A stretch of 40,913 nt of DNA from Flavobacteriales bacterium (GTDB taxonomy: Bacteria > Bacteroidota > Bacteroidia > NS11-12g > UBA955): positions 191,116 through 232,028 of the forward strand of contig CANMCY010000002.1 in NCBI GenBank assembly GCA_947496375.1. The letters are read 5' to 3'. Below, piece after piece: positions 1 through 40,913 of this stretch. The notes under the pieces are model-generated. The model ran no database searches and was not told where the DNA came from. It was given only the letters and a program-made list of their open reading frames with translations. A program made the position numbers and the translations under genes. Position 1 is the stretch's first letter; every line of letters begins with the position of its first letter.

Positions 1-1181
1 GGAAAATCATTCATTCCAATCGGTGACATCAGTGTTTCGAAACCATAATAATCCCGCTCTAATAAAACAGTTGAATAATAGCCCACTCCCAATTTTACTT
101 CATCAAACATTGAAGATGTAGGCTTTTCAATTGGTGCAAATTCCCAGCGGGAATTGCCTAAAAACTGAGAATACCAGTTCAATAATTCATCATAATTTGA
201 CTCTTTTTTTTCTTTAGGATGTAAAAATATCAACAACTTCAATTGGGGCTTACATTCTAAATATTGATTAAGCCAGGTCAAAATACGTATTTCATTTTCT
301 GGAATAGACACCCCCCTTTTTAACTGTTGCTTTCTGTTTCTAATCCAGGAGGCCGTTGAGTAAAAACCAATACTGTTATATGCAAATTCTTTAATCTTTC
401 CCCTTTCAGGATATCTGTTCTTTGTCTCTTCTATCATTTCAGGACCCCAATGATAAATCGCAGAATAAATTATAGTATCTTTCATATATGCAGCTTCTTC
501 CATCTGATAAGAGAAAGAAACCACGAGTTCATCCGTTAATAAAAGCTTATTCCATAAAAGCAATGGACCATCTGAGCTTATTTTAACAACCCTGACACCA
601 GTCTTTTTCAATAATAAATATAAAACATTGGTGTCTTTTTCATAAATACAAAATATATATAGTTTTTTTATATTCAGTCTTTTAACTTCAGAAATAAAAT
701 GATTGTTTTCAGCAAGCTCATAAATCGTGAGTGCTATTGCAGCCCTTTGATTTTTATTAAATAAATATACCGGATAAATCAATAAAGTATATAAAAAAAG
801 GTTGATGGCTGTTTTTATGGCCTGCCATTTATTTACAAAAAAAAATGCTTCCGATCGAAATATGGTTTTATTTACATTTTTACCTGTATAATTTTTTATA
901 TAATACTTTCTGTATGTAATCGATTTGGGATCACTGTCTAAAAAAGCCACATTAGTATCATCATCTTCAGAAAAATCCATCTGCCTACCAGAGCGCAACT
1001 TGATGTTTTTAAAAGCCCTGAAAAGAATACGAAACAGGAACAACGCAGAAGTGTCTTCAGTTTCATTTATTCTAAACGATTTTCCAAACAAAGAAGAATG
1101 AGCTATTCCTGATAAGGTATCTCTTTTGGGATAAAATCCATAAATAATGTATATGAATTGAAAAAAGACCAAACTAACCAA
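1..1181 (-). CDS. Putative glycosyltransferase with sialyltransferase-like motifs, C-terminus cut by window edge
   Basis: This reading frame stays open from 1181 to the left edge (393 codons seen), so the C-terminus is missing. It begins in the same frame directly after the stop of the NeuB-like gene. No ATG occurs until codon 68 (position 980). The candidate starts are TTG at 1181 or 1172, because the stretch before 980 still reads like normal protein. Counting from 1181, S-D-G lies at residues 203-205, H-P at 321-322 (context FLHPKE) and S-T at 370-371 (context GYYSTVLLE). The order and spacing resemble the D/E-D/E-G, HP and S/T motifs of GT38/GT52-type bacterial sialyltransferases. The position beside a NeuB-like and a cytidylyltransferase gene fits a transferase for a CMP-activated acidic sugar. 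The family call is inference from motifs; another capsule transferase is possible. Confidence 0.5.
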   Translation of the reverse strand, partial: MVSLVFFQFIYIIYGFYPKRDTLSGIAHSSLFGKSFRINETEDTSALFLFRILFRAFKNIKLRSGRQMDFSEDDDTNVAFLDSDPKSITYRKYYIKNYTGKNVNKTIFRSEAFFFVNKWQAIKTAINLFLYTLLIYPVYLFNKNQRAAIALTIYELAENNHFISEVKRLNIKKLYIFCIYEKDTNVLYLLLKKTGVRVVKISSDGPLLLWNKLLLTDELVVSFSYQMEEAAYMKDTIIYSAIYHWGPEMIEETKNRYPERGKIKEFAYNSIGFYSTASWIRNRKQQLKRGVSIPENEIRILTWLNQYLECKPQLKLLIFLHPKEKKESNYDELLNWYSQFLGNSRWEFAPIEKPTSSMFDEVKLGVGYYSTVLLERDYYGFETLMSPIGMNDF

Positions 1182-1877
1182 TTACCTTTTTAATGCTGTT
1201 CTTATTAATTCAAACTCTTTTGAGGTATTTTTAATATTAATTAAGTCTTCGTATGTCATGGCACCCAAATGCGCCTTCTCTGTTTCAAACTGAAAACTGT
1301 TTCTCAACGTAAAATGCTTCTCAAGTATGGTAGCCCCGTGTGCTGCCGCATACAGCGCTCCCGCATTTCCGAGGGTGTGGTCAGAAATACCTGAAAAAAT
1401 CGATGTTTGAAAATCCGGCATCTGATATTCATCTAATCGAGTGGGGTATTTTAGAACACAATATAAATACTTGGCATGGTGATGTTTTGTAATATTTTCA
1501 ACAGGATAATCAGCAGGCACTGAAACAAAAGTGGGAAGTTTTTGCTTCATAATTGATTCCACCAAATCAGGCATCTCATTATGCATTCTGGCTGCAACCT
1601 TCAAATAAGGCAGCTTTAAATCAAGACACCACGATAACCTATCATGGGTAAACGGGGTAGCAAACAATGGCATATTTAGGTTGTCAGCAAAGTGTTTTAG
1701 GTGTTTTAGCTGATCAAAATTCATGGAGAGGTAGGCCCGCTCACTTCCAAATTGTGTCTCTGTATAAAGCTGTACTTTTACAGCATCTGCACCTGCCATT
1801 TTCGATTGAAGAATCATTTGTTCTGCAACGGCGGTTATGCCATGAAACTGTGGCGCTATTTCTGATATTATAAACAT
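1182..1877 (-). CDS. NeuB-like sialic/nonulosonic acid synthase family protein lacking the SAF domain
   Basis: NeuB-family TIM-barrel synthases condense phosphoenolpyruvate with an aldose to give nonulosonic acids. The opening FIISEIAPQFHG and AGADAVKVQ (29-37) match the family's barrel start. GISDHTLG (163-170) and LEKHFTL (185-191) carry the two metal-binding histidines, H167 and H188. At 231 aa it ends where the barrel ends. Typical NeuB/SpsE proteins are about 340 aa, with a C-terminal SAF/antifreeze-like domain that closes the partner active site, and no such sequence follows in any frame here. It lies 4 bp downstream of an SpsF-type cytidylyltransferase gene. The family is well supported, but substrate and activity are not: it may use another aldose, need a partner, or be reduced in function. 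Confidence 0.75.
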   Translation of the reverse strand: MFIISEIAPQFHGITAVAEQMILQSKMAGADAVKVQLYTETQFGSERAYLSMNFDQLKHLKHFADNLNMPLFATPFTHDRLSWCLDLKLPYLKVAARMHNEMPDLVESIMKQKLPTFVSVPADYPVENITKHHHAKYLYCVLKYPTRLDEYQMPDFQTSIFSGISDHTLGNAGALYAAAHGATILEKHFTLRNSFQFETEKAHLGAMTYEDLINIKNTSKEFELIRTALKR

Positions 1878-1881
1878 TTCT

Positions 1882-2592
1882 TTATTTTTTTAACAATTCA
1901 AATTTATCACTAAAACTATAATTTAAAGGATTATAATTCATTTTTTTTAAGACTGAAATTATCATACTTAGATCTTCCTCTGTATCAACACTAAACTTTA
2001 CTTTTTCATACGAGTAATCCTTGGCGTCGCAGGATACAAATTGAACATTAAATTCTTCTTTATTCTCGTAAAAATAACCCATTACATGTTCAAAATGTTC
2101 GGGTTTGGAAAATTGGGAATATCCTTTCATAAATACTTCTCTTGTGATAATTTCCACATTACAACCCATCGGGAAACCCTTGTTGGGTATTGATGTAACT
2201 ACTTCAACATCGCTGGAACCAATAACCTCCAGGCCCTTTTTAACCACAGACATGTCATACAATGGCGTGTCGGCACAAAATCTAAACATGTGTGATATTT
2301 CATTGCGTTCATTTAATACATCAAAATAGCGGGATGCTACATTTTCTTCGTGACCACTATAAACACTAATATTATTTTTAAAGGCATAGTCTCTAATCGG
2401 GTCGTTATTTGAGCTAACGGATGTAACAATAATCAATTGCTCTTTTTTAAAAATAGTAAGTAGAGATTCCAGCACATAATCAATCATCGGACGGCCATTG
2501 ATTTCATACATTGTTTTTCCGGGCAGTCGACTGGATCCCATCCTCGCTTGTAACACAGCCAAGGGTGCTATTTTGTTATTTTCTTGAACCAT
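1882..2592 (-). CDS. SpsF/NeuA-like cytidylyltransferase
   Basis: This 236-aa protein has the nucleotidyltransferase signature near its N-terminus: LAVLQARMGSSRLPGK at about residues 11-26, followed by GRPMIDYVL. That pattern is typical of the SpsF (COG1861) relatives of CMP-sialate and CMP-Kdo synthetases. FRFCADTPLYD (about 102-112) is the position of the metal-binding aspartate segment. The likely role is CTP-dependent activation of an acidic sugar, presumably the product of the NeuB-like enzyme encoded 4 bp downstream. Its start overlaps the end of the dehydrogenase gene by 17 bp, implying translational coupling. The family is secure; the sugar substrate is inferred only from the neighbours. 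Confidence 0.8.
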   Translation of the reverse strand: MVQENNKIAPLAVLQARMGSSRLPGKTMYEINGRPMIDYVLESLLTIFKKEQLIIVTSVSSNNDPIRDYAFKNNISVYSGHEENVASRYFDVLNERNEISHMFRFCADTPLYDMSVVKKGLEVIGSSDVEVVTSIPNKGFPMGCNVEIITREVFMKGYSQFSKPEHFEHVMGYFYENKEEFNVQFVSCDAKDYSYEKVKFSVDTEEDLSMIISVLKKMNYNPLNYSFSDKFELLKK

Positions 2593-3550
2593 CCAAACTG
2601 TTTAATATTTCATTTAATATTTCTCTAGCTGCCTTTGACTCCGACTGTATGGTTAACCCTGCTATGTGAGGCGTTATTAATAAGTTATTGTTTCTTCTCG
2701 CATAATCTATCATGGGGTTATCTTCATCGTTTAAATAAGATTCCCTTTGAACTACATCAACTGCTGCCGCTTTGATTCTGCCCTCTTTTAATCCTTCTAA
2801 TAACGCATTTTCATCAATTAACTCACCCCTTGCTGTATTTATAAAATAAACCATATCCTTTAGCATCAGAAATTGTTCTTTACCAAAAATCTGTGTCCCA
2901 ATTCCTGTGTAATGATAATTTATACTAACGATGTCACAACTAGGCAGCATATCATTTAAGTCACTATATTGTATAACCCAGTTATCATTGATTTTTTTAA
3001 ACGGATCAAACGCAAATACCTTCATTTCAAAAACATTAGCATATTTGCTTAGATTTCCTCCAATTCTTCCATAACCTATAATTCCAATGGTCTTACCATT
3101 TAATTCCTCGCCACGCCAAAGGTGCTCATTTTCGCGCCACTCGCCATTCATTAAAACTGCATTTGATGCCGCTACAGTATTTCTCATCATTGCCAGCAAC
3201 AACCCGAAAGTGTGTTCAGAAGAAGCATAAATTTCATTTAAAAAAGCAGCATGTTTTATTGAACAGACCTTAACCCCGGAAGAAATAAAACCCGCCTCAT
3301 CTAAATGGGTAGTTCCCGTAGATGGAGTAGCTAATATTTTTAGTTTAGGCGCATATTGTAATATTGAAGTATCTATATAACTATCCGGGCAAGTGGGTGT
3401 AACCCAAATATGAACATCATTCAAGAGCTCCTTAATTTTACTGATTGATTGTTGATGTATAAATTGAACATTAAAATTATCCTCATATAGAGATTTTAAT
3501 TCACCAGGTAAAAAGTAAGATGGGGCTGAAAACAATAAATTTAACTTCAT
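2576..3550 (-). CDS. D-isomer-specific 2-hydroxyacid dehydrogenase
   Basis: The protein is an NAD-dependent oxidoreductase of the phosphoglycerate dehydrogenase family. The Rossmann motif GYGRIG is at 159-164. The catalytic triad is complete: Arg241 (INTARG), Glu270 (29 residues later, the expected spacing) and His295 (TPHIAG). I place the start at the ATG at 3550 (324 aa). A longer frame from 3613 would overlap the preceding gene and add an N-terminal segment unlike the family. In a glycan operon beside NeuB-like and cytidylyltransferase genes, it probably oxidises or reduces a 2-hydroxy/2-keto acid that is a precursor or decoration of the acidic sugar. The exact substrate is unknown. Confidence 0.85.
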   Translation of the reverse strand: MKLNLLFSAPSYFLPGELKSLYEDNFNVQFIHQQSISKIKELLNDVHIWVTPTCPDSYIDTSILQYAPKLKILATPSTGTTHLDEAGFISSGVKVCSIKHAAFLNEIYASSEHTFGLLLAMMRNTVAASNAVLMNGEWRENEHLWRGEELNGKTIGIIGYGRIGGNLSKYANVFEMKVFAFDPFKKINDNWVIQYSDLNDMLPSCDIVSINYHYTGIGTQIFGKEQFLMLKDMVYFINTARGELIDENALLEGLKEGRIKAAAVDVVQRESYLNDEDNPMIDYARRNNNLLITPHIAGLTIQSESKAAREILNEILNSLDGSRK

Positions 3551-3554
3551 TTTT

Positions 3555-4646
3555 TTATTCAAAAACATATTCAGCAATATGATTTGCAATAATCTCGGCT
3601 CCATTGGTAGCAATATCGTGTTCGAGCATGTTTTGCTTCAACACATCATATTCCCCATTAAATAACTGATCGAGAATTTTCCCTGGATTATGAACCAGTA
3701 ACTGCAATGATGTGAAAGAACCTAATCCCAGTTGCTTTATAAACATAATGTTTTCCTGCATTTCCGGATTCAGGGCCTCTCCAAATAGTAACATTGGCGT
3801 GCGGCAAGAAATACATTCAGAAATGGTATTAAAACCGGCTCTTCCTACAACCAAATCCATATAACCAATATGATCAAGCAAAAAAGTTCCTTCCTGAAAA
3901 ACATGAATATTTTCTGCGGTGAAACCAGGGTCTTTGGGTAAATAAAAGTTGTACTCTTCAAGATGTGATAGTTTTACTGCCAGCTCCCTTATGGCTATGT
4001 CATTAACTGCAGATCCACTATCAATGAGCATAACTGATTTTCGTTCTGGTGTATTTGCTACTATCTCTTTTCTGTGTTTTCTAACAACCAGTGGAACCTG
4101 AACAGCATTATTCCTGTAGTGGTTTGTAATTTCTTTCGGTGTAAATGGCGGGAAAAAGAGCATATCGGCGCTCTCTGCCATTCGCATCCATTTCATGATC
4201 AGATCCTGACTGATTACAGGAGGGTAAAATTTATTGAAAAACCAATCCCATGTAAAATGGGCAACACCAAAAGCAGGCTTTTTTAGTTTTTGTGCAATTT
4301 CAAAGGCCTCAAAAACAAAGTCTGAAAGAATAAAATCAACATTACATTCATTTATTTCTTCCTGTATGTATTCATCGCTTAATTTTTGATATGTTTTATA
4401 ATATGACCTTATTCCTTCCGCATTGGGAGTACCATCCGGTAATTTATGCCATAAAATGTTATTGAATTTTTCGCGATATACCAAATCAGGAATCATTGTT
4501 TTTGCCTGAGATAAGTGTTTCTGGGTTTGCAAAATCATTTTCAATTCCGGCTTTATTAATTTCAATTCTTCAATGATTGCCGATTGTCTCACAATGGGCC
4601 CAAAACCTTCATCTGTAATATACAATTTACCTTGCATAATCCTCAC
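3555..4646 (-). CDS. GT-B glycosyltransferase, MurG/GT28-like
   Basis: The 363-aa protein has a two-domain GT-B pattern. The N-terminal loop EGFGPIVRQSAI (about 13-24) corresponds to the GxGHxxR loop of MurG/PseG-like proteins, but the usual His is replaced by Pro. The C-terminal nucleotide-sugar site reads MDLVVGRAGFNTISECI (about 263-279), characteristic of GT28 C-terminal domains, and is followed by RTPMLLFGE. It overlaps the GT4 gene upstream by 20 bp. Starts at 4646 and 4637 are both possible and change only three residues. A UDP-sugar hydrolase like PseG is an alternative because of the neighbouring nonulosonate-type genes, but the length and the intact C-terminal domain favour a transferase. 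Confidence 0.65.
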   Translation of the reverse strand: MRIMQGKLYITDEGFGPIVRQSAIIEELKLIKPELKMILQTQKHLSQAKTMIPDLVYREKFNNILWHKLPDGTPNAEGIRSYYKTYQKLSDEYIQEEINECNVDFILSDFVFEAFEIAQKLKKPAFGVAHFTWDWFFNKFYPPVISQDLIMKWMRMAESADMLFFPPFTPKEITNHYRNNAVQVPLVVRKHRKEIVANTPERKSVMLIDSGSAVNDIAIRELAVKLSHLEEYNFYLPKDPGFTAENIHVFQEGTFLLDHIGYMDLVVGRAGFNTISECISCRTPMLLFGEALNPEMQENIMFIKQLGLGSFTSLQLLVHNPGKILDQLFNGEYDVLKQNMLEHDIATNGAEIIANHIAEYVFE

Positions 4647-5850
4647 AAAGACTTTTATGAAACGATGAATAATTAATCAGACCGTTGAAGTTTTTTTCCC
4701 AATATTTACGGATGTTTTTTCGAAATTCAACATCACCTGATTTTTCGCAATAAAATTTTTCAATCGCTGCAGCTATTTCCATGTTGTCTATCCCTTTGGG
4801 CAAAAGCAATCCGGTGTTTTCATTTACCAACTCCCCACAACCCATTGAATCTGTTGATATTATGGGAGTGCCATGACTAATAGCCTCCATAAAAGTATAG
4901 GGCAATCCCTCATTTCGGCTGATGCTAATGAAGATTGCATTTGGATGCGTTGTTAAAAGCTGATGAAATTCTTCATTGTTCAGCCTTCCCAACAAGGTTA
5001 TAGAATTCCTTAAATTAAATTCGGACACACTGACTTTAAGTTTTTCAAATTCCGGTCCATCTCCCACATGGAACCAATGAAAAGGAACCTTCAACATCGC
5101 CAGCATTGGGGGAATATCCAAAATTCGTTTTCTTGGTTGCACACTCCCGCAGGAAATCAATATGAGTTCATTTCCTGATAATACATTTTGAGAAAACCCA
5201 TTGTCAGGGCTACCAAGATGTCTGTGCGTTACTTTATTGGCGTATTTGGGATATTTATTCACTAAATATTTTTCTCCGTGCTCAGAAACTGTAAAAACTT
5301 TTGATACTTGTTTTAACTGAAATTTCCTAAAAGGAATTATTCCATTTTTATTGTCTTCTTCATACAAATCGAAGGCATGGGCTCTTGAAACAAATGATAA
5401 CTCAGGCCGGAATAATTTTGCTATGGATAAAATATTCGACCAGCGATCAAACCAATAACTATATAATATAGTCCCCTTCTTATAGTTCTTATCATAATGT
5501 TCAATAAACGCTGTTGCTATTTTAATATCATTCAGCAATTGAAAAAATGAATTTCTAATGTTTTTAAGAAAATATATTTTATTTACGAATATTTCTGCAA
5601 ATGTTAATTTAAATATTAATAAAAAGTGCTTGAAGAAAATATTCCTTAGGGGAATATATTTTTCTTCATTAGACAGCGTTACAAATGTAAAGTTGCTCAA
5701 TTCGGGATTTAAATTACCAACAGGATTTAGGGGAAATATTACCCACTTTGAATACTGTTTTTCAGAAATTTCCAGTTCCTGTTTTAAGAAAACTTCATCA
5801 TTCCCATAAGGGATGCTATCCGTAAATACCCAGCAATGCTTATTGCTCAA
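4627..5850 (-). CDS. GT4-family glycosyltransferase (paralogue of the protein at 16,744-17,961)
   Basis: The 407-aa GT-B enzyme has a clear C-terminal GT4 donor-binding domain: ISCGSVQPRKRILDIP at the domain start, then FHVGDGPEFEKL, then SRNEGLPYTFMEAISHGTPI, which holds the EX7E-type segment. The N-terminal half carries ILYSYWFDRW, RAHAFDLYEE and PFRKFQLKQV. All three recur in nearly the same form in the GT4 protein at 16,744-17,961, so the two are paralogues. It probably transfers a sugar from a nucleotide donor to the lipid-linked glycan at the cytoplasmic membrane face. It begins 11 bp after the wecE stop. Donor and linkage cannot be read from the sequence. Confidence 0.85.
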   Translation of the reverse strand: MSNKHCWVFTDSIPYGNDEVFLKQELEISEKQYSKWVIFPLNPVGNLNPELSNFTFVTLSNEEKYIPLRNIFFKHFLLIFKLTFAEIFVNKIYFLKNIRNSFFQLLNDIKIATAFIEHYDKNYKKGTILYSYWFDRWSNILSIAKLFRPELSFVSRAHAFDLYEEDNKNGIIPFRKFQLKQVSKVFTVSEHGEKYLVNKYPKYANKVTHRHLGSPDNGFSQNVLSGNELILISCGSVQPRKRILDIPPMLAMLKVPFHWFHVGDGPEFEKLKVSVSEFNLRNSITLLGRLNNEEFHQLLTTHPNAIFISISRNEGLPYTFMEAISHGTPIISTDSMGCGELVNENTGLLLPKGIDNMEIAAAIEKFYCEKSGDVEFRKNIRKYWEKNFNGLINYSSFHKSLCEDYAR

Positions 5851-5861
5851 TTTTTATAAAA

Positions 5862-6998
5862 TCAATGAATTACGGAACAAATTTCTTCAATCTGTTTTGT
5901 CTCTAGCTCATAATACATCGGCAACCTCAATAGTGTGTCACCGTAACGGTCACTTTGTGGCAGATGCCGGCCATCGTGACGAGAAGTGTAATATGGACTG
6001 CTGTGCAGACTTAGGTAATGAAACACAGCATGTGTTTCAGCCGCCTTTAACCCGGCAGTAATGGTTTCTCGTTGATGCAAATCACGGCAAACCACATAAA
6101 ACATGTGGGCATTGTTACTGGCATATTCCGGTAAATAGGGCAATGTGAATTTACCTGTTGCCTGAAGCGGCTGTAACAATTGATGGTATGTATCCCATAT
6201 AGCAAGGCGACGCTGCTGAATCTTTTTAATTTCCTGCAACTGTGCCCATAAAAATGCGGCAATGATTTCTGAGGGCAAAAAAGAACTTCCCACATCCACC
6301 CAGCCATATTTGTCTACCTCGCCCCTAAAAAAAGCACTGCGATTCGTTCCCTTCTCCCATATTATTTCTGCCCTTTCAGCAAAAGCCGGGTCATTCACAA
6401 CAAGCATACCGCCCTCGCCGCTAATGATGTTTTTGGTTTCATGAAAACTAAACGCGGCCAAATGTCCAATGCTCCCCAATGCCCGTTTTACGCCATCTCT
6501 ACCTGTATAATAACTGTCAATGGCCTGCGCAGCATCTTCCACTACCCAAAGACCATGTTTGCGGGCCAGGTCCATAATCATGTCCATATCACAAGCCACA
6601 CCTGCATAATGAACAGGAACAATGGCTTTGGTTTTGGGTGTAATTAATGCCTCAATTTTCTGTTCATCTATACCTGGATGATCAGGGCGGCTGTCTGCGA
6701 AAATGATGCGAGCCCCCCTGAGCACAAATGCATTGGCAGTGCTCACAAAAGTATACGAGGGCATAATCACTTCATCCCCGGGTTGTATATCCAGCAATAT
6801 GGCAGCCATTTCCAATGCATCGGTGCAACTGGTTGTGAGCAGACATTTGCCCATACCGTAATTTTCTCGGAAAAACCGTTGGCATAGACCGGTATACTTT
6901 CCATTGCCGGAAATTTTACCCGTTGCAACCGCATCCGTTATGTATTCGGTCTCTTTGCCGGTCAGATGAGGTTTATTAAACGGAATGCGATAACTCAT
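5862..6998 (-). CDS. wecE: dTDP-4-amino-4,6-dideoxygalactose transaminase (WecE/RffA family)
   Basis: This 378-aa PLP enzyme of the DegT/DnrJ/EryC1 family is very close to enterobacterial WecE/RffA in its diagnostic blocks: GDEVIMPSYTFVSTANAFV (74-92), VPVHYAGVACDMD (127-139), VEDAAQ (153-158) and SFHETKN (184-190), with the PLP-binding lysine K189. WecE transfers an amino group from glutamate to dTDP-4-keto-6-deoxyglucose, giving dTDP-Fuc4N. The C-terminal third is less like RffA but of normal length. It overlaps the amidohydrolase gene upstream by an ATGA junction. It supplies the amino sugar that the neighbouring ATP-grasp and aldolase genes could decorate. RmlA/RmlB, which make its substrate, are not in the window. 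Confidence 0.9.
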   Translation of the reverse strand: MSYRIPFNKPHLTGKETEYITDAVATGKISGNGKYTGLCQRFFRENYGMGKCLLTTSCTDALEMAAILLDIQPGDEVIMPSYTFVSTANAFVLRGARIIFADSRPDHPGIDEQKIEALITPKTKAIVPVHYAGVACDMDMIMDLARKHGLWVVEDAAQAIDSYYTGRDGVKRALGSIGHLAAFSFHETKNIISGEGGMLVVNDPAFAERAEIIWEKGTNRSAFFRGEVDKYGWVDVGSSFLPSEIIAAFLWAQLQEIKKIQQRRLAIWDTYHQLLQPLQATGKFTLPYLPEYASNNAHMFYVVCRDLHQRETITAGLKAAETHAVFHYLSLHSSPYYTSRHDGRHLPQSDRYGDTLLRLPMYYELETKQIEEICSVIH

Positions 6999-7780
6999 GA
7001 ATCAGTTCCTATAAAGCGCTCCAGATTTTCGTAAGCAATATTTTTTTGTTTCTCTTCAGGTATACCTGTTTTTGCTACAACTTCTTCAAAACGAGTTCTA
7101 AGCTGTAAATGAGACCATTCCGGATGATCCGTACCCAGGCAAATACGCCTGTCAAACGATGAAAATAAAAAAGTCAGGTCTTCATCAACAGAACTACCCT
7201 CATATTTCATGAATGTCATGGATAGATCTAGCAACAGGTTGGAATTATGCCGAACCAGTTCTGCATATTTCATTACCTGTACATCACCACCGTGCATGAG
7301 CATTACCTTGCAGTCTGGAGCATACGAAAGGGCTTTAACCAAGCTATAAAAAGGATCTGTATGCGGATATTTACTTACGCGGCAATGCATGTAGGTACAA
7401 TATAGCACCCTTAGGTCCATTGAGTATGCTGCAGCAAAAAGCTTACCCAATCTGGCATCAGAAGGATCCATCCCCACAAGTCTGGGATGAATTTTAATGG
7501 CACGGTACCCAATGGACTTTATCTCTTCAAGTTCCCCCATTACATTATCGTTGGAAAACCCCACTGCCGCCACCGGAATCAATGACTGATGGCCGGAACA
7601 CATTTTCATAAAATCCGCGTGATTATACCCTTCGACACCGGGCAAACCAACAGCCATGGCTTTGTAAAATCCCGCACTTTTCATGTCGCTTAGCAAAGTG
7701 TCAATGCCGGCATCATAACTGCCATGCAGCCACTTTCCACTGAGTGTAGGGTGTGTGAGAGAATCAAACATTTTCATCAT
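6995..7780 (-). CDS. Amidohydrolase-superfamily protein with altered N-terminal metal motif
   Basis: The 261-aa protein looks like a COG2159 (amidohydrolase-related) TIM barrel. Visible strands include AVGLPGVEGYNH, IGYRAIKIHPRLVGMD, KVMLMHGGDV and RRICLGTDHPEW; the last provides the usual Asp near the barrel end. The canonical N-terminal DxHxH is here FDSLTH, so the first metal His is a Leu while the second (H10) is kept. Many members are metal-dependent hydrolases or decarboxylases acting on acids. Altered ligand sets occur in some decarboxylase-like groups. The start overlaps the stop of the GT2 gene by 4 bp (ATGA); M1 and M2 are both possible. A role in forming or trimming the acyl/keto-acid substituent is inferred from the operon only. 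Confidence 0.7.
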   Translation of the reverse strand: MMKMFDSLTHPTLSGKWLHGSYDAGIDTLLSDMKSAGFYKAMAVGLPGVEGYNHADFMKMCSGHQSLIPVAAVGFSNDNVMGELEEIKSIGYRAIKIHPRLVGMDPSDARLGKLFAAAYSMDLRVLYCTYMHCRVSKYPHTDPFYSLVKALSYAPDCKVMLMHGGDVQVMKYAELVRHNSNLLLDLSMTFMKYEGSSVDEDLTFLFSSFDRRICLGTDHPEWSHLQLRTRFEEVVAKTGIPEEKQKNIAYENLERFIGTDS

Positions 7781-8718
7781 AGCGCCTCATCATTGATGGT
7801 ATCTGAAATCAAATACCTGGGCCGGTTCTTGGTCTGGTCAAATACATTGGAGATATATATAGCACATATTCCTATGGCTGTGATAATAAGACCACTAAAA
7901 AACATTATAACCACCATCAGGGATGTCCATCCCTCCATAGATCCCTTTGTGTAATACTGATAAATAAAATATACAATTCCAAGCAATGCCAGCAAAGAGG
8001 TGGCTACCCCTACCTGAAAAGTAATGTGCAGCAATTTATTGGAATTCGTGGTGGCTGTATTCAATGCGAGGGTCATCAACTTGCGAAAATTGTAAGCACT
8101 CTTACCTGCATACCGACCTCTATGTTCCACATCCACAATGGCCCTATCAAAGCCAGCCCATTGGATGGCCCACATATAGGTTTTATGGTAATCTCTGTAC
8201 TGATGATAGGCGTTTACAACCTTGCGTGTGAGCAAAGAATAGTTAGAAAGATTGGGGTCAATATCATAATGGCTGATTGTTTTTAAAAATCTGTAATAGC
8301 CCTTTGCAGTAAAATTTTTCCATGCACTGTGCTCCCTTTGAATAAGCCGTGCAAAAACAATATCCGCCCCTGTTTCTTTCTGTTTTGCCAGTAATGCAGG
8401 TATATACTCCGGATCATGCTGTAAATCACAATCCATAAGCACTACAAATTCACCCTTAGCGTGTTCAAATCCTGCAGCAATGGCATTGTGCTGTCCAAAA
8501 TTGCGACTCAAGCGAATGCCTTTGACCCTGTTATCTTTCATCCCTTCATTAACAATGGCCTGCCATGAGTTTTCCGGACAACGATCATCCACCAATATAA
8601 TTTCGAATTGATGGGTAACATGCTCAACCGCCTCTTTAATGCGTTTTACCAGTTCCGGTACAATTTCTTTTGCTTTGTAAACCGGCGAAACTATGGATAT
8701 CATGGGGTTTAATGTCAT
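7777..8718 (-). CDS. GT2 glycosyltransferase, GtrB/ArnC/DPM1-like, with two C-terminal TM helices
   Basis: The 313-aa protein begins with a GT-A nucleotide-sugar domain: ISIVSPVYKAKE (7-18), IILVDDRCPEN (40-50) and the DxD motif MDCDLQHDPE (95-104). SRNFGQHNAI (71-80) is typical of polyprenyl-phosphate glycosyltransferases such as GtrB, ArnC and dolichol-phosphate mannose synthase. Two hydrophobic helices follow at about 229-251 and 262-286. Such enzymes load a sugar onto undecaprenyl phosphate so that it can be used outside the membrane. It lies between the amidohydrolase and the unknown 313-aa gene, with 4-bp overlaps on both sides, so it may load the sugar these enzymes make. Confidence 0.88.
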   Translation of the reverse strand: MTLNPMISIVSPVYKAKEIVPELVKRIKEAVEHVTHQFEIILVDDRCPENSWQAIVNEGMKDNRVKGIRLSRNFGQHNAIAAGFEHAKGEFVVLMDCDLQHDPEYIPALLAKQKETGADIVFARLIQREHSAWKNFTAKGYYRFLKTISHYDIDPNLSNYSLLTRKVVNAYHQYRDYHKTYMWAIQWAGFDRAIVDVEHRGRYAGKSAYNFRKLMTLALNTATTNSNKLLHITFQVGVATSLLALLGIVYFIYQYYTKGSMEGWTSLMVVIMFFSGLIITAIGICAIYISNVFDQTKNRPRYLISDTINDEAL

Positions 8719-9656
8719 GGCTGCTGTGATAATAATTTTTTTATTAACCCTATTTTATCTGTCTCTTCCTCTCGGGGTGTGCGCACATTTCCCCGGCCAT
8801 CTGCTATACCAATAATGGCTGAGGGTTGATTTATATTATCAAGAATAATGGCCCCGTCTTTACCCATAGTACCCCCCGCAACCACGTCTATCCCCTGCAT
8901 GGTTTCGGCTCCCATTACGTGTTTAACCAAATCGTCTGTTTCCAGCAAATGCATAACCAGACTGGATAATCCGGCCCGCACGTCTACCCTGTAAATTCCA
9001 CAATTCATATTCCGGGCGGTCTGCAAAACGTCAACACTAAAATTTCCAATGCCTACATCAAAAAAAGTAGTTCCTGCATGGATATTCATCCTGTCAAGTT
9101 GTGAAAGGGTTGTGGTTCTAATACCGCCGCCCACTACAATATCATATTGCTGATTGGCAATAGGCAAAGCAGATGTTTGCACTCCCCACTGTGTAAGTTT
9201 CCAATGAAGTATTTCATGTAAACTCCCTGTTCCGGTAAGCAACACATTCATACCCCTAATATCACCAAGAAGCCGCTGAATCAATTGAATGGCGGCATCT
9301 GCCCATGTATGGTTATCACTGTACATAAAAAGACCGGAGCCGGGCCAATCTTTTTTTATGGCAGCAATGAGTTGTTCTGAATTTTCCCTTTTTCTGTCAA
9401 TATCAAACACTACTGCCGAAAACACTCCTCCGGCAAGCCTTACAACGGTCTCAAGAAATGATACTGAAGACAACTCTACAAAGGCAAGTAAATTGGTTAC
9501 GCTTTCGCGGATATAAGGGATTTGTATTGCATGCTCATCAGAAACCGGATATTGCTGTATAACCAGCACAGGGGGTTTGCCCGTCTTCTTGAAAAGCGTC
9601 TTAACATCCTGCACTCTTTCCATAAAAATATCCTCTGCCTGCTGCTCTGTCATCAT
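8715..9656 (-). CDS. Unrecognised 313-aa protein with two possible Rossmann-like segments
   Basis: I do not recognise a family. The first 130 residues alternate hydrophobic strands (PPVLVIQQYPV, FSAVVFDID, GSGLFMYSD) and helices. A possible dinucleotide-binding turn follows: GMNVLLTGTGSLHE (135-148), then a helix and YDIVVGGGIRTTTL (171-184), then TTFFDVGIGNFSVDVL (196-211). The C-terminal part has a glycine-rich VVAGGTMGKDGAIILDN (258-274) and an acidic/basic patch at 288-301. There is no signal peptide or TM helix. It overlaps the aldolase gene and the GT2 gene by 4 bp each, so it is firmly part of this module. An oxidoreductase or dehydratase acting with the aldolase is a guess. It does not resemble acetaldehyde dehydrogenase (MhpF), the usual partner of this aldolase family. 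Confidence 0.7.
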   Translation of the reverse strand: MMTEQQAEDIFMERVQDVKTLFKKTGKPPVLVIQQYPVSDEHAIQIPYIRESVTNLLAFVELSSVSFLETVVRLAGGVFSAVVFDIDRKRENSEQLIAAIKKDWPGSGLFMYSDNHTWADAAIQLIQRLLGDIRGMNVLLTGTGSLHEILHWKLTQWGVQTSALPIANQQYDIVVGGGIRTTTLSQLDRMNIHAGTTFFDVGIGNFSVDVLQTARNMNCGIYRVDVRAGLSSLVMHLLETDDLVKHVMGAETMQGIDVVAGGTMGKDGAIILDNINQPSAIIGIADGRGNVRTPREEETDKIGLIKKLLSQQP

Positions 9657-10705
9657 GATTTGTTTTGATACGTTTTGGGGTAGTAAACCCCTGCGTTTGC
9701 CATACTTTTTATACTTTGGGCCACTGATTCTATGAGATCTGCCGTTGGATTTTCTTTGTTAATTTTACTTACCTCCATGATGAGTGTACGGTAATCTATA
9801 GCATATTTTTCAGCCATTTCATTAATCACATGTAAGTAGGAATCATGAAACTGGGCGTAGCCCATCACCAGCTGCAAATCATCAGACCCTTTCAGTTCAT
9901 TGCTGCGATTGCTGATATATTGTGTACTTAGCCGGGCAACCTTTAGCGGATCAATACCACATGATTTCCCCATTTTTTCCAAAATAACCAGCATGCTTTC
10001 CGTCTGGGCATTACCGGCACCGCGGCCCATGCCCATCAGGGTAGTATCTACCACAGACGCTCCATTTTCAATGGCTGCTATATTATTGGCGTTGGCCAGT
10101 AGCAAATTATTATGTCCATGAAACCCAATGCGGGTTTTGAGGCCGGAATGCATCATTTCAATATAATGACCCACCTCAGCAGGCAACATTCCACCGGCAC
10201 TGTCTACCAATGAAATTACATCTGCACCTGCCTGTTCAATAGTCATTGCCCGTTTACACAATTCATAGGGTGTTACAGCATAGGATTTCATAAAATTATA
10301 CCCAACTTCCAGCCCTACTTTTTTTGCGAATTCTATGTACTCAACAGCCGTGTCACTTTTTGAAACATCGGTACCTATCCGTATAAAATCACAACCCCAT
10401 TCTGCAGCCAGGCGTATGTCTTCAAGGGTACCTACACCGGGGATGAAGAAAAAACCCACGCCCGCATTTTTTTTCACTGACACGGCTATAGCGGCAAATT
10501 GTTCATCCGTTAATATGGAACGAACCCCTTTGCGGGTGGCGCCCATGCCTATACCATTGCCTATTTCGATATACCTGAAACCCATCTCAGCCAGACCGGA
10601 TGTGATATCACGAACATCTTCAGCCGTCCATTGTCCATCTATGACATAACTACCGTCACGTATGGTGCAATCCAATATGTCTAAGGTTTTTTCAGACAAT
10701 GACAA
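9653..10705 (-). CDS. DRE-TIM metallolyase (HMGL-like / 4-hydroxy-2-oxovalerate aldolase-like)
   Basis: The 350-aa protein is a DRE-TIM barrel. LDCTIRDGSY (11-20) gives the metal-binding Asp12 and catalytic Arg16/Asp17. DSAGG (168-172) and FHGHNN (195-200) provide the metal-binding His196 and His198, and GMGRGAGNAQTE is the conserved glycine-rich loop. Family members make or break C-C bonds between pyruvate or acyl-CoA and an aldehyde or keto acid. The resemblance is closest to MhpE-type 4-hydroxy-2-oxoacid aldolases, and the second half includes a DmpG-like helical tail. It overlaps the ATP-grasp gene by 14 bp and the unknown 313-aa gene by 4 bp. I infer that it makes a hydroxy-keto acid used to decorate a sugar. 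Confidence 0.85.
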   Translation of the reverse strand: MSLSEKTLDILDCTIRDGSYVIDGQWTAEDVRDITSGLAEMGFRYIEIGNGIGMGATRKGVRSILTDEQFAAIAVSVKKNAGVGFFFIPGVGTLEDIRLAAEWGCDFIRIGTDVSKSDTAVEYIEFAKKVGLEVGYNFMKSYAVTPYELCKRAMTIEQAGADVISLVDSAGGMLPAEVGHYIEMMHSGLKTRIGFHGHNNLLLANANNIAAIENGASVVDTTLMGMGRGAGNAQTESMLVILEKMGKSCGIDPLKVARLSTQYISNRSNELKGSDDLQLVMGYAQFHDSYLHVINEMAEKYAIDYRTLIMEVSKINKENPTADLIESVAQSIKSMANAGVYYPKTYQNKS

Positions 10706-11852
10706 CCTCCAGTTTATTTAGTGCATTTTGCACCGTTTGATTCAATGCTTCTCGGTTTTCGGCCAGCGCCAACAAATAACCCGGCCTGCTCCTTCCATCG
10801 GCAACCACACCCAATACATCACCCTCTTTTCTTTCCAGGTCCGCATCCAAAACACCTTCTGAATTTTTCATGGCTTCAATGCCATGCAATTTACTTATCC
10901 TTCCGGAAGATAGCATGATAAATTTTAATACTCCTGCACCACCGGATCTAAAGATGGGGGCTGGCACCGTTTGAAATGCGTTTTCAATAACCCATCCCAT
11001 TACATCAAATGCATTCATGGCGGGCATCAAATGGGTAATTACCTTGCTTCCGCAGCCCCTTACGGCAAACTCAATCAATTGAACCTTATCGCCCGTTACC
11101 ATGATTTCTATGTGAATTACCCCGTTTTTAATCTCAAAACCCGTTACCAGTTTTCCTACAAATTCTATAATGGATGACTGTTGTGAGGGGCTATAAGATC
11201 CCGGATAGTTGAGTTCTAGGTCATACCGATACGGCAATGCAGATTTTATTTTATCGCATATTCCAAGTATATAGGGCTTACCTTCATGAACCAGCGCTTC
11301 CACGGAACCTTCTGTACCTGTCATCATTTCTTCCAGCATTACCCTTCCGGATATGGATGCCTGCATGGCCTCGGAAAACTTGAGCAGCAATTCTTCTTTG
11401 TTATTTACTACGGAGACCCCTCGTGAAGACTGGCTATCCACCGGTTTAACAAGCAAGGGGAAACCCTGCTTTTCTGCACTGATTATGGCCTCTGTATCGG
11501 ATGAAACACAATAAAATTCAGGGCCGGGTAAGGCAATTTTTAACGCATGTTGTCTCATCGCATACTTGTTGGTTGCGCGCAAGGCCAATAACTCACTATG
11601 ATAACGTAAACCCATTTTTTCCGCCACATAGGCAGCGGTAGGCACACCGATATCCGCAGCCGTTAGCACCCCGTTTATTTGGTGTTCCAGGGCCCATTGC
11701 AATGTTTTCTCCTTATCCTTTAAATCAATGGCTTCAAAATGATGTGCAAATGGCTTTCCCTCTGCGTTAGAGGACCAGTCTGTTGCACAAACTTCAATGC
11801 CCATGGAAACCGCTTTCTGAATCCATGGAACCTGCCAGGTTCCTGCGCCCAA
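10692..11852 (-). CDS. ATP-grasp ligase
   Basis: The protein has the PurK/carbamoyl-phosphate-synthase-like ATP-grasp layout: a pre-ATP-grasp domain (LGAGTWQVPWIQKA, then VLTAADIGVPTAAYVAEKMG), the P-loop region FPLLVKPVDSQSSRGVSVV, a hinge VMLEEMMTGTEGSVEAL, and the metal-binding end VIHIEIMV...IEFAVRGCG. Such enzymes form an acyl-phosphate and ligate a carboxylate to an amine or thiol. The start is unclear. A TTG at 11,852 gives 386 aa but cuts the first beta strand. The frame is open back to the stop at 11,889-11,891, and the residues KNKKLLLL just upstream complete a normal strand, so initiation at a CTG at 11,876 is plausible. No in-frame ATG exists there. The gene joins the aldolase gene by a 14-bp overlap. 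Confidence 0.85.
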   Translation of the reverse strand: MGAGTWQVPWIQKAVSMGIEVCATDWSSNAEGKPFAHHFEAIDLKDKEKTLQWALEHQINGVLTAADIGVPTAAYVAEKMGLRYHSELLALRATNKYAMRQHALKIALPGPEFYCVSSDTEAIISAEKQGFPLLVKPVDSQSSRGVSVVNNKEELLLKFSEAMQASISGRVMLEEMMTGTEGSVEALVHEGKPYILGICDKIKSALPYRYDLELNYPGSYSPSQQSSIIEFVGKLVTGFEIKNGVIHIEIMVTGDKVQLIEFAVRGCGSKVITHLMPAMNAFDVMGWVIENAFQTVPAPIFRSGGAGVLKFIMLSSGRISKLHGIEAMKNSEGVLDADLERKEGDVLGVVADGRSRPGYLLALAENREALNQTVQNALNKLEVVIV

Positions 11853-11888
11853 TAATAATAACTTCTTATTTTTCAGATCCTTATCGAT

Positions 11889-12665
11889 TTACTTGTTTTC
11901 AAGATCGGCAGAGTCAGCAACTGATGTGTTTCCCGATACCTTGTTTGTGGCAAAAATCATCATCCAGCGGCCCTCAAATGATAACCAGTCGGCAGCTTTA
12001 TGTTCATCAATTTTTTCAACCCCATGCGGTATTTGTGCATTAAAGAATATTACATCTCCTATATCGCATAAATCATCGCCAAAAATCTGGTCATCGCTTT
12101 CTCCTTCCACATATACCCCACCGGTTTCAAAATCTTCCCCTTTTTTAGACATGATTAAAAGTGGTACGGTGAGTTGATGATGGTCTACCGGATCACTATG
12201 TTTATTGAGGCCGCCTGTACCTTTGGGATAAAACTGAAACGACAGGCGGGCGATGCAGCCATCCTCAGGCACCATTCCCATAAATTTATTTTTAGGAAGA
12301 CCATTGATGGCATTTTTCAGATAAAAACCATCTTTCAATACTTCAAATAAATTGAATATATCCTGGTTCCATGGAAAAAAAACAAACTGATGAAAACACC
12401 CTTTCACGTAGGCCCGTTCGTCCCACCTATTCAGCCGGTGAAAATTAGGGGCTCCTGCCTCAATGGAATGATAATTGGGCAAAGAATTTCTACCAATATC
12501 CGTTAGATATTTTCGAACTTCCAAAATCCATTCTTTGTCATACATGTTTTTGAAAATGTAGACTGCCCCGTTTTGTATGTCTTTTCTGATATCCAGAATG
12601 GCTGCATCATCATTCAAAACGGTTCGATAATCGTTGATGAAATGGATATTATTTGCTTTTAACAT
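11889..12665 (-). CDS. 2-oxoglutarate/Fe(II)-dependent dioxygenase (phytanoyl-CoA dioxygenase-like)
   Basis: Numbered from the ATG at 12,665 (258 aa), the protein shows the iron-binding facial triad of the double-stranded beta-helix oxygenases: H156-x-D158 (NKHSDPV) and H214 (AQIPHGVE). R233 (FEGRWMM) is placed to bind 2-oxoglutarate. I chose this start because it falls 7 bp after the preceding stop; a longer frame from 12,755 would run inside the oxidoreductase gene. Enzymes of this type hydroxylate small molecules, lipids or sugars. Its place between the flavin oxidoreductase and the ATP-grasp ligase suggests oxidation of a sugar or acyl precursor. The substrate is unknown. Confidence 0.8.
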   Translation of the reverse strand: MLKANNIHFINDYRTVLNDDAAILDIRKDIQNGAVYIFKNMYDKEWILEVRKYLTDIGRNSLPNYHSIEAGAPNFHRLNRWDERAYVKGCFHQFVFFPWNQDIFNLFEVLKDGFYLKNAINGLPKNKFMGMVPEDGCIARLSFQFYPKGTGGLNKHSDPVDHHQLTVPLLIMSKKGEDFETGGVYVEGESDDQIFGDDLCDIGDVIFFNAQIPHGVEKIDEHKAADWLSFEGRWMMIFATNKVSGNTSVADSADLENK

Positions 12666-12672
12666 GATGGTA

Positions 12673-14259
12673 TTATTTGGATTCGTGGTACTCTTCTTCG
12701 GTATTAATTTCCCAGAGGTTTGACTTGTTTGTATTGTTGGCCAAAATATTATCAACGGCCACCATAGCAGTTAGCATACTATGATCGCTGTTATTGTACT
12801 TATGCATCCCATTTCTGCCTATTGGATAAAGGTTTTTCAAATCATTAAGGTATGATATCACTTTAGGAAAATCGGCATAACTACCGGTATATGCAGGATA
12901 TGTCTTTTTTACCCTCACAATGGTTGAATCCAGCACCGCATCGGAATCAATTATTCCTATTTTCTCCAATTCCTGAATTGCCATTTGAATAAAACGACTG
13001 TCTTCCAAAGCCCATAAATCATCCCCTTCATTACAAAAATATTCAAGACCCATCCAAATAGTATTCTTATCGGCAACCAGATGGGGGCTCCAGTTATTGA
13101 ATATTTGCAAACGCCCTATCCTCACATCTCTCTCTTGAATATAAATCCAATTATCCTGAATTAGTCCTTGTGGTTGATTTTTGTCTTTTACTTTTAAAGA
13201 ACGACATAACAAACCAACGGTAATAAAATCCCTATAATTTAATTGTGTGGCAACTTGCCTGACCTCTGGATCAACTTCAAATTCAAATGCTTCAAAGAGG
13301 TCTTTAATTGGCATCGTGCTGAAGACCAAATCTGCCGAAAAGGATATAATATTTTGGTTTTCATCCCTGCAAACAACCTCATTAATCCCTTCTTTGATGT
13401 TGCCTTTCAAACCAATTACTTCACAGTTAAGGATTATTTGACCCCCTTTCACTTTGATTTTTTCAGCCACCAATTCCCACATCTGACCTGGCCCGAGTTT
13501 TGGGTACAAGAACTTTTCTATCAAGGAGGTTTCTGTGTTTTTCTGACTGATGCCTTTGGCTCTACCTGAGCCAATAGCATTACGCAGAGCATGTTTAATG
13601 GTCTTACTTACAGACAGGCCTTTGATTCTTTGTGCACCCCAGTCTTTGCTGATTTCATTGCATTTAAATCCCCAAACCTTTTCGGTATAATCTTTAAAAA
13701 AAGTTAAATACAAAGCTTTACCAAAACGATTGATGAAAAAATCCTCCAATGTTTCTTCTGGCTTAATGGGTTTTACCCTAATATATAAATAACTAAACAA
13801 GATTTTAAACATACGCACAACCCCAAGGTTTTTAATCGTCTCAACACTTAAAGAAACAGGGTATGAAAAAAATTTTCTCAGAAAATAAATACGGCTGAGC
13901 CTGTTTCTCACCAACATCACACGATTAGGATTCGAAATCATTTTACTATCCGTGGTTTCTGTAACCACCTGCTTTGTTTGCCCATGATATTTCACTATAA
14001 GATTATCATCCAACTCGGCACTGTCAATAGGCATGATATTCAGCCACCAATCCATTACCCTGTCACTTTTGCTAAAAAAACGATGACCACCAATATCCAT
14101 GCGATTTCCCTTATAGTTTACCGTTTTTGAAATCCCACCAATATCCGAAGAAGCTTCCAAGACTATTATGTCAAATTTATCTCCCCGTGTTAATAATTCA
14201 TAGGCAGCCGTTAACCCGGCGGGACCGGCACCTATTAAGACAACTTTTGTCTGATTCAA
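12673..14259 (-). CDS. FAD-dependent NAD(P)-binding oxidoreductase, Glf/protoporphyrinogen-oxidase-like
   Basis: The 528-aa flavoprotein has the FAD-binding dinucleotide motif [17 protein letters not shown] (7-23), then [18 protein letters not shown], and [10 protein letters not shown] (58-67), typical of UDP-galactopyranose-mutase-like and amine-oxidase-like proteins. Its C-terminal FAD contact is [18 protein letters not shown]. Such proteins are common in glycan loci, where they act as sugar mutases or oxidoreductases. The length exceeds classical Glf (about 370-390 aa), so pyranose-furanose mutase activity is only one option. It starts with an ATGA overlap with the polytopic protein gene and ends 7 bp before the dioxygenase gene. 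Confidence 0.8.
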
Positions 14260-15554
14260 TTTGTTTGCTTGTTTGTTGTTTTACCGTTTTTATTGAATAA
14301 CCATATATTTCCTCTATAAAGGAAGAAGTCGATTAATAGGGCAGACATAATGATAAAATAGGGATATATATAGATTAATAACCTCTCCCAATCATATATT
14401 CCCCCAATAGATACTGTTGCCATGGCTGTAAAAGTTAGAATTGGAAACAAAAACAATATTGGGCTACTGGGGGTGCATAATTTCGAAAACCTTATTCCAA
14501 TCATCATTATTATCATAATTACCAAAACCATGTAACGATATTCTATAAGTATATCAAGCATTTTAGTAATTATAAATTTCCAATAAATCCCTTTTTGTTT
14601 GCATCTTTGAGTAAACGCTTCAAGCCGACTAAATGATATGTTTTTTGTGTCGATAATATTGATTACAAAAAGCATATCATCTGTAGGTCTGGTTATTCCC
14701 GGAAAACGATTGGCATTTTTCTTGTAATAATCTATGCAAAAGTTATTTAAATAAAAAACAGAAACATAAAAGCCCCTTCCAAGGGTAGAATCAATCATAG
14801 AAACCAGTTCTTTATCCACATCATTCTTATAAGAGCCCGAAAGACAAATATTTGCCAGATCATTGTTCAAGGAAACCATGGTTATACCGTTGTAACCAAA
14901 TTTACTATGATTTGCAACCTTAAATAACCATAAGCAACTGGTCACCAATATCAACATTACAATACCTAGCAGTTGTTTTTTATAATTGCTTTTATTCATG
15001 CTATACAAAACAAAGAATAAATAAACTACGAACAATAAAATAAATGTAGGCTTTGTAAACACAGCAATGCCAATAAGAATAGGTAATATCAGACGGGCTA
15101 TGTGAGAATTGTCCTTAATCATTACAACAAAAATAAAACCAAGCAACACTGACAGAAAAACACAAAATGTTTCAGGTAAAATCATGGCATTGAAACGATT
15201 TATAACTTCCCATTGCATAAAAAACAAACTAAACAATAAAACCAACCAGTGTTGATGAACTGTTTTTCTCAATAGCAGATAAAACAATAAAACACTAAAG
15301 AAAGAACAACAATAATTAAATAGCAATACATTTTCACCTAGGCCTGCAATGTTTCCAGGATTTAAAAATGCCAGTATTGTCGGAAAAACCACCATCCGGA
15401 AAGGATTGACCTCACTGTTAAAAATGTTAGAAGGATAAAAGTAACTAACTGTATCAGAATTATATAAAATAGCACCTGTATGCAAATATTTATAGATTTT
15501 ATAAATCAAAACTATTAGAATTAATATTATAAAATAAATATTATCTTTTTTCAT
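14256..15554 (-). CDS. Polytopic membrane protein, possible GT-C glycosyltransferase
   Basis: The 432-aa protein is very hydrophobic, with roughly ten predicted TM helices. After the first helix ([17 protein letters not shown]) there is an external-type loop with an acidic residue, [12 protein letters not shown]. That arrangement is seen in GT-C enzymes, where an Asp in the first loop is catalytic. A long extracytoplasmic loop lies at about 225-320, followed by four C-terminal helices. It overlaps the genes on both sides by 4 bp. A GT-C transferase using polyprenyl-linked donors is the best guess, which would fit the GtrB-like enzyme in the same operon. A polymerase is a weaker alternative. 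Confidence 0.55.
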
Positions 15555-16738
15555 ATAATTCCTTTTATAGCGGTAATTTTCACCTTCATATCCATGTATT
15601 GAAATGCAACATCTCGGATTTTGGATGATAAATTATTGATTTTGTAAGTGTTCGACACAAATTCAATAATTTCCTCCAATTTAGGCGGGGTCATTGGAGC
15701 TAATTTCAAAGCCAAACCTTTCTTGACTAAAAATTCATAATCACTGTCCTCCTGACCGTAAACGGCCGGAATGCCCCTAGCCGCATACTCTCGCATTTTC
15801 AGCGAACACGCCTCATTCAAACCCTTTCGCTGTAATGCAAAACTACCCAGGCCAATATGAATGGTGTCAGATAACACGTTTAACATTTTCTTATCGGCAA
15901 ACCCCGGTTTAACGATATAAGGGGCTTCGTAGGGTTTCAACACACTTGTATCGCCCAATAGCCATAGCTGTATCTGAATCGGTCCCCGATATTGCTCAAT
16001 CCCCTGCATTACCAAATCGATTCCATGCCAGTCTACAGCTGTACTCCCCCCCACCAGCATCATGAGATTCAGTTGTTTTCCGTCAAAAACCGGGGAGGTT
16101 CGCAACGGATACGCTTCTGCATCTATGCCATTGGCGATAACAGTCGGTGATGGTTTTTTGAGCAACGCCCTTCTCACTTCATATTCGCCGATTTCCCGGG
16201 TTACTGCCACTATCTTCGAGGTAGCACCCAGCGCTAATGAACCAAAGATTTTTTCATTGATCATGGGAAGTAAGGTATGTTCAAACCAGCTAAGCAATTT
16301 TGAAGGTTTTAGTCCAAAAGGGTTTTCTTTGGCCAAGGCTTTGACCTCCAAATATTCCATTGTCTGATGTTCGGTAATGGATTTGTGGCCGTATTTTAAC
16401 AAAAACAACCACCAGAAAAAACCCGGACGATAATTGCGGATATACAGCTTATCATATTTTCCGGCATTGTTGTCAGCCCATTTTTTCAGCGCCTGAATCA
16501 ATTTTTGACGCTTGCGGGTTTTAATAAAAAATCTCCCTTGGATTTTTTCCACTTTTACATACTCTACATATGGCTGTTTCCGTTGTTCAGGTGAAAAATC
16601 AAATCCCAAGAAAACACCCTTAGTGGTAACCCCATGTTTGTTCAAACCGTTGATCTGGGCGATAATTTTATCATGAACAGAACCCTTGCCCGGGCCTGCA
16701 CCAACATAAATATATGCGATTGTAGGTGTGTTAATCAC
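15551..16738 (-). CDS. GT4-like glycosyltransferase
   Basis: The 395-aa GT-B protein opens with AYIYVGAGPGKGSVHDKI, a glycine-rich loop, and has a linker SPTVIANGIDAEAYPL, a classical GT4 domain-junction motif. The C-terminal half includes LNLMMLVGGSTAVDWHG and IQLWLLGDTSVLKPY. The usual E-x7-E region is replaced by RKGLNEACSLKMREYAARG, which keeps two acidic positions around an SLK core. It lies 5 bp after the GT4 gene upstream and overlaps the membrane-protein gene downstream by 4 bp. Cytoplasmic sugar transfer to the growing lipid-linked glycan is expected. Donor and acceptor cannot be assigned. Confidence 0.75.
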   Translation of the reverse strand: MINTPTIAYIYVGAGPGKGSVHDKIIAQINGLNKHGVTTKGVFLGFDFSPEQRKQPYVEYVKVEKIQGRFFIKTRKRQKLIQALKKWADNNAGKYDKLYIRNYRPGFFWWLFLLKYGHKSITEHQTMEYLEVKALAKENPFGLKPSKLLSWFEHTLLPMINEKIFGSLALGATSKIVAVTREIGEYEVRRALLKKPSPTVIANGIDAEAYPLRTSPVFDGKQLNLMMLVGGSTAVDWHGIDLVMQGIEQYRGPIQIQLWLLGDTSVLKPYEAPYIVKPGFADKKMLNVLSDTIHIGLGSFALQRKGLNEACSLKMREYAARGIPAVYGQEDSDYEFLVKKGLALKLAPMTPPKLEEIIEFVSNTYKINNLSSKIRDVAFQYMDMKVKITAIKGII

Positions 16739-16743
16739 TCGAT

Positions 16744-17961
16744 TTATTGATTCAGGGCCGCAATGAATTTGTCATAGTTTTTAGCTGCACTATAGTGCTC
16801 TTTCCAAAAGGATTTAACCGCCCTTCTCACATCCGTGTTTCTGGATTTTGTTTTCAGAAACAACGACAATGCATCTGCTGTCTCTTTGATGTCCAAATCC
16901 TTTGGAAAAAGCACGCCTGTTTCTTTGGTTACTATCTCCGGCATGCCACACACATCGCAACCAGCCACAGGTATTCCAAAGCTAATGGCCTCCATCAAAC
17001 TGACAGGAATTCCTTCAAATTCACTTACATTCAACACCAGATCAACGGGGCTAGATTGGTAGTGAGATATGACGTCTTTATTGGGTACCGCTCCCCTAAA
17101 ATCCAACGTAACATTGTCTGGTAACTTTGCTGCTGCTGTTAAAAAGGCATCTCGAAATTCTCCATCGCCAAAATGAATCCACTTAGTTGGCAAACTCATA
17201 TGTTTCATAACTTCAACCAATAACAGTGGCCTTTTGTACCAGGATAAGCTCGAACAAGTAACTACCGTAAACCCTTTTTCATCGGTCGAAACCGGATTTT
17301 CTCCATGATCTTCAACCCCCAATCGAAACAACGCCGTCTCGGTTAACGGGTATTTTTCTTTCAGGTATTGTTGGGCATACGCAGATATCGGATATACCGC
17401 CTTCACCTGTTTCAACTCCATTTTTCTAAAAGGCAAATATCCCCGGGATGAAAAGGCCTCTTCAAAATCATAAAGGTGTACCCTACATATAAAATGTTCT
17501 CTCATTCCCATCGATTTGCATAGCGCCAATACTGTTCCCCATTCATTGAACCAGTAACTGTAAAGAACCGAATCCGAATGTTTGTTTTGGGCAAACCAAG
17601 CACGCCACTGATGGGCTTTTTGCAACAATCCCAACAAGCGGTATAAATTCCATTTGAATGATTGGATATACTTAAAACGGTGGCGGCTATTAATAAACTC
17701 ATACCCAAACCAGGCCAGTAATATCCGCGCATTCTTCAGTACCATAGAAGAAAAGCGCTGTGCTTTGCTTTCCGGCAGAAGTACAACCTCAGCGTTTTGG
17801 GGCAGCAACATGGCATATTTATCTCCCCGATACAATGGAAATATGGTAACCTTTTCAAAGGACCGACAGAGATATAGAATTTCCGTTTCCAAAAAGGTTT
17901 CTCCCCCGATAAAAGGAAATTTTTCTGTGAACAATATCAATCTGCCTTGAGCCCGGGTCAA
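16744..17961 (-). CDS. GT4-family glycosyltransferase (paralogue of the protein at 4,627-5,850)
   Basis: The 405-aa protein shares the framework of the GT4 at 4,627-5,850 along its length: FTEKFPFIGGETFLETEI at the N-terminus, VLYSYWFNEW, CRVHLYDFEE, PFRKMELKQV, then VVTCSSLSWYKRPLLL, IHFGDGEFRDAF and SEFEGIPVSLMEAISFGIPV at the donor site. It probably adds one residue to the lipid-linked repeat from a nucleotide sugar. The annotated start lies directly behind the polytopic protein gene, whose stop is at 17,963. The base composition is noticeably richer in G+C than that of the relative at 4.6-5.9 kb, so the duplication is old or the two copies came from different donors. Confidence 0.85.
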   Translation of the reverse strand: MTRAQGRLILFTEKFPFIGGETFLETEILYLCRSFEKVTIFPLYRGDKYAMLLPQNAEVVLLPESKAQRFSSMVLKNARILLAWFGYEFINSRHRFKYIQSFKWNLYRLLGLLQKAHQWRAWFAQNKHSDSVLYSYWFNEWGTVLALCKSMGMREHFICRVHLYDFEEAFSSRGYLPFRKMELKQVKAVYPISAYAQQYLKEKYPLTETALFRLGVEDHGENPVSTDEKGFTVVTCSSLSWYKRPLLLVEVMKHMSLPTKWIHFGDGEFRDAFLTAAAKLPDNVTLDFRGAVPNKDVISHYQSSPVDLVLNVSEFEGIPVSLMEAISFGIPVAGCDVCGMPEIVTKETGVLFPKDLDIKETADALSLFLKTKSRNTDVRRAVKSFWKEHYSAAKNYDKFIAALNQ

Positions 17962-17962
17962 T

Positions 17963-19282
17963 TTATTTATGCTTTTTATCCATGACTATGGACTTTAGAC
18001 TGTAATAATCCGCTACACAGCGGTTCAGCCAATAATTTGGGTCACTGCCCACATCTTCAAATTTTCTTGTTGTCGGCTCTTTGATGTCATCCGCTTTACC
18101 CAACACCACCACCTGCCCATGCAGTTTTCTCAGTTTTGCATCCCGTTGCAAGACCAGCCGGCGGGCATTGCGGGCATCCCATGTCTGATACAGTCCAATC
18201 CCCAAAAAACAAAACAGTACTGCATATTGCAGCGGCCTTGTGAATCGCAGAGAGAGGGAAGAGAAGGCCTCCATCAGTGCTGCCAGCCCCGAAACACCAT
18301 ACATGGTCATAAACGCCATAAAATGGATGTTGGTGCGCGGTGCGTGCATACCCGGAAATGCCATAAAAAAGTACGCTGATATGACGGCCGCAAACAAAAA
18401 CCGGTGGGCAAAGAGATGATATTTCAGGCCCTTTTTTTCAGACATCCCTGCCCAAGCACCCAGCATCCCGGCTAACAAAAACATCCAGGTTACAGGGGTG
18501 TTGTACTCCATGATGTTTTCCAATAAATGGCCCGCATTGAAATAAATGGTCCAGATGTGGGTAAGGTTCGATTTGTCCATGCCAGCCAGGCGATTGGCAT
18601 TGCCGGGAGCAAGAATGACCATTAAAAATCCTGAAATAATGGGCATCATCAGCCATAAGTATTTAAGCCATTGCTTGCCCAATTGGTTCCATTCAGTTGC
18701 AGCATGGGTGGCAAACAGAAATAACAGACCTGCCACCGCATTCGGTGATGCTGTACCCACATAAAACAAAACCGGAAGGGTTCCCAACACAAAACGTAGG
18801 GTAGGCCTATAGTAAATGAACAGTGCATATCCGGCCAAAATCAATATGATATCGAGGTTATATCCTGCACCGGTACTCCAATACAGGGTTTGAGATGAAA
18901 AAGGAAAAGCACATAGCCAAAGCATAGCCGTCATAACCGACAAAGAGATGATTCTTTCCTTACGGTTTTCCGAACGTGGCATAAAAACCCTCAAAACCAA
19001 TCCACCGAATAACATGAATAACACGCTCGCCAGCATGGGGCCCAACCAGTATTTACCACTCCAAAGGCCCATCCTCGCAACGATAAAAGTAATGCTCATG
19101 CCCCGACCGTCCCAGGTCGTGTAATGGTGCCACATGTTTTGAAATATTCCTTGTGACTGCACCTCCGGCATAAAACAAAAGTCATCGGCCGTGAACCAGG
19201 TAAAAAAGGGTTGCACTAAAAACAACATCAAGCTCAACAGGGCCAGCAACCACAATAAACGATTGGATTTGATTGTATTCAT
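17963..19282 (-). CDS. Polytopic membrane protein, DUF6056-like / GT-C-like
   Basis: From the ATG at 19,282 (439 aa), which overlaps the upstream stop as TAATG, the protein has about ten hydrophobic helices. The first is followed by FTWFTADDFCFMPE and then TTWDGRGMSITFIVARMG. The TADDFCF...W.GR arrangement is typical of a family of bacterial membrane proteins (DUF6056-like) related to GT-C transferases, with acidic residues in the first external loop. A soluble C-terminal tail of about 60 residues ends in a lysine-rich KKHK. A longer reading from 19,324 is unlikely because it would lie within the GT2 gene. The role is unproven; polyprenyl-dependent glycosylation of the exported chain is a reasonable guess. 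Confidence 0.65.
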   Translation of the reverse strand: MNTIKSNRLLWLLALLSLMLFLVQPFFTWFTADDFCFMPEVQSQGIFQNMWHHYTTWDGRGMSITFIVARMGLWSGKYWLGPMLASVLFMLFGGLVLRVFMPRSENRKERIISLSVMTAMLWLCAFPFSSQTLYWSTGAGYNLDIILILAGYALFIYYRPTLRFVLGTLPVLFYVGTASPNAVAGLLFLFATHAATEWNQLGKQWLKYLWLMMPIISGFLMVILAPGNANRLAGMDKSNLTHIWTIYFNAGHLLENIMEYNTPVTWMFLLAGMLGAWAGMSEKKGLKYHLFAHRFLFAAVISAYFFMAFPGMHAPRTNIHFMAFMTMYGVSGLAALMEAFSSLSLRFTRPLQYAVLFCFLGIGLYQTWDARNARRLVLQRDAKLRKLHGQVVVLGKADDIKEPTTRKFEDVGSDPNYWLNRCVADYYSLKSIVMDKKHK

Positions 19283-20226
19283 TATTTGGGAAAGATTTGT
19301 AAATTCAGGTAGCGGTAACCCCATTGTTTAAACACAGACTTACCCAGGCAACGAAAAAAAGTGGCAGCTATGGCTGCCGCCGGCTTATTTAAAGGGCTAA
19401 TATACATCCCTACAAGTTTTATAAACCTGCTCCACTTGTGTTCATCTATATGGTGAATGATGTACCTGTTAAGTCGTGAAAGCAGTATGCTGCGCTTTTC
19501 TTGACTAGTTACTTTGGTCAACTCCGCGCGATGGGTAGCCCACAAGGCCGGAATGATAGCCATGCCATCATCATGGGTGGATTGGTTTGCGTGAACCCTG
19601 TAATAAAACAATCGCTCTTGCATTCCATAGAACGAACAACCGCTGTCAGACAATCGCAGCCATAGCTGGTAGTCTTCCGCATTCTGGATACGCAGATCTT
19701 CATCAAAACCACCCACAGATAACACAGTCTTTCTTTTTACCATGGCTGATAGCATGGGGATGCTGTAACCCTGCAATTGCTTTGTATAAAATGCCGCGGA
19801 ATCCTGCAAACCCACAGGTGCATCCATCGGAAAGCCCTCCGGATTGTTTTCATCCTTCAGCCACCATCCTCGGCAAAAAACCACATCGGCATTTTGTTGT
19901 TGTATGCAATTTACTTGCAATGTCAATTTATCCGGATGCCAAAGATCATCGGCATCCAGAAAAGCCAGGTATTCACCGGTAGCATGGTAAATGGCAGTGT
20001 TTCGCGCCTTTCCTTGTCGGCCGTTGGATTGTTTGATATAATGAATTCGTTCATCTGCCGAAGCCAGCTCCTGCACAATTTTTGGGGTTTGGTCGGTGGA
20101 ACCATCATCAACTACTATCAGCTCCCAATTGGGATAGGTTTGCTTTTGAACAGATGCGATGGTTTGTTCAATATACTTTTCAGCATTGTAGGCCGGGGTG
20201 ATGACTGATATTAGGTTATTTTCCAA
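19282..20226 (-). CDS. GT2-family glycosyltransferase
   Basis: The 314-aa GT-A enzyme is a textbook GT2. ISVITPAYNAEKYIEQTI (6-23) opens the nucleotide-binding fold, LIVVDDGSTDQTPKIV follows, and LAFLDADDLWHPDKL holds the DxD metal motif. A later AEDYQLWLRLS provides the putative catalytic-base ED motif. About 80 C-terminal residues are helical and basic, probably membrane-associated. The start overlaps the end of the next GT2 gene upstream by 11 bp, and its stop overlaps the start of the polytopic protein gene. It is the last of three consecutive GT2 genes. Donor specificity is unknown. Confidence 0.9.
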   Translation of the reverse strand: MENNLISVITPAYNAEKYIEQTIASVQKQTYPNWELIVVDDGSTDQTPKIVQELASADERIHYIKQSNGRQGKARNTAIYHATGEYLAFLDADDLWHPDKLTLQVNCIQQQNADVVFCRGWWLKDENNPEGFPMDAPVGLQDSAAFYTKQLQGYSIPMLSAMVKRKTVLSVGGFDEDLRIQNAEDYQLWLRLSDSGCSFYGMQERLFYYRVHANQSTHDDGMAIIPALWATHRAELTKVTSQEKRSILLSRLNRYIIHHIDEHKWSRFIKLVGMYISPLNKPAAAIAATFFRCLGKSVFKQWGYRYLNLQIFPK

Positions 20227-21232
20227 GAACGAGGTTACTAATCCAACTATGATAAAACCTAAACCTAAACAGGACTTGGGGCATTAAGACCCACAGATGG
20301 TAACATGTACTTTTTTTACTTGATAATAATACCCTGTAACGAATTGGATTATAGTTTTTCTTGTTTTTTTTTAATTTGCTAATTGCCAAATGGAAGTTAA
20401 AAATTTCATTCATATAATCCTTTAAAAATCTCAAAAATAAAAATCTACACCCTAATCTATGATATAGCAATTCATAAACTCTTAAAAAAACCAATCCTTT
20501 TGCATTCGCCTTTTCCTGATCTATAAGATTATCAATGGACATTCGCCCCCATCGTAAATCATGGGTAAATGTCAGTCGTTGATCAAAATATAATTTATAC
20601 CCTGCAAAAGTAACAGCCATTGACAATTCAACATCTTCTGCTATTGCCCTTCCAGCTGTAGAACTGTTCTGAAATCTAAATCCGCTCCTGTAAATTTCAT
20701 CCCAAACCGATTTTCGAATTACAGATCCGGCACCATAAATGGAATAATCATTTTTTGTTAAAACTCTTGAATGCGGATGATGTGTTCCAACGACATAATA
20801 CCCCTGAAAATCATCAAACCAGTAGGGCTTATTATCGTTGGCAAAAATGGCAGCGATGCCATACCCCCCAGCCATTCCTATTTCCGGCTCCTGGCGAAAA
20901 AGTTCTTCTGCATGTATCAGAAACTGATTATCCAGCCAGTTGTCATCATCACACAATACAATCAAATCGCCCTTTGCGACATTATAACCTGTTGTTAATG
21001 CATGCGCCTTTCCGGGTTTGTTTTCAAAAATAATGTTTAAATCTATTTTGGAATTTAATGTATCCCAAAATGCCTGGGCAAATTCCGTAGTTCCATCTGA
21101 TGAAGCATTATCCACCAATACAATTTCAAGAAACTCTATATTATTGGGTAAAATAAGATTAGATATATGAGATAGAGTGTCTCTTAGTTTGTGTTTTCCG
21201 TTAAATGTACAAATTAGTATGGTGGTTTTCAA
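20216..21232 (-). CDS. GT2-family glycosyltransferase
   Basis: The 338-aa protein has the GT2 fold: TTILICTFNGKHKLRDTL at the N-terminus, IVLVDNASSDGTTEFAQ, the metal motif LIVLCDDDNWLD, and AIAEDVELSMAVTFAG, which carries the ED base motif. A lysine-rich segment (KLKKNKKNYNP) precedes a short hydrophobic C-terminus, suggesting peripheral membrane contact. It lies 19 bp after the GT2 gene upstream and overlaps the one downstream by 11 bp. The assignment to the family is firm; linkage and donor are not predictable. Confidence 0.9.
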   Translation of the reverse strand: MKTTILICTFNGKHKLRDTLSHISNLILPNNIEFLEIVLVDNASSDGTTEFAQAFWDTLNSKIDLNIIFENKPGKAHALTTGYNVAKGDLIVLCDDDNWLDNQFLIHAEELFRQEPEIGMAGGYGIAAIFANDNKPYWFDDFQGYYVVGTHHPHSRVLTKNDYSIYGAGSVIRKSVWDEIYRSGFRFQNSSTAGRAIAEDVELSMAVTFAGYKLYFDQRLTFTHDLRWGRMSIDNLIDQEKANAKGLVFLRVYELLYHRLGCRFLFLRFLKDYMNEIFNFHLAISKLKKNKKNYNPIRYRVLLSSKKSTCYHLWVLMPQVLFRFRFYHSWISNLVLGK

Positions 21233-21251
21233 TTTAACTTACAAATTATAT

Positions 21252-22178
21252 TTACTCACTCATAAGAAATTTCTGGGTAACCCTATCAAACCCAATTCGT
21301 GGTGGATATTTAAATAACTCTTTTTTATGTTGCATAATTCGTTTAATGTTTTGTCGAAAATAAATGCTACGATAAACACGGCTTTTTATTGAATTCATCC
21401 TTTCATTAAAATATTTAACTTCATTCATTTTTCGTCTATATGATTCCGGTAATTGGTCAACCTCTTCGCTAATTGATTGGTGAACTTCCTCCATATATGC
21501 TTCTTTATTATCCATTGATATTTGATTATGGCTTCTAAACCTAAAACCGCTCAACAAAGATTTTAAAGAATACAACTCCGCATACCTAAAAAAACGAAGC
21601 CACAACTCGAAATCGGCAGCATATTTCAAGTCTAACCTTAAAGATGAACCTGATTTTTCCCATAAACTTCGTCGCCAAAAAGAGGACTCTTGTTGAATCC
21701 AATTGTCAATACCATAATTACCCATGTACAAATTGCCTTTGCACCAAGGCTTGTAACCATCTACCATTACTGTTCTTCCGAGTTCGTCATAGATAGACGG
21801 AATACCCATCATCCATTCTATTTGCGGAAATTGGTTAAACAATTCGGACACGATGCTAAAAGCACCTCTGTGGTACATATCGTCCGAATTAATCCAGGCC
21901 ATAATATCACCGGTACTTTTTTCAAAACCTTTTTGCACTGCATGGTATAAGCCATTATCTGGCTCTGAAACCCAATAAGCAAGGTGTTTTTCATACTTCT
22001 TGATAATATCCACAGTACCATCGGTACTGCCTCCGTCTATGATAATATATTCCAAATTGGGATACCCCTGATTGATGACGGACAAAATAGTTTCCTCTAA
22101 ATAAGAACCACCGTTAAAAACAGGTGTTACTATAGAAATCTTATAATCACTCACTATATTGAATCCGTTTAAATCCAT
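21252..22178 (-). CDS. GT2-family glycosyltransferase
   Basis: The 308-aa protein has ISIVTPVFNGGSYLEETI, then YIIIDGGSTDGTVDII and IMAWINSDDMYHRGAF, a standard GT2 domain with an SDD metal motif. These three blocks are characteristic of the WcaA/WbbL-like group. The middle contains QQESSFWRRSLWE and AADFELWLRFF, acceptor-side motifs often seen in rhamnosyl- and hexosyl-transferases. The first codon at 22,178 lies 32 bp inside the upstream membrane-protein gene. No later Met occurs before the first beta strand, so the long overlap is probably real. The AT-rich composition matches the genes upstream of it rather than those downstream. Confidence 0.88.
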   Translation of the reverse strand: MDLNGFNIVSDYKISIVTPVFNGGSYLEETILSVINQGYPNLEYIIIDGGSTDGTVDIIKKYEKHLAYWVSEPDNGLYHAVQKGFEKSTGDIMAWINSDDMYHRGAFSIVSELFNQFPQIEWMMGIPSIYDELGRTVMVDGYKPWCKGNLYMGNYGIDNWIQQESSFWRRSLWEKSGSSLRLDLKYAADFELWLRFFRYAELYSLKSLLSGFRFRSHNQISMDNKEAYMEEVHQSISEEVDQLPESYRRKMNEVKYFNERMNSIKSRVYRSIYFRQNIKRIMQHKKELFKYPPRIGFDRVTQKFLMSE

Positions 22179-23829
22179 TTCTTACACTTTTACCCCGTGG
22201 TAATAGAGTAGTATCTTTGTTTGTTAAACAAGGAATACAAAAATCATAACAACGCATATCTCCTGTTTGTTTCACATTTTTAGGATAATAAAACTTCAAA
22301 TTGTGCGAATAAAATGAATCCATAGATTGTCGTCCAACATAGTCAAGTGACTTAGGTAATTTCCAACGACCTGACATTATATCAGGGCAAATATTTGCTT
22401 TTATTACTGCTAGGTTTTGATTATATATATAAACTATATATAAAGCATACACCAACAATAAAATTGATTTTGTTTTTTGGGGGTTAGTTTCTAAATCTGT
22501 TCTGTACTTCAGTAGATAAAGTGGCAAAAACATTAAATGAAATATAAATCCAATTGAAAAGCGAAAATCAGGTGCCTTAATAAACCAGAATATAAAACCT
22601 GCAATTATTGAAACACCTATCCAAAATAAATTAGATCTAGTAGATATAGCTTTTTTTATTGTAACAATTATAAATAAAAGTATAGATAAGATAGAAATAA
22701 TCATATACCCCTTTCCCCAATTTGCCCTCTGCCACCAATTTGGAAACCATTGCATGAAAGACATTTTACTAGATATTGAAACATCGATGCCAGGATATCT
22801 AGACCATCCAGTAAACCCTATAGAATCTATAGACATCTGTTGGTCCGTAACTTTCCAATCAAAATTAAATAAATCAATCGCCGGAAACGGATAAATTAAC
22901 CAACCGGTCATAATAACTGTTTTGGCGCACCAAACAAGAATATAAATAGAAACAAATGCTGTATTGATATAAAATTTATTATGCTCTCCATCCAATCTCC
23001 ATAATCGAACAATGCAGTAACCCGATAAAAAAAGAATTGGAATCATACTTAATTTTATTGTTATTAAATAAAAAGCCAAAATTACAAATACAGACAACTG
23101 GTTAGATTCATTCGTGTCATTATTGTTTAAGGCAATGGATAACAATAATATCAAAATACTATTAGCGGCATAATCAGGTGCAGGCGAAGATATGTTTTCA
23201 CACAAAGAAACAAATGCTACCAAAAGTAAAACATTTGCTAAAACAATCATATTTGACTCTTTCCAAGTGACGCTTTTTAATATTAAATCAACAAAATAAG
23301 AAACACCGATAAAATATAACAAAAAATTTAATGTAAACAAATCTTGTCCAAACAGGTCCTTAAAACTTAACAAACTATGGAGTGAAAGTACTGAGTTGTT
23401 ATATCCTAGGCCGGAAAAAACATTTCCCAAACCCGGAACTACTGGATATTCCCTTCCCCATATTATTGCTTGATAATGATAAAGCCCGGTATCATAATTC
23501 AAAGGTGGCTCTTGTGCTAATAAAAAACCATATAGTAATATCGGAAGGGATAAGAGTGCCAGACTGCGTTTTTCTTTAAAACTGATTGTTTTTAAACTAA
23601 TTTTATTTTTAAATATATAAAAACTAATTAAAGGTAATAGATAAAATAGTGTAATTGTGTTCAAAGGGCAGAACAAAGACATTATTAAAGCATAGAAATT
23701 TAAACCCATAATCCCTAGAAGCATTTGGAGCGTTAAAGACAGTTGTAAACGTAAGAATTCTTTTAAGCAAAAACCCAACACCCATACCAAACTTAAAATA
23801 AAAATAAAAACAACACTAAATATTATCAT
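22147..23829 (-). CDS. Large polytopic membrane protein (LIC_10190-like)
   Basis: The 560-aa protein has about a dozen hydrophobic segments. An external loop reads NYDTGLYHYQAIIWGREYP and is followed by PGLGNVFSGLGYN. I recognise this block from a family of bacterial membrane proteins found in polysaccharide loci (LIC_10190-type), which are thought to be GT-C-like or polymerase-like but have not been characterised to my knowledge. A hydrophilic C-terminal tail of about 70 residues contains two CxxC-like spacings (CYDFCIPC), which could bind metal or form disulfides. It lies 59 bp after the GT4 gene upstream. If chain synthesis is Wzy-dependent this would be the polymerase candidate, but the Wzm/Wzt pair argues against that. 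Confidence 0.65.
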   Translation of the reverse strand: MIIFSVVFIFILSLVWVLGFCLKEFLRLQLSLTLQMLLGIMGLNFYALIMSLFCPLNTITLFYLLPLISFYIFKNKISLKTISFKEKRSLALLSLPILLYGFLLAQEPPLNYDTGLYHYQAIIWGREYPVVPGLGNVFSGLGYNNSVLSLHSLLSFKDLFGQDLFTLNFLLYFIGVSYFVDLILKSVTWKESNMIVLANVLLLVAFVSLCENISSPAPDYAANSILILLLSIALNNNDTNESNQLSVFVILAFYLITIKLSMIPILFLSGYCIVRLWRLDGEHNKFYINTAFVSIYILVWCAKTVIMTGWLIYPFPAIDLFNFDWKVTDQQMSIDSIGFTGWSRYPGIDVSISSKMSFMQWFPNWWQRANWGKGYMIISILSILLFIIVTIKKAISTRSNLFWIGVSIIAGFIFWFIKAPDFRFSIGFIFHLMFLPLYLLKYRTDLETNPQKTKSILLLVYALYIVYIYNQNLAVIKANICPDIMSGRWKLPKSLDYVGRQSMDSFYSHNLKFYYPKNVKQTGDMRCYDFCIPCLTNKDTTLLPRGKSVRNGFKRIQYSE

Positions 23830-23888
23830 GGTATTATGGTATATTAACCAAAATTAATTTGATTGTTTTGCTTACCCTCAAACTTATC

Positions 23889-25145
23889 TTAATCTTGAAG
23901 TATCTGCTCATATAGATCTATATACGCCCTTGCCTGAATCTCTCCGGAAAACTTTTTTCTTGCATTTAATGCTATTTGCTCACGATTGAACATGTTTTTA
24001 TTCTCAATATATTTATTTATTGTTTTTTCTAAAGCACTAACACTGATTTCATCACACAAATATCCATTTACCCCATCTTCAATTGTTTCGGCAATTCCAC
24101 CAACCGGAAAACCTATAACAGGGGTGCCGCACATCAAAGATTCCAACATCGTATTAGGCAAGTTGTCTTCTAGGGAGGGAATAACAAAAACGTCAGCAGC
24201 AGAATATGCTTTTGCCATCGTGTCTTCATCCTCAATATGGCCTAATACAAATATTTCCTTGTTATCATTGTATTTATTAGCACTACCTATACTATATACC
24301 ATTAGTTTAGCTTGGTTTTTAACATTTTCAATTGCCTTCAATAAATAATCAAGTCCTTTTCTTTTATTGGTGATATTATCTGCTACAAATAATAAAACCA
24401 ACCGATCATCGGGTATATTAAAAAACCTCCTTGATTCCGCTTTATTATGATTTGTAAATATAGTTTCATCTAATCCATAGGGTATCAGTGAATGGGAAAA
24501 TCCTGAAAACAATTCGCTTTTAAGGGACTCATTTAAGAGCCATGCAGAAGGTGAAACTATATAAATCTCACATTTTCGCTTTTTTAAAACTTCACGTTTC
24601 AAATTCAACCATTTTTCAGAAAGTTCAATTTCATGATTGCTCTTTTCCCTAATTTTGGGAACACCATTTTTATCAATACATAAAAAACTATTGTCATAAT
24701 GTTCAATACCTGAAAATGGATTTTTATCATGGAGCGTCCAAACTACCGGTTTTCTATTTTTCGCAAAAAACGTAGGCCAATCGAGAAAGTCTGCCACCCA
24801 ATGCAGATGCAGGACATCGCACATCCTATAATACTTTGATTGGGTTATGTCATAAGAACTTAAAGGCAAACTAGTCATTTCAAGTCCTTCAGGCCTGGAA
24901 TTAATAATTTGATTATTAAATACCTCTAATTCCCATTCCTCTACGACACTTACATTTTTAAATATGCTGTGTTTTATTTTGTTTATTAGCTTATTTCTAA
25001 AATCTTTTTTTATTTCTACTTTTGATATAGTGCTTTTGCTGATAATCTGGCTATTAAGATTTAAATTCAAAAGCCCGTCATTTAATCTGATCATTGCTTT
25101 TGCAGCTCCACCGGATAAATTTGTACCTACCTGTACTATTCTCAT
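23889..25145 (-). CDS. GT4-family glycosyltransferase (WcaL-like)
   Basis: The 418-aa GT-B protein begins MRIVQVGTNLSGGAAKAMIR, the glycine-rich acceptor loop. It has DVLHLHWVADFLDWP and VWTLHDKNPFSG, typical of the HLHW group of bacterial GT4 enzymes. The donor domain shows LVLLFVADNITNKRKGLDY, IFVLGHIEDE and IPSLEDNLPNTMLESLMCGT (E-x7-E region). Its ATG overlaps, as ATGA, the stop of a degenerate frame on the upstream side, as if it had once been coupled to a gene that is now lost. The low G+C is like that of the other genes at 22-27 kb. Confidence 0.88.
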   Translation of the reverse strand: MRIVQVGTNLSGGAAKAMIRLNDGLLNLNLNSQIISKSTISKVEIKKDFRNKLINKIKHSIFKNVSVVEEWELEVFNNQIINSRPEGLEMTSLPLSSYDITQSKYYRMCDVLHLHWVADFLDWPTFFAKNRKPVVWTLHDKNPFSGIEHYDNSFLCIDKNGVPKIREKSNHEIELSEKWLNLKREVLKKRKCEIYIVSPSAWLLNESLKSELFSGFSHSLIPYGLDETIFTNHNKAESRRFFNIPDDRLVLLFVADNITNKRKGLDYLLKAIENVKNQAKLMVYSIGSANKYNDNKEIFVLGHIEDEDTMAKAYSAADVFVIPSLEDNLPNTMLESLMCGTPVIGFPVGGIAETIEDGVNGYLCDEISVSALEKTINKYIENKNMFNREQIALNARKKFSGEIQARAYIDLYEQILQD

Positions 25146-25418
25146 TTAACTGCTTCCATAAATAAAGAATCAGGTTTTCTAACTTTACCATTCTTCACGG
25201 CCAGCCACTGGTGTTTTGGACAATCTGTTATTGTAGAAGTAAAGGAACCCAAAACACATAATTGACTATATTCTATATTTTCTGATACGCTACTCAAGTA
25301 AAATTAATTTTATATTCTTTGTTGAAAATAAACAATTAGAGGATAGCACGATAGTTCTAAGGTCTAATAAAACTTGCTCCATAAAACACTCAAAGGAATG
25401 TTTGATATTGTCTTTATA
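25142..25418 (-). pseudogene. Remnant of an unrecognised gene, split by a frameshift
   Basis: The 401-bp stretch 25,146-25,546 has no intact gene. On the minus strand, two open segments join across a frame change. The first runs from 25,418 and includes HSFECFMEQVLLDLRT and FSTKNIKLILLE before a stop near 25,295. The second, in another frame from 25,303, includes SVSENIEYSQLCVLGS and HQWLAVKNGKVRKPDS and ends in a TGA overlapping the GT4 start (ATGA). Both parts have protein-like composition and the junction is at one point, so this looks like the last 90 or so codons of a decayed operon gene. I do not recognise the family. The rest, 25,419-25,546, is AT-rich and shows nothing else. Confidence 0.45.
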
Positions 25419-25546
25419 TTAAAAAACATATAATTATATAATTCAATCTTAATTAGTATCGATGTTTACTGTGTAATTTAATAACCAATAAAGCTATATT
25501 TTTATATGTAAGAAATAAGACACTGCACAAATAATTACTGGTGTTA

Positions 25547-26464
25547 TCAAATCTTTTTATAGATGGCAATGGTTGTATGACCAGTTACTAACCAAGGAAA
25601 ATAAGTACATGTTTTCCTCAAAATGTTTTTACTTTTTATTTTCTTATAAATAGAAGATAAAGGTTTCCCTATTTTATTTATACGTTTCTCTAAAATGTTT
25701 AAGTACCAATCAAAATGGTATGGTTGAAGAGGCTCCTTTATTTGTTTTATACACTTTAACGGAAATATTCTTTGTAATCTATTTAATGATTTATTTGTCC
25801 ACAATCCCATATGATGAGGTGGCATATTTAAAATATCATTATTTCTGTCAAATCTCGCAAAAGATTCATTATTCGGAACAGCAATAGTCAGTAATCCACC
25901 TTTTTTTAATGTTTTAATTTGTGCCTCCAAAAAAGCATGGACATCTGCAATATGCTCTAAAACCTGAAAGGAACATACCAAGTCGTAAGTTTCAAAATGG
26001 CTTTCGGCATGTTCATTTATTAATTCTCTTAGGACATTAATTCCTTTTTTTTGAGCCTCTTCAATTGCTTTCTGATTCAACTCAAGCCCGTTAAGGGATG
26101 TCGATGGCATTCTTTTAGATACTCCCTCTAAAAACCCCCCCGAACCGCAGCCTACTTCTAATATTTTCATTCCCGGTTTTATGAGTTTTGCAACTTTCTC
26201 ATGTTCCCACTTCCAGGGCATGTAGTACCAATCATACTGTTGAAAATGCTCATAAAACTTACTATCACCAGCGATGTGGTGTGGAAAATAAAATTTATAA
26301 CCAGTGTCGCCACAAGCTAAAAGAGAGATTTCATTTATATCATTCATTAAATAAGAAACATCAATTTTAAATGCATTCAAATATTTCTGTGTTAATTCTT
26401 CTGTGGATATTTTGGTGATTATCCTAACATTATTACTTTTTGTGATTGGGGATTGATAAATCAT
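25547..26464 (-). CDS. SAM-dependent class I methyltransferase
   Basis: The 305-aa protein has a class I methyltransferase core: motif I ILEVGCGSGGFLEG (about 100-113), an acidic post-I residue in SLNGLELNQKAIEEA, motif II region YDLVCSFQVLEHIADVHAF, and motif III LKKGGLLTIAVPNNES. An N-terminal domain of about 95 residues contains CGDTGYKFYFP, which resembles the leader domain of O-antigen methyltransferases. The basic C-terminus may contact membrane. It sits in the Wzt neighbourhood and may methylate a sugar of the repeat or the chain end. Upstream, 26,465-26,644 is AT-rich and without visible genes. Confidence 0.85.
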   Translation of the reverse strand: MIYQSPITKSNNVRIITKISTEELTQKYLNAFKIDVSYLMNDINEISLLACGDTGYKFYFPHHIAGDSKFYEHFQQYDWYYMPWKWEHEKVAKLIKPGMKILEVGCGSGGFLEGVSKRMPSTSLNGLELNQKAIEEAQKKGINVLRELINEHAESHFETYDLVCSFQVLEHIADVHAFLEAQIKTLKKGGLLTIAVPNNESFARFDRNNDILNMPPHHMGLWTNKSLNRLQRIFPLKCIKQIKEPLQPYHFDWYLNILEKRINKIGKPLSSIYKKIKSKNILRKTCTYFPWLVTGHTTIAIYKKI

Positions 26465-26644
26465 TTTTATACATTCATTCTATGTGGTTTAGATAAATCC
26501 TCTGCCAAATACATTGTTTAACATGTCACTTTTTTAAATGTTTAGCAAAATTTTACTTGATTATTTGTTTTAATGTGCTTATTGGTGAATAAACCAACTT
26601 TTATTAACTCGGTTTTTATTCTGTAAATTATATTTATATAATAA

Positions 26645-27337
26645 TTAATCGTTTTTTATAATATAAGCAATTCCATCAACAGTGTTAAAGATCCTACTCT
26701 TTGACTTTGTTTTACTTAGATAGTCATGAACAGCTTTACTGCACCCATCCCAAATATTATAATCATCAAAAATTATTAACCCGCCTTTTTTTACTTTGGG
26801 AAACAATTGTTCTAGACATATCATTGTAGATTCATACCAATCTGCATCAAGCCTTAAAATTGCAATGGGTTCATCAGGGATGGTTTGACACAACGTTTCG
26901 TTAAACCATCCTTTTATTAATTTATGATTGTTTTGGCTTAAAAGCATTGCTTTTTTAGCATATTCCATTTCAGCTTTGCAATTATTAAAATAACTAGATC
27001 CTGCAGTGTTTTTTTGCCAATTTATTGCATCTATTCCATCTATTTCTTTAGCTTCAGGCAATCCTTCGAAGCTATCATATAAATAGGATTTTCTATTTTT
27101 AAGAATCTCTGCCATAGCTGCACTCATTCCCCCTCGCCATACACCGCATTCTACAATACATCCGGCTATGTTTTCATATTTTGAAATTAATTCTAAATTT
27201 TTTATAAAATATTCAGACGGAATCATTGTGTATGATTTGTACTTCTCGTAAAGTGATAGATAATACTCATCTTTAGGAACTATTCTTGTTACTGAAAAGC
27301 CAAATTTTTTGAGTAGCCTTTTTATGGTTTTTTTCAT
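26645..27337 (-). CDS. TylF/MycF-family O-methyltransferase
   Basis: Numbered from the ATG at 27,337 (230 aa), the start overlaps the wzt stop as ATGA; a frame 24 bp longer is less likely. GCIVECGVWRGGMSAAMAEI contains the SAM motif of TylF/MycF (macrocin) methyltransferases. YLYDSFEGLPEA is the family's most typical block, and AILRLDADWYEST carries the metal-binding aspartates, with FDDYNIWDGC supplying a further one. TylF-type enzymes methylate sugar hydroxyls and need Mg2+. Directly downstream of wzt, it is well placed to add the terminal methyl group that some Wzt C-terminal domains recognise. That last point is inference. Confidence 0.88.
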   Translation of the reverse strand: MKKTIKRLLKKFGFSVTRIVPKDEYYLSLYEKYKSYTMIPSEYFIKNLELISKYENIAGCIVECGVWRGGMSAAMAEILKNRKSYLYDSFEGLPEAKEIDGIDAINWQKNTAGSSYFNNCKAEMEYAKKAMLLSQNNHKLIKGWFNETLCQTIPDEPIAILRLDADWYESTMICLEQLFPKVKKGGLIIFDDYNIWDGCSKAVHDYLSKTKSKSRIFNTVDGIAYIIKND

Positions 27338-28587
27338 AAAAACTTGTAGGTTGAAAAGCATATTTGATATCCATTTGTAGTAGAATGTGGAAATATTCTA
27401 CCTAATTGTGGGCTGTTTTCAATCTCAAAACAAACTATTTCTTTTCGCCAATCAATTGTCTTTGTATAATGTTCACCAATCCATAAAGAAAGCAAATATA
27501 CGCCAGGAATTAAACGTGGTAAAAACAAATTTGAAGAGATTATAGTACTACTGGTTTTATATTCTATAAACACTTTTTCAGAAGGTATAGATTGTAGTAT
27601 AGGCGTTCCATCCGATGATATAATATCATATGCAATAAATAATGGATCGTGCTTTTTATTAGATACTATTTCTGTATTTATTACCAATACATATTCGTTT
27701 TTTATTTCATTTAAGGTTATTTCTACTCCAACAATTTGAGCTGCAAGGTTTAATTGTAAATCAGCAGCAAACCAAGATTTCAGATTTATCATCTTATTAT
27801 GAATGTTCTTATATTGATTTACAATTTGATCCACCGTGCCCAATGAATCTACTTTACCGTTTAATAATAAAACAGCTGAACGACACAATGATCGAACTGA
27901 ACCCATATTATGGCTCACAAACAACACGGTCCTACCCTCTCCTTTTGCCACATCCCCCATTTTCCCCAAACACTTTTTCTGAAACTCTGCATCCCCCACG
28001 GCCAGTACCTCATCCACTATCAATATTTCATTATCCAGGTGTGCGGCCACAGCAAAGCCCAGGCGCACATACATGCCGCTGCTGTAGCGTTTTACCGGCG
28101 TATCCAAGTAGCGCTCCACCCCGGCAAAATCCACAATCTCATCCAGGCGGCGGGTAATTTCATGTTTGCGCATACCCATAATGGCCCCGTTTAGGTAAAT
28201 ATTCTCGCGGCCGGTAAGCTCACCATGAAAACCCGTACCTACTTCCAGTAACGAGGCAATGCGGCCCTTTACCTTTATATTTCCGGTGGTGGGTGCGGTA
28301 ACCTTGGAAAGCAGTTTTAACAGTGTGCTCTTGCCCGCTCCGTTGCGGCCAATGATGCCCACAGTGTCGCCCTGCTGTATTTCAAAATTAATGTCTTTCA
28401 GCGCCCACACATAATCTGATTCGCCCTTGCGGGTGCGGTCGTTGCTTTCTCCCACGGTGAGCAAGGGGTCTACCTTGCCGCGTATGCCATACCACCAGCG
28501 TTTTACATCATCTTTGATGCTACCGCTGCCCACATAGCCCAGGCGGTATTGTTTGGAAATGTTTTCTGCTTTAATTACGGTTGTCAT
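27334..28587 (-). CDS. wzt: Polysaccharide ABC exporter ATPase Wzt with C-terminal glycan-binding domain
   Basis: The 417-aa protein joins an ABC ATPase to a Wzt-type C-terminal domain. Walker A is GRNGAGKST (80-88), the signature YSSGM is at 168-172, Walker B ILIVDE at 188-193, and the H-loop His is 226 (VSHNM). The leading sequence, with an insert at residues 30-60, is typical of O-antigen/teichoic-acid exporter ATPases. Residues 265-417 form the beta-rich domain which, in E. coli O8/O9a, recognises the modified chain end. With Wzm (29,229-30,083) it would flip the finished chain across the inner membrane. The DNA switches from about half G+C in the ATPase part to about one third in the C-terminal part near 27,910. 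Confidence 0.93.
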   Translation of the reverse strand: MTTVIKAENISKQYRLGYVGSGSIKDDVKRWWYGIRGKVDPLLTVGESNDRTRKGESDYVWALKDINFEIQQGDTVGIIGRNGAGKSTLLKLLSKVTAPTTGNIKVKGRIASLLEVGTGFHGELTGRENIYLNGAIMGMRKHEITRRLDEIVDFAGVERYLDTPVKRYSSGMYVRLGFAVAAHLDNEILIVDEVLAVGDAEFQKKCLGKMGDVAKGEGRTVLFVSHNMGSVRSLCRSAVLLLNGKVDSLGTVDQIVNQYKNIHNKMINLKSWFAADLQLNLAAQIVGVEITLNEIKNEYVLVINTEIVSNKKHDPLFIAYDIISSDGTPILQSIPSEKVFIEYKTSSTIISSNLFLPRLIPGVYLLSLWIGEHYTKTIDWRKEIVCFEIENSPQLGRIFPHSTTNGYQICFSTYKFL

Positions 28588-28599
28588 TTATTATAAAGC

Positions 28600-28980
28600 T
28601 CATGCAATTTTCTTAATGATTTGCCAATGGCCTGTTTTATCCGATCCAATGCGCTTCAAGACATCTTTCGCCTTCAAAGAGTGAATATCCCTTGCAATGG
28701 TCCTTCTCACAACCCCCACCAATCTGGCAATTTCTTCTGTAGTAATATGGTTGTTTTCTGCTATAATACTAAGGATGTGTTGCTGTCTGCTTTCTGTGAC
28801 ATTTTCTGTGACATTTTCTGTGATATTTAAAGTGTCACTATGTTTGACTTCCTTTTTGAACAGGGTAATTTGCATCCCGTTGCCTACGTGCTCAAAAAAT
28901 GGTTGCGGGAGTGATGCCTCCTCAAATCCTGAAATAATTTTATTAATTCCTCTTCCCCAAATGGTTTTAAATTCTATGTT
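28600..28980 (-). pseudogene. C-terminal remnant of an AlbA_2/RecG-like ATP-binding regulator with winged-helix tail
   Basis: An ATG at 28,875 opens a 91-codon frame, but the same frame reads protein-like upstream to a stop at about 28,981. It includes KTIWGRGINKIISGFEEA and PQPFFEHVGNGMQITLF, which is the end of the AlbA_2 (formerly RecG-like) ATP-binding domain. The tail has the repeat NVTENVTE and then HITTEEIARLVGVVRRTIAR, a winged-helix segment, and ends HWQIIKK. Intact members of this family are usually several hundred residues long and have an N-terminal ATP-binding core, which is missing here. Upstream of the stop the frame continues with FGIGKTVKSAQMLRN. It sits between wzt and wzm, so it looks like an inserted, decayed gene. 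Expression of the 91-aa winged-helix piece remains possible. Confidence 0.6.
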
Positions 28981-29059
28981 TTAGTTCCTTAGCATTTGAG
29001 CGGATTTAACTGTTTTTCCAATACCGAAGGGTGTAATCTCTATTATTATTCAAAGTATA

Positions 29060-29167
29060 TTAGCGTCTATTTTCTGTGACAATATGTATGACATTTACTG
29101 TGACAGCATCTGTGACATTTAAAGTGTCATTGTATATCAATTTTTCTTTTAAAAATGCAATTCTCAT
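29060..29167 (-). pseudogene. Second, degenerate copy of the AlbA_2-like tail segment
   Basis: A 35-codon frame reads MRIAFLKEKL, then NDTLNVTDAVTVNV and ends VTENRR. It aligns with the tail of the neighbouring remnant (MQITLFKKEV, SDTLNITENVTENV, ESRQ), including the polar NVT repeat. The frame stops where the winged helix would begin, and an in-frame stop lies just upstream. This is probably a leftover from a tandem duplication of the same gene or from recombination between relatives. The remaining bases between 28,981 and 29,228 carry no other recognisable gene. Confidence 0.45.
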
Positions 29168-29228
29168 TCCAACTCAGGCAACATAATTGATTTATCTTGT
29201 GCTTACATTACTAAGGTCATTGCTAAAT

Positions 29229-30083
29229 TTACACAGTATCCATAAAGGTTCTCTCGGTGCGGTTGAATAGCATAATGCCTGCCAGTAACATGACAAGGGT
29301 AAATACCGTGCTGTACATTAATCCGCCAATATCCAGATGCCCGCCACCCGTGAAGGCATAGCGGAAACAATCAATGATGTGCTGCAGGGGATTATACCAT
29401 AAGAATTTCTGAAACTGTGCAGGCACCAGTGAAGTGGGATAAATAACCGGACTGGCGTACATCAGTATGTTCACGCCAATGGGAATAAAGTTATTTAAAT
29501 CCCGATATTTGGTAGTGAAGGCCGAGATGGCGATGCCTATGCCCAATGCCAGCAGCGCCATCAGCACAATCAGATAAGGAAACCACAGCATGTGCCAGCT
29601 GAAATCCACCTTGCCTTGTGCATAGTAGTAAACCCAGAAAGCCATAAACATGATGAACTGTATCAGCGTGCGCAGCAAGTTGGAAATAACCATGGACAAT
29701 GGCGCCACCAGACGCGGAAAATATACCTTTCCAAACAAATGGGCATTTCCGGTAAACGTGGAGGATGCACCGCTGAAGCAATTGGCAAAATAGTTCCACA
29801 GGGTAGTGCCGGCCAAGTAAAATAACGGCGCGGGTATGCCATCGGTGGGTATATTGGCAATGCTACCAAATACAAAGGTGTATAAAACCACCGTGAGCAA
29901 AGGGCCCAGAAAAAACCAGATCGGACCCAAAATGGTCTGTTTGTAAAATGAAATCACATCCCTGCGCACAAATATGCTGATGAGATCGCGGTAATCCCAA
30001 ACCTCCTTCAGTTTCAAATCGAACCACTTGCCCTTGGGCTCAATGATTTCGGTCCATTGGGTGTTTTCTTCATTTAATAACAT
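29229..30083 (-). CDS. wzm: Polysaccharide ABC exporter permease Wzm
   Basis: The 284-aa integral membrane protein has the ABC-2 polysaccharide-exporter layout: a cytoplasmic N-terminal segment with VWDYRDLISIFVRRDVISFYKQ-type sequence (about 28-49), then six TM helices. The typical loop AHLFGKVYFPRLVAPLSMV lies in the middle and NPLQHIIDCFRYAF near the C-terminus. It pairs with Wzt to export a lipid-linked glycan across the inner membrane. The pair is unusual in being separated from wzt by about 640 bp of decayed DNA. The start overlaps the GT11 gene by 10 bp. The base composition is close to the ATPase half of wzt, supporting common ancestry of the two. Confidence 0.93.
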   Translation of the reverse strand: MLLNEENTQWTEIIEPKGKWFDLKLKEVWDYRDLISIFVRRDVISFYKQTILGPIWFFLGPLLTVVLYTFVFGSIANIPTDGIPAPLFYLAGTTLWNYFANCFSGASSTFTGNAHLFGKVYFPRLVAPLSMVISNLLRTLIQFIMFMAFWVYYYAQGKVDFSWHMLWFPYLIVLMALLALGIGIAISAFTTKYRDLNNFIPIGVNILMYASPVIYPTSLVPAQFQKFLWYNPLQHIIDCFRYAFTGGGHLDIGGLMYSTVFTLVMLLAGIMLFNRTERTFMDTV

Positions 30084-30889
30084 AACGGATTCTCAATTTT
30101 ATAAAAGTCACTTAAAGAAAGCTTTTGATCAACATTATCTATCTGGCAAAACCTGCCCTCGCCCAAAAAACCGGCCCAAATGGTGAAAGTACTGGGAGGT
30201 CCCAATAAATAATCGCATTGAGACATTAAATGATGATCAATATACCATGGCTCTGAAGAGATTATAAGATTCTCCAATTGAAAAGTTGTTGGAATTTTTT
30301 CATTACTGAACAAAATAAACTTTACTAAATTATTTCCGTCAAGCAATGTCTCCATTTCCTTTATCTTCTGAAGATAAAAATCCCAAGTATAAAAGTATTT
30401 TCCGCCTTCATAGGCCTCATAATCTCCGCGCCTGGCATGCACACCAACGAGTATATAGCCATTCTGTTTACACCTTTTTACTGTATTAACCAATGCATTA
30501 TGCCTAACATATTTGGATCTCAAACTAAATGCTCGCTTTAGATATGCCCTATGTTTTGATAATGGCATGCGCAGAAACCACCCGGATATGAATGCAATCC
30601 TGTATTTGGATACGTCGCTCATTTTTTGTGACATGGTATCCAAACTGTCCAGATTCACATGACCAAGTCTAAGCACCTTGGCCACTTTCAATGGTATTTT
30701 GTATCGATATTTTGAGATTGTTTTGATAATTGATAATAAAATAGGTGACCTATGCCTGTAATACTTACGCCACGCATCATTCGTTACATTAAAAAACAAC
30801 CTTTCGTTTTCTTTTGCGTATGCTAATGCAAAAGCATTTTGAAAAAGCTGATTGCTGTAGCCAGGTTCTGTTTGAGCTATTATTATCAC
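30074..30889 (-). CDS. GT11-like fucosyltransferase
   Basis: The 271-aa protein matches GT11 alpha-1,2-fucosyltransferases in three places: an N-terminal YSNQLFQNAFALAYAK (LGNQLFQ-like, 11-26), the donor motif VGVHARRGDY (148-157, family HxRRGDY), and a late CDYLLGPPSTFTIWAGFLG resembling the SSFSWWAA block. The first glycine of the LGNQ motif is replaced by Ser. GT11 enzymes add fucose from GDP-fucose. No GDP-fucose genes are in the window, so the donor would come from elsewhere. The gene overlaps wzm by 10 bp. Confidence 0.8.
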   Translation of the reverse strand: MIIIAQTEPGYSNQLFQNAFALAYAKENERLFFNVTNDAWRKYYRHRSPILLSIIKTISKYRYKIPLKVAKVLRLGHVNLDSLDTMSQKMSDVSKYRIAFISGWFLRMPLSKHRAYLKRAFSLRSKYVRHNALVNTVKRCKQNGYILVGVHARRGDYEAYEGGKYFYTWDFYLQKIKEMETLLDGNNLVKFILFSNEKIPTTFQLENLIISSEPWYIDHHLMSQCDYLLGPPSTFTIWAGFLGEGRFCQIDNVDQKLSLSDFYKIENPLCY

Positions 30890-30909
30890 GTTGGATTTAC
30901 GTTTAATTA

Positions 30910-31743
30910 CTAATCGATATCTCGGTGTACATCAAAACCATAATATTTTTTAGGCATTCCTTTAACCATGTTAAACTTGTAAGCCAAAACAGTCAAAAGA
31001 GCCTGATCCTGTCGATGATTACTCCTGTTTGAACCGGAAGGGGCAATACATTCTTTAACTTTTGCATAATTGTAGCAGCGCTCAGCTAATAATTTAGCCT
31101 TACTATTATTGGCGTTGTAACCAACCACACCACCTGATAAATTACGTTTATTAAATTTGTCATCTTCGATATTTAGATACCTAATCATGCCTTCATGGGT
31201 CCAGTCCTTTATTACTCCAGCTGAAAAAGGGGAATAAAATCCTCTAATTTTTAAAATTCTCCTTATATAATTTAGATTATCAATAATTAATGTTCCTGCA
31301 TCAAACCATAAAATCAAATTAGAACTATTAATCAATTCATTCCATATGATTATGGGTTTCCAAGCATACTCACCTGCATTTTTTTTAATATTAAAATAAT
31401 CAGGATATTCAATAAAATCAAATTTCTTAACAACTACAAACGGGAAATTGTTAACTATTGTATTTCTCTGTACATCTGTTATACCTAAATCATAGTAAAT
31501 AGTTTTAATACTGGGTTCATGTTGATATAAAGAATTTAAAAATTGAATCTGACTTTTAAAGTGAGAGCTGTCACAACCTGTAACTATTGTTAATTTTACT
31601 TTCTTTACATTTACAGGAATTAAATAATACTTTAATAACTCTGATTTATTAAACACATCAACAATCTTATGTCCTATTTTCTCATAGAAAATTCTGGGTA
31701 ATAGGGGTATTAGTTTAAAATATTTAATGATGGTATTGATCAA
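30910..31743 (-). CDS. Putative GT-A-like glycosyltransferase of uncertain family
   Basis: The 277-aa protein begins with a basic amphipathic segment. It has KLTIVTGCDSSHFKSQIQFL, a first beta strand with a switch loop as in GT-A enzymes, then IYYDLGITDVQR, GEYAWKPIIIWNEL, and LILWFDAGTLI, where a D-A-G replaces a canonical DxD. RQDQALLTVLAYKF near the end is typical of nucleotide-diphospho-sugar transferases of the DUF1647-like type. I am fairly sure of a transferase fold but not of a family. The 182 bp upstream (31,744-31,925) show no gene. Confidence 0.6.
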   Translation of the reverse strand: MINTIIKYFKLIPLLPRIFYEKIGHKIVDVFNKSELLKYYLIPVNVKKVKLTIVTGCDSSHFKSQIQFLNSLYQHEPSIKTIYYDLGITDVQRNTIVNNFPFVVVKKFDFIEYPDYFNIKKNAGEYAWKPIIIWNELINSSNLILWFDAGTLIIDNLNYIRRILKIRGFYSPFSAGVIKDWTHEGMIRYLNIEDDKFNKRNLSGGVVGYNANNSKAKLLAERCYNYAKVKECIAPSGSNRSNHRQDQALLTVLAYKFNMVKGMPKKYYGFDVHRDID

Positions 31744-31925
31744 GAGCCTGATTTATTGCTCAATTCTGCCAATTGTTCTCTATGATGCTATTATAGATAG
31801 GTAAAAATAGAAAACAATTACTATGTGTAGTGTTCTGCGAACGTGGTTTTGGTTGTAAAACACACTGCTCTGCAGTAATATGTAGTGAAAAAAAGGTATT
31901 AATTTCTCACCCAATGCTTATTCTA

Positions 31926-32867
31926 TTATTCAAAAATCAAGTCCAAAAACAACTCATCCGGATTATCAAACAAATGGGTAGCCAATACTGCATTGTCTTC
32001 ACAAAGACATGGTATCCCTTGTAAAATGGGATAAGCAAATCCACTTTCAGCTGAAGACAGGAAAGGCTCATTGGTCATGCTTAATGGTTCAGACGTTATA
32101 GGACAGCGATAGGAAGTTGAGGAATTGTTACTTGTTGCCTGTTTTTCAATAATTAACAATCCTGTGGGATTTAATTCGTTTACACTCAACCCAAAGGGTT
32201 GGTATGTGTGAATTTTATACCCAAGTGCGACTGCCGCTTGATGCAGTCCTGTTATAAATCCATGTTCCAACATTCTTTTTTTGCCTTCTCCATTAGCAAA
32301 ATCAAATGATGGTTCCAGCAACACCAAATACTTGCTTGCTACACGGTATAACTCTTTCAACGCCTCCGCTTCTTTGCCCCCATTGGGCTCTATGGCGTGT
32401 GAAGTAAAAACAATGTCAACAGAATTGTCTTCTAGAGGAATATTGAATAGGTTGGCTGAAAAAAGAGAAATATCTAGTTGCTCAAATCGTTCAAACAGAT
32501 ACCGCGCATATTTCAACCGTGACCAGGATATATCAAATCCCATAAGCTCAGGATAGGGAGTAACCAGATACTTCCTCAATAGATGCAGCATAATTCCCTC
32601 CCCTGTGCCCGCTTCCAATATGGTGTTGAATTTCCCCAAAGACGATATGGTGCTTGCCAGTTTTTTACCATATTGTTCTTTAAAATCTCTGTTTATTAGA
32701 AACTTCTTTATATAGTTCCCTGACTGTAAATCATAACTGATTCTGATGTCTTGTTCATCGTGGAATTGGGGTTTTTTATTATCACGAATCCATTGTAAAA
32801 TATTACCGCCATTTTGATAGTGTGCTTTTATTTCTTTGAATCGGCTATATGTTTCTTTTTCCGGCAT
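31926..32867 (-). CDS. Class I methyltransferase with a Trm112-like C-terminal segment
   Basis: The 313-aa protein has motif I ILEAGTGEGIMLHLL (about 83-97), ELMGFDISWSRLKYAR, and IVFTSHAIEPNGGKE, the latter in place of the usual VLHH/LEH motif. A C-terminal extension contains SYRCPITSEPLSM and YPILQGIPCLCED, which resembles the zinc-ribbon-like Trm112 fold often fused to or partnered with methyltransferases. Most of its cysteines are missing. It is encoded 8 bp after upxY, so it is the first enzyme in the operon. A regulatory or glycan-capping role is guesswork. Confidence 0.75.
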   Translation of the reverse strand: MPEKETYSRFKEIKAHYQNGGNILQWIRDNKKPQFHDEQDIRISYDLQSGNYIKKFLINRDFKEQYGKKLASTISSLGKFNTILEAGTGEGIMLHLLRKYLVTPYPELMGFDISWSRLKYARYLFERFEQLDISLFSANLFNIPLEDNSVDIVFTSHAIEPNGGKEAEALKELYRVASKYLVLLEPSFDFANGEGKKRMLEHGFITGLHQAAVALGYKIHTYQPFGLSVNELNPTGLLIIEKQATSNNSSTSYRCPITSEPLSMTNEPFLSSAESGFAYPILQGIPCLCEDNAVLATHLFDNPDELFLDLIFE

Positions 32868-32875
32868 GATTAGCT

Positions 32876-33394
32876 TTAGTTGAGTGTTTTTAAAATCGCT
32901 ACCGGTAAGCTTACCCTTACCACTTGCGAAATGGTTTCAAATGCGAGTAGGATATATTCGCTGCCATCAGCATCTTTCAACACTTCAGCCTCAATCCCTT
33001 TCAAAGGGCCCTGTTTAATGGTCACTTTATCGCCCTTTTTAAAATGCCCACCTTCCGCAATTTCCACATTATACCCGGTAGCTATCAGTTTTTGAATCAG
33101 GTGTAACTCGTTATCAGATACTTGTGCATCTGCCCCATTGTATTTCAGGTATTTCACAACACCCGGAATTTCAAGAACTTTATCGCGCATGCCGGGTTCC
33201 GGTTTTACAAATACATATCCATTAAACAAAGGCATTTCCACCCACTTTTTTCGGTCACTCCACAAACGCAGTTTTTTTACCAACGGTAAATAATATGCTA
33301 TACCAAACCGTTCCAAAAGCACAGCTACTTTTTTCTCCTGACGGCTAGCTGTATAAATCACTTTCCACGGTGTCTGATTCTCTGATTTTGCCAT
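32876..33394 (-). CDS. UpxY-family transcription antiterminator (NusG paralogue)
   Basis: The 172-aa protein has a NusG N-terminal (NGN) domain starting at WKVIYTASRQEKKVAVLL, with YYLPLVKKLRLWSDRKK and PLFNGYVFVKPEPG, and a C-terminal KOW motif in FKKGDKVTIKQGPLKGIEAE (118-137). In Bacteroides, UpxY proteins are encoded first in each capsule operon and stop premature termination of that operon. This protein is likewise at the head of a block of more than 30 same-strand genes ending beyond the window, so a cis-acting role is likely. A short hairpin lies in its leader. Confidence 0.92.
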   Translation of the reverse strand: MAKSENQTPWKVIYTASRQEKKVAVLLERFGIAYYLPLVKKLRLWSDRKKWVEMPLFNGYVFVKPEPGMRDKVLEIPGVVKYLKYNGADAQVSDNELHLIQKLIATGYNVEIAEGGHFKKGDKVTIKQGPLKGIEAEVLKDADGSEYILLAFETISQVVRVSLPVAILKTLN

Positions 33395-33414
33395 GTGTAC
33401 CGTCTACGGCTCCG

Positions 33415-33445
33415 CCCCTTCAGTCACAGGGCATGACCTACGGGG
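33415..33445 (-). promoter_or_regulatory. Imperfect hairpin in the upxY leader
   Basis: Between the regulator stop and the upxY start (74 bp), the transcribed strand can fold a stem of CCCC/GGGG (33,442-33,445 with 33,415-33,418) enclosing an inner stem GTCA/TGAC. The stretch is GC-rich against its surroundings. A leader hairpin could be a target of UpxY itself or set translation of upxY. It was found by eye only and may be coincidental. Confidence 0.3.
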
Positions 33446-33468
33446 TTGGGCTGAAACCCTGGATGCAC

Positions 33469-34008
33469 TTAGCCTTTATCGCTGCTCCAAAGCAACAAAG
33501 GATGCATGCCGTTTTCAGCTATTTTATCGTCGGAAAAATCCTCAGGCGTAAACGCAATATAGCGTATGCGCCGGTGAATCATTCCTTCTGCCTTCTCCAC
33601 CAGTTCGGAGAGGTAGGTTTTATCAATATGCCCCACAAATACCAGGTCAATAATCTCACTGTCAAGTCCACGGGCGAAATGGCCAATCAGGTACACCTTT
33701 TCCAGGCTACCCAACCGGCGAATCACATGCTCAATAATCTGATCCAGGCCCACATACTTCAAAACAATGTTGTGAAGGTCTCCGAACAATGGATGACGTG
33801 TGTTAACCTTAAAAATGCGCTTTTTCCCTACCGACTCAGATGTAAGCATCTGTGCTTCTTCCAGTCGGTTTAGCTCCAACCGAATGGCGTTGGTACTCTC
33901 TCCAAACTCTTCCTCCAGATTCCGCAAATACGCGGTAGCCCTGGCGTTCAGAAAGAACTTGAGCAGCATTTTAACCCGGGTTTTGGAAGAGATTAGGGTT
34001 TCAATCAT
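33469..34008 (-). CDS. Winged-helix regulator with degenerate nucleotidyltransferase-like domain
   Basis: The 179-aa protein starts with a winged-helix domain (1 to about 75): RVKMLLKFFLNARATAYLRN, then FGESTNAIRLELNRLEEAQM as the recognition region, and KRIFKVNTRHPLF as the wing. The second domain contains VYLIGHFARGLDSEIIDLVF, which resembles the GSxxRG...DxD core of MNT-type nucleotidyltransferases. The GS is GH and the acidic pair is incomplete, so catalysis is unlikely and ligand sensing more plausible. Such ArsR-like proteins are common next to UpxY in Bacteroidota glycan loci. It starts the operon, with a clear promoter and an inverted repeat just upstream, so autoregulation is likely. 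Confidence 0.82.
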   Translation of the reverse strand: MIETLISSKTRVKMLLKFFLNARATAYLRNLEEEFGESTNAIRLELNRLEEAQMLTSESVGKKRIFKVNTRHPLFGDLHNIVLKYVGLDQIIEHVIRRLGSLEKVYLIGHFARGLDSEIIDLVFVGHIDKTYLSELVEKAEGMIHRRIRYIAFTPEDFSDDKIAENGMHPLLLWSSDKG

Positions 34009-34013
34009 GCAGT

Positions 34014-34042
34014 ATTATTGAGTAGTTTTTTTACTCAATAAT
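34014..34042 (-). promoter_or_regulatory. Perfect 11-bp inverted repeat, candidate operator or 5'-UTR hairpin
   Basis: The arms ATTATTGAGTA (34,014-34,024) and TACTCAATAAT (34,032-34,042) are perfectly complementary around a 7-bp spacer. The element ends 5 bp before the start codon of the winged-helix gene and begins next to its predicted -7 box, so it spans the transcript start and nearly the whole 5' UTR. It could be the operator of the winged-helix protein or an RNA hairpin blocking translation. Confidence 0.65.
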
Positions 34043-34043
34043 G

Positions 34044-34074
34044 CGAAAATAGGGATAAGGTTCTAAAAAACAAA
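34044..34074 (-). promoter_or_regulatory. Bacteroidota-type promoter for the glycan operon
   Basis: On the minus strand, TTTG (34,074-34,071) is followed after 19 bp by TATTTTCG (34,051-34,044). This matches the Bacteroidota TTTG-N19-21-TAnnTTTG promoter with one mismatch in the -7 box. It would start transcription about 30 bp before the winged-helix gene, inside the inverted repeat. This is the only convincing promoter I found for the minus-strand block, in line with one long transcript. Confidence 0.6.
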
Positions 34075-34305
34075 CGATTGTGAAGAATTTGGAGTAACGT
34101 GGGTGGATGTTATTAATTAATGCTACTTAACCAAGAATACTTACAACTAGCACCTGCCGTTATGTTAAAAACTGGCACCATTAGGAAAAAAATATAATGC
34201 CTCAAGAAAAACATACAGCTATTGCCTATTATTTGCAATTCGCCTTTTGTGTTTCCTTCATTAGTTTTATTAAACGGCTATGCTGAGCTACTTTCGCAAC
34301 GCAAT

Positions 34306-35370
34306 ATGAAAAAGAAAATTATTACCGTAGTGGGTGCAAGGCCACAGTTTATTAAAAACGCACCTCTCGAGATGGCACTCCGGAAACATGAAAGATTTGA
34401 GGTGAAGAGTATACATACCGGACAGCATTATGATGACAATATGAGCCGAGTTTTCTTTGAAGAGCTTGATATTGATGAACCCGCTTATCAACTGAATGTG
34501 GGAAGTGCCAGCCATGGAAAACAAACTGCCCGTATGCTGGAATCAATAGAAGAAATTTTATTAATGGAACAGCCCTCTATGCTGGTTGTATACGGCGATA
34601 CAAATAGCACATTAGCCGGTGCGCTAGCAGCTTCTAAACTTCACATTCCGATTGCACACATTGAAGCGGGATTGCGGAGCTACAATAAAACGATGCCGGA
34701 AGAAATTAATCGGGTTTTAACAGATTATTTAAGCACTTTATTGTTTGTTCCAAGCGAAGTTTCATTAAAAAACCTACATAAAGAGGGTGTTTCTGATGGC
34801 ATTCACATTGTTGGTGATATTATGTTAGATACGCTTAAAATAGCTGTTGGCGGTAATTTAACCCATAATACCCAAGAAACCCCCTATTACTACGCAACGC
34901 TCCACCGACCCTACAACACAGATGATAAAGACCGGATATTAAATGTTTTAAGCGCTTTTAATGCGCTATCATTGCCTGTTGTTTTTGCAATTCATCCTCG
35001 GACATCTGCGCTTCTGTCATCCATGAATATTGCGATAGATAAATATCCTAATATTGATTTTATTGCTCCACAGGGTTATTTTGATAATATTAGATATATG
35101 GCTGGTGCCGAAAAAATCATAACAGATAGCGGCGGACTTCAAAAAGAAGCGTGGTTTCTTAAAAAACCTTGTGTAACCTTAAGACCTGAAACAGAATGGA
35201 TTGAAACGCTCACAAACCAATGGAATATACTTGTTTTTGAGGATTTAAAAGAACTGAAGCATGCTCTGGAAATCACCCCTGGAAAATACATAGGGGGGTG
35301 TTACGGTGAAGGAAATACTGCCAATAAAATTGCCAATATTATTTATCATTTTCTATTTGATACGCAATAG
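34306..35370 (+). CDS. wecB: UDP-N-acetylglucosamine 2-epimerase (non-hydrolysing)
   Basis: The 354-aa enzyme interconverts UDP-GlcNAc and UDP-ManNAc. It shows the family blocks VVGARPQFIKNAPLE at the N-terminus, TGQHYDDNMS, LVVYGDTNSTLAGALAA, IAHIEAGLRSYNKTMPEEIN (with the catalytic-region Glu and His), and ITDSGGLQKEAWFL near the C-terminus. The ATG at 34,306 is right for the family; the open frame extends upstream to a TTG at 34,222 but adds unrelated residues. It is divergent from the large operon, and the 297 bp between the two first codons hold the operon promoter. UDP-ManNAc could feed the glycan or the acidic-sugar branch. Confidence 0.93.
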   Translation: MKKKIITVVGARPQFIKNAPLEMALRKHERFEVKSIHTGQHYDDNMSRVFFEELDIDEPAYQLNVGSASHGKQTARMLESIEEILLMEQPSMLVVYGDTNSTLAGALAASKLHIPIAHIEAGLRSYNKTMPEEINRVLTDYLSTLLFVPSEVSLKNLHKEGVSDGIHIVGDIMLDTLKIAVGGNLTHNTQETPYYYATLHRPYNTDDKDRILNVLSAFNALSLPVVFAIHPRTSALLSSMNIAIDKYPNIDFIAPQGYFDNIRYMAGAEKIITDSGGLQKEAWFLKKPCVTLRPETEWIETLTNQWNILVFEDLKELKHALEITPGKYIGGCYGEGNTANKIANIIYHFLFDTQ

Positions 35371-35824
35371 TGATTTGCTCTATTTGCAGGATATAATCAA
35401 AAACACATAGCGTAATGGGTTTATTACCACCCCCCGCAAAGAGGACACTGGTTTTTGGGGTGAAATATTTACACATCTGGTTATGGGCCCTAATACAATG
35501 GCTTTAAACTGTATTGCTCCATTGATTTAGAGAAACAATCGTATTAAGGGCTATCCTACACTCCCCGCGGGAGAGGGGAGGCTTTGCCAATTATGTATAT
35601 CGCGTCAAAAAACTGGGGGTCTTTGCAGGGCGGGCCATGCGGTGGTTTTACACACCCCTACATTGCTTACAACGGTTTCACTGTTAACGCATTTACCCCT
35701 CTCCAGAGGGGATGGTTGTGAGGGCTAAAGCAACAACTTTATAATTTGTGGGGTACTAGCTTAAAAGAACAGTCATCAATTAATTAGAAGAAGTATAATT
35801 TGAAGATATTTAGTGATACCTGTT
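35371..35824. other. 454-bp convergent intergenic region with GC-rich hairpins
   Basis: No gene is visible here. Two GC-rich hairpins stand out. One at 35,561-35,580 pairs CTCCCC with GGGGAG. The other at 35,696-35,711 is the perfect CCCCTCT-CC-AGAGGGG. They lie about 115 bp apart in DNA otherwise of mixed composition, in a converging arrangement between wecB and the broken transferase. They could terminate both transcripts, or be ends of a small non-coding repeat. No direct repeats or coding remnants were found around them. Confidence 0.45.
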
Positions 35825-36639
35825 TTAAATGAACCAGCGTTTATTTGTTTCTTTAAAGTTTTTATAAACATGCTCTGTCAACCATTTAAATCGGTCATAC
35901 TGATGGACAGTTGCATAATCTATGTTGTTAAAGTTACTTATTCTCCCATTTGTTTTGCATACAAATTTATCGCTGTATCCCATTGTATAAATTGTACCAT
36001 TTTGATTATCATTAATAATGCATCTATTTGGATTTTCGTAAACATAATAATTGAATATACCCTGATCCAGTATTTTTATATTGTCTCCTGTATCTAAATT
36101 TACACCTCTTGAAATCAAATCAGAAACCATGAATTCAAGTGTTTTTTGAATTTCTTTTTTAGAGCCCAAAATGGTACCACTACAATAAATAAAATTATCT
36201 CTTATTTTGTTATAATATTCTTCTCCATATAAACTCAGAATCCAATCCGAATTATAGGGACAATTCCTTAAATACTGATCTTCTCTAGCTACTAAAATTA
36301 GATCTCTATTCAAATTTACGAATGGGTCGCTTTGAAAAAAGACATCTCGTACATCCGTCAATAAAACATTATCGTTTTCAGCTAATTGCTCAACGATTTT
36401 AAATACCAAAACAACCTAGAATTATTGACTGAATTAAACTTAACTGGATTTTCTTTTTCAGATTCTTCATAATCAAAATACCGGATATTAAAGCTATAGC
36501 GCTTCTTGTTTTTTTTTGTTTTTTCTTGATTAGTCAGTAAAAATAATTCTCCATTAAAGTTATTGTGTAAACTATTCAAAAATGGACTTATATCCTCTAT
36601 GAAATAATTTACGGCTGTTCCTATTATTATGTTGCTCAT
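35825..36639 (-). pseudogene. Frameshifted GT-A-like glycosyltransferase
   Basis: Two overlapping frames make one protein. The first part (from 36,639) begins MSNIIIGTAVNYFIEDISPF and ends near FWYLK. The second (to 35,825) continues KIVEQLAENDNVLLTDVRDV with FFQSDPFVNL, whose DVRD block is a metal-binding DxD-type motif. Later blocks are YCSGTILGSKKEIQK and LDQGIFNYY. The reading joins smoothly as W-Y-L-K-I-V-E if one A is restored in the run of A at about 36,400, giving about 270 residues, normal for such enzymes. Either a single-base deletion inactivated the gene or the base is a sequencing error in a homopolymer. Confidence 0.75.
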
Positions 36640-36682
36640 TTGATGCTTAATCTAACATTGAAATCTCTACATCAGAAAAATC

Positions 36683-37651
36683 TCACTCCTCTGATTCCAC
36701 CACCACACCCATATTGCTGAATTTGTCAATCCGTTGACCCACCAACACGTCGGTTTTAAGGGCTTTTAGGGTTTTTATTTCCTTCAAAATGGTGGCTTTC
36801 ACGTTTTTATACGCCGTTTCAGGATCGTGGTGTGCGCCACCCATGGGCTCGGGAATAATACCGTCAATGAGGCCGTTTTTAAGCATGTCCTCTGCACTAA
36901 GCTTCAGGGCATCTGCTGCAAGCTCTTTTTTATCCCAGGTGCGCCATAAAATGCTGGAACAGCTTTCCGGAGAAATTACACTGTACCATGTGTATTGCAT
37001 CATAAGCACCCTGTCGCCAACACCTATACCCAGCGCACCGCCGCTGGCACCTTCGCCAATGACGATACAAATAATGGGCACATTCAGCGTGGCCATTTCA
37101 AACAGATTCCGGGCAATAGCCTCACCTTGGCCGCGCTCTTCGGCTTCCAACCCCGGACTGGCACCCGGTGTGTCAATAAAAGTAATAATGGGCTTGTTGA
37201 ACTTCTCTGCCAGCTTCATCAGCCGTAGTGCTTTGCGATATCCTTCAGGGTTGGGCATGCCAAAATTACGGTATTGGCGCTGTTTGGTGTTGCGGCCTTT
37301 CTGCTGACCAATAATCATATAGGTTTCACCGTCAATTTGTCCAAACCCTCCCACAATGGCTTTGTCGTCCTTCACCTGACGATCGCCATGCAATTCTATG
37401 AAGTTGGTAACGATATGCTCAATATAATCAAGGGTATAAGGCCTTTCGGGGTGGCGACTGATTTGCACCTTTTGCCATCCACTCAGGTGGCTGTAAATGG
37501 CCTTTTGCGCTTCTTTGATTTTTGACTCCAGGGTCTGAATCATGTCGGTCATATTCAGTTTGCCCTTTTCATGGGTTTCTTTTGCCTTGGCGAGCTGCTC
37601 GTGCAGCTCAGCAATGTCCTTTTCAAAATCAAGCCACTGGGTTGTTGCCAT
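36683..37651 (-). CDS. accA: Acetyl-CoA carboxylase carboxyltransferase subunit alpha
   Basis: The 322-aa protein is a clear AccA. It has an N-terminal helical segment ([19 protein letters not shown]), the family block [40 protein letters not shown], and the crotonase-fold core [20 protein letters not shown], with [18 protein letters not shown] as the oxyanion region. It transfers the carboxyl group from biotin to acetyl-CoA in fatty acid synthesis together with AccD. It is a housekeeping gene and marks the chromosomal edge of the glycan locus. It has a 31-bp gap to the broken transferase start and is probably transcribed on its own. Confidence 0.97.
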
Positions 37652-37715
37652 AGTTCAATACAAATTAAGACTGCAAAGTAAGGGATGATGGGGCAAAAAT
37701 GCGATAAATATGCAT

Positions 37716-38483
37716 TTATTGGCTTTTTTTGAGTCTTCTCAGGTTTTTTTGCATGCGCAACCAAGCAAAAAAACCCGGAGTCGTATAGGTTTTCCCGGGG
37801 GGTTGAGGTTGTGCCTCAAGACAGTATGTTTCGAACGAGGCCAACACCTCAGGCAGTTTATGTGCCGATTGCTTATACGAATTGTGTACATTCATTATCA
37901 CTGTATCTTGAAGGGTCTTTCCAAATACCATTTCGTTTTTACGAACATACAATATATCGCCGGCATCCATTTGTTTGTTGATTCTGTGAATGGTGAACCC
38001 TGTCTGCTTTTTCCCTTCAAATAGTGCCCATAAAACACTTTGGGCGTTTTGAAAATCCGGTAGAATTTCATGGTGTATATTTACCATGCCCAACCTCGGG
38101 ATGGTAAATATGCGCGTTGCTATGTATCCGTTACCAAGACTTACCCCCAGATCAGCCCTGCTATCTATGAAGATTTTTTCTGTGCTTGAATGATTGACAG
38201 ACGGTGTGGTATAGAAAGAAACACCATGTTCATCGCAAAGATCTTTTATGGAATAATCTGTATGATATTCAAACCATTTGCGTATCCGAAACCCGTTCAA
38301 AACGCCAAAAATCCCTATCCGCATCGCTTTTTTTGCTTTACGAATCCAGAATTTTCGGCGGTTTAAGGTGCGGCCTTCACTATAAACCACAGCAACCACC
38401 TGTGCGCTTCCAGATTCAAGCAATCTTTTTAGGTGAAGTGCGGCAACCCCTGTTTTGGAACCGGCTAAAACAATCACCTTCAT
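37716..38483 (-). CDS. Formyltransferase-fold protein (methionyl-tRNA/sugar formyltransferase-like)
   Basis: The 255-aa protein has a formyl_trans_N domain. LGVSLGNGYIATRIFTIPRL precedes MVNIHHEILPDFQNAQSV with the catalytic Asn135 and His137, and QMDAGDIL supplies Asp176. This is the Asn-His-Asp triad of 10-formyltetrahydrofolate-dependent formyltransferases. It lacks the C-terminal domain of methionyl-tRNA formyltransferase and is close in size to the sugar N-formyltransferases. The basic C-terminal tail is short. It overlaps the deacetylase gene by 4 bp (ATGA). A small-molecule or sugar amine is the more likely acceptor. The neighbouring locus makes a 4-amino sugar, but the connection is only inferred. 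Confidence 0.75.
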   Translation of the reverse strand: MKVIVLAGSKTGVAALHLKRLLESGSAQVVAVVYSEGRTLNRRKFWIRKAKKAMRIGIFGVLNGFRIRKWFEYHTDYSIKDLCDEHGVSFYTTPSVNHSSTEKIFIDSRADLGVSLGNGYIATRIFTIPRLGMVNIHHEILPDFQNAQSVLWALFEGKKQTGFTIHRINKQMDAGDILYVRKNEMVFGKTLQDTVIMNVHNSYKQSAHKLPEVLASFETYCLEAQPQPPGKTYTTPGFFAWLRMQKNLRRLKKSQ

Positions 38484-39364
38484 AGGTTTGGATATGGAAA
38501 CACATTACCAGACGGACCGGCCTTGCGTATATTTTGGTTTAGAAAATACCGTACATGGGAGATAGGCCATTCCGGTAAAACATGGTCGCGGCGAATGCAT
38601 ACTTTATTTAGGTCTAGTGGGGTGGTGCCCACATGGCATCCCCTTTCGGCAGAGGCACAACTTTCATAACCGGACTTAAACACGATTTGTGCTGCCTCCT
38701 GCGAAAAATCAGTAAATCGACCATAAGGAAAGGAAAAGTGTTTTGTCTCACCACAATAATGCGTTATTTGCTCTCTCGATTTTTCGCAGTCGTAAGCAAA
38801 ATCCTGCATAGACCTACCCAAAACCCTTTCGTGGTAGAGGGTGTGACCCCCGATTTCATGACCCATTTCCTGCAGTAGCTCCACTTCTTGCCAGTTTAGG
38901 AATGCCACCGGTGGAAATTCAAGCTTTTCAAAACAATGTTGCTTTATTTGTTGAAAATTGGTTTCTGAAATTAATCCAGGGTTAAGAAAAAAACACCCTG
39001 ATATGCCCATATCTCCAAGGATTCGTCCTGCGGTAAGGTTGTTTTGAAACCCATCATCCGAACTAATAGACAAATAAGGACGGTCAATTTTGCCCGTAAA
39101 CACCTTGTTCACCGCTTCGGAATATGACACAAAAGAATATTCTCGGGATAAAGCCTGTAACATCTTTCTAAAAGAATTCTCCTCATCCTTAAAAACATGA
39201 TGTATATACAGAAACTGAACCCTTGGTCTGGTGTTTTTTATAAACGGTTCCGGGAAGGATAATGCTGACAATGCCGTCCACCTCAAGTAATGGCGAAAAC
39301 CCTTACCTTGAAACTGTTTCACTGCATTATATGTTTCCGTAAATTCCGTCATGCGTTCAATCAT
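38480..39364 (-). CDS. Polysaccharide deacetylase (NodB/CE4 family)
   Basis: The 294-aa protein has the NodB homology domain: PYLSISSDDGFQNNL (97-110, metal-binding and catalytic Asp103/Asp104), then MGHEIGGHTLYHERVLG with His174 and His178, and HFSFPYGRFTD (209-219). CE4 enzymes remove N-acetyl groups from glycans. No signal peptide is evident. The N-terminal 40 residues form a helical segment, so it is likely cytoplasmic or peripheral. The pairing with the formyltransferase suggests replacement of an acetyl by a formyl group. Starts at 39,364 and 39,352 are both possible. Confidence 0.85.
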   Translation of the reverse strand: MIERMTEFTETYNAVKQFQGKGFRHYLRWTALSALSFPEPFIKNTRPRVQFLYIHHVFKDEENSFRKMLQALSREYSFVSYSEAVNKVFTGKIDRPYLSISSDDGFQNNLTAGRILGDMGISGCFFLNPGLISETNFQQIKQHCFEKLEFPPVAFLNWQEVELLQEMGHEIGGHTLYHERVLGRSMQDFAYDCEKSREQITHYCGETKHFSFPYGRFTDFSQEAAQIVFKSGYESCASAERGCHVGTTPLDLNKVCIRRDHVLPEWPISHVRYFLNQNIRKAGPSGNVFPYPNL

Positions 39365-39409
39365 TCAAATATACGAGGAAAGCACAACCCGATTTATTAT
39401 CTTCGCTAC

Positions 39410-39889
39410 ATGATCCGACTTTTCTGGAACCTGGTGCTGCTTGCTGCCGGTGTTTTTGCCCTGTATTACTTTAAAATTTGGCCGTTTAAAGAAAATGTGG
39501 CCGGGATAGCATATTTAACAGATAAATACTGCGGTAAAAAAGACGCTCCCCGAGAAAGCGCCATCTGCGACTGTATCGTTCGCAGTGCAGAAATGGATAT
39601 GAAAAACCGTTTTAACGAAAAAGAATTTGCCGAAATTCAGGAGAACAGAGCCCGGTCGGCGTATGCCCTGCAAAAAAGCATTCATGCCATTAAACCCGAT
39701 ATTGAGCGATGTCTGCGGGAACAAGGCCAGGAGGCGGCCTGGGATCAGTTTATCAACGACCTGAGCACGTTGGATGAACCCCTGCTAAAAAAGGCCAAAT
39801 CAGCGTTGGACAGCGGCGCAGTGAAGCTGAAAGACCTTTGGAAAGACCACGCGGCGGAAAAAGCCGGGATTGATGAGCGGTACCGGTGA
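39410..39889 (+). CDS. Small membrane-anchored protein of unknown function
   Basis: From the ATG at 39,410 (159 aa; a longer frame from 39,290 overlaps the divergent deacetylase gene), the protein has one N-terminal hydrophobic helix (LFWNLVLLAAGVFALYYF, residues 4-21) acting as an anchor or signal. A short segment follows with three cysteines (KYCGKK, ICDCIV), and then a charged, helical body rich in K, E and A. No known domain was recognised. The start lies 45 bp from the divergent deacetylase gene. The three cysteines may form disulfides if the body faces the periplasm. Confidence 0.65.
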   Translation: MIRLFWNLVLLAAGVFALYYFKIWPFKENVAGIAYLTDKYCGKKDAPRESAICDCIVRSAEMDMKNRFNEKEFAEIQENRARSAYALQKSIHAIKPDIERCLREQGQEAAWDQFINDLSTLDEPLLKKAKSALDSGAVKLKDLWKDHAAEKAGIDERYR

Positions 39890-39944
39890 TGCCTATTTAT
39901 GCCCTGATGGCCACAATGGGGTTTTGTCTGGGTTTCTGTTTAAA

Positions 39945-39988
39945 GGGCGGTTGCCATGCTTCGACAAGCTCAGCATGACATACCGCCC
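39945..39988. repeat. Nested inverted-repeat element containing a widespread Bacteroidota intergenic motif
   Basis: Outer arms GGGCGGT (39,945-39,951) and ACCGCCC (39,982-39,988) enclose CATGCT/AGCATG and an inner GCTT-CGAC-AAGC hairpin. The core, in reverse GTCATGCTGAGCTTGTCGAA, is a repeat I know as very common between genes in this phylum; its spurious translation is the CHAELVEA string seen in many databases. It lies 56 bp after the small membrane protein gene and may help end its transcript. Confidence 0.6.
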
Positions 39989-40082
39989 AAAAGACGCCCT
40001 TTGATTCAGGTATTTTTGTTTTCTCTAACATTGGCCTAGGGTTGGCATGCCCAACAACCACGAAAACGCATTTGAATTTGTG

Positions 40083-40106
40083 CGACCCCTCCGGGGTCGG
40101 TTTTTT
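40083..40106 (+). terminator. Hairpin with T-tract, possible intrinsic terminator
   Basis: CGACCCC-TCC-GGGGTCG (40,083-40,099) is a perfect 7-bp stem followed by GTTTTTT. This fits an intrinsic terminator on the plus strand about 190 bp after the only upstream plus-strand gene. The same palindrome type recurs in the tandem array to the right without the T-run, so it may be an array-derived element used secondarily as a terminator. Confidence 0.5.
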
Positions 40107-40116
40107 CGCCCCTACG

Positions 40117-40913
40117 GGGCTATAGATGTTTGACCCCCTTGGGGTCATGCCTATACCTGGTGGTTGGCGAATCTAATCGATAGAAACCCCTGTTTTATTT
40201 TTAACTACGTCTGCAGCACTGACCCCTACGGGGTCAAACATCTGTAACCGGAACGGCGCATGGAATGCTCGACTCCGAAGGCGGTCGCATATGGGCGCAA
40301 ACAACATCGATATATCACCCCTACGGGGTTATTAATATACCGTGCCTACGGCGCCAGAGATGATTGACCCCGAAGGCGGTCATGCCTATACATGGTGGTT
40401 GCCGAATCCAATCGGTAGAAAACCCATATCTTTTCGAATAACACCTGTAGCCCAGACCCCAAAGGGGTCAAACATCTGTAACCGGAACGGTGTATGGAAT
40501 GCTCGACCCCGAAGGCGGTCGCATATGGGCGCAAACAACATCGATATGTCGCCCCTACGGGGCTATTAATATACCGTGCCTACGGCGCCAGAGATGTTTG
40601 ACCCCGAAGGCGGTCATGCCTATACCTGGTGGTTGCCGAATCCAATCGGTAGAAAACCCAAATCTTTTCGAATAACACCTGTAGCCCAGACCCCGAAGGG
40701 GTCAAATAACTATAGCCGGAACGGCGCATGGAATGCTCGACCCCGAAGGTGGTCGCATATGGGCGCAAACAACATCGATATATCACCCCTACGGGGTTAT
40801 TAATATACAGTGCCTACGGCGCCAGAGATGATTGACCCCGAAGGCGGTCATGCCTATACATGGTGGTTGCCGAATCCAATCGGTAGAAAACCCATATCTT
40901 TTCGAATAACACC
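40117..40913. repeat. 234-bp tandem repeat array rich in GACCCC palindromes, continuing beyond the window
   Basis: The unit is 234 bp. Copies begin near 40,117, 40,351, 40,585 and 40,819, and the last is cut by the window end. The first copy is the most diverged and the others are nearly identical. Each holds four short palindromes, for example in the second copy GACCCCGAAGGCGGTC (40,366-40,381), GACCCCAAAGGGGTC (40,455-40,469), CGACCCCGAAGGCGGTCG (40,504-40,521) and GCCCCTACGGGGC (40,551-40,563). Because 234 is divisible by three, small reading frames recur in each unit. Differences between copies mostly change amino acids, so they are not genes. Nothing else is visible in this stretch. Confidence 0.85.

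Follow-up and report, generated by a model that had tools for sequence, protein, structure and literature searches.

The window analysed here, a 40,913-nucleotide stretch of a Flavobacteriales contig, carries on its minus strand six open reading frames, all open, which overlap by 4, 4, 4, 4 and 14 bp in our ORF check; an earlier note on this DNA had given the overlaps as 4 to 14 bp. The gene at 5862 to 6998 encodes WecE, the dTDP-4-keto-6-deoxyglucose 4-transaminase, as the note proposed: in an NCBIfam search the protein scored 568.6 bits against the NF008687 equivalog (curated cut-off 375) and 527.3 bits against TIGR02379 (cut-off 434.85). The dTDP-glucose dehydratase that WecE needs is present in the same genome (G000:C4; TIGR01181, 465.7 bits, over the cut-off), which indicates that dTDP-4-keto-6-deoxyglucose can be supplied there. 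The second gene (6995 to 7780) encodes a TIM-barrel-type hydrolase or lyase of a rare Amidohydro_2 subfamily (PF04909, E = 2.9e-8), again as proposed. The third product (7777 to 8718; PF00535), previously called GtrB-like, is a family 2 glycosyltransferase of the PgfS/ArnC/GtrB kind that fell short of both specific models (PgfS, 187.8 bits with a cut-off of 500; ArnC, 147.1 bits with a cut-off of 529). Despite the unmet equivalog cut-offs, it is likely a glycosyltransferase of the general GtrB/ArnC kind, and probably a polyprenyl-phosphate sugar synthase. It is followed by the genes for a 313-residue protein (8715 to 9656) and a DRE-TIM aldolase (9653 to 10705).

The ATP-grasp gene (10692 to 11876) was correctly placed in its family by the earlier note. 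Its product matches PF13535 (ATP-grasp_4; 60.2 bits with a gathering threshold of 27, E = 2.4e-16) and PF18603, the L-amino-acid-ligase C-terminal domain LAL_C2 (50.9 bits with a threshold of 29.4, E = 1.9e-13), and the enzyme is predicted to join an amino acid or another acid as an amide. The start of the gene is uncertain: its given end, 11876, is a CTG 12 bp past the preceding stop codon, and neither ATG nor GTG occurs at the N-terminus. The limit of the block has also moved, because the note omitted an oxygenase-like gene (11889 to 12665) that precedes the ATP-grasp gene and makes a seventh member of the module. The product of this seventh gene has no Pfam or NCBIfam match. Nevertheless, it looks like a 2OG/Fe(II)-oxygenase, given that an HxD...H plus Arg motif (H186, D188, H244 and R263 in the numbering of the 288-residue ORF) is invariant in all four aligned sequences, including that of the window, and that nearly all listed matches to its low-confidence structure model (pLDDT 57) are oxygenases of the 2OG/IPNS type, which have the double-stranded beta-helix fold, with TM scores of 0.31 to 0.47 to the query and one match at E ≤ 0.001. 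In all three other loci found to have a close oxygenase relative (41 to 71% identity), module genes adjoin it.

Two further minus-strand genes lie upstream. One encodes an FAD/NAD(P)-binding protein of the PRK07208 type (12673 to 14259; NF005546, 799.3 bits with a cut-off of 418) and ends 7 bp before the oxygenase gene, so that by spacing it shares that gene's transcription unit and may or may not have a part in the module; in a second species of the genus (L004) it does not adjoin the oxygenase gene. The other (14256 to 15554) encodes a membrane protein, possibly a GT-C transferase, with a weak match to PF13231 (PMT_2, E = 0.0045, below gathering). No GtrA or ArnE/EamA-type flippase was identified in the block, the window lacks a GH130-like gene found at several related loci (see below), and no WbqC (PF08889) gene came up beside the transaminase when the window was searched by tblastn (E ≤ 1e-6) with a single WbqC protein. 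A Pfam and NCBIfam scan found neither an amidinotransferase nor a PLP-dependent C-acyltransferase among the eight genes at 5862 to 14259.

The module genes occur together in other genomes

The earlier note held that its proposal would fail if the genes did not co-occur outside this genome. We found them together, in whole or in part, in a second species of the genus, on a Pseudoroseomonas plasmid, in Chlorobium ferrooxidans and on a viral-labelled contig. Carrier strains include P. cervicalis PL22-11A and C. ferrooxidans DSM 13031. The second species (G002; L004) has the whole gene set between different flanks, and in both Bacteroidota species wecE is co-directional with the block and overlaps it or lies within 13 bp of it. 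On the Pseudoroseomonas plasmid, which was the top match of two separate searches, one with the oxygenase and one with the amidohydrolase, genes for WecE, aldolase, amidohydrolase, oxygenase and ATP-grasp ligase lie within about 6.3 kb. Their order is aldolase, GH130-like, amidohydrolase, oxygenase and ATP-grasp, with a divergent wecE adjoining; the 313-residue protein and an adjacent glycosyltransferase are missing. In C. ferrooxidans, the aldolase is fused to a homologue of the 313-residue protein and an ATP-grasp gene lies alongside, within a pseudaminic-acid (PseI/PseG) locus. No WecE equivalog, amidohydrolase or oxygenase was seen in the 20 kb read there. This natural fusion strengthens the link between the aldolase and the 313-residue protein.

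The viral-labelled contig (L085) carries the amidohydrolase, oxygenase and GH130-like genes together with a divergent ATP-grasp gene; neither the aldolase nor the 313-residue gene was seen on it. It was the one confirmed locus from an amidohydrolase search whose query alignment did not contain it. When viral contigs were scanned with the oxygenase and the GH130-like protein, no other locus appeared, and L085 is itself a row of both of those query alignments. Over the five loci, the aldolase, the amidohydrolase and the oxygenase are each present in four and the 313-residue protein in three. The composition of the module is thus variable, not fixed. The ATP-grasp proteins diverge as well: those of three loci are 25 to 53% identical to that of the window, and that of L085 is 23% identical to that of G002, so the proteins of different loci may not be orthologous.

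How rare these genes are bears on whether they could have met by chance. The oxygenase (E ≤ 1e-10) and the amidohydrolase (E ≤ 1e-20) were each found in one of 395 sampled Bacteroidota genomes, in both cases the source genome, which matches by construction because its own sequence is in the profile. With such rarity, their joint occurrence is unlikely to be due to chance. Amidohydrolase relatives adjoin module genes in L004/L006, L034 and L085; among phages the family gave a single record (24% identity, E = 5e-4) and the oxygenase gave none. Around the next-best amidohydrolase match, on a Natrinema plasmid (28%), module genes are absent among the annotated neighbours.

The GH130-like gene is present in G002, on the Pseudoroseomonas plasmid and in L085. 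Loci found through it often carry instead a WecE/DegT transaminase with WbqC and an acetyltransferase (for example L089, L092, L109 and L110). These cassettes have a WecE/DegT transaminase and the GH130-like gene of those three loci, but WbqC and the acetyltransferase take the place of the ATP-grasp ligase, aldolase, oxygenase and amidohydrolase. This suggests that the acyl part has been swapped.

The aldolase differs from DmpG at two catalytic positions

The DRE-TIM aldolase of the earlier note is an HMGL-like protein (PF00682, E = 8.9e-35) that resembles DmpG. It passes the cut-off of the broader NF006049 subfamily (265 bits; cut-off 229) but not that of the TIGR03217 equivalog (243.5 bits; cut-off 286). 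It also matches the DmpG-type structure 1nvm and has a DmpG_comm domain at E = 1.5e-4, below the Pfam gathering threshold. Within its own genome, the only match to it is itself. DmpG/BphI, the 4-hydroxy-2-oxovalerate aldolase, pairs with a dehydrogenase partner. The module aldolase is like it in nearly whole-length similarity, in the equivalents of Arg17, Asp18, His200 and His202 (kept in all four module aldolases), in the weak communication domain and in having a partner gene for a possibly dehydrogenase-like protein. It is unlike it in the missed equivalog cut-off, in a partner without a DmpF-type profile match and in an exchange of two residues. Where DmpG has His21 and Tyr291, which we take to be catalytic residues, all four module aldolases have Tyr and His, respectively; the four solved DmpG-type chains among those listed all have His and Tyr at these sites. 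The corresponding Tyr290 of BphI is credited with a stereochemical role in the cited part of PMC3962088.

We compared the four module sequences in a tree and a residue table with 34 rows from 57 scanned loci (L022-L031 and L037-L083), after dropping identical sequences and loci without a sufficiently long open frame fitting the motif. The module aldolases fell outside the DmpG-type (support 100/99) and RDGG-type (100/100) groups. They could not be taken as a clade of their own: two changes were needed, no more than 10% of the bootstrap trees brought them together, and their branches are long. Tyr at the His21 position is shared by the RDGG-type aldolases (14 of 15), and the RDGxH aldolases of this set, mostly from viral contigs, have Tyr at the Tyr291 position in only one of 19 cases (Phe in 14, Met in 2, Val in 2). 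The His/Tyr exchange is, therefore, a weaker signature than it appears. A DegT-type transaminase accompanies 18 of the 48 viral aldolase loci, and in none of the 48 did any of the other rare module genes give a match (E ≤ 1e-5). Of the 282 plasmid matches, the best 20 are annotated as dmpG except for two records.

A further concern raised by the earlier note was that the aldolase or the ATP-grasp ligase might group with unrelated pathways such as purine or amino-acid synthesis. No model of that kind scored over its cut-off among those listed for either the aldolase (25 of 31 models) or the ligase (25 of 61).

The 313-residue protein may be a dehydrogenase

The 313-residue protein has no Pfam match; its G002 homologue weakly matches PF02882 (E = 0.021). 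In an AlphaFold2 model (pLDDT 63), roughly residues 112 to 231 make up a predicted Rossmann-like core, and the model resembles glutamate dehydrogenases, dipicolinate synthase A and 2-hydroxyacid dehydrogenases (Z 10.6 to 13.0; the best match, Z 13.0, covers 122 residues at 3.3 Å). A GxGS stretch is present in the proteins of the window and G002 and lost from the C. ferrooxidans fusion. From these structural matches, the protein is possibly an NAD(P)-dependent dehydrogenase. A DmpF-like partner was rejected as a reading, as no Pfam or NCBIfam profile matched. Weak matches of PylC models led us to consider a pathway like that of pyrrolysine, which was also set aside when Pfam, NCBIfam and PDB sequences gave no PylD-like match for this protein.

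The family was not found in plasmids, phages or viral contigs. Among genome contigs, a scan limited by a sequence pattern, which more distant relatives would escape, yielded two confirmed loci from 56 pattern matches. When the C. ferrooxidans fusion was compared with 81 genomes of its order, all of the matches listed except its own lay within query residues 2 to 342, which is the aldolase part.

Discussion

Much of the same gene set recurs in distant bacteria, which argues that it is a real and exchangeable unit. With a confidence modestly above even, we propose that its enzymes make an unusual N-acyl group and install it on a surface-glycan sugar of the 4-amino-4,6-dideoxy type. In this proposal, WecE would make dTDP-Fuc4N, an assignment with family-level support. 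The aldolase would form a C-C bond, most likely by adding pyruvate enolate to an aldehyde or a ketone; the resulting 4-hydroxy-2-oxo acid might be reduced or reductively aminated by the 313-residue protein, the partner of the aldolase in the fusion. The oxygenase may, for instance, hydroxylate the acid and the amidohydrolase may hydrolyse, decarboxylate or hydrate it, and the ATP-grasp enzyme would activate the carboxylate of the acid to form an amide with N4 of the sugar, either on the nucleotide sugar or at a later stage. Transfer to undecaprenyl phosphate by the GtrB/ArnC-like enzyme would make the sugar available in the periplasm. We counted the gene packing, the family assignments, the recurrence of the genes at the other loci and the LAL_C2 domain of the ligase in favour of the N-acyl module, and the variable gene set, the divergence of the ATP-grasp proteins, the absence of an identified flippase and the loss of the G-rich stretch from the fusion against it.

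That Fuc4N receives the acid is what we infer for the window, but it need not be the acceptor everywhere, since the trio of C. ferrooxidans lies with pseudaminic-acid genes and without a WecE equivalog, amidohydrolase or oxygenase. One could envision that the product of aldolase, 313-residue protein and ATP-grasp ligase is a side group, a small amide or something akin to a pseudopeptide, which is used on more than one amino sugar and in C. ferrooxidans on a precursor of pseudaminic acid, and that WecE, glycosyltransferase, oxygenase and amidohydrolase serve another branch of the same glycan. Ketomemicin clusters do use an aldolase, a dehydrogenase and an ATP-grasp enzyme for free pseudopeptides, according to the cited part of PMC11943689. 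We consider this unlikely in view of wecE, which keeps so close to the block in the two Bacteroidota species and adjoins it, although divergent, on the Pseudoroseomonas plasmid. The C. ferrooxidans locus, with only the acid-making and acid-attaching trio in the stretch read, and L085, with oxygenase, amidohydrolase and GH130-like genes plus a divergent ATP-grasp gene but no aldolase or 313-residue gene, could also be taken as two independent sub-modules, the latter acting on the 4-amino sugar or the glycan, which were combined by chance. Both sets are interleaved in the window, in L004 and on the plasmid, and we regard a chance combination as quite improbable.

The ligase might also add a ready-made amino acid, such as Ala or Gly, to yield an ordinary aminoacyl-Fuc4N, with the aldolase being catabolic or dead. 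The L-amino-acid-ligase domain would suit this, and N-linked amino acids are known on amino sugars (PMC10609480, in the part cited). The four conserved residues indicate that the aldolase is not obviously dead, and it is present in four of the five loci and fused to the 313-residue protein in one; we give such a ready-made acyl donor very little credence. Hardly less speculative is a specific version of the N-acyl proposal, for which we hold out only a slim chance: that the product of the aldolase-dehydrogenase pair, with its reciprocally exchanged DmpG His and Tyr, is an amino acid, branched or hydroxylated, which the ATP-grasp enzyme joins to the 4-amino sugar, and that this, with oxygenase and amidohydrolase, is the missing route to N-acyl groups of the hydroxylated 5-oxoproline (pyroglutamoyl) type, which are found in O-antigens. 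Our literature search found no description of a pathway to these groups. Structures with 5-oxoproline acyls include those of V. cholerae O5, P. shigelloides O74 and V. anguillarum V-123, as listed in the cited part of PMC10609480.

Undecaprenyl-phosphate sugar systems of the Arn/Gtr type combine a DegT-family transaminase with an ArnC/GtrB-like family 2 glycosyltransferase, and the block has both. It differs from them in that no deformylase, EamA or GtrA flippase was identified and in acylation genes unlike ArnA/ArnD. Another parallel is Flavobacterium psychrophilum, whose O-antigen loci carry interchangeable N-acyl (R-group) genes for Qui2NAc4NR (PMC6519341, here and below as far as the cited part goes). 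As in the proposed module, an unusual hydroxy acid acylates the amino group of a 4-amino sugar, and the genes responsible vary between strains. The predicted enzymes are an acyl carrier protein, ketoacyl synthases, a reductase and a PglD-type acyltransferase, whereas the window has an aldolase, a dehydrogenase-like protein and an ATP-grasp ligase. In the WbqC cassettes, WbqC would take part in N-acylation, a role that is only inferred because the protein is described as functionally uncharacterised in the cited part of PMC5532660.

The earlier note knew of no described pathway with this gene set, and our literature search, mostly of titles and the openings of abstracts, found none for the whole set. 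The logic of combining an aldolase, a dehydrogenase and an ATP-grasp ligase is, however, known from the ketomemicin (ktm) clusters, which are small and do not depend on an NRPS. These also have a dehydratase, an amidinotransferase and a PLP-dependent C-acyltransferase, sugar genes are not named in the cited part of the source (PMC11943689), and the likeness drawn here is one of gene content.

N-acyl groups on amino sugars help to set the O-antigen serotype in F. psychrophilum (PMC6519341, in the part cited), and for many of the unusual ones the enzymes are not known. The compact gene set, with carriers among the Bacteroidota, in Chlorobium and on a plasmid of an alphaproteobacterium, offers targets for work with purified enzymes, among them an oddly built aldolase, as well as two protein families that lack a Pfam entry and a means of predicting such decorations from sequence.

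Results

The earlier note had named a block of six genes at 5862-11876 of the window, and we found that all six open reading frames are present on the minus strand without internal stops, the neighbouring pairs overlapping by 4, 4, 4, 4 and 14 bp. The family assignments proposed for the block proved sound in Pfam and NCBIfam profile searches: WecE scored above two curated cut-offs, the product of the second gene is an Amidohydro_2 protein, and the ATP-grasp protein carries an LAL_C2 domain. The models most similar to the GT2 protein were PgfS and ArnC, neither cut-off being reached. The ATP-grasp gene begins with CTG, or with a start that was not recognised; its homologue in G002, the second species of the genus, has an ATG start a few residues further out. 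The G+C content is 41-46% in the six genes, 30-39% in the next three genes upstream and 33-36% in the DNA just downstream, and is back at 42% in the fourth gene upstream. The locus is thus patchy and mosaic by G+C.

A further gene, at 11889-12665 (258 aa), ends 12 bp upstream of the ATP-grasp CTG, and a gene for a PRK07208-type FAD protein lies another 7 bp upstream of it; the FAD gene does not adjoin the corresponding gene in G002. No Pfam or NCBIfam model matches the 258-aa protein. An HxD motif, a distal His and an Arg are kept in all four aligned sequences, the window's included. The predicted structure is poor (pLDDT 57), and in a Foldseek search with this model 49 of the 50 matches listed, all with low scores, were 2OG-oxygenase or IPNS-type folds, as judged from titles or, for some, from what is known of the protein; the single exception was yeast Cdt1. 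On these residues and matches, we call the product a putative 2OG/Fe(II)-oxygenase-like protein.

Co-occurrence of the aldolase, 313-aa and ATP-grasp genes outside their own genome, on which the earlier proposal depended, was seen in G002 and in Chlorobium ferrooxidans. G002 carries WecE, amidohydrolase, GH130-like, GT, 313-aa homologue, aldolase, ATP-grasp and oxygenase genes in one run, with flanking genes that differ from those of the window. In C. ferrooxidans, the aldolase and the 313-aa homologue are naturally fused into one protein of 681 aa (8846-10891 of locus L007), encoded about 2.7 kb from an ATP-grasp gene within a pseudaminic-acid locus whose PseI is over its cut-off. Among plasmids, the oxygenase retrieved two records and the amidohydrolase six, the best match for both being Pseudoroseomonas cervicalis pL11-D, where a divergent WecE gene is followed consecutively by aldolase, GH130-like, amidohydrolase, oxygenase and ATP-grasp genes. 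The weaker oxygenase match is an Indioceanicola plasmid on which WecE is present and a candidate ATP-grasp ORF was judged by eye, with no supporting Pfam model. The amidohydrolase search also led to a viral-labelled contig (L085) with consecutive oxygenase, GH130-like, ATP-grasp-like and amidohydrolase genes, then a DegT-like ORF; an SDR-like ORF and another oxygenase, with weak similarity to ectoine hydroxylase, are found there as well. Counting the window, G002, C. ferrooxidans, Pseudoroseomonas and L085, the ATP-grasp type occurs in all five loci, the aldolase, amidohydrolase and oxygenase in four each, and the 313-aa family, WecE and the GH130-like gene in three each.

The GH130-like gene of G002 had matches on 32 plasmid records, and at E<=1e-20 its profile matched 9 of the 370 Bacteroidota genomes, the window's own not among them. 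Six plasmid and nine genome regions, all picked through this gene, were read for their setting. A WecE/DegT transaminase was present in 3/6 and 6/9 of them, respectively, and WbqC and an acetyltransferase each in 4/6 and 4/9. WbqC lies close to the GH130-like gene in seven loci of unrelated bacteria chosen through the latter gene (L087, L089, L092, L109, L110, L113 and L115), six of which have a WecE/DegT transaminase and five an acetyltransferase. On a Rhizobium leguminosarum plasmid (L088, 7033-8933), a WbqC gene appears as two pieces that flank an IS3 transposase gene.

The window aldolase scored above the broad NF006049 cut-off and below the TIGR03217 equivalog cut-off. Compared with DmpG (1nvm), it keeps Arg17, Asp18, His200 and His202, whereas Tyr replaces His21 and His replaces Tyr291; all four module aldolases are alike in these residues. 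Of 34 other aldolases, 19 (RDGxH type, 18 of them viral-labelled) have His at the His21 place, and the other 15 (RDGG type) have Tyr or Phe. At the Tyr291 place, the 19 have mostly Phe (14/19), and the 15 have His (7) or Pro (8), the alignment of the latter being unsure there. The exchange suggests that the two partners may have changed places while their acid/base pairing is retained; His21 is a catalytic residue in DmpG. A role in stereocontrol is described for Tyr290 of the DmpG-type relative BphI (PMC3962088). In a tree, the module aldolases fell outside both other groups, without being established as a single clade. Aldolase relatives were also seen on 48 viral-labelled contigs (L037-L084), 18 of which have a DegT-type transaminase.

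The 313-aa protein has no Pfam match, and its sole NCBIfam match, hemA (E=0.034), is far below cut-off. The predicted model, built from three sequences (pLDDT 63), has a Rossmann-like core at residues 112-231 that matches glutamate dehydrogenases, dipicolinate synthase A and 2-hydroxyacid dehydrogenases with Z of 10.6-13.0. The best conserved stretch is at about 223-289, within which residues 226-267 are poorly modelled. A GxGS stretch is lost in the C. ferrooxidans fusion, which counts against a simple NAD-binding role there. Two of 58 relatives carry the family, as do two of the 395 Bacteroidota sampled, the own genome being one of the two in each case; a pattern-limited genome scan confirmed two loci.

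Elsewhere in the window, three adjoining genes at 1182-3613 encode a NeuB-like synthase of only 231 aa, a cytidylyltransferase and a D-2-hydroxyacid dehydrogenase, perhaps a second unusual sugar-acid pathway beside the module. A DUF6056 membrane protein (E=1.2e-31) is encoded at 17963-19324. The stretch at 27334-30083 encodes an ABC-2 permease together with an ABC ATPase that matches Wzt_C weakly, below gathering.

Discussion

In the pathway that we favour, WecE, with support at the family level, would supply dTDP-Fuc4N; the aldolase and the 313-aa protein would produce a 4-hydroxy acid or amino acid that the oxygenase and amidohydrolase may tailor; the ATP-grasp ligase would then form the amide, and GT2 would load undecaprenyl phosphate. 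Judging by the genes at 27334-30083, the glycan is probably exported by an ABC transporter, which would agree with periplasmic decoration. Hydroxylated 5-oxoproline acyls occur on Vio4N (4-amino-4,6-dideoxyglucose), Qui3N and Fuc3N (PMC10609480), and in the O-polysaccharide of Flexibacter maritimus, also of the Bacteroidota, a 4-amino sugar bears a 2-hydroxyglutaryl group in amide linkage (PMC3210612). Both acyls would be compatible with the enzyme types of the module, a compatibility that does not itself link either to the genes.

Exchangeable N-acyl genes for 4-amino sugars are already known (PMC6519341), and the combination of aldolase, dehydrogenase and ATP-grasp is already known for ketomemicins (PMC11943689). 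In titles and abstract openings, we found no description of the two together in a glycan locus. From the regions read around the GH130-like gene, we infer that there may be a single 4-amino-sugar system in which the N-acyl parts are exchangeable and of which the block in the window would be the ATP-grasp version.
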